Origin: Natronobacterium haloterrestre | Lineage (GTDB): Archaea > Halobacteriota > Halobacteria > Halobacteriales > Natrialbaceae | DNA length: 64,000 nt | Assembly (NCBI RefSeq): GCF_900112205.1 | Contig: NZ_FOKW01000008.1 | Coordinates: forward strand, 1 to 64,000 | Reading direction: 5' to 3' | In this document: positions 1-64,000 of the stretch, in pieces | Layout of the letters: every line of letters begins with the position of its first letter | How positions within the stretch are numbered: the stretch's first letter is position 1 | The notes under the pieces: model-generated | Told to the model about the DNA's origin: nothing | What the model saw: the letters and a program-made list of their open reading frames with translations, nothing else | Database searches by the model: none | Made by a program: the position numbers and the translations under genes

Positions 1-1
1 A

Positions 2-82
2 GACGCTCAGAAGATCCACAAGCAACGACCGATCCTTCAAGAACAGCTCGCTACCACCATCCAACCGACCGCTGAGGCTTAG
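2..82 (+). CDS. 3' end of an unidentified upstream gene (partial)
   Basis: The window opens inside a reading frame that ends with TAG at 80-82. The 26 visible residues look like an amphipathic helix (KIHKQRPILQEQLATTI) and a short tail. In other haloarchaea a winged-helix regulator often precedes a DUF7521 membrane protein, and the next frame resembles DUF7521, so a regulator C-terminus is possible. That is inference from context; nothing in the visible residues proves it. Confidence 0.3.
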   Translation, partial: DAQKIHKQRPILQEQLATTIQPTAEA

Positions 83-298
83 CTAAAGACCAATGCCCTC
101 ATCAGTTTCCAGTCCTACCGCAAACAGCCCTCGAAGCGCCTCGAGTCGGCGTTCATCGGGTTCGCGTTCCTCAGCATGGGCGTCGGGCTCACGACGATCG
201 TCTCGCAACTGCCCTCTCCCTCGACCCCGTTTTACATCGTGGAGACGGTCCCGTTCATCGTCGGGTTCGGCATGCTCTATCTCTCGCTGTATCGCTGA
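83..298 (+). pseudogene. DUF7521-like small membrane protein, N-terminus missing
   Basis: The frame directly after the upstream TAG encodes about 71 residues with the look of the C-terminal two thirds of the haloarchaeal DUF7521 family: a SYRK segment, then two hydrophobic helices (ESAFIGFAFLSMGVGL; ETVPFIVGFGMLYLSLY). No ATG or GTG occurs in frame before the first helix; the first ATG (176) is inside it. The first transmembrane helix of the family is missing. I read it as a 5'-truncated remnant, though translation coupled to the upstream stop with an unusual start cannot be excluded. The family assignment is from memory of its hydrophobic pattern. Confidence 0.4.
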
Positions 299-359
299 CG
301 CTCGTCGTCGTTTCGGATTGTTCTCCTCGTCCGTCACGATTGTGTCCGACGATCAGTCA

Positions 360-1460
360 TCAGTCGCCGCCGATCGTCGCGGACGCCCGGAGTCGCTCGA
401 TCCGTACGGCCAGCGGCGGGTTCGTTCCGAACCAGGCGCGTTTCGGTGACGTCTCGAGATCGAACCCCGACTCGTCGGCGACCCGCTCGAACGCGTCGGC
501 CAGCGTTCCCGGCCCGACCCGCTCGGCAGCACGTGCGTCCGCGCGCAACCGGAGCCGTCGGGAGAGGGCGAACCCGACGAAACCCAGTACTGCCGTCGCT
601 CCGATTCCGGCGGGCAGTTGCAGTTCGCCGGTCAGGCCCGCCAACAGTGGCACGGCGGCACACACGAAGACGGCCGCGGAGACCAACCGCTCGCAGTGGG
701 CTGCCTGCTCCCGCCGAGCCGCGACGACGCCGGTCAGGGCCTCGTCTGCGAGCCCCGACAGCGCACCCTCGCCGACGAAGAGCGTTCGGCCGCCGGGCGC
801 TCCCAGCACTTCGACGCCAGCGTACCGATCGCCGGCCTCGACGACGCGTACGCGTCGTGGCTCGAGGTCCACCGCCTCGAGGATGCCCTCGAGACGGCCC
901 CGCTCGGGGCCGGTGGGCGGTCGCGTCCCGATCGTCAGGTCTCGGAGGAAGGGACTACCCGCCCAGAGGCCCGCGAAAAACACCAGCAGTAATCCGGCGA
1001 GTGCGAACGCCCCGGCCTCGATCGCCGGCTCGAGCAGGGAGGCGAAAAGCAGGGTAACGACGAACAGGCCGGACACGTACCGGAAATAGTGGTTTCGGGC
1101 GCGAGACGGAGCGTCCATCCCGGGCAGGTCGTACTGGCGGACGATCCCGGCGACCGTTCCCGCCGCGACACACCCTGCGGCGACCCCGCCGGCGACGGCA
1201 GCGAGGACCACGGTGCCGACGCCGTCGCCGCGGAGTAGGTCCCCGACGCTCGCGCCGGCATCGACGACGACCCAGACGGCGATTCCGACGACCGCTGACG
1301 GACCGACCGCCACGACGTTCGCTCCGCGAACGGCCCGTTCGTCGCTCCAGTTGCGAGCCAGACGGCCGTAACTGTAGCCGAGACCGACGCCGAGAACCGA
1401 GGCAGTTCCGACGCCGAACGCAAGGAGGAGCCACAGGAAAGACGTGATCAGCAGGGACAT
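360..1460 (-). CDS. M48 (HtpX-like) membrane protein lacking the zinc-protease motif
   Basis: This 366-residue protein has an N-terminal pair of membrane helices (about 3-30 and 47-68), more helices around residues 80-165, a soluble stretch, and two further helices near 258-300. The order fits integral-membrane M48 peptidases: a beta-strand/LFVGEGALSGLADE element, the place where HExxH should be, a further helix pair, an RADARAAE segment and the terminal NPPLAVRIERLR that corresponds to the family's THPP.EERI.RL. The HExxH position reads AARREQ (247-252), and the later glutamate ligand is also gone. It is therefore probably a pseudo-protease. The start was chosen at 1460 because a TATA-like element lies 26-35 nt upstream; an upstream extension in frame has no membrane-protein character. 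Confidence 0.8.
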   Translation of the reverse strand: MSLLITSFLWLLLAFGVGTASVLGVGLGYSYGRLARNWSDERAVRGANVVAVGPSAVVGIAVWVVVDAGASVGDLLRGDGVGTVVLAAVAGGVAAGCVAAGTVAGIVRQYDLPGMDAPSRARNHYFRYVSGLFVVTLLFASLLEPAIEAGAFALAGLLLVFFAGLWAGSPFLRDLTIGTRPPTGPERGRLEGILEAVDLEPRRVRVVEAGDRYAGVEVLGAPGGRTLFVGEGALSGLADEALTGVVAARREQAAHCERLVSAAVFVCAAVPLLAGLTGELQLPAGIGATAVLGFVGFALSRRLRLRADARAAERVGPGTLADAFERVADESGFDLETSPKRAWFGTNPPLAVRIERLRASATIGGD

Positions 1461-1485
1461 ATATCCGAACTTTTCAGTTAAATAC

Positions 1486-1495
1486 AATATATTTT
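1486..1495 (-). promoter_or_regulatory. TATA-like box for the M48-like gene
   Basis: Read on the minus strand the sequence is AAAATATATT, ending 26 nt before the ATG at 1460. This spacing fits a leaderless or nearly leaderless haloarchaeal transcript and supports the chosen start. Confidence 0.5.
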
Positions 1496-1609
1496 CGGTC
1501 GAGCGCTCGGTGAATCGCGTGGGCCCACGAGCACGCGGCGGTGCGGTCGGCGAGCGCGAAGAGTGACGCTCCGCAACCACTAAACGCGGCTCGCACCAAC
1601 CACGTCCCA

Positions 1610-3139
1610 ATGAGCGACTGGACCGAGAAGTACCGCCCGACGACCCTGTCGGAGGTACGCGGAAACAACAAGGCCCGAGACCAACTGAAGGAGTGGGCCG
1701 AGACGTGGGACGAGCACCGGGACGCGGTGATCGTCCACGGCAGCCCCGGCGTCGGGAAGACCTCCGCCGCCCACGCGCTGGCCAACGACATGGGCTGGCC
1801 GGTCATGGAGTTGAACGCCAGCGACAACCGCCAGGCCGACGTCATCGAGCGCATCGCCGGCGAAGCCTCGAAGAGCGGCACCCTCACGGGCGGCGGTGCG
1901 GGCCGCCGACTCGTCGTCCTGGACGAGGCCGACAACTTCCACGGGAACGCCGACTACGGCGGCTCGAGGGAGGTCACGCGGGTCGTCAAGAACGCGAACC
2001 AGCCCATCGTCCTCGTGGCCAACGAGTTCTACGACATGAGCCAGTCGCTGCGAAACGCCTGCGAGACGATCGAGTTTCGCGACGTCTCGAAGCGGTCGAT
2101 CGTTCCGGTCCTGCGGGACATCTGCCGGCGCGAGGGCGTCGAGTTCGAGGAGGAGGCCCTCGAGAAGATCGCCGAGTCGACCAGCGGCGACCTGCGCTCG
2201 GCGGTCAACGACCTCCAGGCGGTCGCCGAGGAGGCCGAGCGACTGACCGTCGAGGACGTCGTCACGAGCGAGCGGGACACGACCGAAGGCATCTTCGACT
2301 TCCTCGATACGCTGATCAAGGAGGAAGACGCCCAGGGCGCGTTGCAGGCCTCCTACGACGTCGACGAGACACCCGACGAGATGTTGAACTGGATCGAGGA
2401 CAACGTCCCCAAGGACTACGAGGGGGGCGAACTCGCGGACGCCTACGAGTTCCTCTCGAACGCCGACCGATGGCTCGGCCGCGTTCGTGCCACCCAGGAC
2501 TACTCGTTCTGGCGGTACGCGAGCGACAACATGACGGCGGGCGTCGCCGCCTCCCGCCGCGAACCCAAGGGCGGCTGGACCCGCTACGGGCCGCCGAGTT
2601 ACTGGCGAAAACTCGGCAGCAGCAAGGGCAAGCGCAACACCCGTGACGCCATCGCCGAACGAATCGCCGAGCGCGAGGGGACGAGCGTCGCGACGGCCCG
2701 CCGCGAGATCCTGCCGTTCCTCTCGGCGATGACCCACCACTGCAAGAACCGCGATCTGACGGTCCGGATGACCGCAATCTACGAACTCGACGAGAACGAA
2801 GTCTCGTTCGTCACCGGCAGCGGGAAAGACACCAACAAGGTCCAGTCGATCGTCGAAGACGCGGAGGAGATGCGAACCGAAGCGACCGTCGAGCACTCCG
2901 GCAGCGCCTTCTTCGGCGGGGGCGAAAGCGAGGACGGGGACGAAACCGACGACACCGACGAGACGCAAACGAAACCGGAAACCGCCGACTCGAGCGGCCA
3001 GGTGACGCTCGCCGACTCGAGCGACTCGAGCGACGGGAGCGACGCCGAGACGGAAACCGGATCGGCGTCCGAATCCCCGGACACTGCCCCGAGTGCAGAA
3101 CAGGACGAGGATCAGTCGGGGCTAAACGACTTCCTCTAG
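1610..3139 (+). CDS. rfcL: Replication factor C large subunit (clamp loader)
   Basis: The 509-residue protein opens with the family hallmark WTEKYRPTTLSEVRGN, followed by Walker A GSPGVGKT (44-51) and Walker B VVLDEAD (102-108), a lid and C-terminal collar. With RfcS it forms the pentamer that opens the PCNA ring at primer-template junctions using ATP. The last third is an acidic, Ser/Asp/Glu/Thr-rich linker typical of halophiles, and the chain ends QSGLNDFL, a PIP box for binding PCNA. No intein interrupts the Walker motifs. The ATG at 1610 was preferred to an in-frame start at 1541 because conservation begins immediately after it. It runs divergently from the M48-like gene. Confidence 0.97.
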   Translation: MSDWTEKYRPTTLSEVRGNNKARDQLKEWAETWDEHRDAVIVHGSPGVGKTSAAHALANDMGWPVMELNASDNRQADVIERIAGEASKSGTLTGGGAGRRLVVLDEADNFHGNADYGGSREVTRVVKNANQPIVLVANEFYDMSQSLRNACETIEFRDVSKRSIVPVLRDICRREGVEFEEEALEKIAESTSGDLRSAVNDLQAVAEEAERLTVEDVVTSERDTTEGIFDFLDTLIKEEDAQGALQASYDVDETPDEMLNWIEDNVPKDYEGGELADAYEFLSNADRWLGRVRATQDYSFWRYASDNMTAGVAASRREPKGGWTRYGPPSYWRKLGSSKGKRNTRDAIAERIAEREGTSVATARREILPFLSAMTHHCKNRDLTVRMTAIYELDENEVSFVTGSGKDTNKVQSIVEDAEEMRTEATVEHSGSAFFGGGESEDGDETDDTDETQTKPETADSSGQVTLADSSDSSDGSDAETETGSASESPDTAPSAEQDEDQSGLNDFL

Positions 3140-3203
3140 GGCGAGCTGTCAGTATTATTACCACCGGTAGTCTTACATCGGTCAACGTCGTCACTACGCC
3201 ACG

Positions 3204-3428
3204 GTGAACGGCGAGATGACCGACCAGCAGCGATGCCCGCTCTGTCCGAACCGGTACGATCAGCGAACGGATCTCCGAGTGCACCTCGAGGTCGAGCACC
3301 GGAAATCCGAGATCGTATCGTGGCTGCTCGACCGCGAGTCCCGGGAAGCGGGGAAGTTGCCGTCCCGCGAGGGCGGGGCCGACGAGTCCGCCGTGCTCGA
3401 GCAGGATCGGGCGGCGACGTCCGCTTGA
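3204..3428 (+). CDS. Small C2H2 zinc-finger protein
   Basis: Seventy-four residues from GTG 3204, or 70 from the ATG at 3216. Residues about 11-32 form one C2H2-type finger: CPLC, a basic-hydrophobic core RYDQRTDLRVHL, then a second histidine in the form H-x4-H (HLEVEH). The rest is a charged helix and an acidic/Ser-rich tail. Single-finger proteins of this size are common in haloarchaea and are presumed to bind nucleic acid or protein; no specific role can be read. It sits 64 nt after rfcL on the same strand, so it could be cotranscribed with it. Confidence 0.75.
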   Translation: MNGEMTDQQRCPLCPNRYDQRTDLRVHLEVEHRKSEIVSWLLDRESREAGKLPSREGGADESAVLEQDRAATSA

Positions 3429-3486
3429 CTTCTTTCAGGCACCGAACTCGAGACTCCTCGAGAGCCGACCGGGACCACGGGCCCGG

Positions 3487-4713
3487 CTACAGAACCCCGA
3501 CTTCCTCGCCGGCCGCCTGAATCGCCTCCAGGCAGGCGACCACGTCGTCCGGCTCGTGGGTCGCCATCGGCGTGATCCGGAGCCGCCACTGAGCGTCCGG
3601 AACCCGGATCGGCTCGACCGCCGGAACGACGACGTCCCGCTCCCGAATGCCGTCGGCGACCGCGACCGCGTCCGAGCGGTCTCCGACCGGGACGGTGAGG
3701 ATCTGCGAGTCCCCCAGCGCCTCGACGCCCAGCGTCTCGAGGCCATCTCGCAGGTGGGCGACGTTTTCCCAGATCCGTTCGCGCGCGCTTCCATAGCGCG
3801 CGCGGTGAAGCGCCTCGCTCGCGGCCGCGGCCGCCGTCGGCGCGAGGCCGTACGCGGCGGCGAACGATCGGCAGTCCCGTACCAGACACTCGATCAGAGC
3901 ATCGCTCCCGGCGACGTACCCGCCCTGGCTGGCCAGCGCGGTCGAGAGCGACCCCAACTGGACGTGGATCCGATCCTCGAGGCCCTCGGCCTGAACGACC
4001 CCGCCGCCGCCGGCGTAGAGGCCGGTGGCGTGAGTCTCGTCGACCGCGATCCAGGCGCCGAACTCATCGGCGAGGTCACAGATCGCCGACAGCGGTGCGA
4101 CGGTGCCGTCGACGCCGAAGACGGTGCTGGTGACGATCAGCCACGCGTTCTCGGCGGTCCCGTCCGCCTCGGGTGAACCGGCTGCTCGCGCCCGCTGCTC
4201 GAGCGCTGCCTCCAGGCTCCCGGGATCGCAGTGGTCGTACGTCACTCGCTCCGCGCCCGCGAGCCGGCAGCCGTCGACGAGGCTCGCGTGGATCGCCTCG
4301 TCGGCGAAGACGACGTCCGGCTCGAGGGCCGTGATCGTTCCGACCGCGGCGGCATACCGCGAGGAGAACGCGAGCACGCGGTCGGTCCCTTCCGTCTCCG
4401 CGAGTTGTCGCTCGAGGTCGTGGTGAACCAAGGTGTCCCCGGTTCGGAGGCGGCTCGCGCCGGCCCCGGTGCCGACGGCCGCAGCGGCCTGTCGCACCGC
4501 GTTCTGGACCCGCTGGTCGTCCGTCAGCCCCAGGTAGTTGTTCGATCCGAACACGAGCGTCTCCTCGGACTCGAGTACCGGAAGGTCACCGCCGGCCGGT
4601 GGGGCGAAGTAGCCGCGTTCCGCCACCCGGTCGGCGGGCGACAGCGCCCGCCTGTGCTCGTCGCCCTCGAGAGACGCCACCCGACCCTCGAGGTCGAACC
4701 CGCGGTCTTCCAT
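3487..4713 (-). CDS. 8-amino-7-oxononanoate synthase-like protein, catalytic Lys replaced by Thr
   Basis: This is a 408-residue fold-type I PLP protein of the alpha-oxoamine synthase family. Landmarks of BioF are clear: SNNYLGL, the Gly-rich GTGAGASRLRTG, DEAIHASLVDG, and VDETHATG. BioF condenses pimeloyl-CoA (or ACP) with alanine in biotin synthesis. The motif that should carry the Schiff-base lysine (LSKA) reads LSTA, with Thr258 encoded at 3940-3942. The usual TES of the preceding strand is TST, and the FST motif after the lysine loop is not recognisable. The frame is otherwise intact, so I read it as a protein that cannot form the internal aldimine. No bioA, bioB or bioD gene lies in this window. 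Start at 4713 because conservation begins with MEDRGFDLEGR. Confidence 0.85.
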   Translation of the reverse strand: MEDRGFDLEGRVASLEGDEHRRALSPADRVAERGYFAPPAGGDLPVLESEETLVFGSNNYLGLTDDQRVQNAVRQAAAAVGTGAGASRLRTGDTLVHHDLERQLAETEGTDRVLAFSSRYAAAVGTITALEPDVVFADEAIHASLVDGCRLAGAERVTYDHCDPGSLEAALEQRARAAGSPEADGTAENAWLIVTSTVFGVDGTVAPLSAICDLADEFGAWIAVDETHATGLYAGGGGVVQAEGLEDRIHVQLGSLSTALASQGGYVAGSDALIECLVRDCRSFAAAYGLAPTAAAAASEALHRARYGSARERIWENVAHLRDGLETLGVEALGDSQILTVPVGDRSDAVAVADGIRERDVVVPAVEPIRVPDAQWRLRITPMATHEPDDVVACLEAIQAAGEEVGVL

Positions 4714-4909
4714 TCGCGTGAACCGAGTCCGCGGGTTGGTTTTACTCTCACGGTTCCGCTCGAGGGTGAGTGTTCGGCACATACCCCTCGCGATGACCAT
4801 CGATTCCGCTGGATCAGTAGAACAGAACGGTGATTAACGTCCGCGGCTCGAGACAGAAAAGTCGGAACGATCGGTGGATACCGGGTCCGAGATCGATTCG
4901 TATCTTTGT

Positions 4910-5701
4910 TTATTTTTTGTGCTTTTCGTCCTTTCGGTCTTGTTGACCGAATGGGCCTGCCGGTTCGGATTGGCTCCAGGCGAAGGCATCACCACTGGTA
5001 GCGTCGCTCACCGTCTCCGAGTTTTGGACGTTCGTGTTCGACTGGTTCAGATCGACGCTTGTACGAGCATCGCCGGATTCGATGGTCTGGTCGCCGACGT
5101 CTACGTCAATATTAATCTGATCCTCCTCTACGACCGGTTCGTCGATTAAATCGTCATCATCGGTGACTCCTTCACCATCTCCTCCGTTCTCACCGTTTTC
5201 GCCGTTCTCACCGTTTTCGCCGTTCTCACCGTTTTCGCCGTTCTCACCGTTTTCGCCGTTCTCACCGTTTTCGCCGTTCTCGCCGCACTGGTAGAACGTT
5301 GCGTTGCTGATGTCCGGCGCCTCCTCTGGTACGCAGAACGTCGTGGTCCCGTTTACGGGGGCGATGTAACAGTTTTGTCCCGCTTTGAGCGTTATGAAGT
5401 CGGCGCCGTCCGGAATCTGTTCTGGGGTAAAACAACGAGGGTTCCCAGGTACGTTGGGCGTACCGACGGGGATGATTAGCTCTCCCGGGCATTCCGTTAT
5501 GACACAATCGATGCACTGCCCGATCTGTGCGCCTCCTTCGAACTCACCGCAGAATTCGGCCGTGACCGTGTTCTGTGCGCCGGCTGGTGCCGTGCCAAGC
5601 AGGCCGACAGCGCCGGCTGCCCCGATTCCTTTCAGTACCTTTCTGCGATCGATTGTCGATTCTCCAGGCGCGTCGTCTCCATTTGGCCCGTCTTCTGTCA
5701 T
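4910..5701 (-). CDS. Tat-exported cysteine-rich protein with a Gly-Glu-Asn repeat spacer
   Basis: The 263-residue product begins with a short acidic leader, then DRRKVLKGIG and a hydrophobic stretch ending in PAGAQ, a Tat-type signal with cleavage after AGA. The exported part has a Cys-rich head (eight cysteines in about 100 residues, including CGEFEGG, CIDCVITEC, CYIAP, CVPEE and YQC), a spacer of about eleven GEN triplets, and an acidic tail (DVDVGDQTIESGDARTSVD) that ends in a charged DRKDEKHKK. The spacer resembles the one before the sorting signal of the S-layer protein in this window, but here no membrane tail follows. The function is unknown; disulfides or a metal site in the head are possible. 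Confidence 0.75.
   Translation of the reverse strand: MTEDGPNGDDAPGESTIDRRKVLKGIGAAGAVGLLGTAPAGAQNTVTAEFCGEFEGGAQIGQCIDCVITECPGELIIPVGTPNVPGNPRCFTPEQIPDGADFITLKAGQNCYIAPVNGTTTFCVPEEAPDISNATFYQCGENGENGENGENGENGENGENGENGENGENGENGGDGEGVTDDDDLIDEPVVEEDQINIDVDVGDQTIESGDARTSVDLNQSNTNVQNSETVSDATSGDAFAWSQSEPAGPFGQQDRKDEKHKK
5183..5284 (-). repeat. 9-bp coding repeat, (GEN)n spacer
   Basis: About eleven 9-bp units alternate between TTCTCACCG and TTTTCGCCG on the plus strand, giving an 18-bp higher-order period. They encode Gly-Glu-Asn triplets in the Cys-rich secreted protein. A near-identical array lies in the S-layer gene at 19462-19570. Confidence 0.9.
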
Positions 5702-6190
5702 GGTTATAGTTTCCGTTGAATTCCGTTTCTCGTTCGGTCCCTCTCCTCTCCTATCGCCTACGTACTCCGACGGAACACGCTCGAGATGGTATCTCCGGCC
5801 CAAAATGAAGTCGAGTGGTTGTTCGTCACGTTGGTTCGATATTACGATAAATTACGAAGGCCGTACGAGTCACCGGTCGACTCGAGACGGCAGGTCCGGA
5901 ATCACCCTCCCCTCTTGCCTGCAAGCGGACCGAAACGACACCCTACAACCAGGAATCGGAGGTATAGAACCCGCCGTCGGACGACTCCGGAGTCCCACGA
6001 ACAGCTTGTCGTTTCTCTTCTTGTTGCCGATTTTCGAGAGCGTTCGAAAAATTTGAACGTGTGTCCACCCGTATCAGCGGCACTGTCGAAAACGGCCGAC
6101 ACGCTAATATGTATCTACTCTCGCACGCCGGCCGTGCAAAAATTCCAAAAGTTAAATAGCTGTGAAAATGTATTTCAACGAAATCGACCT
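5702..6190. other. Divergent intergenic region with promoter-like sequence
   Basis: This 489-nt gap separates two divergent genes and shows no convincing ORF. It is AT-richer than its surroundings. On the plus strand GTTAAATAGC (6151-6160) lies about 31-40 nt before the ATG at 6191 and is a reasonable TATA box. On the minus strand an ATTTATCGTAATATCG-like segment near 5838-5856 could serve the secreted-protein gene, with a leader of over 100 nt. I see no structured RNA. Confidence 0.4.
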
Positions 6191-7153
6191 ATGACCGACG
6201 GCACAATCGAGGACGACGCGGGGAAGCCCGGTGGCGTGGGCGGTGGTGGGATCGAGTTCGCCTCGAGCGCCGACGAACTGTTCGGCGGCATCGCGGACGA
6301 GTCCCTCGGCGATCCGTCGATCGAGGATCGTTCCGGGGGCGGAACGGACGGCGACGGGGGCGATGACGATGCCGACGACGCCGACGACGAGGTCGAAGAC
6401 CGGACCGCCGCATCGGTCTTCGGCGAACTCAAGGATACGGTCGGGGACGACGCCGATACCGACGGGTTGCTGGAGGGCGAGACGCCGGACGATATCATCG
6501 CGAGCGCCGACGAACCGGAACCGGAACCGGAGCCAGCACTGGAGACCGAAGCGGACGACGACATCCTCGCGGACGAAGGGGAACTCGAGGACCTCCTGTT
6601 GACGGGCCGAACCGAGGGCCAGGAGTTCCTCTGGGTCGACACCGCGAGCGAGGGCGACGACGAGACCGACGGCGAGTCGGAGGCGAAACTCGACTGGGAG
6701 GCAAACGTCGAGACGGCGACGGATACGGAAGCCGAACCGACGCCGGTCGAAAGCGACGGCGACGGCGACGGCAACGGCAACGGCAACGGAAGCGCCGACG
6801 GAACCGCCGACGGCGACGAGGGGACGGCAGCGAACGAGCCAGCCTCGAGCGACTCCGATCTCGAGGACACCGCCGAGGAGCGGGCGGAACCGCTCGAGGA
6901 TACCGGAGACGAAACCCCGAGCGCGGAACCGGAGGAGAGTGAGGGAGAGAACGAAAGCGAGAGCCCCGTGACCGACGCAAGCGTCGAGGCTCCTGACGAA
7001 TCCTCCGGGACGAACGGCGGGGGTGAGAGGGAAGATGGGGACCACGCAACTGGCGCAACTGATTCCGACGCCGGCCCTGACCCTGATCCCGATCCCGATT
7101 CAGCCACCCCCGGACTCTTCCGCCGATTGCTATCGAAACTCAACCCGTTCTGA
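6191..7153 (+). CDS. Highly acidic, mostly disordered haloarchaeal protein
   Basis: The 320-residue protein has no signal peptide and is dominated by Asp, Glu, Gly and Ser, with low-complexity runs (EPEPEPEP near 100, DGDGDGNGNGNG near 200, DPDPDPDP near the end). Short hydrophobic islands stand out: SSADELFGGIADESLGD, AASVFGELKDTV, ELEDLLLTGRTEGQEFLWV, and the C-terminal GLFRRLLSKLNPF, an amphipathic basic helix. That layout suggests a scaffold that binds partners or the membrane through short motifs. I do not recognise a named family. The start is ATG 6191, supported by a TATA-like element upstream; the frame continues upstream but without this composition. Confidence 0.7.
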   Translation: MTDGTIEDDAGKPGGVGGGGIEFASSADELFGGIADESLGDPSIEDRSGGGTDGDGGDDDADDADDEVEDRTAASVFGELKDTVGDDADTDGLLEGETPDDIIASADEPEPEPEPALETEADDDILADEGELEDLLLTGRTEGQEFLWVDTASEGDDETDGESEAKLDWEANVETATDTEAEPTPVESDGDGDGNGNGNGSADGTADGDEGTAANEPASSDSDLEDTAEERAEPLEDTGDETPSAEPEESEGENESESPVTDASVEAPDESSGTNGGGEREDGDHATGATDSDAGPDPDPDPDSATPGLFRRLLSKLNPF

Positions 7154-7171
7154 GTTCCCCGGACGACGCGC

Positions 7172-7336
7172 TCACGGATCGCTCGGGTGCCACCCGAGCC
7201 CCGTTCGGCGTACCGTGTACGATCCCGCACCACACTCCGGACAGCCGGTCCCGCCCGTATCCGCGCCCGAACGCATCGGGCGGTCCGGGATGGTGTGAGT
7301 TGCTCCGCACTGATCGCACTCGAGATGGACGGACAT
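7172..7336 (-). CDS. Small two-CxxC zinc-ribbon protein (54 aa)
   Basis: This short ORF runs from ATG 7336 to TGA 7172. It encodes CDQC near the N-terminus (residues 7-10) and CPEC at 32-35, separated by a polar loop, then a short strand-rich tail (SYTVRRTGLGWHPSDP). Two CxxC knuckles in about 30 residues are the pattern of a zinc ribbon, common among haloarchaeal proteins under 60 residues. It ends 18 nt from the convergent acidic-protein gene. No function can be assigned. Confidence 0.65.
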   Translation of the reverse strand: MSVHLECDQCGATHTIPDRPMRSGADTGGTGCPECGAGSYTVRRTGLGWHPSDP

Positions 7337-7448
7337 CGTGGTTCGATTTCCGACGGACGGCCGGATAGGAGTACTGCCGGAATCGGCCAGGAACGTGGCG
7401 CCAGTACGACCCGTTAGAGGCCACTCGGAGCCACGGCTCGTGGCACGA

Positions 7449-7898
7449 TCAGGCGCTGTCGTCTTCGTCCACGTTGACCGTAACGACCGGCACCGGCGAG
7501 GACCGGACGACCCGTTCCGCGACGCTCCCGATCAACTCCCGGGAGGAGCCGGTCCGCCCCGAGGTCGCCATGACCACGAGATCGACGTCGTTCTCGTCGA
7601 CGTACTCGAGGATCGTTTCGTGGGGGACGCCGCGGACGACTGACGTTTCGACCTCGAGGTCGGCCGTCTTCGCCCGGTCGGCGACGGCGGCGACGGCCCG
7701 GTCGCCGGCGTCGAACAGCGATCCGTAGATTTCCTCCTCGGTTTCGCTGTCTATGTTGTTGCCGAACGCCGGCGACGACTCGACGACGTACTGGGTGTGC
7801 AACGTCGCGTCGTACTGCGTCGCGAGGTCGATCGCGTGCTCGAGGGCGACTTCCGATCGCTCGGAACCGTCTGTCGGCGCGAAGATCGCGTCGTACAT
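7449..7898 (-). CDS. Universal stress protein, UspA family
   Basis: The 149-residue single-domain protein starts YDAIFAPTDGSERSEVALEHAI, the first strand and helix of the Usp fold with its conserved aspartate. It carries DVDLVVMATSGRTG near 108-121 and the nucleotide-binding loop GRTGSSRELIGS, followed by VAERVVRSSPVPVVTV. These match the ATP-binding type of UspA, which dimerises and is usually tied to stress or membrane-transport regulation. The length is normal. It stands alone, convergent with nothing obvious and 178 nt from sucD. Confidence 0.93.
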   Translation of the reverse strand: MYDAIFAPTDGSERSEVALEHAIDLATQYDATLHTQYVVESSPAFGNNIDSETEEEIYGSLFDAGDRAVAAVADRAKTADLEVETSVVRGVPHETILEYVDENDVDLVVMATSGRTGSSRELIGSVAERVVRSSPVPVVTVNVDEDDSA

Positions 7899-8076
7899 AG
7901 CCGTGCATTCGGATAAGCGGTTTGAAGGGTTTTCGGCCCCTTTCGCCGACCGACACCGGGGAGTCTCGAGCGGACTCGAGAGGGTAGCACTCGAGCGGAG
8001 AACGGAAATCGAGTCGAAAACCGAAACCGCGGACGGGATCGGGGATCGAGGATCGGGCGCTATCGGCGGCGCCGAA

Positions 8077-8949
8077 TCAGGCCAGGAACTCTTCGATGTG
8101 GTCGGCGACTTCCTCCGGAGTGTCGCCGACGGGGACGCCCGCGTCGTTCAGCGCCGAGATCTTGCTCTCGGCGGTGCCGGTGCCGGAACCGGAGACGATG
8201 GCGCCGGCGTGGCCCATGCGCTTGCCCGGCGGGGCGGTGCGACCGGCGATGAACCCGGCGACGGGCGTGTCGACGTGTTCGTCGATGTACGCGGCGGCCT
8301 GTTCTTCGTCCTCGCCGCCGATTTCGCCGCACATGACGATCGCATCGGTCTCGAGGTCGTTCTCGAACAGCTCGAGCGCGTCGATGAAGTTCGTCCCGAT
8401 GATCGGGTCGCCGCCGATGCCGATGGCGGTGCTCTGGCCGAGGCCGCGCTCGGTGAGGTTGTCGACGACCTGGTAGGTCAGCGTCCCGGAGCGGGAGACG
8501 AGGCCGACGTTCCCCTCGGCGAAGATGTTACCGGGGAGGATGCCCAGTTTCGCCTCGCCGGGCGTGATGAGGCCGGGACAGTTCGGGCCGACGAGTCGCG
8601 TGTCGGTCTCGGAGAGGCGCTTGTTGACCTTGGCCATGTCCTGGGTCGGGATGCCCTCCGTAATCGCGACGGCCAGATCGAGGTCCGTATCCAGCGCCTC
8701 GAAGATGGCGTCGCCCGCGAACGCCGGCGGGACGAAGATGACCGACGTGTCGGCGTTCTCTTCCTCGACGGCCTCGTGGACCGTGTCGTAAACGGGGACG
8801 CCGGCGGCCTCCTGGCCGCCCTTGCCGGGGACCGCACCGGCCACGACGTTGGTCCCGTACTCCATCATCTGTTCGGCGTGGAACTTGCCTTCCCCGCCGG
8901 TAATACCCTGTACCACGACGCGCGTGTCGTCGTCGACTAGAACGCTCAT
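8077..8949 (-). CDS. sucD: Succinate-CoA ligase (ADP-forming) alpha subunit
   Basis: The 290-residue protein has the CoA-binding Rossmann start ([20 protein letters not shown]), the [22 protein letters not shown] segment, and the phosphohistidine site in [11 protein letters not shown] near residue 245. SucCD converts succinyl-CoA, ADP and phosphate to succinate, CoA and ATP in the TCA cycle. It overlaps the end of sucC by 4 nt (8946-8949, ATGA), which indicates translational coupling in a sucCD operon. Confidence 0.97.
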
Positions 8950-10097
8950 TGTTCGTTCACCTCCTCGGCGTACTCGACGGTACGCTCGACCGCGTCCTCG
9001 AGGGTCTGTTCGACCGTCACGAGGTCCTCGTTCAGAATTTCCATACCTTCCTCCCAGTTGGTGCCCGCCAGTCGGACGACGACCGGTTTGGGAATCTCGT
9101 CGAACGCCTCGAGCGCCTCGTTGATACCGCGGGCGACCTCGTCGCCGCGGGTGATGCCGCCGAAGATGTTGAAGACGACGGCGTCGACGTTCTCGTCGGA
9201 GAAGACCATATCCAGGGCGTTGGCGATGCGCTCGGCTTTCGCGCCGCCGCCGACGTCCAGGAAGTTGGCGGGTTCGCCGCCGTAGTGGTCGACGAGGTCG
9301 AGCGTCGTCATGACGAGGCCCGCGCCGTTGCCGATGATGCCGACGTTACCCGAGAGACGGACGTAGTCGAAGTCGTACTCGTCTGCCTTCCGCTCGAGTT
9401 CGTCACCGCCCGCGGCTTCCTCTTCCATCTCCTCGAGGTCGGGGTGTCGGAAGAGGGCGTCCTCGTCGACGTTCATCACGGCGTCGGCCGCGATGACCTC
9501 GTCGTCGTCGGTGATCATCAGCGGGTTGATCTCGACGTCGGAGCCGTCCTTGCTTTCCCAGAGGTCGTACAGCGTCTTCAGGATGCTCGAGACGTCGCGG
9601 GCGACCGCCCTGTCGACGCCCGCGTCGTAGACGGCCTTGCGGGCCTGGTAGGGGTGCATGCCGAAGGAGGGGTCGATGTGCTCGCGCGCGATCGCGTCGG
9701 GGTCCTCCTCGGCGACTTCCTCGATGTTGACCCCGCCTTTGGTCGAGACCATCGCGACGGGCTTGCCCTCGCCGCGGTCCATCGTGATCCCGACGTAGAG
9801 TTCGTTCGTGAAGTCGACGGCCTCCTCGACGAGGACCTGGTCCACGTGGTAGCCCTTGAGATCCATCCCCAGAATCGAATCGGCCGCCTCGCGGGCTTCC
9901 TCGCTGTTCTCGACGAGTTTGATCCCGCCGGCCTTGCCGCGGCCACCGACGTGTACCTGCGCCTTGACTGCGACTGGATACCCGATCTCGTCGGCCGCGT
10001 CAACGACCCCGTCGACGTCGGAGGCGAGTTGTGATGCCGGCGTCGGGATGCCGGCGTCGGCGAAGACCTCCTTCGCCTGATATTCGTGTAGTCTCAT
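8946..10097 (-). CDS. sucC: Succinate-CoA ligase (ADP-forming) beta subunit
   Basis: The 383-residue product starts [20 protein letters not shown], the classic ATP-grasp N-terminus, and contains [14 protein letters not shown] (nucleotide binding), [13 protein letters not shown] and the C-terminal CoA-ligase part with [16 protein letters not shown] and LAGTNWEEG. It supplies the nucleotide-binding half of succinyl-CoA synthetase. The frame is open to 10247, but conservation begins at the ATG at 10097; another ATG two codons upstream is a possible alternative. It is the first gene of the sucCD pair. Confidence 0.97.
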
Positions 10098-10401
10098 ATC
10101 CATTCGAACGGCCGTTCCGGCCTTGCTTAAATCCTGCCAGTTTCCGCTCGGGACGGAGTAGCATCCGGGCCTCGAGGGGGACGTCTCGGCGGACGATCTA
10201 CCGTCCACTGTTCCCGCGACCGAAGCGTTTGACTCGAGGGAGTCCATAGCACGTCACACGGACGACGGACCGTCGACCGCCGCGGCGCACGTTCGACGCC
10301 GCTCACGAGACGACGGTTCCGGAGGGCCGCGGCTCCACACGTCGATCGGCCACGGTCCGCGCCAGCCACGCCGACCACGTCACACGCCAGGACAACGACC
10401 G
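10098..10401. other. Divergent intergenic region sucC / UbiA-family gene
   Basis: The 304-nt gap separates sucC (minus) from the prenyltransferase gene (plus). On the minus strand GCTTAAATCC-type sequence (plus-strand 10124-10134, TTGCTTAAATC) is a candidate TATA region for sucCD. I see no ORF with protein-like composition and no RNA structure in the rest. Confidence 0.3.
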
Positions 10402-11274
10402 GTGACCCATCCGACTGTCACGCACCGAACGCGGCGGTTGATCGCCTCCCTCGAGCGCGCACTCCGCGGACTCGTCCACAGTAACCTCTTCATCTCGCTG
10501 GCGACGATGAGCGTCGTCGTTACGACGGTCATCCTCGCCGACCTCCCGCTCGAGCCGTTGCCGCTGTTTATCGTCTTCGCGGCGACGCTGTTCGTCTACA
10601 CCGTCAACCGGTTCACCGACCTCGAGGAGGACGAGGAGAACGTTCCCGACCGGGCGTCGTTCACCAAACGCTACGGCCGGTACCTGCTCGCACTCGGCAT
10701 CGGGCTGTACGTCGCCGCCATCGCCGTCGCAGTGGTCCTGGGACTGCCGGGAGCAGTCTACCTCCTCCTGCCGCTTGCCGTCGCGCTCCTGTACTCCGTC
10801 GGCGGAATCAAGCAGGTCTTCCTGGTGAAGAACCTCTTCGTCGGCTTCGCCTGGGGCGTGATCCCCCTCGGGGTCGGCTACTACTACGGCCAGCTCTGGA
10901 CCCTGGAGATTCTCGTGATCACGGGATACGTGACCGCGATGATCACCGTCGCCGCGGTGATCTTCGACGTCAAGGACATCGAGGGCGACCGCGAGGAAGG
11001 GATCGCGACGGTGCCCAACCGCCTCGGGACGGCCGCGACCAGGCGGTACGCGCAACTCGCCAACGTCGCGATCGCGGCCGCCGTCGTCGCCATCGTCGTC
11101 GGCACGTCGCTGTCGCTCGAGTTTCTCGCTTTGCTCGCGATGAACGGCTACGTCGCCGGCTACATTCCCTTCGCTCACCCGGATCGGACCGTGCTGTACT
11201 ACGGGTTCATCGTCGACGGCGAACACGTGTTCCTGGCCGTCGTAGTCGTGGGACTCGAGTGGCTCGTCTGGTGA
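10402..11274 (+). CDS. UbiA-family prenyltransferase
   Basis: This 290-residue integral membrane protein has about eight hydrophobic helices and the two aspartate-rich motifs of UbiA enzymes: NRFTDLEED (N69-D76) and DVKDIEGD (about 190-197), which bind the Mg-diphosphate of a polyprenyl donor. The acceptor is unknown; haloarchaeal UbiA paralogues make menaquinone, archaeal lipids (DGGGP synthase), haem A/O or extend lycopene. No lipid, quinone or carotenoid gene lies next to it. Translation starts at GTG 10402; the first helix begins about 25 residues later. Confidence 0.88.
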   Translation: MTHPTVTHRTRRLIASLERALRGLVHSNLFISLATMSVVVTTVILADLPLEPLPLFIVFAATLFVYTVNRFTDLEEDEENVPDRASFTKRYGRYLLALGIGLYVAAIAVAVVLGLPGAVYLLLPLAVALLYSVGGIKQVFLVKNLFVGFAWGVIPLGVGYYYGQLWTLEILVITGYVTAMITVAAVIFDVKDIEGDREEGIATVPNRLGTAATRRYAQLANVAIAAAVVAIVVGTSLSLEFLALLAMNGYVAGYIPFAHPDRTVLYYGFIVDGEHVFLAVVVVGLEWLVW

Positions 11275-11295
11275 CGCCGCCGGCGTCAGTCCCGG

Positions 11296-11523
11296 TCAGT
11301 CCCGGTCGGTCTCGCTCCAGTCACAGTCCTGGCACTTCCAGCCGGTGACGAACTCGGTGACAGAGGGCATGTAGCCGACTTTCAGGACGTCGCCGCCGCA
11401 GTCTGGGCAATCCCTGTCGGCTTCCTCGATCGATTCGGCCTCCATGACGGAGTCACCCTCGACGAGTTCCGCGAGTTTTTCGGCCGTAACCATACGTCCC
11501 TGAACGACGCGATTTTGGCTCAC
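11296..11523 (-). CDS. DUF5795-type zinc-ribbon protein
   Basis: The 75-residue protein begins SQNRVVQGRMVTAEKLAELVEGD and carries CPDCGG (39-44) and CQDCDW (64-69), a four-cysteine zinc ribbon with the YMPSVTEFVTG linker. The sequence is nearly invariant in haloarchaea in my recollection and is catalogued as DUF5795. No enzymatic function is known. It converges on the UbiA-family gene with a 21-nt gap. Confidence 0.85.
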   Translation of the reverse strand: MSQNRVVQGRMVTAEKLAELVEGDSVMEAESIEEADRDCPDCGGDVLKVGYMPSVTEFVTGWKCQDCDWSETDRD

Positions 11524-11697
11524 GTTCGCGCTCCGTGCGCGATCACCCTAAGCGTTTCCGGGCCGGGCCGCCTAACGTCGTCCGACCGCGCGACCACGCC
11601 CTCCACCGCCTCTGGGACCGGATCGAACGGGGTAACGGAGAAGCGGCCTGTAGCTGCGGGCCCAACGGTATAGGGGGGCCGAAGCCAAGACCTGACC

Positions 11698-12015
11698 ATG
11701 GAAACGCGATGGGCGACCGTCGACGGCGTCCGGGTACGCCTACCCGAGAACGTGACGGCCGATCAGTTACGAGACGCCCTCTACAAACCCGAGGACGCCG
11801 TCCTGATCGGCGTGACGGGCGACCTCGTAACCGTCGTTCACGAGGAGGAGCGGCCGCTGTCGGAGCTGATCGCCGGTTGTGCCGACACCTACTACTTCAG
11901 GCGGGACGGCGAACTCGAGCGCACGGACATTCCCGCCATCTCCGAAATCGAAACGGCGACCGACGATCCGACGCAGGACGAGACGACGTTCCAGCGTCCG
12001 GACGTCAACCCCTGA
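11698..12015 (+). CDS. Uncharacterised haloarchaeal protein (105 aa)
   Basis: The product is a compact acidic protein: a strand pair (TRWATVDGVRVRLPENVTADQLRDALYK), a second alpha/beta unit (DAVLIGVTGDLVTVV) and a polar C-terminal tail. The pattern suggests a small alpha+beta, ubiquitin-like or single-domain fold, but no motif or catalytic set is visible and I do not recognise the family. It is a single gene, preceded by 174 nt of non-coding sequence. Confidence 0.7.
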   Translation: METRWATVDGVRVRLPENVTADQLRDALYKPEDAVLIGVTGDLVTVVHEEERPLSELIAGCADTYYFRRDGELERTDIPAISEIETATDDPTQDETTFQRPDVNP

Positions 12016-12087
12016 ACTGGTAGAATCCGTTCCCCCGTAGGCTTCGTAATCGGAGCGATCGACAGTGGCCGGGCCCCAACCTCTCTA

Positions 12088-12342
12088 CTATTCGCGCTCG
12101 ACGGTCACGACCGGTTCGTCGTCGAACTCGACGGTGATCCGATAGCCCGCGTAGGGAAACTCGACCCGTCCCGTCCGGGTCGTCCCGGACTCGGTCGTCG
12201 AAAAGACGGCCGTCAGCGCGTCGGGATCGACCGCGTCGAACAGCGGCGGTAACTCGGCGGGGTCCGCGTCCTCGAGCGTGGCAACCGCTGTTACGATCCG
12301 TTCGCACACCCCGTCGGCATCGTCCTCGAGGGTCTGTCTCAT
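12088..12342 (-). CDS. HalOD1 output-domain protein
   Basis: The 84-residue product matches the haloarchaeal HalOD1 layout: VCERIVTAVATLEDADPAELPPLFDAVDPDALTAVF, then a beta-hairpin (GRVEFPYAGYRITVEFDDEPVVTVE). HalOD1 occurs alone or as the output module of two-component and bacterio-opsin-activator-like proteins, and its biochemical role is not established. No receiver or kinase domain is attached here. Confidence 0.85.
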   Translation of the reverse strand: MRQTLEDDADGVCERIVTAVATLEDADPAELPPLFDAVDPDALTAVFSTTESGTTRTGRVEFPYAGYRITVEFDDEPVVTVERE

Positions 12343-12367
12343 TGCTACGGTTGGCTACGCTCAATCG

Positions 12368-12379
12368 TTAATATATTTC
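12368..12379 (-). promoter_or_regulatory. TATA-like box for the HalOD1 gene
   Basis: On the minus strand the sequence reads GAAATATATTAA, located 26-37 nt before the ATG at 12342. The spacing fits haloarchaeal TATA boxes for transcripts with little or no leader. Confidence 0.5.
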
Positions 12380-12574
12380 GGTATCAAAATAACCTTAACT
12401 CATCACTTTCGGTTATATCTACTCACCCTATCGATCACCTCCGCGAGTCCTACACTCTTATAGGGAAAACGTATGTCCAATTGAATTCGGTTTCTACAGA
12501 CTCTAGTAGACGATCGTTATCGACACCGGGAAAATATTGAAGTGTCTGCACACCTTTTCGTGGTACACAATACC

Positions 12575-12784
12575 ATGAGTGTAGATATCACTCTCGAGCG
12601 AGTCGACGATGTCCCCGCCGAATCCCGGATCTGCCACTACGACGAACTGGGCGAAGCAGCGAAGGAACGCCTCCCGGCACTGACGGAGGATCCGGGTACC
12701 GCCGTCGACGGGACCGTCGCGGATGGATTCCAGGACTGCGACCTCGTCAAGTTCACCGAGTACTACGAAGTTTCCCTGCACTGA
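12575..12784 (+). CDS. Small acidic protein of unknown function (69 aa)
   Basis: From ATG 12575 the protein reads MSVDITLERVDDVPAESRI and continues with CHYDELGEAAKERLPAL, a turn, and a C-terminal FTEYYEVSLH. The core CHYDEL...AKERLP and the final DYVKFT.YY pattern recall small haloarchaeal proteins of the DUF7979 type, but this is memory only. An in-frame GTG at 12542 would add 11 residues without conserved character. Confidence 0.6.
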   Translation: MSVDITLERVDDVPAESRICHYDELGEAAKERLPALTEDPGTAVDGTVADGFQDCDLVKFTEYYEVSLH

Positions 12785-12832
12785 CTGCGTTCGGTCGAAT
12801 CCTCGGTTTCATCACCCGCCAGCGACCGCGCA

Positions 12833-12927
12833 ACTCCGCTACTGCGCCACTCCGCTACTCCGCCACTCCGCCACTCCGCCACTCCGCTACTCCGCCACTC
12901 CGCTACTCCGCCACTCCGCTACTCCGG
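12833..12927 (+). repeat. 8-bp tandem repeat ACTCCGCY, about 12 copies
   Basis: Eleven full 8-bp units and one partial unit follow one another without spacers; units vary only at the last base (T or C), except the second, ACTGCGCC. It lies between two plus-strand genes, 48 nt after one stop and 67 nt before the next start. No protein is encoded. Slippage would change copy number between strains. Confidence 0.95.
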
Positions 12928-12994
12928 AGAAGACGACTCTCACCGGCGTTTACACGGTCGTACCTTTAGTGACCTCGAACGCGTACGTGTAGTC

Positions 12995-13399
12995 ATGACC
13001 ACGAGCGACTCGCGATCGATCCGCAGGGCCTCGCCGACGGCACAGCGCGCAATCGGGCTCGCGGCCGGCATCGGCGCTTGGACGGTGTTCTCGGGCGTGT
13101 TCTTTACCGGCACCGGATGGATCGTCCCGCACAACCTGCTGGTCGGGGTCGCGATCGCGACAACCGCTGCCTTCGCCGCGGCGTTTCCCGGCGGCGGGCC
13201 GCTCCCGGTGCCCGGACTCGTCCCGCGGCTCCTGACCGGACTGCTCGGAGCGTGGTTGCTTGCGTCGGCGTTCGTCTTCGGCCTGTCAGGGATTCTGTTC
13301 TGGAACAACGTCGTGGTCGGCGCAGTCGTCGCCGTCCTGGGGATCGCAAGCGTCGTCGCGAACCGTGGCACGGCGGACGTCTCCGCGACGGCGACCTGA
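12995..13399 (+). CDS. SPW-repeat membrane protein
   Basis: The 134-residue protein has four transmembrane helices in two repeated halves. Each half carries a Trp plus Asn at a membrane boundary: TGWIVPHNLLVGVAIA in the first and GILFWNNVVVGAVVA in the second, with a preceding helix that contains AW (GAWTVFSG; GAWLLASA). This is the SPW repeat. SPW proteins are widespread in haloarchaea, have four helices and no known activity. The C-terminal dozen residues are polar. Confidence 0.85.
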   Translation: MTTSDSRSIRRASPTAQRAIGLAAGIGAWTVFSGVFFTGTGWIVPHNLLVGVAIATTAAFAAAFPGGGPLPVPGLVPRLLTGLLGAWLLASAFVFGLSGILFWNNVVVGAVVAVLGIASVVANRGTADVSATAT

Positions 13400-13491
13400 T
13401 CGGATACCGTCCGATTTCTCGAGGGTGGAAAAGGACCGAGCCCGGGACAGTACGGTAGCGACAGCCATCGCTACCGAACGCGAATAACAGG

Positions 13492-13518
13492 GAAGTGTTC
13501 CGTCTGGGATTTGACCCA
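13492..13518 (-). repeat. Degenerate copy of the 3' end of tRNA-Glu
   Basis: The stretch GAAGTGTTCCGTCTGGGATTTGA-CCCA closely copies 13611-13636, the acceptor strand and T-arm of tRNA-Glu plus a few flanking bases; it differs by one substitution (C to T) and one missing A in the T-loop. It lies about 120 nt beyond the 3' end of the tRNA, in the same orientation. There is no anticodon or D-arm, so it is not a gene. Such partial copies are typical att-site scars or of past tRNA duplication. Confidence 0.75.
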
Positions 13519-13613
13519 CGCGAAGGCGGTCGCCTCGCCACGCTCGGCGCTGCGACTTCTCTCGTTCAAATCAGAATCGCATTCTTGGCTCACGAAATTG
13601 TTCGCGAAGAAGT

Positions 13614-13687
13614 GCTCCGTCTGGGATTTGAACCCAGGTCATCGGCTCGAAAGGCCGAAATGATTGGCCGGACTACACCAACGGAGC
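13614..13687 (-). tRNA. tRNA-Glu (anticodon TTC)
   Basis: The 74-nt minus-strand sequence folds as a tRNA. The acceptor stem is GCTCCGT/ACGGAGC, the anticodon stem is TCGGC/GCCGA with loop CTTTCGA (anticodon TTC), and the T-arm is CTGGG-TTCAAAT-CCCAG. No intron is visible and CCA is not encoded. It reads GAA and GAG, an important pair in an acidic halophilic proteome. Confidence 0.97.
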
Positions 13688-13965
13688 GTTCACGTCTTCA
13701 CGCACCGCACCGGGCGGCGCGTCCTTCGAACGTATTCCTTCGTTGCTCGGGGCTAGTAAAAAGCGTTCCGTTCCGACGCCGTCGTGGGACGGTCTGACGC
13801 ACCGCGGTCGCCGGCCGCAAACGACGACCCCCTCTACCGGTTGGCCGTCTCCCGGTTCCTTGACCGGTTATCCCTCGAGAACTGGCAACGTGGTCGAACA
13901 GCAGCGACCAGAACCGCCGTCTTCTCAACGTTTTTGACCCGCCAAGACGACCGAACAGCCAGACG

Positions 13966-14703
13966 ATGAAATACGTTCGATTCCGCGATCCGGCCGGCGC
14001 CGTCCGACGCGGCGAGTACGAGAGCGGCCACGTCCACTTCGCGAACGAGAGCTACAGCCTCGAGGGCGACGAGATCGACGTCCTGCCGCCCTGTGATCCC
14101 TCGAAAATCGTCTGTATCGGGCGCAACTACGCGGACCACGCGGACGAGATGGGGTCGGACGTACCCGACCGACCGCTGCTGTTCCTGAAACCGCCGAACG
14201 CCCTCGCGGGCCACGGCGACACCGTCACTACGCCTGCCGGCAAGGACCGCATCGACCACGAGGCGGAACTCGCCGTCGTCATCGGCGAGCAGTGCCGCCA
14301 CGTCCCCGAGGCCGACGCCATGGACGTCGTCGAGGGCTTTACCTGCATGAACGACGTCTCGAACCGCGACGACCAGCGCCAGGAGAAAAACTGGATCCGC
14401 GGAAAGGCCTTCGACGGGGCGGCACCGCTCGGGCCAGTACTCGCGACGCCGGACGAGGTACCCGAGGACGCGGCCGTCCGATCGCGGGTCAACGGCGACC
14501 TCAAACAGGACGGCTCCCGGGAGCAGTTGATCTTCTCGATCCCCGAACTGATCGCCGAGATCACGACCTACCTCACCCTCGAGCCCGGCGACGTCATCGC
14601 GACCGGAACCCCGGAAGGCGTCGGACCGCTGTCCGACGGCGACGAGGTCGAGATCGAGGTCGAGGGCGTCGGGACGCTCGAGCACACGGTTCGAATTCCC
14701 TGA
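13966..14703 (+). CDS. Fumarylacetoacetate hydrolase family protein
   Basis: The 245-residue protein has the FAH fold: KIVCIGRNYADHADEMG at the start of the domain, LFLKPPNAL, the metal ligands in DHEAELAVVIG (ExE) and NDVSNRDDQ, a conserved lysine in RGKAFDGAAPLGP, and the C-terminal GDVIATGTPEGVG. Family members are Mg-dependent hydrolases or decarboxylases of 2-oxo acids (acylpyruvases, 2-hydroxyhepta-diene-dioate isomerases, oxaloacetate tautomerase or decarboxylase). The substrate is not evident, since no aromatic-degradation genes are nearby. Confidence 0.93.
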   Translation: MKYVRFRDPAGAVRRGEYESGHVHFANESYSLEGDEIDVLPPCDPSKIVCIGRNYADHADEMGSDVPDRPLLFLKPPNALAGHGDTVTTPAGKDRIDHEAELAVVIGEQCRHVPEADAMDVVEGFTCMNDVSNRDDQRQEKNWIRGKAFDGAAPLGPVLATPDEVPEDAAVRSRVNGDLKQDGSREQLIFSIPELIAEITTYLTLEPGDVIATGTPEGVGPLSDGDEVEIEVEGVGTLEHTVRIP

Positions 14704-14744
14704 CCGTCCCCGCTGGAAGTTTCTCCGACGGTCGACCCGCTCAG

Positions 14745-15845
14745 TCAGTGGCGAGCGCTCTCCTGTGTCCTTCTTCCTTCCTGCTCCCCGTACTCGAGAT
14801 CGAGGGGATCGTCGATTTCGCCCATTACCGCTTCCAGGGCGTCGGTCGCGGTGAGCAAGCCGACGACCTCCGTTCCGGACTCGTCGTACACCAATGCGAG
14901 TTCCTGGTGGTTCTCCTGAAACCGGTCGACCGCTTCGCTGATGGTCACGTCCTCCCGGATCGTCATCGGCGGGGCGGCGACCGCTTCGAATCCGACCTCG
15001 CCCCGCCGGAGGTCGTCGAGTCGATCGATAACGGCGGGGACGTAGACGATTCCCCGAAAGTCGGCCGGTTCATCGCCGATCAGCGGAAACCGCGTGTGGG
15101 GACTGTGTCCGATCCGATCGAGGTTCTCCCGGAGGGAGACAGCCGTCGAGAGGAAGACGATGTCCTCGCGGTCGGTCATCACGTCGCTGACGGGGATCTC
15201 GCCGACGGTGAAGGCGTTGATGATCTCCTCCTTGCGCTCCCTGGAGAGGCCGCCACGGTCGAGTAACGACCCCAACCGGTGGCGAAGTTCCGCCCGTGAC
15301 TCGACGCGGTCGGTCTCGGTCTCGAGCCACGCTCCGGTCATCTCGATGCCGAAGCGCCGGAGCGTCCACTTCGCGACGCTGTCTCCGATCAGGATGACGG
15401 GATACAGCAGCTTCGCGAACCAGTACAGCGGTGTCGCGCCGTACCGGGCGACGAACTTCGTCTGCTCGACGCCGAGGTACGTCGGCGTCTGTTCGCCGTG
15501 GGTCAGGTGCAGCAGGTTGATGATGACGAACGCGACGAGCCCGCCGGCCCCGATCGACGCGAGAACCGTGTTCTCGAACACCGGCGCGAGCAGCGACTTC
15601 AGCGCCGGCTCGGCGACGATGCCGACGGCGATGCTCGTCGCCGAGATGCCGACCTGACAGCTCGTGAGATAGATCTCGAGGTCCTGGGTCATCTCCCATG
15701 CCCGCCGAAGTCCGGGGGCGTCGAACTCGGACTGGGGGTACTGTCGAACGCGAGTGAGCGCGAACTCGATCGCGACGAAGAACCCGTTCGCCAGGATGAG
15801 CAAGGCCCCCGCGAGCAACCGGACCGACAGTTCTACGGCCTCCAT
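14745..15845 (-). CDS. CNNM (DUF21)/CBS-domain membrane protein, HlyC/CorC type
   Basis: The 366-residue protein has an N-terminal DUF21/CNNM membrane domain with about four helices (LLAGALLILANGFFVAIEFAL; TSCQVGISATSIAVGIVAEPAL; ASIGAGGLVAFVIINLLHL; FAKLLYPVILIGDSVAK) and two CBS motifs after residue 220 (VSDVMTDREDIVFLS; APPMTIREDVTISEAVDRF). The C-terminal CorC transporter-associated domain of longer homologues is absent; the chain ends in a charged tail. CNNM proteins mediate or regulate Mg/Na exchange, with the CBS pair binding nucleotide. It is convergent with the FAH gene. Confidence 0.92.
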   Translation of the reverse strand: MEAVELSVRLLAGALLILANGFFVAIEFALTRVRQYPQSEFDAPGLRRAWEMTQDLEIYLTSCQVGISATSIAVGIVAEPALKSLLAPVFENTVLASIGAGGLVAFVIINLLHLTHGEQTPTYLGVEQTKFVARYGATPLYWFAKLLYPVILIGDSVAKWTLRRFGIEMTGAWLETETDRVESRAELRHRLGSLLDRGGLSRERKEEIINAFTVGEIPVSDVMTDREDIVFLSTAVSLRENLDRIGHSPHTRFPLIGDEPADFRGIVYVPAVIDRLDDLRRGEVGFEAVAAPPMTIREDVTISEAVDRFQENHQELALVYDESGTEVVGLLTATDALEAVMGEIDDPLDLEYGEQEGRRTQESARH

Positions 15846-15992
15846 ACCTGCACTCTAGTAGCTATCGTTATGAATGTCGGCCGGCGGTCGGGTGCCAGAC
15901 TCCCGCTGGCAGGTTGGCTCCGCGACCGGAACCCGGGCCCAAAGCACGCGACGATGCCCGACGGTCGACGCCCATCGAACGACTCGAACGAC

Positions 15993-16280
15993 TCAGTCGA
16001 CGGTGAACAGGTGCCCCTCGGTAGGGACATCGAACAGTCCGACTCGCGCGCCCGCGTCCAGCCACGCGTGCCCGTAGGAAAACGATGCCAGCGCGTTGAC
16101 CGGATCGTCGTTCTCACGGAAATGTCGCCCGTCCTCGAGATAGGACTCGGCCATCTCGTAACACTCCGCGGCGGCGTCGGCCATCGGCGTCCCCTCCGGC
16201 GGGGCGATCGTCGCCTCCGCGAGCGCCTCCGCGAGCAGTTCCCCGTACCGGTCGGTCTTCTCCTCGAGATCGGCGGCCAT
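15993..16280 (-). CDS. DUF357 family protein
   Basis: The 95-residue all-helical protein carries EKTDRYGELLAEALAEA, then AAAECYEMAESYLEDGRHFRENDDPVNALASFSYGHAWLDAGARVGLF. The second part is the DUF357 signature: two helices joined by a turn, ending in a conserved Gly-Trp/His-Asp-like face. The family is archaeal, small and of unknown function. It is transcribed divergently from the reductase fusion gene. Confidence 0.88.
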   Translation of the reverse strand: MAADLEEKTDRYGELLAEALAEATIAPPEGTPMADAAAECYEMAESYLEDGRHFRENDDPVNALASFSYGHAWLDAGARVGLFDVPTEGHLFTVD

Positions 16281-16462
16281 ACCGGATCGTCGGGGCTGAC
16301 GGCCCTAAACGCGTCGACACGATGCCAGCGGACGGGACGACAAACTGGATGACTACCCCTGGACACGCCCTCTCGCCTATCCCGGGCGACCCTCGCTCAC
16401 CCGACGACCCTGCAGGGAACGCAACTCGTATACGCCACGTTTCCGTACACGAAGACAGACAA

Positions 16463-17836
16463 ATGAGCGACCAGCCTCGAGTCGAGATCTATACGAAGGA
16501 GGACTGTCCCTACTGCGAGAAAGCGAAGGACCTCTTCGACAACAAGGGCGTCGAGTACGAGGAGTACAACGTCACTGGCGACGAGGAACTCTTCGAGGAG
16601 ATGGTCGAACGCGCAGATGGCCGCAAGACCGCACCCGAGGTCTTCATCGACGACGAACTGATCGGGGGCTGGGACGACACGAGCGCCCTCGACGAGACGG
16701 GCGAACTCGACGAAAAGCTCGGACTCGTCACCGACGGCGGCGACGAGATCGTCGAACACCGTCCGCTGCTCATCGCCGGCACGGGAATCGCCGGCCTCAC
16801 CGCCGCGATCTACGCCGGCCGTGCGAACAACGACCCGCTGGTCATCGAAGGCGACGAACCCGGCGGCCAGCTCACGCTGACCACCGACGTCGCGAACTAC
16901 CCCGGCTTCCCCGAGGGGATCAGCGGCCCCGAACTCGTGAACAACATGAAAGAACAGGCCCGGAAGTTCGGCGCCGACCTGAAAAACGGCGTCATCGAAT
17001 CGGTCGAGCGTGTCGAACAAAGTTCGACTGCAAACCAGAACGCGTCGCGTTCCGGTGACGACTCGAGCCGACCGTTCCGCGTCGAACTAACGAACGGGGA
17101 CGTCTACACCGCCGACGCCGTGATCGCCGCCTCGGGTGCGAGCGCCCGCACGCTCGGAATCCCCGGCGAAGACGAACTGATGGGCTACGGTCTGTCGACG
17201 TGTGCGACCTGTGACGGCGCGTTCTTCCGCGGCGAAGACATGCTCGTCGTCGGCGGCGGCGACGCCGCGATGGAAGAAGCAACCTTCCTCACGAAGTTCG
17301 CCGATACCGTCTACATCGCCCACCGCCGCGAGGAGTTCCGCGCCGAGGACCACTGGGTCGACCGGGTCCACGAAAAGGTCGAGGACGGCGAGATCGAGAT
17401 CATGAAAAACACCGAACTCGTCGAGGTCCACGGCTCCCAGGAAGAGGGGGTCGACCACGTGACGCTCGTCGAAAACGAGAAGGGTCACCCCACCGACCGC
17501 CTCGACGACCCCGAGACCAACGAGTTCGAGTTCGACGTCGGTGCCGTCTTCCTCGCGATCGGTCACACCCCCAACACCGAGTACCTCGAGGACACCGACG
17601 TGAAGATGGACGACGAAGGGTATCTGAAGACTCAGGGCGGCGAGGGCGGCGGCCAGACCGAAACCGACGTGCCCGGCATCTTCGGCGCCGGCGACGTCGT
17701 CGACTACCACTACCAGCAGGCCGTCACGGCCGCCGGGATGGGGTCGAAGGCAGCGCTCGACGCCGACGAATATCTCGAGGACTTAGAGCGCGCGGAGTCG
17801 GCGGGTGAAGTCGAAGCGGCCGCGGCGGACGACTGA
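16463..17836 (+). CDS. Glutaredoxin-thioredoxin reductase fusion
   Basis: The 457-residue protein joins two redox modules. Residues about 5-82 are a glutaredoxin fold with CPYC (15-18), APEVFIDDELIGGWDD as the cis-Pro/GSH-site region. From about 93 it is a low-molecular-weight thioredoxin reductase: FAD motif GTGIAGLTAAIYAGRA, redox centre CATC near 246-249, NADPH motif VVGGGDAAMEEA, and the terminal GIFGAGDVVDYHYQQAVTAAGMG. The C-terminal domain would reduce the CATC pair via FAD, and the fused Grx may be an internal electron acceptor. ATG 16463 is the start; the frame is open further upstream without conserved sequence. Standalone TrxB is the usual form. Confidence 0.93.
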   Translation: MSDQPRVEIYTKEDCPYCEKAKDLFDNKGVEYEEYNVTGDEELFEEMVERADGRKTAPEVFIDDELIGGWDDTSALDETGELDEKLGLVTDGGDEIVEHRPLLIAGTGIAGLTAAIYAGRANNDPLVIEGDEPGGQLTLTTDVANYPGFPEGISGPELVNNMKEQARKFGADLKNGVIESVERVEQSSTANQNASRSGDDSSRPFRVELTNGDVYTADAVIAASGASARTLGIPGEDELMGYGLSTCATCDGAFFRGEDMLVVGGGDAAMEEATFLTKFADTVYIAHRREEFRAEDHWVDRVHEKVEDGEIEIMKNTELVEVHGSQEEGVDHVTLVENEKGHPTDRLDDPETNEFEFDVGAVFLAIGHTPNTEYLEDTDVKMDDEGYLKTQGGEGGGQTETDVPGIFGAGDVVDYHYQQAVTAAGMGSKAALDADEYLEDLERAESAGEVEAAAADD

Positions 17837-17884
17837 TACGGACGCCCATACAAGATATGCACATCTCTGACTAACCGACCCGAC

Positions 17885-19189
17885 TTACTCCGTCGTACTT
17901 GAGAACCGCCATTCTACGGTGAGGCCGACCGGTTCATCCGAATCACGACGTCGATCCAATCGCTCCCATCGGAGACGGGACCGATCGATCGCAACGCTTG
18001 TTTCCGTCCGAAAGAGTATCCACCCGGATTCGGTCTCGCCCGGGGCCAATTCACCGTCGTCGTACGCCGCAGCGGTTATCGGGCGGACAAATTCGGCGTC
18101 GGCAACCGACGACTCGGCCGGATACACTATCGAAAGATCGTGGCTATTTCCATGCTCGTCGAGCAGTTCGAACGCTTTCGGTGATGGCGGCGTCCGATCG
18201 ACCTGATCCTCGTTCGTGACGGCGCATTCGATCATGAGAAGCTGCCCCCCATCAGCTTCGTAGGTTCGGGTCCCGTCTGCATCGGTCAGTTCCCGCTCGA
18301 CAGTTTCGGGAAGGAGGTAAAACTCGACGCCAACCGAAAGACCGTCCGGACCGACGTAGCGCTCACCCACGTCTCGAATCGGAACATCGTATTCGACCGT
18401 CGTCCGTCGGTCGCCGAGAACGAACGTTGCCCTGTCGACGGGCGTTTCGTTGTCGATCGGCTGGGCCACCGTGACCGAAACGGACTCCGTTTCGCCCGGT
18501 TCGAGTTCGGCCCTGAGCAGCCGTTCCTCTCCCGTCGGCTCTATCACGATCGGCTGCTTGAATTCACCGGCAGTTCCCCCACGGTTCTCGAGTTCGATCT
18601 CGAGGGATACAGACTCGTGTCGTTCGACCGACGATGGTGCGGTGAACGTCTTGGGGCGAATATCCGGTACCGAATCTGCACTAGAGTCGAGTTGGAGATG
18701 CCAGTAGCGTGGACTCGGGTCGCCACGAGCCCAGGAAAACCGAGCCACGTCGGTGTCGATAGGAATCTCGAACGCCACCCACCCCGACGTTCGGATCTCG
18801 GGACGAGCACGATCTATGCCTTCGTATCGAGTTCCCTCGACCGGGTCGGCGTACGCTTCGACCGACCCTCCAGCGCCGTGTATCGGTTCGTACTGATCGT
18901 TCTCGACGCTGAGCCGGAACTCCTCGACTCGAGCCAGGTCCGCGACTCCGTCGCCACGGTTCCGGGACGTGACGTGGAGGAACACGAACATCGACCCGAT
19001 CTGCGATCGGCGGGTCACACCCCGGGCACTTTCGAAGCGGATCGCCAGTTGCAGTTCGTCCACGGTCAGGGCTACGGACTCGAGGTGGTGTGATTCGCCG
19101 AGGCCGATCGCTTCGTCGTCGGTAGAAAGACAGCCGACGACGATACCCATTGCCACGGACCCCGTCGTCAATAGCTGGCGACGGTTCAT
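17885..19189 (-). CDS. Tat-exported lipoprotein with beta-rich domains
   Basis: The 434-residue protein begins MNRRQLLTTGSVAMGIVVGC, a twin-arginine signal ending in a lipobox, so it should be lipid-anchored at Cys20 on the outer face. Two similar beta-rich regions follow: residues about 35-160 and 270-420, each with an extended-strand pattern and phrases such as VFLHVTSRNRGDGVADL and MIECAVTNEDQVDRTPPSPKAF that recall DUF4352-type Ig-like domains, with a CARDB-like segment between (LEIELENRGGTAGEF, LEPGETESVSVTV). No enzyme motif is seen. It lies in the cell-surface part of the window, upstream of the S-layer gene's 3' end. Confidence 0.8.
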   Translation of the reverse strand: MNRRQLLTTGSVAMGIVVGCLSTDDEAIGLGESHHLESVALTVDELQLAIRFESARGVTRRSQIGSMFVFLHVTSRNRGDGVADLARVEEFRLSVENDQYEPIHGAGGSVEAYADPVEGTRYEGIDRARPEIRTSGWVAFEIPIDTDVARFSWARGDPSPRYWHLQLDSSADSVPDIRPKTFTAPSSVERHESVSLEIELENRGGTAGEFKQPIVIEPTGEERLLRAELEPGETESVSVTVAQPIDNETPVDRATFVLGDRRTTVEYDVPIRDVGERYVGPDGLSVGVEFYLLPETVERELTDADGTRTYEADGGQLLMIECAVTNEDQVDRTPPSPKAFELLDEHGNSHDLSIVYPAESSVADAEFVRPITAAAYDDGELAPGETESGWILFRTETSVAIDRSRLRWERLDRRRDSDEPVGLTVEWRFSSTTE

Positions 19190-19372
19190 ATCGATCTCGA
19201 GGAGTGTCACAGTGATGAACGTATCGGCTGTCCTCGAGGCTGGCCCATCTTGCGGAGTGGGGCGTGTGAGTGGCGTCGTGACGGGTCTGCGAGTACGAGC
19301 GCCGTTACGTCCAAAAGAAAAGCGGGATGCGGCGGAAACTGCAGGCCGGCGTGAGCCGGTAGTTAGTCGGCG

Positions 19373-22021
19373 TTAGTTCTGACGGCGCAGCGCGAGCATG
19401 GCGGCGGCGAGCAGCGCGACAACAGCGACAGCGACGCCGAAGCCGGGCGTACCGTCTTCTTCGCCGTTGTCGCCGTTCTCGCCGTTCTCACCGTTTTCGC
19501 CGTTCTCGCCGTTCTCACCGTTCTCACCGTTTTCGCCGTTCTCACCGTTCTCACCGTTCTCACCGTTCTCCTTCTGCTCGGAGACGGTCAGAGTACCGGT
19601 GGCTTCCTCGTCGCCAGCGGAGACGCTCCACTCGATGTCACCAGCTTCCGAGGTGTCGAAGTCGAAGCTCTCGCTCCACTCGTCACCGGGCTCGATAGTG
19701 ACGTTGTCTTCGCTGTAGGTGTTCTCGTCGTCGATGACGACGCCGATGTCGATCGTGTCGGCGGCGCCACCGTCGTTGGCGACGGTCACGTCGAGCGAGG
19801 CGTCTTCACCGACCTGAGTTTTCTCAGGTGCGGAGGTGTCGAGGCTGATGAGCGCTTCCTCAGCGTCGACGAGCGTTGCCTCGAGTGTGGCGGTGTCAGC
19901 GTCGCCAGCTTCGCTGGCTTCGAAGTCAACGGAGGTGTTGGCGTCGTAGTCGCTGAAGTCGAAGGTGGTGCTCCAGACGCGGTCACCGTCTTCGACTTCG
20001 ACTTCAGTGGAGTTGTCCGTCACGAAGTTCCCGGTGGACTTGGCCCAGACGGTGACGTCCGTGCCAGGTGCGACGGTAGTGTCGCCAGTTACTTCGGCGT
20101 CAGCCGCGTTGGGGACTTCTTCGTGCTTGTCGTTGATCGAGATCGTCCGTTCGGTGATTTCGAACTCACCGTCGACCTCGACGGTTTCGTCAGCGTAGGC
20201 GTAGTCGTCGTCGATCTGGAACGTCCAGTCGTAGCCAGCGTCGGCCTCGAAGTCTCCCTCAGTGTCGTAGGGGACTTTGAGGATCAGCTGGTCGCCCTCG
20301 TAGTCGTCGAGGTTGACGAGTTCGAGGTCGATGTCTTCGTCACTGGTGTTCCAGGTCTGGGGATCGACGTTTGCAGGCGAGTCCTGCTCTTCGAGTTCGA
20401 GCGTGACGCCTGCGTCGGCGAGGTCGCTACCGACGGAGCTGTCGTCAAGCTGGTCGATGGAGCCGGTGGCACCGAAGTCGTCGACGGTCAGGAGGAGGTG
20501 GTCGTCCTCAGCGATGGCTTCGGTCTGGGTCACCGTTGCGTCCTCGAACTCTTCGAGGGTGGTGAGGTCTGCGGCTTCGGGCGCCGTGTGAGTCAGGACG
20601 TCACCGGCCGGCGTGGCTTCGGTGAGCGTCAGCAGCGAGGAGTCGTCCTCGTTGTTCATCTCGGGGTCGTCACCAGTCGTGGTTTCGTCCCACTGGTCGC
20701 CGATGGTCAGTTCGTAGTCGCCATCAGCCAGCGGGTTCGAGAAGATCGGTGCGTCGTCCGCAACGACCCACTCACCATCCTCGTAATTAAGGATATCTTC
20801 ACTGGGGATGGTACCGTCTTCGTAGGTATCACTGTCTTCAGTTACGTTGAGGAACTCAACGTTGGCGTCGACCTCGGTCGAGGTGTTGTGTTCGTAGACG
20901 GTGACGACGTTGCTCTCATCCCAGTCATCTGCGTTGGCTGGGGTGTCGTCGTTTTCAGGGTCATCAACTAGTTTGTTGATGATTTCTTCGTCACTGTGGC
21001 CACCAGCAGCAGCCGTGTGGCTGTTGAACTGGACGGTGACTTTGTCACTGTCGATCTCGTCGTCGAGTTCGAGACCGAGTTCGTAGGCGACGTCGTCGTA
21101 TTCACCGATCTGGATCGCGGCATCGTCGGTCTGGGTCAGCTCGACCGTAATGTTGGCGAGGTTGCCGCGTTCTTCGACGACGGAGTCGATCTCACGGTCG
21201 GAGTCAGCAGCTTCGGTCACGTTGACCGTCGCGCTGGACTCAGCCGCCGTGTCCACGACATCGAAGTCGAACTGGTACTCACCAGCGTCGATGTCCGTGA
21301 AGTTCAGTTCGTACGTACCGTCGTTGTAGTTCTCGAGGGTAGCGACGTCATCTTCGTCGTCGACATCAACGTCGTCGTTGTCCTCAGCGTTGAAGATCTG
21401 CTCGAGGTCAGACGCACCGAGGCTGTCGACCTCGTCAGCCGTGACGTCGATCGTGTACGTGCCACGGTTGGAGTCGAGTTCGAGTTCGAAGTCGTCAGTG
21501 TTGTCCGTAACTTCGTCGGACTCGAACTCAGCGTCGAACGACTGTTGGGTGATCTCGAAGGCTGCGTCATCAATGTCACCCTCGGAGGGGCTTGTGAGTT
21601 CCGAGTCGACTTCGCCGTCACTGAAGTCGAGGACATTGCCATCATCGTTCTCGATGACGTATTCGCCATCGAGATCTTCGCTATCGATGGTAGTCCAGTG
21701 GATACCCGTACTGTCGTTTTCAGTCAGCGTAAACTGCGTCTCGAGTGAACCACTGTCGTCATCGTCGAGTTCGCGCAGTTCGTAATCATCGGTATCTGAC
21801 GGGCTAGACTCCGTATCTTCGAAGTACAGAGACTGTCCTTCCCAGAAGGTGCTTCCGGAGTCAAGTTTGTCGTCAGCATCCGAGTCGTCGTAAATGTCTT
21901 GGTTAACAGCCGCTGCCGCTCCGCCCGCGAACGCTGCGGACATGGCGACAACGGAAAGTACCATAATCGCGGCCAGGAACACTGCACGTCCCTTTTCACG
22001 ATATGATGATTCGCTTGTCAT
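19373..22021 (-). CDS. csg: S-layer glycoprotein with PGF-CTERM sorting tail
   Basis: The 882-residue protein has the S-layer leader seen across haloarchaea: REKGRAVFLAAIMVLSVVAMSAAFAGGAAAA, cleaved before VNQDI. The mature part is strongly acidic and beta-rich, with many N-x-S/T sequons for N-glycosylation, and ends with an approximately twelve-unit GEN spacer, the tripartite signal PGF, a hydrophobic helix (VAVAVVALLAAAMLAL) and RRQN. PGF-CTERM proteins are cleaved and lipid-attached by archaeosortase A. In Haloferax and Halobacterium the spacer before this tail is Thr-rich and O-glycosylated; here it is Gly-Glu-Asn. The gene is likely very highly expressed. Confidence 0.93.
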   Translation of the reverse strand: MTSESSYREKGRAVFLAAIMVLSVVAMSAAFAGGAAAAVNQDIYDDSDADDKLDSGSTFWEGQSLYFEDTESSPSDTDDYELRELDDDDSGSLETQFTLTENDSTGIHWTTIDSEDLDGEYVIENDDGNVLDFSDGEVDSELTSPSEGDIDDAAFEITQQSFDAEFESDEVTDNTDDFELELDSNRGTYTIDVTADEVDSLGASDLEQIFNAEDNDDVDVDDEDDVATLENYNDGTYELNFTDIDAGEYQFDFDVVDTAAESSATVNVTEAADSDREIDSVVEERGNLANITVELTQTDDAAIQIGEYDDVAYELGLELDDEIDSDKVTVQFNSHTAAAGGHSDEEIINKLVDDPENDDTPANADDWDESNVVTVYEHNTSTEVDANVEFLNVTEDSDTYEDGTIPSEDILNYEDGEWVVADDAPIFSNPLADGDYELTIGDQWDETTTGDDPEMNNEDDSSLLTLTEATPAGDVLTHTAPEAADLTTLEEFEDATVTQTEAIAEDDHLLLTVDDFGATGSIDQLDDSSVGSDLADAGVTLELEEQDSPANVDPQTWNTSDEDIDLELVNLDDYEGDQLILKVPYDTEGDFEADAGYDWTFQIDDDYAYADETVEVDGEFEITERTISINDKHEEVPNAADAEVTGDTTVAPGTDVTVWAKSTGNFVTDNSTEVEVEDGDRVWSTTFDFSDYDANTSVDFEASEAGDADTATLEATLVDAEEALISLDTSAPEKTQVGEDASLDVTVANDGGAADTIDIGVVIDDENTYSEDNVTIEPGDEWSESFDFDTSEAGDIEWSVSAGDEEATGTLTVSEQKENGENGENGENGENGENGENGENGENGENGENGDNGEEDGTPGFGVAVAVVALLAAAMLALRRQN
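19462..19570 (-). repeat. 9-bp coding repeat, (GEN)n spacer of the S-layer protein
   Basis: About twelve 9-bp units (TTCTCACCG, TTCTCGCCG or TTTTCGCCG on the plus strand) encode Gly-Glu-Asn triplets between the ectodomain and the PGF-CTERM tail. The array closely matches that at 5183-5284 in both unit sequence and length. Confidence 0.9.
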
Positions 22022-22322
22022 GTGTTAGTGTTGTGTTGTCGTTGTATTCGGTTGTTTAGTGTGCGATTCGTGGGAGGCAACCGCCAGCGATCCGGCCGTC
22101 CAATCATCGATTACCAACTCGACCACCCAGGTAGGGGTATCCGACACTACCGAAAGGCCCGGCATAAGTTTTGTGTTTTGATAGATGGCCGAGACGTAAT
22201 CCTCTATAGAATTGCCACAGCCAAGTAAAACGCTATTATTCCGCTTCGGGTATAGTAATCCCTCTTAGTCTGTGATGGAATCTTGTCCGAGACCCTGGAA
22301 CTTGCTGGTCTTCAGATCCCTA

Positions 22323-22336
22323 ATTGAACGTTCAAT
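22323..22336. promoter_or_regulatory. Perfect 14-bp palindrome, possible operator
   Basis: The sequence ATTGAACGTTCAAT is a perfect inverted repeat, placed just before the TATA candidate of the Ig-like protein gene. Its size and position fit a binding site for a dimeric helix-turn-helix regulator. No regulator gene is adjacent, so this is inference. Confidence 0.4.
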
Positions 22337-22434
22337 CATAAGACCTATATTAAAATAGTCCTACAAGACCAGTAATGAGATTTTACAGTGTGATTTCAGG
22401 AGACCCAAAAAATAGTACCGGTCAAAAACCTTCT

Positions 22435-22440
22435 AAGGAG
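22435..22440 (+). promoter_or_regulatory. Shine-Dalgarno sequence AAGGAG
   Basis: AAGGAG lies 8 nt before the ATG at 22449. Clear Shine-Dalgarno sites are uncommon in haloarchaea, where most genes are leaderless, and this one fixes the start and implies a transcript with a leader. Confidence 0.7.
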
Positions 22441-22448
22441 AGTTTTCA

Positions 22449-24044
22449 ATGAGTCGGACTGTTCAAGTACTTATCGGTATAGCAGTAATTGCATGTGTCG
22501 TTCTTGCAGCACCTACAATAGTAAGTGGGCTAGAAAGTGGAGAACCGAATCTAACAATCCATATTTCTGACAATGAAGTGGCGCCAGGTACCGAAGAAAC
22601 AGTCGAATTAGACATACAGAATGATGCGGAACGAAGTAGTGGAACTGGGACAGAAGTTCTCACTGCTCGAGCGGTTACAGCTCAAATTGACGATCCAGGC
22701 CCATTTGAGGCATCAGGAGGGGAAACAGCTCTGGGTCCTATCCGGGATGGAGAAGTAAGATCGTTCGCACACCAAATAAGCGTTCCCTCCGACATTGAGC
22801 CCGGGGAGCATGAAATTTCTATCCGTATTGATTATGCATACACGGACAGGATATCTGATCGATCAGGGACCTCCCAGCGTAAGAGTGTAAGCGAAACGTT
22901 TGACGTCACTATCGTGGTGCCCGAGGAGCCCAGATTCGAAGTGTCTAACATCTCGACTGGCGTTGAACCAGGTGGCTCCGGTGAAGCTCTCCTTGAAATC
23001 GAAAATACCGGTCCCGGGACCTCGAACCAGACACGAACGAGCATCACGTCCGGAAATGGCATCACTGTCGACGGCAGCACGCCCGAAACACCGGCCGAAC
23101 AGATCATCGGCGACCTCGAGCCGAACGAATCGACGACGATGACCGTCGACGTGGCAATCGACGAGAGCATCAGCGGCGGCGAGCGCCCCCTCAAGATCGA
23201 CTTCACCTACGAGGACGAAAACGGCATCGAGCGACAGGCCAACAGCGTCACAGCGTCACTTTCGCCGGCCGCCGAACAGGCGTTCGCCATCGACGACCTC
23301 GAGAGTACTCTCGCGGTCGGCTACGACGGAGAAGTGACGGGGACGCTCACCAATGAGGGGCCACGAACCGTCGATGACGCGGTTCTCGACGTCACTCCCC
23401 AGAGCGAGTCGCTGTTCATCGAGGATACCCGGTACGCCTTGCCCGAACTCGAGCCGGGCGAATCCACGGAATTCCGCTACCCGACGGACGTCAGCGGACA
23501 GGCCGACGCGGGACCGCGCCAGCTCCAATTTACGGTCGAGTACGGCAGCGGTGACCGGACGACGGCCACCGACGGCCCGATTTCGGAACGCGTCGTGATC
23601 GACGACAGGTACGAGGAGTTCTCGATCGAGACGGTCGCGGCCGACGTCCGCCAGGGCGAGACGAGCGAAGTCTTGCTCGAGATCACCAACGAGCGGCCGG
23701 AGACGCTGTCGAACGTGGACGCGAAGCTCTACGCGGACAGCCCCCTGGATGCGCCCAACAGCGACGCGTTCGTGAACGAACTCGAGCCCGGCGAGTCCGC
23801 CGAGATTCGGTTCGAGATCGCGGCCACGGCGGACGCGGCACTCGAGACGCACCCGGTCGAACTCGACTTCGAGTACGACACGGAACGGGGCGACACGGTG
23901 GTCTCGGACGTCTACCAGCACCCGATCGACGTCGGCGAGAGCAACGGCGACGACGGCGGAACCACAGTCGGCTCGATCGTGACGGTGATGGCGCTGCTTA
24001 CGGGTGCGGGGCTCGGAATCGGGCTCTGGTGGCGACGAGCGTGA
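22449..24044 (+). CDS. COG1361-like exporter-associated surface protein with Ig-like repeats
   Basis: The 531-residue protein has an N-terminal signal helix (VQVLIGIAVIACVVLAAPTIVSG), four or five beta-sandwich repeats of about 100 residues marked by phrases such as LEIENTGPGTSNQT, LEPNESTTMTVDV, LEPGESTEFRYP, and LEPGESAEIRFEI, and a C-terminal membrane helix (VGSIVTVMALLTGAGLGIGLWWRRA). Such COG1361 proteins are often encoded just upstream of RND/MMPL exporters, as here (10 nt gap). The first approximately 540 nt are AT-rich with A/T-ending codons, whereas the rest is GC-rich, so the gene looks mosaic. A membrane-bound extracellular accessory to the transporter is the likely role. Confidence 0.82.
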   Translation: MSRTVQVLIGIAVIACVVLAAPTIVSGLESGEPNLTIHISDNEVAPGTEETVELDIQNDAERSSGTGTEVLTARAVTAQIDDPGPFEASGGETALGPIRDGEVRSFAHQISVPSDIEPGEHEISIRIDYAYTDRISDRSGTSQRKSVSETFDVTIVVPEEPRFEVSNISTGVEPGGSGEALLEIENTGPGTSNQTRTSITSGNGITVDGSTPETPAEQIIGDLEPNESTTMTVDVAIDESISGGERPLKIDFTYEDENGIERQANSVTASLSPAAEQAFAIDDLESTLAVGYDGEVTGTLTNEGPRTVDDAVLDVTPQSESLFIEDTRYALPELEPGESTEFRYPTDVSGQADAGPRQLQFTVEYGSGDRTTATDGPISERVVIDDRYEEFSIETVAADVRQGETSEVLLEITNERPETLSNVDAKLYADSPLDAPNSDAFVNELEPGESAEIRFEIAATADAALETHPVELDFEYDTERGDTVVSDVYQHPIDVGESNGDDGGTTVGSIVTVMALLTGAGLGIGLWWRRA

Positions 24045-24054
24045 CTGGTCACCG

Positions 24055-26985
24055 ATGAGTGATTTCGACGCGCCGGGTGACGAAGCGGAGAGCGAGGAGT
24101 CGAACGGCTCGGACGACGTGTGGGCAGCCGTCGAGGGAGATGGAGAGGTCGACGCCGACGGGAACCCGTCTCGAGACGCGAGGAAGACGGAGTCGGAAGC
24201 GGGAGCGGAAGCAGGCTCCTCGAGCAGCGACGTGAAAGGGGCTGGCGAACGGGAAGGGAGTTCCACGACTGGTCCCGGAACGGAAACCACGACCGCGACC
24301 GCGACCGCGACCACGAGCGCGAGCGCGACGAAAGCGATCGGAGCGCTCGTCTCACGGCTCGGCTCGCGATTCGGGAGAGGAACCGACGATGCTGGCGCGA
24401 ACACCGGGCCAGCAGAACGTGACGGGAATCGCGACTTCGGGAGCGGTGGAGCCGCTGGCCTCTCCGATAGTACCTCCAAAGCCGGCTCCGAGTCCAGCCC
24501 CGACGGCGGGAGCAAGGACCCGTTCACTCGTCGCATCAACCCTCTGATCACCGAACGGACCTGGACCGTCGTGCTCGTCTTTCTGCTCGTGACGGCCGTC
24601 TTCCTCGGTGGGGCGGTGGCCGGCGGCGGCGAACAGCAGGCGGGTACCGACCAGTTCACCGAGGATTCGGAGGCGCAGGAGGCGTTCGATGAAATGCAGG
24701 AGAACTTCGACCGCTCCGGTCGGGACGCCGGCGGCACCACCGCCCAGCTGTTCGTCACCGATCGGAACGACGGGAACGTCCTCTCGAAGCCGAACCTGTT
24801 GCGAATGCTCGAGTTCCAGGATCGGGTCGAGAACGAGGACGGTCTGCGGGTCGCCTCGACGACGAGTCCGGCGTCGCTGATTGCGACGCAACTCGATCCG
24901 GAGGCGACGACGGCCGAACGGCAGTACCGGGCGATCGAGCGAGCATCCCCGCGTCAACTCGAGGACGCGATCGCTCGAGCCGACGAGCGGATGGGGATCC
25001 CGGTAAGCACCGACTTCACCCGTGAATCGGCGCGCGCGGACGTCGCACAGGTAGCGATCACCTACGACACGCCGCCGATGTCGGAGACGAGCGATCACGC
25101 CCACCTGCAGTTCGAGACCCAGGAGATCGCCGACGAGATCGAGGGCTTCGATACGGACGACAACGTCGTCATCTTCGGCGATGCCGTGATCGAGGAGGAG
25201 ACCGTCCAGTTGCTGGGGGATACGGCCATCGTCGTCTTCCCGGCGGCGATCGTCCTGATCCTGTTTTTCCTGCTGGTCGCGTACCGCGATCCGGTCGACC
25301 TCGCGCTGGGACTGGCGGCGCTGGTGATGACGATGATCTGGACGTTCGGATTCATGGGGTTCGCGAACATCCCGTTCTCGGACTCCCTGATCACCGTCTT
25401 CCCGCTGTTGCTCGCGGTCGGGATCGACTTCGGGATCCACATCATCAACCGCTACCGGGAAGAGCGGGGTACCGGAAAGTCGATCGGTGACTCGATGGGG
25501 ATCACGACCGACCAGTTGACGACGGCGCTGCTGATCGTCACCCTGACGACGGTGTTCAGCATTATGGCGAACCTGGTCAGCGACATCACGCGGGATTTCG
25601 CCATCGTCGCGTCGGCGGGAATGGTCTTTACGTTCCTCATCTTCAGCGTGTTTCTCCCTGCGGGAAAGGTCGGCTTCGACCGCCTCCGGGAGGGGACGCG
25701 GTTCCCGGAGTTCGGCTCCACCCCGCTCGGTCAGGAGAACTCGTGGATGGGCCGTGTGCTGCCGGTCGGCGTTCACGTCGCCCGGGCGGTCCCCGTGCTC
25801 TTTCTCGTCGCGATGCTCGTGCTCGGTGCGGGTGCCACCGCGTACGGGACCGGCGTCGACACCGAGTTCGATCAGGAGGCGTTCTTCCCCGACGAGGACC
25901 GGATCGAACAGTACCAGTCGTTGCCCGGCCCGCTCCAGCCCAGCGACTACACGTTCATGACGGTGCTGAACTACCTCGAGGAGGACTTCGATCAGAGCAT
26001 CGACGGTTCGGTGACGATATACGTCGACGACAGCGATCTCAGGTCCGACCGCGGACTCAGAGAGGTCGACCGCGCGGTCCGGAACCCGCCCGAGGCGTTC
26101 AAATCCGACGGCCGGGAGGCCGACGCCGACACCATCCTCGACGTCATCGACTCCCAGGCCGCGACGGATCCGGAGTTCGCCGCGACCGTCGAGCGGTACG
26201 ACTCGAGCGGCGACGGGATCCCGGATCGTGACGTCGACGCCGTCTACGACGCGCTGTTCGCCTCCGACGGGGCGGACGAGGCCGCCGATCGGCTGACGAC
26301 CGACCGGAGCGCGACCCGGATCGACGTCCAGATCGACGTCGACGCCGATCAGGACGAGGCCGTCGCCGCCGCCAGAACCGTCGCCGACGGGATGGAACTC
26401 GACGCGACGGCGACGGGGCAACTGGTCATCTTCGAGGCCGTGATCGAGAAGACGACCGAATCGTCGATCAACAGCCTCGTCGTCGCCTTTCTCCTGACGA
26501 TGATCTTCCTCGTGCTTTCCTACTGGTGGCTCGAGGGCCGGGCGATCTACGGCGTCCTGAACCTGGTTCCGGTGTTGCTGGCGGTTGCCCTGCTCGCGGG
26601 CTCGATGCGGCTGTTCGACGTGCCGCTAACGCCGATCAACGCGCCGATCCTCTCGGTCTCGATCGGGCTGGGCGTCGACTACACCGTCCACTTCATGCAC
26701 CGGTTCGTCGACGAGTACGAGAACACGGGCGACGTGCACGAATCGCTGCTCGTGACCGTCCGCGGGACCGGCGGCGCGCTCACCGGGAGCATGCTGACGA
26801 CCGTCACGGGGCTGGGGGTGCTGTACCTCGCGTTGATCCCCCTGATCATGGAGTTCGGCCTCCTGCTCGCGCTCGGCGTGTTCTACGCGTGGCTGACCTC
26901 CATCCTCGTGTTGCCGTCGGTGATCGTCGTCTGGGATCGCCTCGAGAGCGGAGACGGCGTTTCCGTCGGAGTTCCGGGTCGCTGA
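24055..26985 (+). CDS. RND superfamily (MMPL-type) exporter
   Basis: This 976-residue protein begins with about 150 residues of acidic, Ser/Gly-rich cytoplasmic sequence containing a hexanucleotide-coded TATATAT run. Two homologous MMPL halves follow, each with one helix, an extracellular loop domain and about five helices. The paired signatures are VGIDFGIHIINRYREE and LGVDYTVHFMHRFVDE, with GMVFTFLIFSVFLPAG between them. RND pumps of this class use the proton or sodium gradient to move lipids or hydrophobic compounds; the substrate here is unknown. Start ATG 24055 lies 10 nt after the Ig-like partner gene, indicating an operon. Confidence 0.93.
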   Translation: MSDFDAPGDEAESEESNGSDDVWAAVEGDGEVDADGNPSRDARKTESEAGAEAGSSSSDVKGAGEREGSSTTGPGTETTTATATATTSASATKAIGALVSRLGSRFGRGTDDAGANTGPAERDGNRDFGSGGAAGLSDSTSKAGSESSPDGGSKDPFTRRINPLITERTWTVVLVFLLVTAVFLGGAVAGGGEQQAGTDQFTEDSEAQEAFDEMQENFDRSGRDAGGTTAQLFVTDRNDGNVLSKPNLLRMLEFQDRVENEDGLRVASTTSPASLIATQLDPEATTAERQYRAIERASPRQLEDAIARADERMGIPVSTDFTRESARADVAQVAITYDTPPMSETSDHAHLQFETQEIADEIEGFDTDDNVVIFGDAVIEEETVQLLGDTAIVVFPAAIVLILFFLLVAYRDPVDLALGLAALVMTMIWTFGFMGFANIPFSDSLITVFPLLLAVGIDFGIHIINRYREERGTGKSIGDSMGITTDQLTTALLIVTLTTVFSIMANLVSDITRDFAIVASAGMVFTFLIFSVFLPAGKVGFDRLREGTRFPEFGSTPLGQENSWMGRVLPVGVHVARAVPVLFLVAMLVLGAGATAYGTGVDTEFDQEAFFPDEDRIEQYQSLPGPLQPSDYTFMTVLNYLEEDFDQSIDGSVTIYVDDSDLRSDRGLREVDRAVRNPPEAFKSDGREADADTILDVIDSQAATDPEFAATVERYDSSGDGIPDRDVDAVYDALFASDGADEAADRLTTDRSATRIDVQIDVDADQDEAVAAARTVADGMELDATATGQLVIFEAVIEKTTESSINSLVVAFLLTMIFLVLSYWWLEGRAIYGVLNLVPVLLAVALLAGSMRLFDVPLTPINAPILSVSIGLGVDYTVHFMHRFVDEYENTGDVHESLLVTVRGTGGALTGSMLTTVTGLGVLYLALIPLIMEFGLLLALGVFYAWLTSILVLPSVIVVWDRLESGDGVSVGVPGR

Positions 26986-27091
26986 TCCCGCCTTCGGGAG
27001 TCGAGGCAGTCCCGATCGGCCACTACCCTTACGGGTTCCAGCGGGAGACATACCACAAGACGTACACTGGATGCCACGAGAAACGCGCTCG

Positions 27092-28267
27092 ATGTCCGTC
27101 CGATCCGCTATCGTCCTGGCCGCGGGAGAGGGGAAACGGCTCCGGCCGCTGACGCGACACCGGCCGAAGCCCATGCTTCCCGCCGGTACCAAACCGATCC
27201 TCGAGCACGTCTTCGACGAGCTCGTCGCGGCCGGAATCGAGGAACTGACAGTCGTCGTCGGCTACGGCCGGTCGGCGGTCCAGTCCCACTTCGGCCCCTC
27301 CTACCGGGACGTGCCGATAGAGTACGTCGTACAGGAACACCAGCTGGGCAGCGGTCACGCCCTCGCCGTCGCGGCATCGACGGTCGAGGAGCGGACGCTC
27401 GTCGTAAACGGCGACCAGCTGGTCGACCGGAAGATCGTCGGCGACGTGATCTCGACTCACGAGACCGATCCCGACGCGGTCGCGACCCTCGGCGTCATCG
27501 GTCACGACGACCTCGCGGAGTACGGCGGCGCCATCGTCGACGCCGACGGAACGGTCTCCGAGATCGTCGAAAACCCGACCGACGACCGAACGTACCGACT
27601 CAACGCGGGCGTCTACGCGCTCGAGGCCGAGGCCGTCGAGGCGATGACCGGCGTCGAACCCACTGCCGGCGAGTTCTCGCTGATCGACGGCCTCGAGGCG
27701 CTGGTCGACGAGCGAACGGTCAGGGCGGCGGCGAGCGAGGGGATCTGGATCGACGCGACCTACCCCTGGGACCTGCTCGAGGTCGCCGAGACGCTCTTCG
27801 AGACCGGAACGGTGACCGGATCGGTCGCGTCGTCGGCGCGCGTTCACGGAACGGCGACGGTCGTGGAACCGGCGGTCGTCGGCCCGGACTGCGTGATCAA
27901 CGCCGGTGCCGTCGTCGGGCCGAACGTCTGTCTCGGACAGAACGTAACCGTCGGCTCGAACGCGACGGTCCGGCGCAGCGTCGTCGACGCCGACTCGCGG
28001 ATCGGGGCGAACGCGACCGCGATCGACTGCGTGACCGGCCGCGGCGTCCGGATCGGTCCCGGATCGGCAGTCGTCGGCGGCCCGGGTGACGTCCGCGTCG
28101 ACTCGACGGTCCACCGGGACGAACGCCTGGGAGCGTTGATCGCCGATCGGACCCGGGACGAGGGGGGCGTCACCTACGCACCTGGAACGATCGTCGGCGC
28201 GGAGGCGACGATCAATGCCGGAGCGACGGTCCGGGGCTCGGTCGACTCGGAAACGGAGGTCCGGTAA
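27092..28267 (+). CDS. glmU: GlmU-like bifunctional sugar-1-phosphate nucleotidyltransferase/acetyltransferase
   Basis: The 391-residue protein has an N-terminal nucleotidyltransferase domain (VLAAGEGKRLRPLT, RPKPMLPAGTKPILEH, NGDQLVD, GIWIDATYPWDLLE) and a C-terminal left-handed beta-helix of hexapeptide repeats (VVGPDCVINAGAVVGPNVCLG and others) as in GlcN-1-P acetyltransferases. It would produce UDP-GlcNAc or a related sugar nucleotide from GlcN-1-P. It sits 3 nt upstream of glmS, which makes the GlcN-6-P precursor, so the pair should form an operon. ATG 27092 is preferred; ATG 27071 would add seven residues. The first enzyme of the route, phosphoglucosamine mutase, is not in the window. 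Confidence 0.9.
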   Translation: MSVRSAIVLAAGEGKRLRPLTRHRPKPMLPAGTKPILEHVFDELVAAGIEELTVVVGYGRSAVQSHFGPSYRDVPIEYVVQEHQLGSGHALAVAASTVEERTLVVNGDQLVDRKIVGDVISTHETDPDAVATLGVIGHDDLAEYGGAIVDADGTVSEIVENPTDDRTYRLNAGVYALEAEAVEAMTGVEPTAGEFSLIDGLEALVDERTVRAAASEGIWIDATYPWDLLEVAETLFETGTVTGSVASSARVHGTATVVEPAVVGPDCVINAGAVVGPNVCLGQNVTVGSNATVRRSVVDADSRIGANATAIDCVTGRGVRIGPGSAVVGGPGDVRVDSTVHRDERLGALIADRTRDEGGVTYAPGTIVGAEATINAGATVRGSVDSETEVR

Positions 28268-28270
28268 GCG

Positions 28271-30073
28271 ATGTGTGGAATCGTCGGTTACGTCGGCGTC
28301 GACGGCGGTGCGGACGCTCTCGAGGTCCTGCTCAACGGGCTCTCGACGCTCGAGTATCGTGGGTACGACTCGGCAGGGGTCGCCCTCGCGAACGCGTCGC
28401 TTTCGGTCCACAAATCAGAGGGCGAGCTGTCCGAACTCCGGTCGACGCTTCCAGAGGAGTCCCTCCGCGGAGAACGGACCGGTATCGGCCACACCCGCTG
28501 GAGCACGCACGGCCCGCCGTCGGACGCGAACGCCCACCCCCACACCGACGCCGAGGGTCGCGTCGCGGTCGTCCACAACGGGATCGTCGAGAACTACCAG
28601 GAACTCCGGGACGAACTGACCGACGCGGGCGTCTCCTTCGACAGCGAGACGGATACCGAAGTCGTGCCGCACCTGATCGCCTCCCATCTCGAGACCGGCG
28701 ACGATCCCGAACGGGCGTTCCGGCGGGCGATCGACCGGCTCGAGGGAAGCTACGCGATCGCGGCGGTCGTCGCCGGCGGGGACGAGATCTTCGCCGCGCG
28801 AAACGAGTCGCCGCTGGTCGTCGGCGTCGGCGACGATGGCCACTACCTCGCGAGCGACGTGCCGGCGTTTATCGACCACACGGATCGAGTCATCTACGTC
28901 GACGACGGCGAGTTCGTCCGGCTCTCGGCGACGGGACGGCGGATCACCGACGCCGACGGGGAGGTCGTCGAGAAGCCGGTCGAAACCGTCGACTGGGACG
29001 CCGAGGACACCGGCAAGAGCGGCTACGACCACTACATGCTCAAGGAGATCCACGAGCAGCCGACCGCGCTGCGCCAGTGTCTCCGCGGCCGGGTCGACGA
29101 ACTAGCGGGCGAGATCACGCTCGAGGACCTCGACGGGCTCGAGCACGACGGCCCGATCCAGTTCGTCGCCTGTGGGACTTCGTATCACGCCGCCGTGCAC
29201 GCGGCGACCATCTGTCGCGAGCGCGGCATGCGAGCGAACGCGTACGTCGCGAGCGAGTACGCGGCCGACCGAATTCCGGTCGACGGGGAAACGCTGGTCG
29301 TCGGTGTCACCCAGAGCGGCGAGACCGCGGACACCCTGCGGGCGCTCCGGGAAGCGAAGCGCTCGGGGGCCCGGACGCTCGCCGTCACCAACACCGTCGG
29401 CAGTTCCGTGACGCGTGTCTGTGACGACACGCTGTACATCCGTGCCGGCCCGGAGATCGGCGTCGCGGCGACGAAGACCTTCGCCAGCCAGCAGATCGCG
29501 CTCACCCTGCTGGCCGGGCAGTTGAACGGCGGCCTCTCTTACGACGCGATCGAGGCGCTCCGGTCGGTTCCCGATCAGGTACAGACGGTGCTCGATACAT
29601 CGGACGCGAAGGCCGTCGCGGAGGAACTGGTCGGCTCCGACGCCTTCCTGTTTATCGGCCGCGGGCTGGCTTACCCGGTCGCCCTCGAGGGCGCGCTGAA
29701 GTTCAAGGAGATCACGTACGAACACGCGGAGGGATTCGCTGCTGGCGAACTGAAACACGGCCCGCTCGCGCTGGTGACGGACGAAACGCCAGTGTTCGCG
29801 GTCGTGACTGGCGACGGGGAGACCGCACGGAAGACGATCTCGAACATCAAGGAGGTCGAGGCACGCGACGCGCCGGTCGTGGTCGTCACCGACGGACGAT
29901 CAGAAGCCGAACGGTACGCCGACTACGTGCTCGAGATTCCGGCGACCGACGACGTCGGTGCGGCCGTCGTCGCGAACGTCCAGTTGCAACTCGTCTCCTA
30001 CTGGGTCGCCAATCTCATGGGACGGTCGATAGACAAACCACGGAACTTAGCGAAGAGCGTGACAGTCGAGTGA
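28271..30073 (+). CDS. glmS: Glutamine-fructose-6-phosphate aminotransferase (isomerizing)
   Basis: The 600-residue protein starts CGIVGYVG with the N-terminal nucleophile Cys1 of the glutaminase domain (to about 220; GHTRWSTHG, HNGIVENY, ASDVPAF). Two SIS sugar-isomerase domains follow (CGTSYHAA, TQSGETADTLRAL and KFKEITYEHAEGFAAGELKHGPLAL), ending KPRNLAKSVTVE, the family's canonical C-terminus. It transfers the glutamine amide to fructose-6-phosphate and yields glucosamine-6-phosphate for amino-sugar and glycoprotein synthesis. It is the second gene of the glmU-glmS pair. Confidence 0.97.
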   Translation: MCGIVGYVGVDGGADALEVLLNGLSTLEYRGYDSAGVALANASLSVHKSEGELSELRSTLPEESLRGERTGIGHTRWSTHGPPSDANAHPHTDAEGRVAVVHNGIVENYQELRDELTDAGVSFDSETDTEVVPHLIASHLETGDDPERAFRRAIDRLEGSYAIAAVVAGGDEIFAARNESPLVVGVGDDGHYLASDVPAFIDHTDRVIYVDDGEFVRLSATGRRITDADGEVVEKPVETVDWDAEDTGKSGYDHYMLKEIHEQPTALRQCLRGRVDELAGEITLEDLDGLEHDGPIQFVACGTSYHAAVHAATICRERGMRANAYVASEYAADRIPVDGETLVVGVTQSGETADTLRALREAKRSGARTLAVTNTVGSSVTRVCDDTLYIRAGPEIGVAATKTFASQQIALTLLAGQLNGGLSYDAIEALRSVPDQVQTVLDTSDAKAVAEELVGSDAFLFIGRGLAYPVALEGALKFKEITYEHAEGFAAGELKHGPLALVTDETPVFAVVTGDGETARKTISNIKEVEARDAPVVVVTDGRSEAERYADYVLEIPATDDVGAAVVANVQLQLVSYWVANLMGRSIDKPRNLAKSVTVE

Positions 30074-30173
30074 GCGGCAGCGGGGCGACCGTCTCCGACG
30101 GAGCGTCGATAGTACTTGTCGGAAGAGAAATTGAGTGAGTTGGCGATTCGTCTCACGATATTGTGTTCCCACG

Positions 30174-30784
30174 TCACTTGACTTCAAATATAAGCCCCCA
30201 TGAAAATTCTCTGTAAGGTTGATCCCTATTGATTCGTTCTTCGTCGTTTCGTCCATCTTGTACCGTATATAGCTGTGAGACAGTATAAGTCGTTGACTCG
30301 ATACAAGTCTGATCAAATGCTTCATGATCTCCGATAACACTGACTCTATCCGTTGCAGAATCACCCGGTTCTAGGGTAGTGCCTCCCACCGTAGCCCTCT
30401 CAAACGATTCGATCGTTAGGCAACCGGCCGAATGGACTCCAGCAGGGTCTCGAGTGTCAATAGTTTCGCGATGGCGCTCTGAAATCAGTTTCAGGCCAGG
30501 CGGATTACTTTCCGTATCATCAATGATTGCATCAGACCAACCACTAACTGTAACACTCGTTTCTCCGTCATTAGAGAGCGTGACGATTATTTCTGGAAGC
30601 TTTACGGGATCTAATATCGAAGAATTCTGTTCGACCTCAAACGATATATCAATATCTTCGGGGACATCGAATACTCCACTAACCATTCCCCCCTTCTGCT
30701 ATTTGGATCATGAGACGCGATACAGCCTGTTAGGCCGACCGTCGTTCCGGATCCGACCGTAGAAAGGATCTTGCGTCGATTCAT
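30174..30784 (-). pseudogene. Tat lipoprotein gene with a frameshift in a G6 run
   Basis: Reading from ATG 30784 gives a lipoprotein signal, MNRRKILSTVGSGTTVGLTGC, with twin arginines and lipobox GLTGC, then IASHDPNSRRGEW and loss of frame. The body lies in another frame, open from 30686 to 30174: a 170-residue beta-rich domain (IDISFEVEQNSSILDPVKLPEIIVTLSNDGETSV...). The break falls at six consecutive G residues on the coding strand (30688-30693); a seventh G would restore one continuous frame. This may be a homopolymer sequencing error, phase variation or a real mutation. The gene is AT-richer than its neighbours. Confidence 0.75.
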
Positions 30785-30939
30785 GAAATGTATATTGCCG
30801 TTAGTGATTGAATACTTTGGATCCTAGCTATCAAACGACGTGAAGAAGGGATGGATCATATATCTAATAACACGGAAATCACCGCCTGAACGATCGCAGT
30901 TCGTTCTTTACTAATTCGATAGGAGAAGCCACGACGTAC

Positions 30940-31518
30940 GTGGCGGTCAGGTTCCCGCTGTTCCCACGATCCGTGCGCTGGGCGGCGACCGGCGTCGTCG
31001 CCGCGGTGATCTGTTACTGGTCTCTCGTTACGACGCCGCCCGCGTTCTCCTGGCCCCGAACGGGAGCGTTGGTCCCCGGTCCGGCGGTCGCGACCAGCGG
31101 ATTGCACGCGACTGGACTCGAGCGGCTCCCACGCTCTACCCACCAGCACGCGCTGGCGTACGCGACGCTGGCCGTCACCCTCGGTTACGCACTGATCGAC
31201 GAGCGAGGGTTGGAACTGCGACTGCGAGAGGGACTGTTCGTGGTGCTCGTCGTGACTGGGTTCGGCGCGGCACTCGAGGTCGCACAGCTCTCGCATCCGG
31301 CCCGTGTCGGTTCCCCGATCGACGCGATCGTCAACGGACTCGGCGCGACTGCCGTGTCGGTCTGGTACGGCCTCGACCGTCGGATGGAGTTCGTTCCCGT
31401 CACCGTCCTGCCCTTCCTTCGGGAACGCCCCGGCACGGCGGCCCGTTTCCTCGAGCGGTCGGCCGACGACCCCGGATCGGCGGGCAGTGGGGAAACGGAA
31501 AACGGAACGGTCAAGTGA
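30940..31518 (+). CDS. VanZ-like family membrane protein
   Basis: The 192-residue protein has four hydrophobic helices and the VanZ signature: a histidine-bearing HQHALAYATLAVTLGYAL helix, the glutamate/glutamine motif FGAALEVAQLSHPAR, and the D/N pair SPIDAIVNGLGATAV. VanZ proteins are named after a teicoplanin-resistance accessory protein and are of unknown activity; in haloarchaea they often accompany surface-sugar genes. The start is GTG 30940. The C-terminal 35 residues are polar. It begins a run of three closely spaced plus-strand membrane-protein genes. Confidence 0.83.
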   Translation: MAVRFPLFPRSVRWAATGVVAAVICYWSLVTTPPAFSWPRTGALVPGPAVATSGLHATGLERLPRSTHQHALAYATLAVTLGYALIDERGLELRLREGLFVVLVVTGFGAALEVAQLSHPARVGSPIDAIVNGLGATAVSVWYGLDRRMEFVPVTVLPFLRERPGTAARFLERSADDPGSAGSGETENGTVK

Positions 31519-31546
31519 GAAATCCGCGAGCACGTAGACGAACGGA

Positions 31547-32173
31547 ATGCGTCTCGCAGTCAGAGCGACCGTCGCCGTCGTCCTGCTCGCCGGAGTGGTA
31601 GGGCTGTGCGTTCACTACGGAGCCACCTACGAGGAGAACTGGCCGCACCCGACCGGGGAGCAACTCGACGCGGAGTACGATCGCCACGTCGACGATCAGG
31701 TGCTCCTGTTCGGCGAGGTAAAGGACGTCAACCCGGACGAGACGGTGGAGGTTCACGTCACCGACTCCGCGGACGAGGTGGTGGCGGAACTCGAGGTCGA
31801 CGTCGGACCCGGCCCGGAGGAGACCAACGCCGATTCTCCCGGGACCGATTCGATCCGGGACGAAGCGACGCCGCTCGATCCGTCCGCCGTCGAACCGGGC
31901 GGAACCGTACAGGTCTACGGCGAACTCGAGGAGGATCGTTCGATGACGGCCGACGAGGTCGTCGTGGTCAACTCGGGCCCGGACGCCGCGACGTACAAGC
32001 ACGGCGTGTCGCTGCTCGGAATCCTGCTTGCGGTGGGGTACTTCTTCCGGCACTGGCGGCCAGACGGTCGACGGCTCGGGTTCGAGCCGCGGACCGCAGG
32101 GAAAACGGAACGTATCGGGGCGGATGCGGAACTTGAACAGCGACCGAACGGGAGCCGGAACGGGAACGGGTGA
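31547..32173 (+). CDS. Membrane-anchored OB-fold-like protein, function unknown
   Basis: The 208-residue protein has an N-terminal helix (RLAVRATVAVVLLAGVVGLCVHYG), an acidic beta-rich external domain with an OB-like strand pattern (DDQVLLFGEVKDVNPDETVEVHV... GTVQVYGELEEDRSMTADEVVVVNS) and a second helix (KHGVSLLGILLAVGYFF) followed by a polar Arg/Gly tail. Similar haloarchaeal proteins exist, but I know of no function. It lies 28 nt after the VanZ gene and 6 nt before the next, so an operon is likely. Confidence 0.75.
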   Translation: MRLAVRATVAVVLLAGVVGLCVHYGATYEENWPHPTGEQLDAEYDRHVDDQVLLFGEVKDVNPDETVEVHVTDSADEVVAELEVDVGPGPEETNADSPGTDSIRDEATPLDPSAVEPGGTVQVYGELEEDRSMTADEVVVVNSGPDAATYKHGVSLLGILLAVGYFFRHWRPDGRRLGFEPRTAGKTERIGADAELEQRPNGSRNGNG

Positions 32174-32179
32174 GACCCC

Positions 32180-32665
32180 ATGGCTGAACTCCTCTCCCAC
32201 GTTCTCGTGGCCTACGTCTGTTTTACCGTCGCGAGCTGGAAACTCGACTGGCTCACGAAACGGTGGGTCGCCGTCGGAACGATCGGCGCGCTCTTGCCCG
32301 ATCTCAATCGGATCGGACTGTTCGTCTCCGACGCGACGCTCGAGGCCGCGTTCGGCGTGCCGTTTCGTATCGGCGCGATTCATACCCTCGGGGGAACGCT
32401 CCTGCTGGCGGGTGTCGGAGCGGTCGTCGTCGCCGACGAACACCGGCGGGCGTTCGGCGTGTTGCTCGCCGGGGGCCTCTCGCACCTGCTCGTCGATGCC
32501 CTGAAGATGTATGCGGACGGGGTGGCGGGTACGTGGCTGTATCCGATTACCTGGCTTCGGCACCCGACGCCGAACCTCTACGTATCGTCGGACCCGTTGG
32601 TATTCCTGTCGACAGGAGCGCTCGCGGCCGTCGTGTACTTCGTCGACCGCCTTCGAACCCGATGA
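32180..32665 (+). CDS. YdjM/DUF457-type membrane-bound metal-dependent hydrolase family protein
   Basis: The 161-residue protein has the family's spaced histidines and aspartates within membrane helices: LSHVLVAYV, GALLPDLNRIG, IGAIHTLGGTLLL, GGLSHLLVDALKMYADG. Family members related to YdjM are predicted Zn-dependent phospholipase or phosphatase-like membrane hydrolases. The substrate is unknown. It closes the three-gene run starting at 30940, just before the AglF-like gene, which has its own promoter. Confidence 0.85.
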   Translation: MAELLSHVLVAYVCFTVASWKLDWLTKRWVAVGTIGALLPDLNRIGLFVSDATLEAAFGVPFRIGAIHTLGGTLLLAGVGAVVVADEHRRAFGVLLAGGLSHLLVDALKMYADGVAGTWLYPITWLRHPTPNLYVSSDPLVFLSTGALAAVVYFVDRLRTR

Positions 32666-32745
32666 TATACCGCCCTGTGGCGATCGAATCGGTCGTCCCG
32701 GGTGGGGGAGGGGTGTGCGATCGAACTGGTTCGCCAAGCAAGAAG

Positions 32746-32755
32746 ACATATGTAA
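32746..32755 (+). promoter_or_regulatory. TATA box for the aglF-like gene
   Basis: ACATATGTAA lies 23-32 nt before the ATG at 32778, the spacing for a leaderless haloarchaeal transcript. It supports that start against in-frame upstream alternatives. Confidence 0.55.
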
Positions 32756-32777
32756 CTCCAGTTGGTCGAATCGAATT

Positions 32778-33542
32778 ATGCAAGCTGTCGTACTCGCAGC
32801 CGGAAAGGGGACGCGGCTGCGGCCGCTGACCGAGGACAAACCGAAGGGAATGGTCGAAGTCGACGGAAAACCCATTCTCACGCACTGTTTCCAGCAAGTC
32901 GTCGACCTCGGCGCCGAGGAACTCGTCGTCGTCGTCGGCTACGAAAAGGAGCGAATCATCGAACACTACGGCGACGAGTTCCAGGGCGTGCCGATCACGT
33001 ACACCCACCAGCGAGAACAGAAAGGACTGGCCCACGCCTTGCTCACCGTCGAGGACCACATCGACGAGGAGTTCGTGCTCATGCTCGGGGACAACATCTT
33101 CCAGGCGAACCTCGAGGACGTGGTCAACCGCCAGCGGGAGCAGCGAGCCGATGCGGCGTTCCTCGTCGAAGAAGTCCCCTGGGAGGACGCGTCCCGATAC
33201 GGGGTCTGTGATACCAACGAGTACGGCGAGATCACCGACGTCGTCGAGAAACCCGACGATCCGCCCTCTAATCTGGTGATGACCGGGTTCTACACGTTCA
33301 CGCCGGCGATCTTTCACGCCTGTCACCTGGTCCAGCCCAGCGACCGCGGCGAGTACGAACTCAGCGAGGCGATCGACTTGCTGATCCAGTCCGGTCGGAC
33401 GATCGATGCGATCCGGATGGACGGCTGGCGGATCGACGTCGGCTACCCGGAGGACCGCGAGGAGGCCGAACGTCGGTTGCAAGACGAACGAGAAGGGGCC
33501 CAGCCTTCGCCCGAGAGCACGTCCGAGGCATCCGAGGGATGA
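32778..33542 (+). CDS. aglF: AglF-like sugar-1-phosphate nucleotidyltransferase
   Basis: This 254-residue single-domain enzyme has the nucleotidyltransferase signature AVVLAAGKGTRLRPLT, then DKPKGMVEVDGKPIL, LGDNIF (metal-binding Asp), DVVEKPDDPP and the terminal DGWRIDVGYPED. It belongs to the RmlA/GalU-like group; AglF of Haloferax volcanii, which makes a UDP-sugar for S-layer N-glycan assembly, has the same size and layout. Substrate specificity (UTP or dTTP; glucose or other sugar) cannot be read. The S-layer protein, GlmU/GlmS and this enzyme share the window, so a role in surface glycosylation is plausible. The C-terminal 20 residues are a Ser/Glu-rich tail. Confidence 0.87.
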   Translation: MQAVVLAAGKGTRLRPLTEDKPKGMVEVDGKPILTHCFQQVVDLGAEELVVVVGYEKERIIEHYGDEFQGVPITYTHQREQKGLAHALLTVEDHIDEEFVLMLGDNIFQANLEDVVNRQREQRADAAFLVEEVPWEDASRYGVCDTNEYGEITDVVEKPDDPPSNLVMTGFYTFTPAIFHACHLVQPSDRGEYELSEAIDLLIQSGRTIDAIRMDGWRIDVGYPEDREEAERRLQDEREGAQPSPESTSEASEG

Positions 33543-33696
33543 AGGGGAGAGGAGTCGTTGGCACCGACGCCGAAAGGAAACCGTTCGCATCGATCGCTCG
33601 AGACGAGACGGAGGTCGTACGTATCGATACGGTCGCACCGATGAGCCAAACTGCAGCCTCGAATCGATCCGCTTCGATCACGACCCGGGGGGAGCC

Positions 33697-34755
33697 ATGC
33701 CACTGATCGACGAGGAAGGAAACCTGTTCGGCGTCGTCAACGTCATCGACGCGCTCGTCGTTCTGCTGGTTCTCGCGGTCGTCGTCGCGGGGGTTGCGGT
33801 CGTCGGCGTCCTGGGGGACGACGAAGACCAAGAACCGGAATCCGACGTGGAGCCGGTCGAGCAGCCGGAGACGAAGTACCTCACGCTCGATCTGGGGCAC
33901 CAGCCCGACTACATCGCCGAACGCGTCGAAGCGGGTGATTCGTTCGCGGTAACCGACGAGGAGTCGAACGTCGACGGGACGTTCTCGATAACGGACGTCC
34001 ACGTTACTTCCACAGTCGACGACGAGCGGAACGCCCACGTCGTCGTTCGGGCGGAGGTCACGGGCGACTACCCCCGAATCGGGACGGACCTCCGGATCGA
34101 GACCGACGAATACGTCACACAGGGCAAAGTGACTGCCCTCGACGACGACGGAACGTCGCTCGAGACGACGACCACGCCGGTCCTGCTCGAGACGACGGTC
34201 TCGGAACGAACGGCTACCGGGATCACCGAGGGCGATACGGTAACGTTTGGAAACCACACCGCGGCAACGATCACGAACGTCCGACTGTACCCGGTCGGGC
34301 CGGACCAGTACCGCGTACTCGTCGGCGCTGACCTGCACACCCACTCGAAAGCGTCGGCGCCGACCTATGCAGGAACGCCAGTATCGACCGGAACCCAGTT
34401 TATCCTGCCGTTCGACGGCTACGAACTCGTCGCCGAGGTGGTCGACCCGGCGACCGACGAACTTCCGGGCGAGCCGTCGACCGCGACCGCCGACGTCGAA
34501 CTCGAGGACGTTCCGCCGGAGATCGCGGACGGGCTCGAGGCGGGACTCACCGAATCCATTCGGGGAGAAACGCTCGCAACGGTGCAGTCGGTCGACCGCG
34601 GGGACGAAGGAAACGTGACGCTAACGGTCGAACTGCAGACACGGCAGACCGAGACCGGGCTGCAGTTCCACGGAGAATCGATCCGTGACGGCGACAGAAT
34701 TATCCTCGATTTCGAAACGACGCTGATCGAGGGAACCGTGACACGACTCGACTGA
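33697..34755 (+). CDS. DUF4330 family membrane-anchored protein
   Basis: The 352-residue protein opens PLIDEEGNLFGVVNVIDALVVLLVLAVVVAGVAVVGVLG: the DUF4330 mark (a D-E-G-x-L-F-G-V-N-D/I-D-A-x-V segment leading into one helix). The external part is acidic and beta-rich, with repeated ED.V/TVTF-type hairpins and a HTHSKASAPTYAGTPVSTGTQF patch. DUF4330 proteins are found near surface polysaccharide or S-layer genes, without known activity. GGGGGGAG lies directly before the ATG at 33697. It ends one base before the next start, so the two genes are likely translationally coupled. Confidence 0.85.
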   Translation: MPLIDEEGNLFGVVNVIDALVVLLVLAVVVAGVAVVGVLGDDEDQEPESDVEPVEQPETKYLTLDLGHQPDYIAERVEAGDSFAVTDEESNVDGTFSITDVHVTSTVDDERNAHVVVRAEVTGDYPRIGTDLRIETDEYVTQGKVTALDDDGTSLETTTTPVLLETTVSERTATGITEGDTVTFGNHTAATITNVRLYPVGPDQYRVLVGADLHTHSKASAPTYAGTPVSTGTQFILPFDGYELVAEVVDPATDELPGEPSTATADVELEDVPPEIADGLEAGLTESIRGETLATVQSVDRGDEGNVTLTVELQTRQTETGLQFHGESIRDGDRIILDFETTLIEGTVTRLD

Positions 34756-34756
34756 T

Positions 34757-35623
34757 ATGCTCGAGAGCGCACGCGAACGATCGACGGCGGTCCGAACGCT
34801 CGACGAGGCAATCGCCCGTGTTCGGACCGCATGGGAGCAGTCACGAGCGGGGTCGATCGTGCGTGGGCGTGGTTCCGGTCCCGGATCGCGGTCCGAATCC
34901 CGCGACTGTGAGTCTGATCAGTCGGAAAAAGCCCATCGACCGGGTCGGTCACGGTCTCCGACCCACGAGCGACTCGAGGCCGTCCGGTCATCGTCGCGGG
35001 TGTGGTCGGTGGGGACGGCCGTGGCGGAACGGGTCCGGACTGCGGGCTCGCAGTCCCGCGTCGCAGCGGCGGGGCGGACGTTGCGTCGATACGTGATGGC
35101 TTCCTCCCTGTATCGATGGCTCACAGCCGAACCGGACCCGGACGTGATCGTGATCGACCTCCGCGAGACGTGGACGGTCGGTCCCGTCATCGCAATACTC
35201 GATCGCGTGGTAGCGACCCTCGAGCGGGGCGTTCCGGGGTCCGCCGCCGTCGCCACGGGAGAGGATGCCGCCGCGGTCGTTCGTGGGCGTCCGATCGCGG
35301 TGCTTTCGATGCTGGTACTTCCGGTCGTCGCGCTGTCCGCGATAACCAGTGCGCTCGCCGCGTCACTGACGGCGAGCTCGTTCGCCATCCACCTCGTCGC
35401 CGCCGTGCTCTCGGCGCTGGGCACTCGTTCGGAGCGGAGCTTGGCGGAACTCCGGGAGACGCGTCTCGGTCGGCTGCTCGTTGCTGCGTTCGAACCGCCG
35501 GAACCACCGGCCTCCGCTCGAGAGACCGACGAGCCGACTGCACCCCTGTCGTCGAAGGAGGCGCTGACGAACGGTTCGGACGAAGACGAGACGACGAACG
35601 AACCGACTGACGAACGGCGGTGA
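34757..35623 (+). CDS. Uncharacterised membrane protein downstream of DUF4330
   Basis: The 288-residue product is Arg/Ser-rich and probably disordered over its first 110 residues, then has DPDVIVIDLRETWTVGPVIAILDRV, a two-helix hairpin near 185-235 (RPIAVLSMLVLPVVALSAITSALAA; FAIHLVAAVLSALG) and an acidic tail. The order with DUF4330 is a conserved haloarchaeal pairing in my recollection, but no function is known. It starts one base after the DUF4330 stop. Confidence 0.72.
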   Translation: MLESARERSTAVRTLDEAIARVRTAWEQSRAGSIVRGRGSGPGSRSESRDCESDQSEKAHRPGRSRSPTHERLEAVRSSSRVWSVGTAVAERVRTAGSQSRVAAAGRTLRRYVMASSLYRWLTAEPDPDVIVIDLRETWTVGPVIAILDRVVATLERGVPGSAAVATGEDAAAVVRGRPIAVLSMLVLPVVALSAITSALAASLTASSFAIHLVAAVLSALGTRSERSLAELRETRLGRLLVAAFEPPEPPASARETDEPTAPLSSKEALTNGSDEDETTNEPTDERR

Positions 35624-35641
35624 CGACGCTCCGACCGGTAG

Positions 35642-35676
35642 GCGGTTTCCCCAAGACCGTACGAGCGGGAAACCGC
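35642..35676. repeat. Inverted repeat GCGGTTTCCC / GGGAAACCGC
   Basis: Perfect 10-bp arms (35642-35651 and 35667-35676) are separated by 15 nt. It follows the stop at 35623 by 18 nt and precedes the first ORB-like element. It may form a transcript-ending hairpin or a protein-binding site at the edge of the origin region; no T-run follows, so it does not look like an archaeal terminator. Confidence 0.6.
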
Positions 35677-35714
35677 TGGTCGGATGCACGAGGTATCCAT
35701 CGGTGGGGGAGAGT

Positions 35715-35735
35715 GGATTTCGTGTGCTTTTGGGG
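35715..35735 (+). repeat. ORB-like element 1
   Basis: GGATTTCGTGTGCTTTTGGGG carries the common core GATTTCGTGTGCTTTT and a 3' G-run, as ORB elements of archaeal origins do. Confidence 0.75.
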
Positions 35736-35962
35736 TCTGTCGCCAGGGGGTCGAAACGGCTTCCGACCGTCGGGCTATTCCAGTTGACTGTCGCGGGTTC
35801 GACTGCAACTACGATTTCACTCTGGTCGGTCGACCGAAACGGATCAACGACGGGGACGGAACGTGAATGCCCTTGTCCACTCCAAGTTTCCACGGGTCGC
35901 AAGCGTCGGCTACCCCTTCGCACACGATGACTCTCCCCCTAGACAGCGGAGGGGGAAGGGGA

Positions 35963-35987
35963 GGGGATTTCGTGTGCTTTTTGCCCC
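35963..35987 (+). repeat. ORB-like element 2
   Basis: The core GATTTCGTGTGCTTTT is exact, preceded by GGG and followed by TGCCCCC. A purine-rich GGGGGAAGGGGAGGGG stretch lies directly upstream (35950-35967). Confidence 0.75.
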
Positions 35988-36082
35988 CGAAGGGGATCGG
36001 GTAGGGTGGATCCTCGAGCCCGCTTTGCGGCATGGACATCCTCGGAACGAAGCGGGGGAGACGAGAGATACTGACGGAGAGT

Positions 36083-36100
36083 AGGTTTCGTGTGCTTTCG
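36083..36100 (+). repeat. ORB-like element 3
   Basis: AGGTTTCGTGTGCTTTCG shares 13 consecutive bases (TTTCGTGTGCTTT) with the other copies. It is the copy nearest to the orc gene, 125 nt before its ATG. Confidence 0.7.
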
Positions 36101-36193
36101 AACAGGGAATGTACGAATCCCCAGATAGAGCGGGTCTCAGCAGCAATATTACTCTACGGGATTAGCAGACGAAGCCGACGAAAAGAGGTTTTA

Positions 36194-36203
36194 AGTTTAT
36201 GCA
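36194..36203 (+). promoter_or_regulatory. TATA-like box for the orc1/cdc6 gene
   Basis: AGTTTATGCA-type sequence (AAGTTTATGC) lies 22-31 nt before the ATG at 36225. The promoter looks intact although the gene carries a nonsense codon. Confidence 0.5.
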
Positions 36204-36224
36204 GTAACTGGTCGTGAGTACCGA

Positions 36225-37421
36225 ATGTCTGGCCCGTTTAGTGATCTTACGGAGACTATTTTTACCGACAAATCGGTCCTCAGCGAGAGCTACCAGCCGG
36301 AAGAGATCCTCGAACGGGACGAAGAGATCGAAGCGTTCAGTCACGCGCTCCAGGACGTGCTGTTCGGCCGGGAGCCCGAGAACATCTTCCTCTATGGAAA
36401 AGCCGGACTCGGGAAAACTGCCGTCACCACGTACATGATGGAGGAGTTGAAGGCCGAAGTCGACGTTCGGGAGGAGGCGGACGACCTGCACGTCCACGAG
36501 ATCAACTGCAACGGCAAGACGCTGTTCATGGTCGTTCGACGGCTCGTCAACGAACTGTTGCCGCCGGACGCGAGTCCGTTCCCCAAGCGCGGACTCGGTA
36601 CCGGGGACGCCTTCGATGAACTCTACAGCCAGCTCGACCGGCTCGGCGGCACCCACCTGATCGTCTTCGACGAGATCGATCACCTGGACGACGTCGATAC
36701 GCTGCTCTACGAACTCCCTCGAGCGCGCTCGAACGGCCACATCACTGATTCGCTGGTCGGAATCATCGGCATCAGCAACAACTACACGTTCCGCCAGTCG
36801 CTGTCGGCGAAGGTCAAGGACACGCTCATGGAGACCGAGATCTCGTTCAGCCCGTACGACGCGGGAGAACTCCGGACGATCCTCCGCGACCGGGCCGATC
36901 GGGCATTCGTCGACGGCGCGTGCGACGACTCCGCGATCGCGAAGGCTGCGGCACTGTCTGCTCAGGACATGGGAAACGCGCGCTAGGCGATCGACCTGTT
37001 ACGCGTCGGGGCCGAAGTCGCCGAGCGCGAGGGCCACGAGGTCGTCGACGACTCGCATATCGAGGACGCACGAACGCTCGTCCAGCGGGGCCGGCTGCGA
37101 AACAAGATCCGCGATCAGACCGAACACGCCCAGTACATCCTCGAGACGATCGCAAAACTCGAGGAACGAGGGGAGGTCCCGGCTCGATCGAAGGAGATCC
37201 AGGAGGGGTACGAGCGGGTCGCGGACGCCTATGGGGCGACCCCGCTGACGACCCTGAAGAGCATTCAGGATCACCTCTCGGATCTACACATGCTCGGCTT
37301 TCTGGTCCGTCACGAGCGGAACAAGGGTCTCAGCGGCGGCCAGTACTACGAGTACGAACTGGACCTCGATCCGGCGATCGTCCTCGAGACGAGGGAGGAG
37401 ATCGTCAAGGCCGCCGACTGA
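36225..37421 (+). pseudogene. orc: Orc1/Cdc6 replication initiator interrupted by an amber codon
   Basis: The full-length frame is 398 codons with one internal stop, TAG at 36984-36986. Before it: the N-terminal initiator motif (ERDEEIEAFSHAL), Walker A GKAGLGKT (58-65), Walker B LIVFDEID, sensor 1 (GISNN) and the sensor-2 GNAR. After it the frame continues intact: AIDLLRVGAEVAEREG, DDSHIEDAR, and a winged helix (PLTTLKSIQDHLSDLHMLGFL, YYEYELDLDP). The position is normally Gln, so a single CAG to TAG change explains it. The truncated 253-residue product would keep the ATPase but lose the DNA-binding domain. ORB-like elements on both sides mark it as the initiator of this origin. Confidence 0.88.
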
Positions 37422-37434
37422 AAGCACACGAAAT
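37421..37434 (-). repeat. ORB-like element 4 (inverted)
   Basis: On the minus strand it reads GATTTCGTGTGCTTT. It begins at the last base of the orc stop codon, inverted relative to the upstream three. Confidence 0.75.
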
Positions 37435-37520
37435 CTACTCTCTTTCTACTCTATTCTGCCTCTCCCTCTCTACTCTACTCTACTCTAATCTGCCTCTCCC
37501 TCTCTTTCTCTCCGCTGGCC
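37434..37520 (+). repeat. Polypyrimidine tract in the origin region
   Basis: Almost every base here is C or T (repeats of CTCTA, TCTACTC and CTCTCCCTCT). No coding sense is visible. It lies between the two inverted ORB-like elements, where strand asymmetry or easy melting could matter. Confidence 0.7.
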
Positions 37521-37646
37521 CCCCTCGTCCCCGTTTAGCGATCAGGTAGCCGTCCTCTTGTCCAGCTTTTTCGATCTACTGGTCGTCTCCTCTCTGCCCC
37601 CATTTTCTTCTCCTCACTTCCCTTCCCAACACTGGAGCACACGTGC

Positions 37647-37664
37647 GAAAAGCACACGAAATCC
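37647..37664 (-). repeat. ORB-like element 5 (inverted)
   Basis: On the minus strand it reads GGATTTCGTGTGCTTTTC, an exact match to the core of elements 1 and 2 including the leading GG. Confidence 0.75.
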
Positions 37665-38064
37665 ACTCTCTCACCCCCATCTAGCGGAGTGAATGCCGTA
37701 ACCCAGTCGTATCGCGTTAGTCACGAACTACACGGCACGCTGAGTCCGGAGTTGCCGTGATTCGGGCGGTGTCCAGTATCCGCGACCGAACCGACTCACC
37801 GCTCGAGAGCACCGGATACGTCGCCCATAATAATGGGTTCGCTCCCCTTTGGCACTGGTATACATGTCACTCCCGCGGGCCGTCCGCCGACGCCTGCGCC
37901 GGATCGGGGTCGACGGGAGCCGGCCGAAACCGTGGCCGCTCCGCTGTGACCGACCACAGGGAAGTTCACTCCGCTCGCGATTCACGAACTCGAGTTCCCC
38001 CGCGTTCGGGGTCGTGCCGGCCGGTACGATCGGGGGGGTTCAGTGGGGGGAACGCGGCCTCGAG
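37665..38064. other. Intergenic region before the 13-repeat protein
   Basis: This 400-nt stretch holds no convincing gene. The reading frame of the next gene is open back to 37849 but the extra residues are Arg/Pro/Ser-rich without conserved character. CCCATAATAATGGG (37827-37840) is a 6-bp-arm inverted repeat that includes an AT-rich centre and might be a promoter element. Confidence 0.4.
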
Positions 38065-40860
38065 ATGAGTCCCGGGGCCGCCGTCGCGGTCGGCCTCCTG
38101 TTGTTCGCGGGCGTGGCCGTCGTCGTCGCGGCGCTCACCGGGGGAAGACCCACGAGTGGAAGCGGGGACCCCGACAGCCGAGAGACGAACAGGAAAGATG
38201 CCGAACCCGCGGCCGATGCCGACACTGAAACCCTCCCGTCGTCCGATCACCCGCCGATTCCCGACGAGGGCGCACGGGTCGCGCTCTTCCGCGAGGACGG
38301 TGACTGGATCTGGCGGGTGTTCCACCTCGAGGCGCTCGGCGAGAGTTCGTCGGGAGCCACGACCCAGTCGGCGGCTACTGCACGGATCGAGCGGGTGCAG
38401 GAAGCCGCCGACGGCGCTCGAGTGCGGGAACTGACCGAGGGCGAGGAGGCCTTCCGCGTATATGCGGACGGCGACGGCCGCTGGCAGTGGGACCTGATCC
38501 GGGCCGACGGGCACCGAGTCGGAACGAACGCCACCGAGTACGACGAGCGGAGCGCTGCGACGGAGGCAGTGGCCGGTCTACAGGATCACGGGCCCGATTC
38601 CGATTGCATCGCGGTCGAACGGGCAGCGTTCGCGATCGACGACCATCACGACGGGTGGCACTGGCGGTTAGTCGACGACGAACGCGAGTCACTGGCCGAA
38701 AGCGCCGACGGCTACAGGAGTCCGGAGGAGGCCGAGCGCGCTGCACAGACCTTTGTCGAGGAGAGCGCGGCGGCGCGGTTCCCGGAACTCGAGGCCGAGA
38801 CGGACGAACTCGAGGCAGAGATGGACGGTTCGGGAGCAGCGGTCGGCATCGAACTGTACGAGCCGAGCGACGATGGGACGGACAAAGGCGACGATCGCAG
38901 CGAAGGCGAGGCTGACAGCGAAGGCGATACAGGCGGCAACTGGTCCTGGCGCATCGTCGACGACGTCGACGAAGTGGTCGCCGACGGAACGACTGCGTTC
39001 GACGGACGAAAATCCGCCGAGGACGAGGCGATGGCGGTCCTCGAGTCCCTCGAGGAAGCGGCGGTGACCGTTGCCGGACGGCCGGCATACGAACGATATC
39101 GGACGGACGCGGGCGACCGCTACCGCTGGCGGTGGCGACTCGTCGACGAAACCGACCGGGTCGTCGCTCGCTCGACGGGAGCCGACTCCGAAACGGGAAC
39201 GCGACGGGCGGTCGACCGGTTCGCGGAGGCGGCCCCGGACGCACCGATCCGAGAGATCGACGGGGCGGTCTACGAAGTCCATCCCGCGACCGATGACGGC
39301 GAGACCGACGCCGATCGTGCGGCCGCGGAGGAAGGCTCGAGGGGGCCGTCGGAACACCGCGATTCCGCCCCCGAACCGGAGGGGGAAGCCGTCGCGGACG
39401 GTGCCGGACTCGAGGTGGACGACGCGGACCCGGAGCCATCGACGACGGGCGGCAGACGGTGGCGCTGGCGTCTCGTGGTCGAAGGCCGGGACGTCGTCGC
39501 CGCGAGCCCGCGGGACTACGACGATCCGGAGACGGCGACGGAGACCATCGACCGAATCCGGGCACAGGCCAACGACGCCGAGGTCACCGAGTTCGAAAGC
39601 GCCGCGTTCCGTGTCTACGAGAGCGCGGCCGGTGAGTGGCGCTGGCGGTTGCTCGACGAGCAGGGGGCGGTCCTGGCCGACAGCACCGCGGAACACGACA
39701 CCCGGAACGAGGCAGCCGAGGCGATGCTGACGCTCAAGGAGCAAGCGCCCGACGCCGACGTGATCGAGATCGAAACGGCCGCGTTCGAACTGTTCGCCTC
39801 GGACGGGGAGTGGCGCTGGCGGCTGATCGACAGCGCCGGACGCTGCGTCGCCGAGGCCCCGTCCACCTATCCCGACCGTGCGGGCGCCCGCGAAGCGCTG
39901 GATCGTGTGCGGGACCATCTGGAGGCCGACGCCCGAACGATGGACGGCCCGGTCTTCGAACCGTACGCGGACGGCGACTGGTACTGGCGGTTCGTCCTGC
40001 CGACGGGCCAACCGCTCGCCGTCGCCGCCTCCGGGCGTTCGACCCGGGACGACCTCCTCGAGGCCCTCTCGGACCTGCGGGAGACGGCGGCCACCGCCCA
40101 GAGCTACTCGACCGGAGCGACGACGGTCCAACTCTCCTGCGGCGACGGGTGGCGCTGGCGGGTTCTGGATCGCGACCGCGACACTGTCGTCGAATCGGCC
40201 GGCGTCTACGCCGACCGCGAGGCGGCGCGGCGGGCCGTCGACGTCCTCGAGCGCACTGGGACGGACGCGCCGGTGTTCACGGCCGCGGAGCCCGTGATCT
40301 CGCTCGAGCGGATCGACGGGACCGACAGTAGCGCCGATACTGATGGCGAAAGCGAGGGAGAAGACCGCCGACGCTGGCGGTGGCGACTCCTCGACGCCGA
40401 CCGAAACGAGGTCGCGGTCGGTACGGAGTCACTCGCTCGAGCCACCGTCCCGGATGCGATCGAGGAAGTTCGCAGGCTCGCGCCGCAGGCCGACCGGATC
40501 GACGTCTCCGGCACGTCGTTCGATCTCGTTGCAGACGAGGGGCGCTGGCGGTGGCGATTCCTCGACGAGGGGAACACCCCGATCGCGACCGGGACCGTCC
40601 GCTACGAGTCGAAGGGCGCGGCCCGGGCGGCGATCGACGAGGTCCGTGGTTCCCTCGAGAGTGCGAACGTGTTCGAACTCGAGGGTGGAACGTTCGAACT
40701 CTACGAGGGAGGCGGCGAGTGGGGGTGGCGGCTGGTCGACGAGTGCGGGGAGACGCTGCTCGAAAGCACGGAGACCTACGAGACGCGTGCGGCCGCACAC
40801 GAGGCGCTGGCGGCAGTACGGGCACACACGCCCCAGGGCGAGGTAACGGTCGTCGAGTGA
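38065..40860 (+). CDS. Membrane-anchored protein with 13 DUF1508-like repeats
   Basis: The 931-residue protein has one N-terminal helix (AVAVGLLLFAGVAVVVAALTGG, about 5-26), an acidic linker, then 13 units of about 60-75 residues. Each unit holds a W-x-W core (DWIWRVF, RWQWDLI, GWHWRLV, NWSWRIV, RWRWRLV twice, EWRWRLL, EWRWRLI, DWYWRFV, GWRWRVL, RWRWRLL, RWRWRFL, EWGWRLV), followed by a turn, a G/S-x-x-Y strand and an A-rich helix. This is the DUF1508 (YegP/HVO_2922-like) beta-alpha unit, normally present in one or two copies. Acidic inserts separate some units. The start is ATG 38065, after a GGGGGG-rich leader. Its role is unknown; an extended repeat rod or multivalent binder is my inference. 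Confidence 0.85.
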   Translation: MSPGAAVAVGLLLFAGVAVVVAALTGGRPTSGSGDPDSRETNRKDAEPAADADTETLPSSDHPPIPDEGARVALFREDGDWIWRVFHLEALGESSSGATTQSAATARIERVQEAADGARVRELTEGEEAFRVYADGDGRWQWDLIRADGHRVGTNATEYDERSAATEAVAGLQDHGPDSDCIAVERAAFAIDDHHDGWHWRLVDDERESLAESADGYRSPEEAERAAQTFVEESAAARFPELEAETDELEAEMDGSGAAVGIELYEPSDDGTDKGDDRSEGEADSEGDTGGNWSWRIVDDVDEVVADGTTAFDGRKSAEDEAMAVLESLEEAAVTVAGRPAYERYRTDAGDRYRWRWRLVDETDRVVARSTGADSETGTRRAVDRFAEAAPDAPIREIDGAVYEVHPATDDGETDADRAAAEEGSRGPSEHRDSAPEPEGEAVADGAGLEVDDADPEPSTTGGRRWRWRLVVEGRDVVAASPRDYDDPETATETIDRIRAQANDAEVTEFESAAFRVYESAAGEWRWRLLDEQGAVLADSTAEHDTRNEAAEAMLTLKEQAPDADVIEIETAAFELFASDGEWRWRLIDSAGRCVAEAPSTYPDRAGAREALDRVRDHLEADARTMDGPVFEPYADGDWYWRFVLPTGQPLAVAASGRSTRDDLLEALSDLRETAATAQSYSTGATTVQLSCGDGWRWRVLDRDRDTVVESAGVYADREAARRAVDVLERTGTDAPVFTAAEPVISLERIDGTDSSADTDGESEGEDRRRWRWRLLDADRNEVAVGTESLARATVPDAIEEVRRLAPQADRIDVSGTSFDLVADEGRWRWRFLDEGNTPIATGTVRYESKGAARAAIDEVRGSLESANVFELEGGTFELYEGGGEWGWRLVDECGETLLESTETYETRAAAHEALAAVRAHTPQGEVTVVE

Positions 40861-40894
40861 AACCCAAACGGCGTTCCGGAAGCGGGCGGGCGGC

Positions 40895-41689
40895 TCAGAA
40901 CGGGAACAGCGACTCGGCCTCGAGGTCGCGCTCGAGCAGTTCGATCTCGTGACCGTCCTGATCCTTCGTAAACGCGTACATGTTATCGTTGCTCTCGGGG
41001 TCCCGGTAGTCCGGCGCTTCGCGTTCGACGAGCGTCTCCCAGTCCTCGGCGAGGTCGTCGACGCGGACACAGAGATGCCCCCAGGCGTCGCCCATGTCGT
41101 AGGTGCGGCCGTCGTAGTTGTAGGTGAGTTCGACCGACATCGCCTCGTCGGCGGCGTCGCGGGGCTCGACGAAGTAGTTCGCGAAGGTGTCGGCCTCCCA
41201 GCGGCCGACCTCGTCGTACTCGAACTTGCGGGTCCAGAAGCCAAGCGCCTCGTCGGCGTCCTCGACGCGGATCATGGTGTGATCGAGCGACCACAGCGCG
41301 CCCTCGTCGGGGTCGCGCTGGACGATCTCGATCTCGTGGCCGTCGGGGTCTTTCACGAACGCGTAGCGCCCGCCACAGGACTCGGGGTCCCGGTAGTCCT
41401 CGACGCCCTCGTCCATCAGCTGCTCGTAGTACGCTTCGAGTTCGCCCTCGGGGACGCGGACCGCAACGTGCCCCCAGGCGTCGCCGAGTTCGACGTCCTC
41501 GCCCTCGTTGTGGGTCAACTCGAGCATCGCGCCCTCCTCGTGCATGTCCTCCGGCCCGAGGTAGACGATGGTGAAGCCGTCGCCCTCGTAGCGGTCCTTT
41601 TCCTCGTACTCGAGGTGGGTCCGGTACCAGTCGAGCGACTCCTCGAGGTCCGAGACGCGCAGCATAACGTGGTCGAGCGTTCCGTCCAT
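40895..41689 (-). CDS. Tandem VOC (glyoxalase-like) domain protein
   Basis: The 264-residue protein has two homologous vicinal-oxygen-chelate domains: LDHVMLRVSDLEESLDWYRTHLEYE... and LDHTMIRVEDADEALGFWTRKFEYD.... Each ends with D-P-D/x-G-HEIE (DPDGHEIEIVQRD; DQDGHEIELLERD), which supplies the Glu metal ligand, and each starts with a His ligand. This arrangement fits a monomeric two-domain glyoxalase I or dioxygenase. Without glutathione in haloarchaea, the thiol cofactor would be gamma-Glu-Cys if it is a glyoxalase. Start ATG 41689 because conservation begins there. It is convergent with the repeat-protein gene. Confidence 0.88.
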   Translation of the reverse strand: MDGTLDHVMLRVSDLEESLDWYRTHLEYEEKDRYEGDGFTIVYLGPEDMHEEGAMLELTHNEGEDVELGDAWGHVAVRVPEGELEAYYEQLMDEGVEDYRDPESCGGRYAFVKDPDGHEIEIVQRDPDEGALWSLDHTMIRVEDADEALGFWTRKFEYDEVGRWEADTFANYFVEPRDAADEAMSVELTYNYDGRTYDMGDAWGHLCVRVDDLAEDWETLVEREAPDYRDPESNDNMYAFTKDQDGHEIELLERDLEAESLFPF

Positions 41690-41753
41690 ATCCGTCGAAA
41701 CGCCCGGAAATAGCAAAAGGGTGGCGGAACCGGCGGATTGCCGGGCATTCACC

Positions 41754-41788
41754 GGTTGCCGGCTGTCGGTTGCCGGTTGCCGGTTGCC
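41754..41788 (+). repeat. 7-bp tandem repeat GGTTGCC, five copies
   Basis: Units at 41754, 41768, 41775 and 41782 are identical and the one at 41761 (GGCTGTC) is degenerate. It lies between the VOC and NhaC genes and ends 2 nt from the antiporter's stop codon. No coding role is visible. Confidence 0.85.
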
Positions 41789-41790
41789 GG

Positions 41791-43578
41791 TTACTGCTCG
41801 CTACCGCCGTCGCGTTCGGGACCGCGGTCGGAGGCGTCGTCCGCTCGAGCGGAACCGGATCGGGGCCCGACTCCGGAGCCGTCCGCCTCGGCTTCGGCTT
41901 CGGCTTCGACCCTCCCGAGGTCGACTTCGACCGACGAGGGCTTCGGATCGACGCCCTTCCGGCTGGCGTCGAACTCCGAGAAGGCGTAGACCAGCCCGAC
42001 CAGCAGAACGACCCCCACCGGGAGGAAGACCGCGGGCGGCACCCCGACGAAACCGTAGAGCGCGTAGCAGACGATCACGACGAGCATGACCGTGCCCGCG
42101 TAGTACAACTGCGTGCGGATGTGATCGATGAGGTCGGCCCCGGTGAACGTCGAGGACAGCACCGAGGTGTCCGAGATGGGGGAGGTATGGTCGCCGAAGA
42201 TCGCGCCGGAGAACACCGCCCCGACCATCACCGGCATGAGTTCGAACGTACCGGTGAGGTCGTAGGCGACCCGGATCGCGATCGGCGTAACGATCCCCAT
42301 CGTCGCCCACGACGAACCCATGGTGAACGCGACGAACGCGGACACGAGCAGGACGACGATCGGGAGCACCGCCGGCGAGACGACCCCCTCTGCGACCCCG
42401 GCGACGTAAGTCCCCGTCCCGAGTTCGTCCGCGACCGCGCTGATCGCCCACGCGAGCACGAGGATCGTCACCGCGGTCAGCATGAGGTTGAACCCCTCGA
42501 GCACGGTATCGACGCCGTCACCGAGATCGAAGAGGTCGTAGGCCAACCCGATGAGAATCAGGGTCGCGACCATCGCGAACGAGCCCCAGACGAGCGCGGC
42601 CGCGAAGTCGCCGGCGCCCACGACGTCGACCAGTACCTGTACGGTCCCGTCCTCGCTCATCGCCGCGCCGATCGACGTCGGCGCGTCGGCCTCGGCCTGG
42701 TCGGCGAGCCACGACTCGTAGCCGGTCCAGAACGCGCCGGCCAGCGTGACCGCGATCAACACGACGATCGGCACGAAGAACGTCCGGAGCATCGGCCGGT
42801 CCTCGATCGGCGCGCCGAGGTCCTTCTCGACTTCCTGAAGCGGCTGTGCCTCGTCGCGGTTGACCTTTCCCGTTCGCCAGGATCGGTGTTCGGCGTCGAG
42901 CATCTCGCCGTAATCACGCCGCGTGAGGACGATGAGCCCCACCATGACGATCGCGAGCAGCGAGTAGGTGTTGAACGGGATCGAACTGACGAACGTCTCG
43001 AAGATGCCCGGTAGGTCGGCCTCCGCGACGTTGTGATCCTCGCTCTCGACGAGGCCAGTGTACCCCTCGTCGATCATCGAGAGCTGGAAGGCGACCCAGC
43101 TCGAGAGCCCGATCGTCGCGACTGGCGCGGCCGTCGAGTCGACGATGTAGGAGAGCTTCTCGCGTGACATCCGCATCTGGTCGGAGATCTCCCGCATCGT
43201 GGAGCCGACGATGGCCGTGTTGGCGTAGTCGTCGAAGAACAGGAGTATTCCGAGCACCCACGTCGCGAGGCCGGTGTTTCGCTGGGTCTCGAGGCGGTCG
43301 GTCGCCCAGTTGCGGACGGCGGTCGCGCCCCCGAGCCGCCAGATCAGCGCGACACCCGACCCCAGCAGCAACGTAAACACGAGGATGTTCGCGTGGAAGA
43401 CGTCCCCGATGGACTCGGTGATCCACGCGAACGTCTGCCCGATACCGATACTTCCGGTCGCGATCACTCCCCCGGACCAGATCCCCAGGAACAGCGAGAG
43501 GATCGGCCGGCGCGTCACGATCGCGAGTACGATCGCGAGCAACGGCGGCACGAGCGATAGTGCTCCGAATTCGGACAT
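41791..43578 (-). CDS. nhaC: NhaC-family Na+/H+ antiporter
   Basis: The 595-residue protein has 11-12 hydrophobic helices and NhaC landmarks: FGALSLVPPLLAIVLAIVTRRPILSLFLGIW, ILLFFDDYANTAIVG (the conserved DDYAN motif), STAAPVATIGLSSW, FTMGSSWATMGIVTPIAI and FSGAIFGDHTSPISDTSVLSS. Family members exchange Na+ for H+ and help keep cytosolic sodium low. The last 50 residues are an EAEAEAEADGSG-type acidic tail. Start ATG 43578, chosen because the first helix begins about 8 residues later. Confidence 0.92.
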   Translation of the reverse strand: MSEFGALSLVPPLLAIVLAIVTRRPILSLFLGIWSGGVIATGSIGIGQTFAWITESIGDVFHANILVFTLLLGSGVALIWRLGGATAVRNWATDRLETQRNTGLATWVLGILLFFDDYANTAIVGSTMREISDQMRMSREKLSYIVDSTAAPVATIGLSSWVAFQLSMIDEGYTGLVESEDHNVAEADLPGIFETFVSSIPFNTYSLLAIVMVGLIVLTRRDYGEMLDAEHRSWRTGKVNRDEAQPLQEVEKDLGAPIEDRPMLRTFFVPIVVLIAVTLAGAFWTGYESWLADQAEADAPTSIGAAMSEDGTVQVLVDVVGAGDFAAALVWGSFAMVATLILIGLAYDLFDLGDGVDTVLEGFNLMLTAVTILVLAWAISAVADELGTGTYVAGVAEGVVSPAVLPIVVLLVSAFVAFTMGSSWATMGIVTPIAIRVAYDLTGTFELMPVMVGAVFSGAIFGDHTSPISDTSVLSSTFTGADLIDHIRTQLYYAGTVMLVVIVCYALYGFVGVPPAVFLPVGVVLLVGLVYAFSEFDASRKGVDPKPSSVEVDLGRVEAEAEAEADGSGVGPRSGSARADDASDRGPERDGGSEQ

Positions 43579-43713
43579 ACTTGAGAAGATTTTTTCCAGT
43601 TTAATAACGTTACTCGTTCTCACGGGAACGGTAGGCACAGCCACTGCGGTCCTCGTGGGTGAGCCGGCAGGACGGCGTCTCAGAACGATCGGACGACACC
43701 TGGCCGAAGACGT

Positions 43714-44826
43714 CTATCGACGCAGAATCAGCTTGAGCACGTCCTCGTCCTCGAGGACGTGATCTTCGCCGACCTGCTGTTGGTCGTGGGTCGCGCTGGG
43801 GCCGGAGACGCGGGCGAATCGGAACCGCTCTTCCATCTCGCCGCCGAGTTTCTCGATCGCTTCGCCGACGGTCGTCCCCTTCTCGACTACGAGGGGTTCC
43901 TCCCAGTCGATGCCCCGTCCGGGTTTGTCCATGTAGACCCGAATGAGGCCCAGGTTCTCCCAGATGCGGTCCTTCAGCGCGTCGAGGCCCCGCTCCTTCT
44001 CGGCGCTGATGAACGTCACCTCCTCGGGATCGAGGTCGCGCTCGCGGAGTTCCTCGTCGACCGTTTCCTTGTAGTCGGGCTCGATGAGATCGACCTTGTT
44101 GACGCAGGTAATCGATGGGATGTACTCCCGGTTGTCCATCAGTCCGTCGACCAGCCGGTCGATGGTAACGTTCTCCTGGAGGTTCAGGTCGGCGTTGACG
44201 TAGCCGTGCTCGCGGAGGACGTCCTTGATCGTCTTCTCGTCTAGGTCCTGATCGGTGCTCGAGGTGATCTTGATGCCGTCCTTGTGCTTGCGGCGGACGG
44301 TCACCCGCGGGGGCTCCTGGTCGACGCGGATGTTGATGTCGTACAGTTCCTCCCGGAGCCGATCGTACTGTTCGATCTCGAAAACCGAGAGGACGAAGAC
44401 GATCAGGTCGGCGTTGCGGACGACCGCCAGTACCTGCTGGCCGTCGCCCTTGCCCGAGGCCGCGCCCTCGATCAGGCCGGGGACGTCGAGCATCTGGATG
44501 TTCGCCCCGCGGTGATTGAGCATCCCGGGGTTGACGTCGAGCGTCGTGAACTCGTAGGACCCGGTCTCGCTTTCGGCGTTGGTCAACGAGTTCAGCAGCG
44601 ACGACTTGCCGACGCTCGGGAACCCGACGAGCGCGACCGTCGCGTCGCCGTGTTTCTCGACGGAGTACCCGCCGCCGCCGCCCGACCCCGACTGTTGCTT
44701 CTCCAGTTTCTCCTTTTTCTCCGCGAGCTTCGACTTGAGCCGGCCGATGTGGGCCTCCGTCGACTTGTTGTAGGGCGTATTGGCGATTTCTTCCTCGATC
44801 TCCTCGATCTCCTCCTCGAGCCCCAT
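43714..44826 (-). CDS. drg: DRG-family GTP-binding protein (Obg-like, TGS domain)
   Basis: The 370-residue protein has a basic/acidic coiled N-terminus (GLEEEIEEIEEEIANTPYNKSTEAHIGRLKSKLA), the DRG-type GTPase with G1 GFPSVGKS (68-75), G3 DVPGLIEG, G4 NKVD and G5 SAEK, an HTH-like insert and a C-terminal TGS domain (PLVVEKGTTVGEAIEKLGGE to EDEDVLKLILRR). Archaeal Drg is universally conserved, binds ribosomal or RNA partners and is linked to translation under stress. The frame is open upstream to 45159, but conservation starts at ATG 44826. Confidence 0.95.
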   Translation of the reverse strand: MGLEEEIEEIEEEIANTPYNKSTEAHIGRLKSKLAEKKEKLEKQQSGSGGGGGYSVEKHGDATVALVGFPSVGKSSLLNSLTNAESETGSYEFTTLDVNPGMLNHRGANIQMLDVPGLIEGAASGKGDGQQVLAVVRNADLIVFVLSVFEIEQYDRLREELYDINIRVDQEPPRVTVRRKHKDGIKITSSTDQDLDEKTIKDVLREHGYVNADLNLQENVTIDRLVDGLMDNREYIPSITCVNKVDLIEPDYKETVDEELRERDLDPEEVTFISAEKERGLDALKDRIWENLGLIRVYMDKPGRGIDWEEPLVVEKGTTVGEAIEKLGGEMEERFRFARVSGPSATHDQQQVGEDHVLEDEDVLKLILRR

Positions 44827-44960
44827 TTGATTGTATCCAACCGTCCGCGCCGAAAAACACTTTCGAGAACGGGGCGGCGAGCGGCAACGGGGGTCGGACG
44901 GAAAAGCCGCGTACGGGACTGATCTCCCCCTCGAGGTCCCCGATCCAGCTCCTCGGTGGG

Positions 44961-45446
44961 TCACCAGTCGAAGTCGCGGTGTATGCGCCGCCCTTCCTCG
45001 TTCAGTACGGGGCCGACGACGTCGCTGACGCCGTCGAGGATCTCCGCCGATCTGACCGACGGCTCGTTCCCCGTGAACTCCGCGATCTCCTCGCTCGAGA
45101 CGCTGTAGACGACCCGGGCGAAGCCGGCGCTGACCATCCCACCGGCACACATCGGACACGGTTCCGTACTCGTGTACATGACCGTCTCGGCGCGTTCGTC
45201 CGGCTCGAGTTCCCGGCAGGCCCGATACGCGAGGTGCAGTTCGGGGTGACGACGGACGTCGTCTTCGGTGACGACACGGTTCGAGTCGGCCATGATTACC
45301 GCATCGTCCCGGACGAGCACCGACCCGAAGGGCCGGTCGCCGCGGTCGGCTGCCTCGCGAGCGAGTTCGAACGCCCGGCGCATGTGTGCGTCGTGGTCGA
45401 AATCGTCGAAGTCGTCGAAGTCGTCGGAAGTCGGATCGGACACGTC
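44961..45446 (-). CDS. Cytidine/deoxycytidylate deaminase-fold nucleoside deaminase
   Basis: The product (about 161 residues from GTG 45446) has the zinc deaminase fold: MRRAFELAREAADRGDRPFGSVLV, the ligand/proton-shuttle motif HPELHLA (H-x-E) and TEPCPMCAGGMVSAGF (PCxxC). Related proteins deaminate guanine, cytosine or tRNA adenosine (TadA), so the substrate is not certain; the C-terminal GNEPSVRSAEILDGVSDVVGPVL resembles guanine-deaminase/TadA relatives. The start is chosen at GTG 45446 because a TTTATT box lies about 29 nt upstream on the minus strand; an ATG at 45518 and a GTG at 45452 are alternatives. The linker DDFDDFDDFD is a short acidic repeat. Confidence 0.83.
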   Translation of the reverse strand, partial: DVSDPTSDDFDDFDDFDHDAHMRRAFELAREAADRGDRPFGSVLVRDDAVIMADSNRVVTEDDVRRHPELHLAYRACRELEPDERAETVMYTSTEPCPMCAGGMVSAGFARVVYSVSSEEIAEFTGNEPSVRSAEILDGVSDVVGPVLNEEGRRIHRDFDW

Positions 45447-45654
45447 CACACAGTTAAGCGAGATTCCCAATAAATCGGGGGGCGACGTTTCGGACGGAGT
45501 CCCGACGACCATCGGCACTTCGATCAGTGGTGAGAACCCGCAGATTCCGCCGCTTCCACCGTTTAATATCCCCTCGTACCACGGCGTGCATTACCGTTGA
45601 TAACGGAATTTCGACACACATAAACGACGGGCAGATGAACCCCAAGACAGACGA

Positions 45655-45858
45655 ATGCCTGACCCCGCGCGGCTGCGAGACAGTACCCAGATCGTCCTCC
45701 GCCAGGAGGCACTCGAGCAACTCGAGCAGCCGTTAGACGACGAGTTCGCCGTGACGGTTTTCGAGGAGGAAGAAAACCGCTACCGGATCATCGGCAGTCC
45801 GGTCGAGATCAAGGAAGCCAGCGAGTTTCTCGCCCGCCGGGGCGTCGCCGTCCTCTGA
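45655..45858 (+). CDS. VNG_1110C-like conserved small protein
   Basis: Sixty-seven residues, PDPARLRDSTQIVLRQEALEQLEQPLDDEFAVTVFEEEENRYRIIGSPVEIKEASEFLARRGVAVL. The IIGSPVEIK...FL.R.GV ending is, from memory, typical of the haloarchaeal VNG_1110C family, an alpha/beta protein with no known activity. It stands alone between the deaminase and the PGF-CTERM gene. Confidence 0.8.
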   Translation: MPDPARLRDSTQIVLRQEALEQLEQPLDDEFAVTVFEEEENRYRIIGSPVEIKEASEFLARRGVAVL

Positions 45859-45972
45859 TCGGGTTCGCCGTCCAGTCCCCCAGTTCTTGCTCGAGACCGC
45901 TCGAAACTCGCCAGAACCCTCCCTCATCGTGTCCACGGCGGACAGTCAATTCTACCATGGAGATCGAGTTTG

Positions 45973-45984
45973 TATATTTATATG
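45973..45984 (+). promoter_or_regulatory. TATA box for the PGF-CTERM protein gene
   Basis: TATATTTATATG lies 25-36 nt before the ATG at 46009 and is a strong match to haloarchaeal TATA boxes. Confidence 0.55.
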
Positions 45985-46008
45985 TGGGGGGTGAGAACGG
46001 TAGCTCGT

Positions 46009-48054
46009 ATGCCCTCTCCAACGGGACGAACGACCGCTATTCACGGGACGAGATCGATGGCACTCGCGCTCGCCGCACTCGTATGCCTCTCGATGCTCGC
46101 CGTGGGTGGAACGTACAGCGTATCGGCAACTGACGGCGACGAAACGGAGTACGACGTCGAATCGTACGCCGACGTCGAGGAGGCGGACGCCCTGGAACCC
46201 GCCGACGAACTCTACATCAACGACGACGGCAGCGGCGTGCTCGTCTACACCGAGGATACCGACGACGAAATCGACGAGATGAAACTCGGTGCCGACGTCG
46301 GCGAAGGCCTGGCGCACATCCTCGTCAGCGGCGAACACGACGGCGAGGAGGACGTCGAAGGCCAGATGAGCGCCGTCCTCGAGGACGATCGGTTCACCGC
46401 CGACGGCGCCCTGACGATGGAGCAGCCGCCCGAACTCGAGGAACTCGACGTCGAAATCGTCGGCAAGCAGACCCAGGAGACCAGCGAGTTCGATGCGGAC
46501 GTCTACGCGCTGATCGGCGGCGAGGACGGCGGCATCCAGCAGGTGTCGACGGCTGGCACGGGAGCAGTCCAGACACAGACCCAGGCACAACAGCAACGCC
46601 TGTTCGAGTCCGCCAGCACCGCCGGTGACATCGAGGTCACCGGGGACACGTTCTCCTCGTCGGGGACCGTCGACGTCGACTTCGGCACCGCGCCGATGAC
46701 CGACTCGCCCGACGAGACGTTCGCCTTCGACCTCTCCCAGACCGGGACGGGGTACGAGATCGAGGTCACCGAGCGGGAGACGGTCTTCAACTCGATGTTC
46801 GCCGACCCGGTCGAGGAGTGGGAGACCGAGGCGAAAGCGAAGGCCACGCTCGAAGAGCAGTACGCCGGGACTGCCGCCGACCTCGGCGGCGACGTGACAG
46901 TCGAAATCACCAGTCACGAGTTCAAGGAACTCGATCAGCAGCGTGACACCTACCTGAAGGACGTCGAGTACACGGTCACCTACGAGGGCATCGAGGACGG
47001 ACTCGAGGACGCGCTCGCCGAGGAACTTGCGGACGATCCCTCGACCGACCTCTCGGAAGACGACGCCGAGCGGATCGCGGGCCAGCTCACCGAGATCGAA
47101 ATCGAGACCGTCGAGTTCGACATGACCACGGGTGACGAGGCGCTCGAGGCCGCCTGGAACGTCCAGATCGCCGAGTATGCCCCGGTCATGGAGGCGATGA
47201 TGGAAATCAGCGAGGCCACGCTCGACGACGAGCAGGAGAACACGTTCGACGACGAGTTCGAGGACGTCGACGAGATGCTCGCGGCCCAGCAGGCCGCCGA
47301 CCTCCGGACGACCGTCGAGTGGGACGTCAACGTCGCCTACACCGACGACAACCGGATCGAACTCGAGGCCACGGCCACGGGCGATACCGAAAACTACGAC
47401 GCATACACCGACGAACTCGCCGACCGCGGCATCGACGTCGCCGATCAGGAGACGACGTTCGAGTTCAACGCCTACACCGAAGACGGCGAAATCAACGTCG
47501 ACGGCAACGTCGAGGTCGGTATGGACGACCTCGCGGAAGAGTTCCTGACCTCCGTCACGACTGCCATGCAGGACGAATCCGACGAGCTCGGGAACTTCGC
47601 CTCGACGCTCGAGGACAGCGAACTCGAGATCGCGAAAGTCGACGTCGACGTCGACAGCGAGACGGTCGAACTCGAAGCCGGTGCCAAGTTCAACGACACC
47701 GAGTCGCTGATCGAGGACGGCGTCCTCGGCGACAACGTCGCCGTGACCCAGATCGTCGGCGAGAACGACGACGATGCCGAGGAGGTCGCGACTTACGTCT
47801 ACGTCCAGGACCTCGAGACGGACGACGAGATGTCCGAGGACGAACTCACGGAACTCGGTCTCGTCGACGACGATACCGAGGTCTACGAGCCCGGCGAAGG
47901 CGACCGCGAGTTCCCCGAGATGGACACCGAGGCCGCCGCGAACTACCTCGGCGTCGATCTCGAGGACGAGGACGGCATGCCCGGCTTCGGATTCGCCGGT
48001 GCGATCGCCGCGCTCGGTGCAGTCCTCGCAGTGCTGATCGCGCGTCGCGCGTGA
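46009..48054 (+). CDS. Large secreted PGF-CTERM surface protein
   Basis: The 681-residue protein has a signal peptide (TRSMALALAALVCLSMLAVGGTYSVSA, cleaved near ATDGDE), an extremely acidic mature part of alpha/beta type, and the PGF-CTERM tail (MPGFGFAGAIAALGAVLAVLIARRA), so it should be processed by archaeosortase A and lipid-anchored. Visible features include the low-complexity QTQTQAQQQR near 200 and several E/D-rich helices. No catalytic motif is evident and I know of no characterised homologue. A strong TATA box suggests good expression. Confidence 0.88.
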   Translation: MPSPTGRTTAIHGTRSMALALAALVCLSMLAVGGTYSVSATDGDETEYDVESYADVEEADALEPADELYINDDGSGVLVYTEDTDDEIDEMKLGADVGEGLAHILVSGEHDGEEDVEGQMSAVLEDDRFTADGALTMEQPPELEELDVEIVGKQTQETSEFDADVYALIGGEDGGIQQVSTAGTGAVQTQTQAQQQRLFESASTAGDIEVTGDTFSSSGTVDVDFGTAPMTDSPDETFAFDLSQTGTGYEIEVTERETVFNSMFADPVEEWETEAKAKATLEEQYAGTAADLGGDVTVEITSHEFKELDQQRDTYLKDVEYTVTYEGIEDGLEDALAEELADDPSTDLSEDDAERIAGQLTEIEIETVEFDMTTGDEALEAAWNVQIAEYAPVMEAMMEISEATLDDEQENTFDDEFEDVDEMLAAQQAADLRTTVEWDVNVAYTDDNRIELEATATGDTENYDAYTDELADRGIDVADQETTFEFNAYTEDGEINVDGNVEVGMDDLAEEFLTSVTTAMQDESDELGNFASTLEDSELEIAKVDVDVDSETVELEAGAKFNDTESLIEDGVLGDNVAVTQIVGENDDDAEEVATYVYVQDLETDDEMSEDELTELGLVDDDTEVYEPGEGDREFPEMDTEAAANYLGVDLEDEDGMPGFGFAGAIAALGAVLAVLIARRA

Positions 48055-48164
48055 GAACCACCTGATCGCCTGATCGGTTCGTAATCCGGTACGAACCGTC
48101 GGAGAACTGCGCTTCGTTCTTCGGTTCTCGTTCCGACCGTCGACAGCGAGAGCTCCCCGTCTTA

Positions 48165-49472
48165 CTATCGCTCCGGATGCGTCGGCGCGTCGAATCCGCC
48201 CCGAACCAGCGGTTTCGCGACGTGGCGGCGTGCACACGGCGGCACCTCGTACCACCCTTCTTCGAGATCGCGGTCGATCGGAACCTCGCGTTTCGTCGCG
48301 GCGGTCGTCTCGCAGTCCCGACAGCGATACCCCTGGTTCCGGCCGGCGCTTTCCATCGTCCGCTCGCAGTCCGGACAGATCGGCGTCGCGAGTTCGGTCT
48401 CCACGAGGTCCCGGACGGCGAACTTCTCGAGTTTGAGGGTGCCGTTTGCGACTTCGCCGCAGACGGTGATCCGGTCCCCGACCCGCAGCGCGCGAACGCG
48501 GTCGCGAAAGCGTTTGGTGGGTTCGAAGGCGGCACACTCGAGCCGAGCGGCATCGTCCGACCCCGTCGCGCCCGGATCGACCACCTCGAAGAAGACGTGT
48601 CCGCCCCGGCGGGTTTCCGGCTCCGAGGCGACGCGGGCCTCGAGACGGTACGCACGACCGTCCCGGACGTCCGCAACCGAGCAGTCGTCGTCGACGGCAC
48701 GAACGTGGGCGTCCGTCCCCTGGTTGGTGACGAACAGCTGGCTCTCGGCGACGGGTTCGGCGTCGATCCGGTCGGCGACCGCCCGAACGGTCTCCGGGTC
48801 GTCGCCCCGGATGCCGTGGAGGATCGGGCCGGGCGTGTGGGGAACGCAGACGGTTTCGCCCTCCTCGCGGTCGACCGTGTCCCAGGCCTCGGGATAGCCC
48901 CAGTCGGCGGCCGCGAAGACGCTCTCGTCGTCGACTTCCCGTGGCGTTCCCCACCGCTTGGGTTCGCGATAGGAGATGTACTCGTAGGTCCACTCGTCGA
49001 CGGCTGCCCACGCACCGACCGCGGCGAGCGCGCCGATACGGCCCCGGCCGTTGCCCGCGTGCCAGGTGCGGAACCCGTGACGGTCACAGCGGGCCGTCGC
49101 GTCGGCGAGGGGCAGTTCCTCCCCGACCGCCCGCCGAGCGAACCCGGCGACGTCGTCCGGCACCGCGCCGGGATCGCCGTCCGCCACGACGAGTCCGGGA
49201 TGGGTCCGCTCGTCGGCGGTCTCGGCGAGCGACTCGAGACACTCCCGGGCGATCTCGAACGCGCGGTCGGGATCGCAGTCGGCGTGGATCGCGAGCGCGG
49301 CGTTGCCACGCGTCTTGTACTCGACGGCGGGGTTGAGCCGCACCAGCAGGAGCCGTTCGACCGACGCCCCCTCGATCTCTCCGCGCAGCCGCTGAGCGAC
49401 GCGTCTGGCGACGTAGGTCGTACACATCCCGCGCTCGCGGGAGTCGGTATCGTCGAGCCCGACGACGGTCAT
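48165..49472 (-). CDS. tiaS: tRNA(Ile2) 2-agmatinylcytidine synthetase
   Basis: The 435-residue protein begins [21 protein letters not shown], the TiaS N-terminus with its GLDDTDS nucleotide-binding motif. It carries [16 protein letters not shown], an OB-fold near 330-400 ([11 protein letters not shown]..., [26 protein letters not shown]) and a C-terminal zinc ribbon (CPDC...CRDC). TiaS charges C34 of tRNA-Ile(CAU) with agmatine in an ATP-dependent reaction so that it reads AUA only. The frame is open upstream, but conservation starts at ATG 49472. Confidence 0.95.
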
Positions 49473-49640
49473 CGACCCGAGGTTAGCGCGGCGGCCTGTA
49501 ACGCCTTTCGGGACGGACGCCAGGAGGGGCGATTTCGGGCCAACGGATTCCCGGCCCTGCCCCGTCGCCACTCTGTAATAAGTATACTGCCGGTACGAAG
49601 GGAAACCGCTACAGGGCGACCGGACATCTCGGGGAAAGGC

Positions 49641-49650
49641 TATTATAGGA
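49641..49650 (+). promoter_or_regulatory. TATA box for the HTH regulator gene
   Basis: TATTATAGGA lies 21-30 nt before the ATG at 49671, consistent with a leaderless transcript. Confidence 0.5.
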
Positions 49651-49670
49651 GGAATAGCTTACATCCCCCT

Positions 49671-50654
49671 ATGTCCCGCTCCGCACTGGTCGGTAACGTG
49701 ACCGCGATGTTAGAGGACGCGGGATTCGCAGTCAGCGACCGGTGTGCGATCCGGCCGAAGAGTTTCGACGTCGCTGCGCGCCGCGGTAAAGATCTGATCC
49801 TCGTGAAGATTCTCGGAAACATCGACGCCTTCAACGAGGAGACCGGCCACGAGATGCGCCGGCTCGGGACCTACCTCGAGGCGACGCCGCTCGTCATCGG
49901 GCTTCGCAGTCGCGACGAGGACCTGAAACCCGACGTCGTCTACTTCCGACACGGCGTCCCGGTACTCAGTCCGGACACCGCGTACAACCTGTTCATCGAG
50001 GACGTCCCGCCGCTGATCTACGCCGCGCCGGGCGGGCTCTACGTCAACATCGACGGCGACCTGCTCGCCGACGAGCGCGAGCAGCGCGACCTGAGCCTCG
50101 GCCAGCTCGCGAGCGAACTCGGCGTCTCCCGGCGGACGGTCTCGAAGTACGAGGACGGCATGAACGCCTCCGTCGAGGTCGCGATGGAACTACAGGAGAT
50201 GTTCGACGCGCCGCTGACGAGCCCGGTCGACGTCCTGGACGGGGCCGACGACGTCCACGAGACCGACTCCACCCCGGAGGACCCGGAGGCCGACCCCGAC
50301 GACGAACAGGTCGTCGCGGTCTTCACCCGGGCCGGCTACAAGGTTCATCCGACGCTTCGCTCGCCGTTCAAGGCGGTCAGCCGCGAGACCGAAGAGGGAG
50401 ACGACGACGGGGAAGAAGACGTGGTCCTGACGGGCCACTCCGAGTTCACCAAGGCCGCCGAGAAGCGGGCCCGCATCATGAGTTCGATCGGTCAGGTCAC
50501 CCACACCCAGTCGGTGTACGTCGTCGACCGTGCGAAACGCGACTCCGTCGACGGGACCGCCCTGGTCGAACGCAACGAACTCTCGGAGATGCGCAACGCG
50601 GAGGAACTCCGGAAAGTAATCCGCGAACGCGCCGAACGAGAGGAAGCGGCCTGA
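49671..50654 (+). CDS. Conserved archaeal HTH transcriptional regulator (COG1395 type)
   Basis: The 327-residue protein has an N-terminal alpha/beta domain (about 1-125; [25 protein letters not shown], an endonuclease-like fold without a clear active site), a Cro/C1-type helix-turn-helix at about 140-163 ([23 protein letters not shown]), an acidic linker, and a C-terminal alpha/beta domain that resembles the first ([36 protein letters not shown]). This is the COG1395 family found in nearly all euryarchaea; its target is unknown. It starts at ATG 49671, supported by the TATA box; an in-frame open stretch upstream is antisense to tiaS and rejected. Confidence 0.9.
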
Positions 50655-50858
50655 TCGTCACGCCGGGCTCGATCAGGAGTAGTAAGGCGAAGGTATCCCG
50701 CGTCGATGACGTCGTACCGCGCTTATGCGTATCGCTCGAGAACTGCGAGCGATGCCTGTCGTCCGCCAGCGGCTCCGTAGGGGGTCCCGAGAAACGACTG
50801 GCGGACGTAGGGTACGGATCGAACGGGAGAACGAATCGAACGTAATCGACGGCGCAGT

Positions 50859-51104
50859 TTAGGCGTAGGTTTCCTCGAGGTACTCGACGATGTCGTCGCT
50901 TTCGTTCATCCCCTCGACGCCCTGGGCCTCGTCGGTGATGACCGGAACGCCGGTCTGCCCGCTCACTTTCTCGACTTCCGTTCGGTCGCCGTGGGACCGT
51001 GGCACCTCGATCACGTCGTACTCGAGTTCGAGTTCGTCGAGCTTCGAGCGGACTTTCGCACAGTAAGGACAGCCGGGGAGTTCGTACAGCGTGATGTCGG
51101 ACAT
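50859..51104 (-). CDS. Glutaredoxin family protein
   Basis: The 81-residue protein has the Grx fold: ITLYELPGCPYCAKVRSKLDELELEYDVIEVPR with CPYC at 12-15, QTGVPVITDEAQGVEGMNESDDIVEYLEETYA with the cis-Pro TGVPV. Haloarchaea lack glutathione, so it may work with gamma-Glu-Cys or thioredoxin-reductase fusions such as the one at 16463. It is a single gene. Confidence 0.93.
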   Translation of the reverse strand: MSDITLYELPGCPYCAKVRSKLDELELEYDVIEVPRSHGDRTEVEKVSGQTGVPVITDEAQGVEGMNESDDIVEYLEETYA

Positions 51105-51190
51105 ACCCGGGGTAGACGACTATCGCCTAAGAGGCCACCGGTCGGCTGTCGCTTTGCCGGAACTCGAGTCGCCACCGACGGCGAACGGGG

Positions 51191-52618
51191 TCAGAACGTG
51201 ACGTTGCCGGCCTCGACCGTGAAGTAGATCGCGAAGTAGATCACGAACGCGAGAGCGAGGGCCCACTGGCCGAGCGAGACGTCCCGCGGTTCGCCGGTCG
51301 CGGCCTTGACGAGCGGGTAGCTGACGATGCCGGCGGCCAGCCCGTTCGAGATGGACGCGGTCAGCGGCATGACGGTGATCGTCAGTCCGCCGGCGATCGC
51401 CCAGGCGGGGTTCTGCCAGTCGATGTCGGCGACGCCACGCAGCATGATGATCCCCACGACGACCAGGGCAACGTAGGTCGCGTACTGTGGGATGGCGCTG
51501 ATCACCGGAACGATCAACAGCGACAGCAGGAAGAGGATGCCGACGACGAGGGCGGTGAACCCGGTTCGGCCGCCCTCCTCGACGCCGGTCGAGGATTCGA
51601 TGTAGGTGGTCACCGTCGAGGTGCCGATCATCGCGCCGACAGTGGTCCCGACGGCGTCGGCCATCAGCGGCTTCTCGATCTCGGGGAGGTCGCCCTCCTC
51701 GTCGAGGAAGCCGCCGACCTGGGAGACGCCGATGAGCGTCCCGGCGGTGTCGAAGAAGTCCACGAAGAAGAACGTGAAGACGACGATCACGAAGACGAGC
51801 GGGTCCTCGGTGATCATCCCGAGCCCGTCGACGAAGCCGGCGACGAGCGGCGTGAAGTCGTACTGGACGTTCGCGATCATGTTCGCCAGCCCGTCCTGGG
51901 TCACTTGCTCGTAGCTTCCCGGCGGCGTCAGCGTGCCGGGGGACGTAACGCCGAAGAGCGTCAGCAGCCAGCCGGCGGCGGCGGTCGCGAGAATGCCGAT
52001 GACGATCGATCCCCGGACGCCGCGGGCGTGAAGCATCAGCATCAGCGCCAGGCCGGCCAGCGACAGCGCGGCGACGGGGCTCGTCGCGACGTTCCCCATC
52101 GCCACGAGGGTAGCGGGATCGGCGACGACGATCTCCATCTCCTGGAGGCCCAGAAAGAGCAGGAAGAGGCCGATACCGGCTCCGACGGCGAACTTGACCG
52201 GCTCGGGAAACAGTTCGATGACGTACCGCCGGGCGCCGACCGCGGTCAGGAGGATGAAGATCACGCCCTCGACGAACACCGCCGCGAGCGCGACCTCCCA
52301 CGGCACGCCGAGGCCGAGTACGACCGTAAACGCGAAGAACGCGTTCAATCCCATCCCCGGCGCGAGTCCGAACGGCCTGTTCGCCCAGAACGCCATCACG
52401 CCGATGGCGACGACCGACGCGAGGATCGTCGCGACGGCGATCATCTGCTGTACTTCCCCCTGACTGTAGCCATCGATCGTTATCGCCTCCCCGAGAATGA
52501 GCGGGTTGACGACGATGATGTACGACATCGCCAGAAACGTCGTCAAGCCCGCGATGATTTCGGTCTCGAGGTCAGTATCGTGTTCGTCGAATCCGAAGTG
52601 TCGGTCGAGGATCCCCAT
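51191..52618 (-). CDS. NCS2 family nucleobase permease (AzgA-like)
   Basis: The 475-residue protein has 12-14 transmembrane helices and NCS2/AzgA hallmarks: TEIIAGLTTFLAMSYIIVVNPLIL, FGLAPGMGLNAFFAFTVVLG, FFVDFFDTAGTLIGVSQ, GTSTVTTYIESSTGVEEGGRTGFTALVV. Related permeases import purines (hypoxanthine, guanine, adenine) with H+ or Na+. The start at ATG 52618 is where conservation begins; the frame is open upstream without membrane-protein character. Confidence 0.94.
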   Translation of the reverse strand: MGILDRHFGFDEHDTDLETEIIAGLTTFLAMSYIIVVNPLILGEAITIDGYSQGEVQQMIAVATILASVVAIGVMAFWANRPFGLAPGMGLNAFFAFTVVLGLGVPWEVALAAVFVEGVIFILLTAVGARRYVIELFPEPVKFAVGAGIGLFLLFLGLQEMEIVVADPATLVAMGNVATSPVAALSLAGLALMLMLHARGVRGSIVIGILATAAAGWLLTLFGVTSPGTLTPPGSYEQVTQDGLANMIANVQYDFTPLVAGFVDGLGMITEDPLVFVIVVFTFFFVDFFDTAGTLIGVSQVGGFLDEEGDLPEIEKPLMADAVGTTVGAMIGTSTVTTYIESSTGVEEGGRTGFTALVVGILFLLSLLIVPVISAIPQYATYVALVVVGIIMLRGVADIDWQNPAWAIAGGLTITVMPLTASISNGLAAGIVSYPLVKAATGEPRDVSLGQWALALAFVIYFAIYFTVEAGNVTF

Positions 52619-52871
52619 CTTGGATAACCGAGCATAGATACAGCTCCCGTTTAAGTTTTCCCGTCTTCTCTCGCCCCAATATAAGCATGTTCGTGCACAT
52701 CTAACCTGTACGGTAGCCGGAAGTAACCCGTCCTCGAGGGACCGCTGCCGTTCGCGGTCGGCGACGACAGTCCCCGCGTGAACACGGTCAAAGACCGCCC
52801 ATCGCAGGTTCCGAGATGGGGCCGTGTTTACCGGACAAACGTATTTCACCCCGGACCGCATACCTCGAGCC

Positions 52872-53534
52872 ATGCAGTTTGTTATCGTGGGGTACGGACG
52901 CGTCGGATCGCGGACGGCACGCATCCTGCGGGAGGAGGGTTACGACATCGTCGTCGTGGACATCGATCCCGATCGGGTCGAGCGTGCCACGAACGACGGG
53001 TTCGAGACGGTCACCGGCGACGGGGCCGAGGAGGACGTCCTGCTCGAGGCCGGCATCGACGAGGCCGACGCGATCGGCGCGTTCTCCCCCGACCTGAACG
53101 CCAACTTCGCGGCCTGTATGGTCGGCAAACACCACGGCTGTCGGACCGTTCTCCGTATCGACGAGGACTACCGCGAGGACATCTACGAGAAGTACGCCGA
53201 GGACGTCGACGAGATCGTTTACCCGGAGCGACTCGGCGCGGCCGGCGCGAAGACGGCCCTGCTCGGGGGCGACTTCAACGTCGTCGCGGACCTCGCCTCG
53301 AACCTGCAACTCACCGTCCTCGAGATCGGGGAGGACTCGCCGGCGGTCGGGAAACGGGTGAGCGAACTCGAGTTGCCCGCGTCGGCGCGCGTCTACGCAC
53401 ACGGACGCGAACACGAGTCGCTCTCGATCCCGCTCCCGGGGACCGAACTCGAGGCCGGTGACGAGGTCGCGGTCATCACGGAGACCGACCGCGCGGACGA
53501 TGTCCGTGCGGTGTTGTCGTCACCGAAAGCCTGA
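52872..53534 (+). CDS. trkA: TrkA family potassium regulator (RCK_N-RCK_C)
   Basis: The 220-residue protein is a Rossmann RCK_N domain (QFVIVGYGRVGSRTARIL with GYGRVG, VVDIDPDRVE, GDGAEED) followed by RCK_C (VLEIGEDSPAVGKRVSEL...GDEVAVITETD). TrkA subunits bind NAD(H) or nucleotides and gate TrkH potassium channels. No trkH partner is adjacent, so it may act on a distant transporter. Start ATG 52872. Confidence 0.93.
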   Translation: MQFVIVGYGRVGSRTARILREEGYDIVVVDIDPDRVERATNDGFETVTGDGAEEDVLLEAGIDEADAIGAFSPDLNANFAACMVGKHHGCRTVLRIDEDYREDIYEKYAEDVDEIVYPERLGAAGAKTALLGGDFNVVADLASNLQLTVLEIGEDSPAVGKRVSELELPASARVYAHGREHESLSIPLPGTELEAGDEVAVITETDRADDVRAVLSSPKA

Positions 53535-53766
53535 GTGGCCTGTCGGGACCGGGGACTCCGGAACGGTCCGCTGAAGTGGGGGAACTGGAGCGAAAACGAG
53601 GGGGAAGGGGATGACGCGCAACCGATCGTCCGTTGGGGATGGGGGGAGAGGGGATGAGTCGTGCGCGCCGAGTGAGTGATCGAACCGGATACTCATAAAA
53701 TCCCGTCAGACGACCGAATGACGACAGTCAGACGGCCCCGGTCGGCCGGTAGCGGCCGTCTGTCGG

Positions 53767-54843
53767 TCAGTCCTGTTCGTCTCCGGCCTCGCTCTCGCTC
53801 TCGAGCCGAAACACGAGCACGTTCTGGTGGACCATCGACGGCACGAACGAGAACGGGTAGCCGTAGACGTGCAGGTCCTTCGTCGGGTCGTACCAGATCA
53901 GGTTCGCCGCGAGCGTCAGCGGAGCCGCGGATTCGATCGCCCGCGCGAGGTCGGCCGAGAGGAACTCGTAGGACTGATCGCGGTACATGTCCCCGATGAA
54001 GACGACGACGTGGCCCGTCGGATCGACCGCGTCGGCGAACCGGGCGAACTTCTCGCCCATGTCCGCGAGCCACTCGGCTTTCGTTCGCTCTTCGTCGGCG
54101 ACCGGTTCCCCGTCGGTCGACTCTCCCCCGTCGTCACCGGCACCTCCGTCGAACGACCCCAGTTTGCTCTCGCGGGTCCGGCGTTCGTTGCGCGTCTGCT
54201 CGAGTTCGTCCATGTGCCAGTAGGGGACGTCAGTCAGCAAGAGGTCGATCGAGTGCTCGGGCACGTCCTCGATCAGGTCGGCACAGTCCCCGTGACGGAG
54301 TTCCTGGGGCTCGAGTGGGGGATCACCCCGGGCGCGTCGCTCCTCGTTTTCGTGCTCGAGGACCGTCTCGTAGACGTCGACCCAGCGCTCGTTGCGCTCG
54401 AAGCCGATCGCCTCGCGGAGTCCGGTTCCCTCGTGTTCACAGAGGCTCGCCCCAAGCAGCGTGCCGCCGACCCCGGCGAACGGATCGAGTACGGTGTCGC
54501 CGGCCTTGCTGAACCGGCCGATCAACTCGGCGCAGAGCCGCGGGGGTTTCTGTCCGCCGTGTTCGCTGCGCAGGTCGTGCTGGAGGTCCGGTGGGTATCC
54601 CTCCGCGATCACCGACTTGGTCGCGTACTTCCACTCCTTGCCGGTGAGATCGTTGAGCCGGTTGCGCTCGTCGTAGATCCCGCGGCCCTCGACGTAGCGC
54701 TGGTGATCCGCGAGTTCGTCGGTGTCGATCACTTCGCCGTCCTCGACCGGCAGCGACTCCTCGCGGGCGCGGTCGGCGTCGAACTCCCCCTCCTCGGTCG
54801 TAAACAGTCGGCTCTGGCGGTGACCGTGTCCGTCGTCTCCCAT
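53767..54843 (-). CDS. DNA modification methylase (N6-A/N4-C type), orphan
   Basis: The 358-residue protein has motif X-I (HGGQKPPRLCAELIGRFSKAGDTVLDPFAGVGG, FAGVG at 122-126) then motif IV DVPYW at 205-209 (a variant of D/NPPY/W), and a C-terminal IGDMYRDQ...LTLAANLIWYDPT region. This is an amino-methyltransferase of the gamma-like motif order. No restriction endonuclease or specificity gene is adjacent, so it is an orphan methylase, perhaps for DNA or an RNA substrate. N-terminal 60 residues are acidic. Confidence 0.85.
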   Translation of the reverse strand: MGDDGHGHRQSRLFTTEEGEFDADRAREESLPVEDGEVIDTDELADHQRYVEGRGIYDERNRLNDLTGKEWKYATKSVIAEGYPPDLQHDLRSEHGGQKPPRLCAELIGRFSKAGDTVLDPFAGVGGTLLGASLCEHEGTGLREAIGFERNERWVDVYETVLEHENEERRARGDPPLEPQELRHGDCADLIEDVPEHSIDLLLTDVPYWHMDELEQTRNERRTRESKLGSFDGGAGDDGGESTDGEPVADEERTKAEWLADMGEKFARFADAVDPTGHVVVFIGDMYRDQSYEFLSADLARAIESAAPLTLAANLIWYDPTKDLHVYGYPFSFVPSMVHQNVLVFRLESESEAGDEQD

Positions 54844-54983
54844 CGGTCTCTATCCCTCGAGTGAGACCGGCGGATCATAAATCCGCGTCCCTCGTCGGCG
54901 GTCCCGCGTTCGACGTCGCGGCGCTGGGGACCGAGAGCCGCCGCTCCAGGTCGTGGAACGAACCGCGAAAAGCCGGCTACCGA

Positions 54984-55259
54984 TCAGCCGGTGTAGGAAC
55001 TCTCGCCGACGATCTCGACGAACTCGCCGCGTCCCGTCGCCGAGGTCTCGTCGAACTCGGTGACGCGGACCTTGACGCGTTTCTCGACGGTTTCGGGGCC
55101 GGCCCCCTCGACGATCAGGTGCGTGTCGCCGATGTAGGCGTGGCCCTCACGGTTACTGTTCGACTCCGCGATGAAGACGCTCAACTCGTCGCCCGTCGAC
55201 AGCGACGGACTCGAATCGCGGAAGTGCCATCCTTTGAAATACTTGTCAAAGACGCTCAT
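54984..55259 (-). CDS. TRAM/OB-like small protein (DUF7513-like)
   Basis: The 91-residue protein starts SVFDKYFKGWHFRDSSPSLSTGDELSVFIAESNSNREGHAYIGDTHLIVEGAGPETVEKRVKVRVTEFDETSATGRGEF: a beta-barrel whose G-x-A-Y-I-G-D-T-x-L-x-V-E-G-A motif is that of TRAM-like OB folds, known in haloarchaea as DUF7513. TRAM domains bind RNA. It overlaps the antiporter stop by 4 nt (55256-55259), so the two are probably cotranscribed, with this protein second. Confidence 0.82.
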   Translation of the reverse strand: MSVFDKYFKGWHFRDSSPSLSTGDELSVFIAESNSNREGHAYIGDTHLIVEGAGPETVEKRVKVRVTEFDETSATGRGEFVEIVGESSYTG

Positions 55260-56827
55260 ATTCGTGCCACCTCTTCGCTTTCACGGTCGATAACGTATTC
55301 GCGTCCGAACCCGGTCAGCGCCGCCACGACGAAGACGGCGACCAGGAGCCAGCCCTGGAAGACGAACGGGACGACGTCGATCGGCGTCACCAGCATCCCG
55401 GTTTCGAACCACTCGTATTCCCCGGGCAGAGTCTGCATCGCGGTGAAACCGGCGAGAACGCCGCCCGACCACGGGAAGATATATCCTAGCGCGGCCGTCT
55501 GGCCGTCCAGGATGTTCGCCCGGCGGTAGCCGTTCAGGTTGAACCGTTCGCCGATCTTCGAGATGTACGGTCCGATCGCGACCTCCGCGGCCGTGTTGAT
55601 GGTAATGACCGCGTTGATCAGCGCCGCGGAGCCGACCATCGTCAACTCGGCGTTGCGAACGTTCGTCGCGAGGTTCTCGATCGACCAGTCGAGGATCGCC
55701 TGGAAGGCTCCGCCACGGATCATGATCTGTGCGGCCGCGATGATCAACAGGACGAGGATCGCGAGCTCGAAGAAGCCAGCGGCCCCGTTTATCAGACTGC
55801 CGCCGACGCCGACCGCGTTCGCGTCCTCGACGACCGTGAGCACGGGGAGGAACTCGAGCGGTTCGGCCAGCGGCGCGTCCGACGGCGCGTTGAACATGAC
55901 GATGTCGCCGATGCTCGTCAGGCCGAAGATCAGGCTGAACCCGGCCGCGAAGACGATCCCCCACGAGATCGCCTCGACGATGTGACGGCCGGCGACGGCG
56001 GTCCCGATCACGACGCCCATCGAGATGAGATGGACGAGGCCGACCGGTTCGCTCTGGGCGACCAGGACCTCCTGGGCGTCGCCCGCGATCTCGAGGCCGC
56101 CCATGAACTGACCGGCGAAAACGTAGCCGACGAACGCCACGACGGCCGCGATGATCACGTACTTGAATCGGGAGGCGACGACGCCGCCGATGTCGGAGTC
56201 CTGCGTGACGGCGCTTACGATCGTGGTGTCGCTGACGGGCGCGAGGTTGTCGCCGAAGATCGCGCCCGAGAGGATCGCGCCGAACAGCAGGATGGGGTTC
56301 GCTCCCAGCAGGATCCCCGCGGGGAAGAACAGGGTGACGAACGCGATGGTCGCGCCGTACCCCGTCCCGATCCCCGTGGTGAAAAGCGCCGCGAGGACGA
56401 ACGTGATCGCGGGAAACAGCGCCGCGCCGATGCCGGCGACGTCGGCCAGCCAGACCAGGCCGTCGACGAAGCCGCCGTCCTGGAGCAACTCGGCGAACAT
56501 CCCCGCCCAGATCCAGGCGACGATCGCCGTCACCGCGACGGGCTGGGTCATCCCTTCGAAGATCGTGTTCGCGTACGTTTTCCAGTCGCCACGGACGAAG
56601 AACATCCCGACGATCAGCCCGACGAGGATCCCGACGATCAACCCGGCTGTGTCGGAGATTCGCCAGAGTGCAGTCTGTGCAACCGCCCAGAGGATGAAAA
56701 ACGCGATCGGAAACGCGCTCATCCCCCGGCCGCCGTAGAACGATATTTTCGGCCCATCATCCCCAGTTTCCTGGGTGAATGAGTCGGCCGGATCCGAGCC
56801 GGCCGAGTCATCACTGCCATCACTCAT
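55256..56827 (-). CDS. NhaC-family Na+/H+ antiporter, second copy
   Basis: The 523-residue protein has 11-12 helices: ISFYGGRGMSAFPIAFFILWAVAQTALWRI, TGIGTGYGATIAFVTLFFPAGILLGANPILLFGAILSGAIFGDNLAPVSDTTIVS and INTAAEVAIGPYISKIGERFNLNGYRRANILDGQT. The DNLAPVSDT signature is that of NhaC-type antiporters. The N-terminal 35 residues are acidic and cytoplasmic. It differs clearly from the copy at 41791. Start ATG 56827. Confidence 0.9.
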   Translation of the reverse strand: MSDGSDDSAGSDPADSFTQETGDDGPKISFYGGRGMSAFPIAFFILWAVAQTALWRISDTAGLIVGILVGLIVGMFFVRGDWKTYANTIFEGMTQPVAVTAIVAWIWAGMFAELLQDGGFVDGLVWLADVAGIGAALFPAITFVLAALFTTGIGTGYGATIAFVTLFFPAGILLGANPILLFGAILSGAIFGDNLAPVSDTTIVSAVTQDSDIGGVVASRFKYVIIAAVVAFVGYVFAGQFMGGLEIAGDAQEVLVAQSEPVGLVHLISMGVVIGTAVAGRHIVEAISWGIVFAAGFSLIFGLTSIGDIVMFNAPSDAPLAEPLEFLPVLTVVEDANAVGVGGSLINGAAGFFELAILVLLIIAAAQIMIRGGAFQAILDWSIENLATNVRNAELTMVGSAALINAVITINTAAEVAIGPYISKIGERFNLNGYRRANILDGQTAALGYIFPWSGGVLAGFTAMQTLPGEYEWFETGMLVTPIDVVPFVFQGWLLVAVFVVAALTGFGREYVIDRESEEVARI

Positions 56828-56991
56828 CTTGATACACGATATCAACACTCCCTCAGTGGGTGATAAATCTTGCCGATACTCCCGACGCGCACCACTGACT
56901 GCGGGCCTTCGTGGCCGAAGATCCCGATCGTCGTCGCCCAGTTACACGAGCGGTAGCGAGCCTCTATGGGAATCGAGCCGGTAGCAAAGGT

Positions 56992-57975
56992 ATGAACGTC
57001 GTGTTGGTCGGCGTGGGGATACTCGCCCTGTGGCTCGGTGCGCGCTGGCTGGTGGAAGGAGCCGCGAACATCGCCGGGGGCGTCGGCGTTTCGCCGCTCG
57101 TCGTCGGGCTTACCGTCGTCGCTTTCGGTACGTCTTCGCCCGAAATGGTCGTGTCGGCGAGCGCGGCGTTCTCCGGGGGCGCGGACGTCGCGGTGGGGAA
57201 CGTCATCGGCTCGAACGGGTTCAACGTCGCGATTATCCTCGGCGTCGTCGCCGTTCTCTCGCCGTTTCGCGTTACGGAAACGCTGCTCCGTCGGGACGTC
57301 CTCGCGATGGTCGCGACGACGGCGATCGCGACCGTCGTTCTCGTCGATCTCTCCGTGACCCGCCTCGAGGGCGGAGTGCTCGCCGCGTTGCTGGTGAGTT
57401 ACCTCGCGGCGCTCTGGATCTCGGTCCGCGGGAGCGACGGGCCGGCCAGTGATCAGCCGTTCGTTGAGGGGACGTCCACCGAATCGAAGTCCGCCGGGGC
57501 AATCGATGGCACGGATCCTGACGCCGTCCGAATCGACCTCGGGCGCGACGGCGGCCGTCTTCTCGTCGGGCTCATCTCCGTCGTCGGCGGCGGCCGGCTA
57601 CTGGTGGAGTCCGCAACCGCGGTAGCGCTGTCGCTCGGCGTCTCGCAGTGGCTCATCGGCGTGACCGTCGTTGCTGCCGGGACCTCGCTGCCGGAACTCG
57701 TCACGTCGGTCGTGGCGACGCGACGCGGAGACGTCGCGATCGCGGCCGGCAACGTCGTCGGCTCGAACGTCTTCAACTTCCTCGGCGTGCTCGGCGTCGC
57801 TGCGCTCGTCCGACCCCTGTCCGTCGACGGCGCCGTACTCGGCGGATTGCTCTGGGTCGGCGCGCTCACCCTGGGCGCGGCGACCGTCCTCGCCACCGGC
57901 CGACAACTGACGCGTCTGGAGGGCGTCGCACTTCTCCTCGCCGGAATCGCTTACTGGATCGCGAGCGCGCTCTGA
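56992..57975 (+). CDS. CaCA family calcium/sodium antiporter (YrbG-like)
   Basis: The 327-residue protein has two homologous halves, each with the alpha motif: GTSSPEMVVSASAAFSG and GTSLPELVTSVVAT, and each followed by GN-V-I/V-GSN-x-FN. A cytoplasmic acidic loop (GPASDQPFVEGTSTESKSA...DPDAVRIDLGRD) joins them. The fold exports Ca2+ in exchange for Na+ or H+. Start ATG 56992 was chosen over upstream alternatives because the first helix begins 2 residues later. Confidence 0.93.
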   Translation: MNVVLVGVGILALWLGARWLVEGAANIAGGVGVSPLVVGLTVVAFGTSSPEMVVSASAAFSGGADVAVGNVIGSNGFNVAIILGVVAVLSPFRVTETLLRRDVLAMVATTAIATVVLVDLSVTRLEGGVLAALLVSYLAALWISVRGSDGPASDQPFVEGTSTESKSAGAIDGTDPDAVRIDLGRDGGRLLVGLISVVGGGRLLVESATAVALSLGVSQWLIGVTVVAAGTSLPELVTSVVATRRGDVAIAAGNVVGSNVFNFLGVLGVAALVRPLSVDGAVLGGLLWVGALTLGAATVLATGRQLTRLEGVALLLAGIAYWIASAL

Positions 57976-58177
57976 TACTACTGTCCGTCAGTTCCGGCGC
58001 TACCGCGGCCCGGGTCGCGGTTACGCCGGTACATCGGTGCGGGGATCCGTGTGAGTGGATCCGACATCGATCCCGCCGCCGACGCGAGCAGCTACGGCCG
58101 GGTGACCGGCCTGCTCGAGTCCCCGGTGACACGAGGGTTAGCGAGCGCCTTTGTATCTGCCACCGACTAGGAGAGGT

Positions 58178-59182
58178 ATGAACAAACTCGTCGACGGCGA
58201 ATGGCGAACGGACGCGTACGAGACGACCAACGAGGAAGGCGAGTTCGAGCGCCAGGAGACGACGTTTCGCGACCGGATCCGTGACGACCCCGACGCTCGG
58301 TTCCAGCCGGAGGCGGGTCGGTACCACCTCTACGTCTCCTACGCCTGTCCGTGGGCCCACCGGACGCTCGTGATGCGGGCCCTGAAAGGCCTCGAGGACG
58401 CCATTTCGGTGTCGGTCGTCGACCCCTACCGCGACGACGACGGCTGGCAGTTCACCCCCGAGAAGGACGGCTGTACGCGCGATCACGTCCACGACGCCGA
58501 CTACCTCCGGGAGCTGTACGTGAGTGCCGACCCCGACACGACCTGTCGAGTGACGGTCCCGGTTCTGTGGGACACACAGGAGGACACCATCGTCAACAAC
58601 GAGTCCGAGGAGATCATGCGGATGTTAGACACCGAGTTCGACGAGTACGCGACTCGAGACGCGGACCTCTACCCCGAGGGCTACCGCGACGAGGTCGACC
58701 GGATCATCGACGAGATCTACGAGCCGATCAACAACGGCGTGTACCGGGCCGGCTTTGCGACCGACCAGGGGCCCTACGACGAGGCCGTCGACGACCTCTT
58801 CTCCGCGCTGGACCACTGGGACGAGGTCCTGGCGGACCAGCGCTACCTCGCCGGCGACCGGCTCACGGAGGCCGACGTCGCGATGTTCACGACCCTGGTC
58901 CGATTCGACAACGTCTATCACACACACTTCATGTGTAACGTCCAGTACATCCGCGAGTACGAGAACCTGTGGCCGTACCTCCGGGACCTGTACCAGACGC
59001 CCGGCGTGGCCGACACCGTCCGGATGGACCACATCAAGGAACACTACTACACGACCCACCCGGACGTGAATCCACACCGGATCGTCGCGCGCGGCCCGGA
59101 TCTCGAGTTCGAGGCCCCTCACGACCGCGACGAACTCCCGGGCGGCCCGCCGGCGGATCTCTCGGTGGCGGCCGACGATTGA
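58178..59182 (+). CDS. Glutathione S-transferase / glutathionyl-hydroquinone reductase homologue
   Basis: The 334-residue protein has the Xi-class GST layout: N-terminal thioredoxin fold with YACPWAHRTLVMRALKGLEDAIS (CPWAH catalytic motif), VPVLWDTQEDTIVNNESEEIMRML, then an all-helical domain with GDRLTEADVAMFTTLVRFDNVYHTHFMCNV and a C-terminal TTHPDVNPHRIVARGPDLEF, characteristic of EcfG/YqjG/ECM4-type reductases. Haloarchaea use gamma-glutamylcysteine rather than glutathione, so that thiol may be the cosubstrate. Start ATG 58178, after a GGAGAGG-like leader. Confidence 0.9.
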   Translation: MNKLVDGEWRTDAYETTNEEGEFERQETTFRDRIRDDPDARFQPEAGRYHLYVSYACPWAHRTLVMRALKGLEDAISVSVVDPYRDDDGWQFTPEKDGCTRDHVHDADYLRELYVSADPDTTCRVTVPVLWDTQEDTIVNNESEEIMRMLDTEFDEYATRDADLYPEGYRDEVDRIIDEIYEPINNGVYRAGFATDQGPYDEAVDDLFSALDHWDEVLADQRYLAGDRLTEADVAMFTTLVRFDNVYHTHFMCNVQYIREYENLWPYLRDLYQTPGVADTVRMDHIKEHYYTTHPDVNPHRIVARGPDLEFEAPHDRDELPGGPPADLSVAADD

Positions 59183-59406
59183 GACGGTCTGCCTACCGAT
59201 TTCTCGGCCGACCGCAGGTGTTCGCGGTCGGGCCAGCAACGACGACGCCAGTCCGTACGAGGGTCGCGGTCTCGAGCGGCGACTCGAGAGTCGACCGGAA
59301 ACGAACGTAGAGGAAGGGACGAAATCGGGGAGAAAGAGCGAACCGGAACGAACCGGAACGAAACGAACCGGGACGGGACGCAGACGACGCAGGACCGAGC
59401 GTCGGT

Positions 59407-59706
59407 TTAGGCCTCGGCTTCCGCCTTCTCCTCGGCCTCATCGGCGTCCGATTCCGCTTCCTCTTCCTCCTCGTCGAGGCCGGCGACCGATCGTGCCCAG
59501 TCGGTGTTGGCTTGCTCCCGCCAGGTCTCGTAGCTCGGTTCCGCCGGTTCCTCCGCGATGAAGGCCCGCCAGACGATCCAGGCCAGCGCGATGATCGGAA
59601 GGACGGGCAGCATGACGATAACGAGGATCGCCGCCATGACGTACCCGAACGCGGACATCTGTACGTTCGGGACGTACCCCGTCGACTCGGATACTTTCGT
59701 GGACAT
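59407..59706 (-). CDS. Small membrane protein of unknown function (99 aa)
   Basis: The protein has a central hydrophobic segment (FGYVMAAILVIVMLPVLPIIALAWIVWRAFI, one or two helices), a preceding short polar N-terminus and an acidic tail with DEEEEEAESDADEAEEKAEAEA. Haloarchaeal proteins of this shape form a DUF7535-like family, but no function is known. It is 66 nt downstream of the Azf-like gene on the same strand. Confidence 0.72.
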   Translation of the reverse strand: MSTKVSESTGYVPNVQMSAFGYVMAAILVIVMLPVLPIIALAWIVWRAFIAEEPAEPSYETWREQANTDWARSVAGLDEEEEEAESDADEAEEKAEAEA

Positions 59707-59772
59707 GTGTTGCGCTACGAACGTCCCGATATTCGGTCTTTCGATCCCGAGACCGGCGTCCCCGGCCGATTG

Positions 59773-60585
59773 TCAGCCCGTCTCGAGGCCGGCACGCCCC
59801 TCTCCGTCGCCCTCCAGGACGTCTTCCGCGTCGTCCTGCGGCTGGTAGCCGAGTTCGAGCATCGTCTCCGACAGCGAGAGGAACCGCTGGGAGTTGTTCG
59901 AGATACCGTGTGCGGTCAGTGGGGTGGCCGAAAGTGGCTTCGTGGCGGCCGCCTCGATGACGCGCCGACAGTCTCCCGGGCTGAGCCACATCGCCCTGGC
60001 GTATCGCTCGCCGGCCCCGTCGCGGTCCGCGACCTCGGACCGCAGTTCGTCGCGGGTGAGCAGCCAGCCGATCCGGAGGTTGACCACGTCCAGCCCGTGG
60101 CGCTTGGCGTAGTAGGATCCCATCGCTTCCCCGAAGACCTTGGTGACGCCGTAGTAGGTGTCGGGATCCCCGGGCTCGTCGGGTCGGACGACGTCGGGGT
60201 CGCCCACCGTCGATTCCGGCCGGATCGGCGAGACGGTGTTGTCCATGTTGACGGCGTGGTTCGAACTCGCGAAGACGACCCGCTCGAGGTCGTTCTCGAC
60301 GGCGGCCTCGTAGGCGTTGTACAGGCCCTCGACGTTCGGTCCCGAGAGCGCGTCCCACTCCGCGCGCGGGTCGGGGTTTGCCGCCAGGTGGATCAACACG
60401 TCCTGGCCCTCGAGGACGTCGACGAACGTCTCTCGGTCGGCGACGTCGATCGGCGTCGTCTCGAGGTCCTCGGTCTCGCTGTGAGAGAACAGCGTCAACG
60501 AGGCCTCGCGGTCGGCGAACGCCTCGATCGCCTCCCGTCCCACGTTGCCGGACGCGCCGGTGATCGCGATGTCGGTCTCGGCCAT
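59773..60585 (-). CDS. azf: Azf-like NAD-dependent dehydrogenase (extended SDR)
   Basis: The 270-residue extended short-chain dehydrogenase has GASGNVGREAIEAF (NAD-binding GxxGxxG), SSNHAVNMDN (substrate loop) and the YxxxK pair TYYGVTKVFGEAMG. The layout resembles haloarchaeal Azf, the NAD+-dependent glucose-6-phosphate dehydrogenase that starts the oxidative pentose phosphate pathway, and its uronate-dehydrogenase relatives, which share the SSNH motif. Which substrate it uses cannot be settled here. Start ATG 60585; the frame is open further upstream without conserved sequence. Confidence 0.78.
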   Translation of the reverse strand: MAETDIAITGASGNVGREAIEAFADREASLTLFSHSETEDLETTPIDVADRETFVDVLEGQDVLIHLAANPDPRAEWDALSGPNVEGLYNAYEAAVENDLERVVFASSNHAVNMDNTVSPIRPESTVGDPDVVRPDEPGDPDTYYGVTKVFGEAMGSYYAKRHGLDVVNLRIGWLLTRDELRSEVADRDGAGERYARAMWLSPGDCRRVIEAAATKPLSATPLTAHGISNNSQRFLSLSETMLELGYQPQDDAEDVLEGDGEGRAGLETG

Positions 60586-61028
60586 GGGGGCGTCCACATC
60601 GACCGCGGTGAAATAGCTCGGGCCGGCGCGTTCCGGCCGATTCTCCGGTTGGTCGCCGGTCGGAGCCGATGACTGCCCACGAGACCGTGCCGCCGCCGCG
60701 GTTCGGTCAGCCGATGGCCGGACGATTACGCGGTTGTAGCGGGGTCGCTCATCAAGGATCGGACAGTGTACAGGATAGGTAGTTCTAAGTGGGATGGTAT
60801 CCAACCACGAATCGCACCGGACGGTGTCGGACGTGGACACGCACCACCTACCCCACCAAACCACACGTTGCATCCCTACGTCCGACGGCCAGCGATCCGG
60901 TGCCCGTCGATTCTCCCGCGCGGTCGCTCCCGGTAGCGCTCGGTCTCCATCCACTCGAGCGAACCCAGGGCGGCTACCGGTGGGATAGCAGTGCCGGTGG
61001 CCGTTTCAGAACAGCGCCGGAATCGGCG
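60586..61028. other. Intergenic region, no gene recognised
   Basis: This 443-nt stretch separates the Azf-like gene from the convergent-neighbour helicase gene on the same strand. It contains no ORF with protein-like composition in either strand apart from shadow frames, no tRNA fold and no obvious repeat. Possible transcription signals for the Azf-like gene lie in it, but no clear TATA box is seen near 60585. Confidence 0.4.
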
Positions 61029-63353
61029 TCACGCCGCTTCCACGGGGGCGACGACCGAACCTCGCTCGCGGGCGTACGCGAGGAATTCGTCGAGCACGTC
61101 GGCCTCGGCGACGGTGTCTCCGTCGCCGACGACGACGGCCTTCCGCCGGGCGCGGGTCAGGGCCACGTTGAACCGGCGGGACTCCTCGAGGAATCCGACC
61201 TCGCGGCGGTCGTTGCTCCGGACCAGCGAGACGAGGACGACCTCCTTCTCGCGGCCCTGGAAGCCGTCGACGGTGTCGACCTCGAGCGCGTCCGCGTCCG
61301 CGTCCGCGTCCCCGTCGGGTACCACGTCCGCGAGTTCGTCCTCGATCCGTGCGACCTGGTCGTCGTACGGCGAGATCACCGCCAGGTCGGCTGGCTCTAT
61401 GCCCGCCTCCAGCAACCGCCGGGCGTAGGCGGCGACCCGCTCGGCCTCGAAGGGGTTCTCCCTCGAGGGCGATCCCTCGCGGCTCCGCTCGGGGGCGTCG
61501 GCGTCGCTCGTGTCGACGAAGACGACCGGCTCGTCGGGCCGCAGCGCCGGGTACTCGTCGCCGAGTGCGGTCGTCTCCGCGTCCGGGAGCAGTCCCGCGA
61601 GGGTGTGGTCCCGAACCGAGGCGTGTGCCTCGAGCGCGCCGTCGTAGAACCGCTCGCTCGAGAAGTCCTGGATCCGTTCGTGCATCCGGTACTGGGTGGT
61701 CAGGGGCGAGCGGATCGGCCCGGTCCCGTTTTCGTTCGCGTACCGCTCGGCGAGTCTCTCGAACAGCGTCTCGTCCAGCCCCTCGCGTTCGGCCTCCCGG
61801 CTCCGGATCGTCGGCGGAAGCTGGCGGTGGTCGCCGGCCATGACGACCCGGTCCGCCTTCACCAGCGGGATGAGACAGGAGGGTTCGGTCGCCTGCGTGG
61901 CCTCGTCGATCACCAGCGTGTCGAACCGGTGGTCCGCGAGCAGGTCGCTCCCGGCCGTCGAGTTCGTCGTACAGACGACGTCGGCCCGCTCGATCTCCTC
62001 GGCGATGGCCTCGTTCTCGAGTCTTTCCGCACGGTCGAACAGTTCGTCGGCCCGCTCCCGGAGTTCGAGCCACTCGGCCATCTCCTCGATCTTCTCCGGC
62101 GGGATACCCCGCGAGCCCCGTCCTTCCTCGGCGAGTTGCTTGATACGCTCGTCCGAGAGACCGCGCCGCCAGCGGCCCGACGGGGCCGTCAGCTCGTCTT
62201 GCTCGTCCAGCAGGTCGAACGCCTCGTCGCGGACCTCGCGGGATTCCCGGTAGGTCTCGTTGTCCTCGAGGCGCGCGTCGAGCGTGTGCTCGCGCAGCGT
62301 CGGCGTCACCCGCGCGGGGTGGCCGACCCGGAGCGGTTCGTGGTCGCCCGCGGCGAGGAACTCGACGACGTTGTCGACCGCGGTGTTCGACGCCGCGGTC
62401 GCCAGCACGGAGTCGCCGCGGTCGACGGCCTGCCGGATCGCCTCGACGGCGGTCGTCGTCTTGCCCGTCCCCGGCGGGCCGTGGATCAGGTGGACGTCGT
62501 CGGTCGCGACGGCCCGTTCGACGGCACGGCGTTGCGAGTCGTTGAGCGCGTCGTCGTGCCAGTCGTCGATCTCCGCACGGAGCGGCGCGGCCGCGACCGC
62601 CCCCGGATCCTCGAGGCCGACGATCACGTCCCGGAGGTGTTTCCGCGGGACGTCGTCTTCGGGACGCTCCTCGGCCTCGAGGAGGCGCTCCAGCGCCTCG
62701 AGCATCCGCTGGTAGGTGACGTCGTTGACGTACAGATCCAGCCGGACCCCGTCGTCGAGCAGCCAGCCCGGCGGCTTCGTCTCGAACGAAACCGTGACGG
62801 AGTGGTTCGTCACCTGCGTCACCGTCGCCGTCGGGTTGTCGTCGCGCAGCGGGTCCTGCTTCGAGACCATCACGAGGTCGCCGACGCCGATCTCCGTGTC
62901 GGGGAGGGCGTCGCCGTCCCGTTTCGTGAACTTGACGAGGTGGCCCGACAGCCCCTCGCCCCCGTCGCGACCTCCCATTCCGAGCAGGGCCCGTCCCTTC
63001 GACTCGCGTTCCCGACCCGATAGCTGGCGGATCTCGCGCTCGTGGCGCTCCATCTCGGCCTCGCGCTCGAGTTCGACGAGCCGCGACCGGTACTCGACGT
63101 ACGCCCGCACGGCCCGCGTCTCGTCGTCCAGCGGCGTCACCGACACCTCGGAGCGACCGACGCGATTGCCGTCCATGCGCTCGACGAACTCCCCGAGTTC
63201 GTCGTCGGGGAGGTCGAGGTCGACGCGGGCCTCCTCGCCCTCGATCTCGATCTCCCCGATACGGTCGGGATCGACGTCCGCTTCACCGGCGAACGCCCCG
63301 ACGACGTCGCCGGGTCCCTCATCCGCGAGACCGCGAACCAGCACCGTCGGCAT
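61029..63353 (-). CDS. IGHMBP2/Upf1-like superfamily 1 helicase with N-terminal DbpA-like domain
   Basis: The 774-residue protein starts PTVLVRGLADEGPGDVVGAFA..., an approximately 80-residue domain similar in shape to DbpA RNA-binding modules. A basic coiled-coil linker and an OB/barrel domain (VGDLVMVSKQDPLRDDNPTATVTQV) follow, then the helicase core: Q motif LNDSQRRAV, Walker A GPPGTGKTTT, DEATQA (motif II), AGDHRQLPPT (III), TQYRMHERIQDF (IV), VDTVDGFQGREKEVVLVSLVRSN (V) and FNVALTRARRKAVVVGD (VI). This is the SMUBP2/Dna2-like SF1B class that unwinds 5'-3'. Start ATG 63353. Confidence 0.93.
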   Translation of the reverse strand: MPTVLVRGLADEGPGDVVGAFAGEADVDPDRIGEIEIEGEEARVDLDLPDDELGEFVERMDGNRVGRSEVSVTPLDDETRAVRAYVEYRSRLVELEREAEMERHEREIRQLSGRERESKGRALLGMGGRDGGEGLSGHLVKFTKRDGDALPDTEIGVGDLVMVSKQDPLRDDNPTATVTQVTNHSVTVSFETKPPGWLLDDGVRLDLYVNDVTYQRMLEALERLLEAEERPEDDVPRKHLRDVIVGLEDPGAVAAAPLRAEIDDWHDDALNDSQRRAVERAVATDDVHLIHGPPGTGKTTTAVEAIRQAVDRGDSVLATAASNTAVDNVVEFLAAGDHEPLRVGHPARVTPTLREHTLDARLEDNETYRESREVRDEAFDLLDEQDELTAPSGRWRRGLSDERIKQLAEEGRGSRGIPPEKIEEMAEWLELRERADELFDRAERLENEAIAEEIERADVVCTTNSTAGSDLLADHRFDTLVIDEATQATEPSCLIPLVKADRVVMAGDHRQLPPTIRSREAEREGLDETLFERLAERYANENGTGPIRSPLTTQYRMHERIQDFSSERFYDGALEAHASVRDHTLAGLLPDAETTALGDEYPALRPDEPVVFVDTSDADAPERSREGSPSRENPFEAERVAAYARRLLEAGIEPADLAVISPYDDQVARIEDELADVVPDGDADADADALEVDTVDGFQGREKEVVLVSLVRSNDRREVGFLEESRRFNVALTRARRKAVVVGDGDTVAEADVLDEFLAYARERGSVVAPVEAA

Positions 63354-63470
63354 ACTCGCGCGACGGTAGGGGATTCGACGCCGTAGGTGCAACGGTTCGG
63401 GACGGCCCCATCGGCCGACGGCTGCCCGCAGCAGGCTTTTCGGTCGTCGCTTCCGACCCACACACGATTC

Positions 63471-63851
63471 GTGACAGCCTCGACGTCGACGACCTGGACG
63501 GTCGAACTCCGCGTCCCCGAGGACGCCGACCTCGAGGCGGCCGGCGAGAGCCGGACCATCGAGGTCCAGGAGAACCAGTCGATCCTCTCGGCCGCCCGCG
63601 GGGCCGGCCTCTGGCTCTCCGCGGACTGCCAGCAGGGGTGGTGTATCACCTGCGGCGCACGGCTCCTCGAGGGGGAGGTCGACCACCCCAACGCCAAGCG
63701 GTACTATCCCGAGGACGAGGCGGCGGGGTTCGTGCTCACCTGCGTCGCCCAACCCCGCTCCGACTGCGTCCTCGAGGTCGAGCGGTACGACGAACTGCTG
63801 GAACACCGGGCGGAGCACGACCGGCCGCCGGGCCGGTCGAAACTCGGGTGA
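63471..63851 (+). CDS. fdx: Halophilic plant-type [2Fe-2S] ferredoxin
   Basis: The 126-residue protein has the ferredoxin cluster motif C-x4-C-x2-C (DCQQGWCITCGARLL) and the fourth Cys in VLTCVAQP, plus the acidic N-terminal insertion (PEDADLEAAGESRTIEVQ) typical of haloarchaeal ferredoxins. It carries one electron for oxidoreductases such as pyruvate and 2-oxoglutarate:ferredoxin reductases. The start is the GTG at 63471 and the downstream half is standard. It is divergent from the helicase gene. Confidence 0.92.
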   Translation: MTASTSTTWTVELRVPEDADLEAAGESRTIEVQENQSILSAARGAGLWLSADCQQGWCITCGARLLEGEVDHPNAKRYYPEDEAAGFVLTCVAQPRSDCVLEVERYDELLEHRAEHDRPPGRSKLG

Positions 63852-63919
63852 CCGGCACGGGCATTGATGGCCCGCGGCGTCGAAGCGGGGTCTACCGCCG
63901 ATCCGATCTACTCGCCAGT

Positions 63920-64000
63920 ATGACCGATACGAACGAGTTCACCGGCATCCTCATCTACGACGGCGACTGCCCGTTCTGCTCGGCCGCCTCGACCGCCATG
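63920..64000 (+). CDS. DCC-family thiol-disulfide oxidoreductase (DUF393), 5' end only
   Basis: The visible 27 residues, starting TDTNEFTGILIYDGDCPFCSAAS, contain the DUF393 signature YDGDCPFC with the DxxCxxC redox motif. The gene runs off the window. The start ATG 63920 follows the ferredoxin by 68 nt on the same strand. Confidence 0.85.
   Translation, partial: MTDTNEFTGILIYDGDCPFCSAASTAM

Follow-up and report, generated by a model that had tools for sequence, protein, structure and literature searches.

Haloarchaea are a main model for studying the gain and loss of chromosomal replication origins, which is still an open question. The origins of Haloarcula hispanica each require their own cdc6 gene, and at oriC2-cdc6E a downstream cluster of ORBs restrains initiation (PMC3936714). 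More generally, the sequence type of an ORB is linked to the family of the Orc protein (PMC3528665). The loss or disruption of haloarchaeal orc/origin pairs has already been documented (PMC4441112). A published survey counted only Orc proteins longer than 300 aa (PMC3528665), so that decaying initiators like the one found in Natronobacterium haloterrestre would be missed. Here, we have examined an orc1/cdc6 locus of this species for which the original prediction was that the initiator had recently been silenced by one amber codon while the elements of its origin were kept. The analysis supported this claim.

The locus lies in a window of 64,000 nucleotides (the whole stretch of DNA analysed), which is the start of contig C8 in the 4.5-Mb, 31-contig draft genome of N. 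haloterrestre (G000). As predicted, the reading frame is intact, from an ATG start to a TGA end, except for exactly one internal stop, TAG, in a frame of 398 codons (Table 1). When codon 254 was read as Gln, the 398-aa product matched TIGR02928 (orc1/cdc6 family; 1.7e-119) and the Pfam AAA domain, plus Cdc6_lid and Cdc6_C above the cut-off, and its best solved-structure matches were the archaeal Orc1/Cdc6 proteins 2v1u and 2qby. The gene contains the AAA+ ATPase domain with its sensor-2 GxAR motif. Alignment with the GDAR motif of the Sulfolobus and Aeropyrum Orc1 structures located the Arg of GNAR as the residue just before the stop, which bears out the predicted position of the lesion. The winged helix is also encoded (Cdc6_C, 3.2e-20), in the same frame and downstream of the TAG, and after the stop there is no in-frame ATG, GTG or TTG until an ATG 43 codons before the end. 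Judged from its sequence, the gene is therefore a member of Orc1/Cdc6 by descent, not as an expressed protein.

Table 1. Features of the orc1/cdc6 locus (window positions) and the remnant of the gene in Halobiforma lacisalsi
Feature	Position	Strand	Remarks
ORB-like repeat 1 (ORB1), GAGAGTGGATTTCGTGTGCTTT	35709..35730	+	core at 35717; H. lacisalsi synteny ends at its last base
ORB-like repeat 2 (ORB2)	35967..35980	+	core, 0 mismatches
ORB-like repeat 3 (ORB3)	36085..36098	+	core, 1 mismatch
Promoter stretch GAAAAGAGGTTTTAAGTT with TATA-like TTTTAAGTT	36180..36199	+	conserved with H. nitratireducens
Nonsense-mutated orc1/cdc6 family initiator gene	36225..37421	+	398 codons if codon 254 is sense
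Still-translatable 253-aa AAA+ fragment	36225..36983	+	lid domain cut at profile position 37/68
Premature TAG, codon 254	36984..36986	+	right after sensor-2 GNAR; Gln in 19/19 aligned orthologues
Orphaned lid remainder and complete Cdc6_C winged-helix domain	36987..37418	+	no in-frame ATG/GTG/TTG before 37290
ORB-like repeat 4 (ORB4), inverted	37421..37442	-	overlaps last base of natural stop codon
ORB-like repeat 5 (ORB5), inverted	37649..37670	-	H. lacisalsi synteny resumes at its first base
H. lacisalsi orc remnant	L116 (G001:C1:2190000-2204000), 6306-6723		between a one-mismatch ORB and a perfect ORB

All 19 aligned orthologues carry CAG or CAA at the position of codon 254, and the nearest relatives carry CAG. 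The simplest account is thus one C-to-T transition on the N. haloterrestre lineage, as had been proposed. The accompanying statement that the family normally has Gln at this position holds for the haloarchaeal subfamily and not for the family as a whole, since crenarchaeal Orc1 proteins have Arg there. No other copy with at least 71% identity covering the protein contains a stop. The disruption is therefore absent from orthologues, as in a pseudogene, and no relaxed selection was seen after it, a result that a very young lesion, an error or a rescue would each explain.

We found five copies of a 14-base core, ATTTCGTGTGCTTT, with at most one mismatch at the locus, three of them upstream on the forward strand and two downstream on the reverse strand. 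The core sits inside a longer unit, GAGAGT(N)(N)ATTTCGTGTGCTTTC. Allowing up to two mismatches, the window contains six matches versus 0.09 expected by chance. The rest of the genome has no further match with zero or one mismatch and, at its other orc loci, none within two mismatches, the two-mismatch matches lying elsewhere. The same layout, direct upstream and inverted downstream, flanks the orthologous orc gene in Natrinema, Halopenitus, Natronococcus, some Halorubrum, Halobellus and others; many more distant members of the subfamily are without the core. This distribution around orthologues is the pattern expected of ORBs. The repeats adjacent to the gene are family-specific and of the origin-associated type, and they recur in the intergenic DNA next to the orc gene, as in haloarchaeal origins. 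Four of the five are perfect and the promoter is common to H. nitratireducens, in agreement with the prediction that promoter box and flanking repeats persist. An uncalibrated analysis of cumulative GC/AT skew, which covered contig C8 and, in H. lacisalsi, 400 kb of chromosome, revealed no turning point at the locus, no rRNA gene, as described beside some secondary origins, was present in the window, and a literature search on the ORB sequence returned nothing relevant among the matches listed. Between ORB4 and ORB5, at 37445-37505 of the window, there is a near-perfect 27-bp direct repeat with a pyrimidine-rich strand (TCTACTCTATTCTGCCTCTCCCTCTCT).

N. haloterrestre is a close relative of Halobiforma nitratireducens and Halobiforma lacisalsi. 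The nearest full-length relative of the gene, 96% identical, belongs to H. nitratireducens JCM 10879 (G004, contig C12, NZ_AOMA01000012.1), where it lies between the same neighbours as in the window. In genomes of two other genera (G022 and G293), the gene is flanked by a transporter gene (window 24004-26985) on one side and by the DUF1508 gene on the other. The flanking synteny of the locus is found in three genera. Neighbours shared across genera indicate that the orc gene is an old resident of the locus, and this synteny within Natrialbaceae, together with the repeat layout at intact orthologues in many genera, indicates that the orc/ORB pair has been long maintained. A plasmid origin of the module was considered and rejected, the best plasmid-borne relatives being only ~60% identical. 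The window also contains, at 37849-40860, a long ORF (~1000 codons) in which DUF1508 domains are repeated; sequence related to it occurs at G000:C8:207766-209912.

In H. lacisalsi AJ5 (G001), the flanks share 93-96% identity with the window, but the body of the orc gene is missing, the synteny stopping and restarting at the outer ORBs. What is left is a 339-bp C-terminal piece corresponding to window 37080-37418, with a 46-bp frameshifting insertion; contig C2 of the same genome (NZ_CP019286.1) carries an orc match. The gene is thus intact in H. nitratireducens and mostly deleted in H. lacisalsi. The coincidence of the breakpoints with ORB1 and ORB5 suggested an element-like excision between the outer ORBs. 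We claim no mobile element, because recombination between ORB4 and ORB5, which are direct repeats, would explain the right breakpoint, and a deletion into the gene would explain the left. Natronococcus jeotgali (G006:C128, L118) has, at 4970-5920, a second, N-terminally truncated orc copy with ORBs on both sides, in which a TATA-like box is joined straight to the codon equivalent to window 37080. The right breakpoint of this copy is the same as in H. lacisalsi, and an intact copy is present elsewhere in that genome.

The age of the lesion was then estimated from substitutions. Relative to H. nitratireducens, changes in the gene are mostly synonymous (dN 0.018, dS 0.75), nearly all of them falling on third codon positions, and alike before and after the stop. 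The neutral yardstick was the third-position divergence of five flanking genes from their H. lacisalsi counterparts (7.6%). At this rate, one branch would be expected to show 8.5 changes at positions 1 and 2 of the last 113 codons if these were neutral. The N. haloterrestre branch has accumulated 0-1 such changes since the split from H. lacisalsi (P = 0.0002-0.002). In the H. lacisalsi remnant 8-9 changes occurred, including the radical replacements Arg-Trp, Arg-Cys, Ser-Pro, Leu-Pro and Leu-Arg. By these counts, the remnant is decaying at the neutral rate and the C-terminal half of the gene in the window is not, although a direct Fisher comparison of the two branches, with their small counts, was not significant (p = 0.21-0.58). 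With 95% confidence, at most 35-56% of the N. haloterrestre branch was unconstrained, so the stop should be younger than that. The predicted recency of the loss is borne out by this lack of neutral decay, a pattern that a sequencing error would give as well. The nonsense change probably arose separately from the deletion in H. lacisalsi.

Besides the broken gene, the genome contains six Cdc6_C-bearing ORFs without stops, one of which is a 591-aa Orc; the one exact string of the classical oriC1 ORB core that was tried had no match near the latter. No full-length copy of the subfamily was found in G001 to G003, which belong to the same genus as N. haloterrestre, indicating that the subfamily is dispensable. 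The six stop-free ORFs and the fact that H. lacisalsi lives without the gene also indicate that its loss is tolerable. Another contig of the genome, C17, carries an orc gene at 10688 and, at 15100-19700 (L223), twelve tRNA genes in 4.6 kb, an array that may mark a plasmid or a provirus.

Taken together, these results make it likely that the gene is a young null allele of an origin-specific Orc1/Cdc6, that its origin is an orphan and silent, that other Orcs replicate the chromosome and that the loss in the sister species was a separate event. A C-to-T change on the N. haloterrestre lineage would have turned codon 254 from CAG into TAG. The product would end inside the ATPase lid, without the winged helix, and should neither bind its ORBs nor load MCM; loss of protein function is the natural inference from these two defects. 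The five ORBs and the promoter would be left as an orphan origin that is probably silent, the remaining Orc/origin pairs would replicate the chromosome, and H. lacisalsi would have lost the same locus separately, by deletion. Silence of the origin is expected because H. hispanica origins depend on their own cdc6 and no other orc locus here has this ORB. Three outcomes had been foreseen for the locus, of which the silent origin is favoured, while firing in trans and a functional 253-residue fragment are disfavoured.

The increase in doubt along the alternatives starts with a sequencing or assembly error, which would leave the gene intact. The base is known from one draft assembly, and the strong purifying selection on the rest of the gene, the near-perfect ORBs, the conserved promoter and the undecayed half after the stop all look like those of a functional gene. 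Against this, six flanking genes align to H. lacisalsi without any gap, so that the assembly looks clean here, and the loss of the gene in this sister species shows that it is tolerated in the clade. Moreover, a single wrong base in a draft of such quality should be rare, and we consider an error unlikely. That the lesion is real and the origin still active, its ORBs being bound and fired in trans by another Orc, seems somewhat less probable still. The genome encodes at least six other Orc proteins and the ORBs show no sign of decay, but a very young loss accounts for intact ORBs equally well. Furthermore, none of the other orc loci has this ORB within two mismatches, the type of an ORB goes with the family of the Orc (PMC3528665), and deletion of cdc6E, the initiator gene belonging to oriC2, abolished the oriC2 peak in Haloarcula hispanica (PMC3936714).

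The two remaining alternatives give the gene a product with a function. A 253-residue AAA+ fragment could be made and play a dominant or regulatory role, for example by titrating other Orcs or MCM, as the intact promoter and Walker motifs and the sensor-2 Arg as last residue would allow. This is very improbable: the stop falls inside the lid, at profile position 37/68, instead of at a domain boundary, it removes the whole winged helix, and no relative with a comparable C-terminal truncation was found, the broken copies inspected mostly being without the N-terminal part in a search that favours such copies. Reading through of the TAG, or its decoding by a suppressor tRNA, would yield a full-length Orc and fits the lack of decay after the stop. 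Among 53 tRNA genes, all those typed by ARAGORN have a normal sense anticodon and none has CUA, two long, probably intron-bearing candidates being untyped, and we regard this alternative as the most improbable of all.

For the wider subfamily, 392 genomes of the order were searched with the C-terminal domain, counting matches with at least 63% identity. In this approximate count, made by hand from tables with a search that favours copies retaining the C-terminus, 13 of 66 sampled copies (~20%) were broken. Two of the 13 carried a nonsense codon in an otherwise near-full-length frame (N. haloterrestre and one of the two copies in G339), and the others were truncated, frameshifted or fragmentary. 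Seven genomes had only broken copies (G000, G001, G163, G213, G229, G245 and G266). In G213 (L152, C8:1397500-1408500, 3340-5990), the space between upstream ORBs of the N. haloterrestre type and a C-terminal remnant of this subfamily's orc is occupied by another orc gene with 43% identity, and downstream ORBs follow the remnant. It looks as though a second initiator had taken the place of the first within one origin. A locus of G245 (L112) looks similar in arrangement. The 13 broken copies, the different lesions of two sister species and, in some genomes, a different orc gene between old ORBs and remnant lead us to suggest, tentatively and with considerable doubt, that the Orc/ORB module is being lost convergently across haloarchaea. 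If true, the pattern would speak for selection acting against the module, or for other initiators having taken it over repeatedly, and not for chance decay.

The N. haloterrestre locus resembles in layout oriC2-cdc6E, a secondary chromosomal origin of Haloarcula hispanica, with ORBs upstream of the cdc6 gene and further ones downstream, which there form oriC2D (PMC3936714). In contrast, oriC2-cdc6E is active and has an intact initiator, and oriC2D has 11 ORBs versus the two downstream of the N. haloterrestre gene (PMC3936714). The disrupted oriC3-cdc6D of the same species is likewise a chromosomal orc/origin pair that one strain has lost and its relatives retain; a transposase disrupted it (PMC4441112), whereas at the N. 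haloterrestre locus one base creates the stop and the cis elements are all still intact. As for oriC4-cdc6H of Haloferax mediterranei and oriP2-orc13 of Haloferax volcanii, the origin is expected not to fire in the wild type (PMC4595724). However, these dormant origins have an intact initiator and can be activated (PMC4595724), while no intact initiator gene stands beside the N. haloterrestre origin, whose activation should require an initiator able to recognise its ORBs; hence ‘orphan’ describes the locus better than ‘dormant’. What N. haloterrestre adds to these systems is an unusually early stage of decay and a series of three states at one syntenic origin locus, intact in H. nitratireducens, to all appearances freshly dead in N. 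haloterrestre and deleted in H. lacisalsi, so that these close relatives offer a natural comparison of what the loss of one initiator does to replication.
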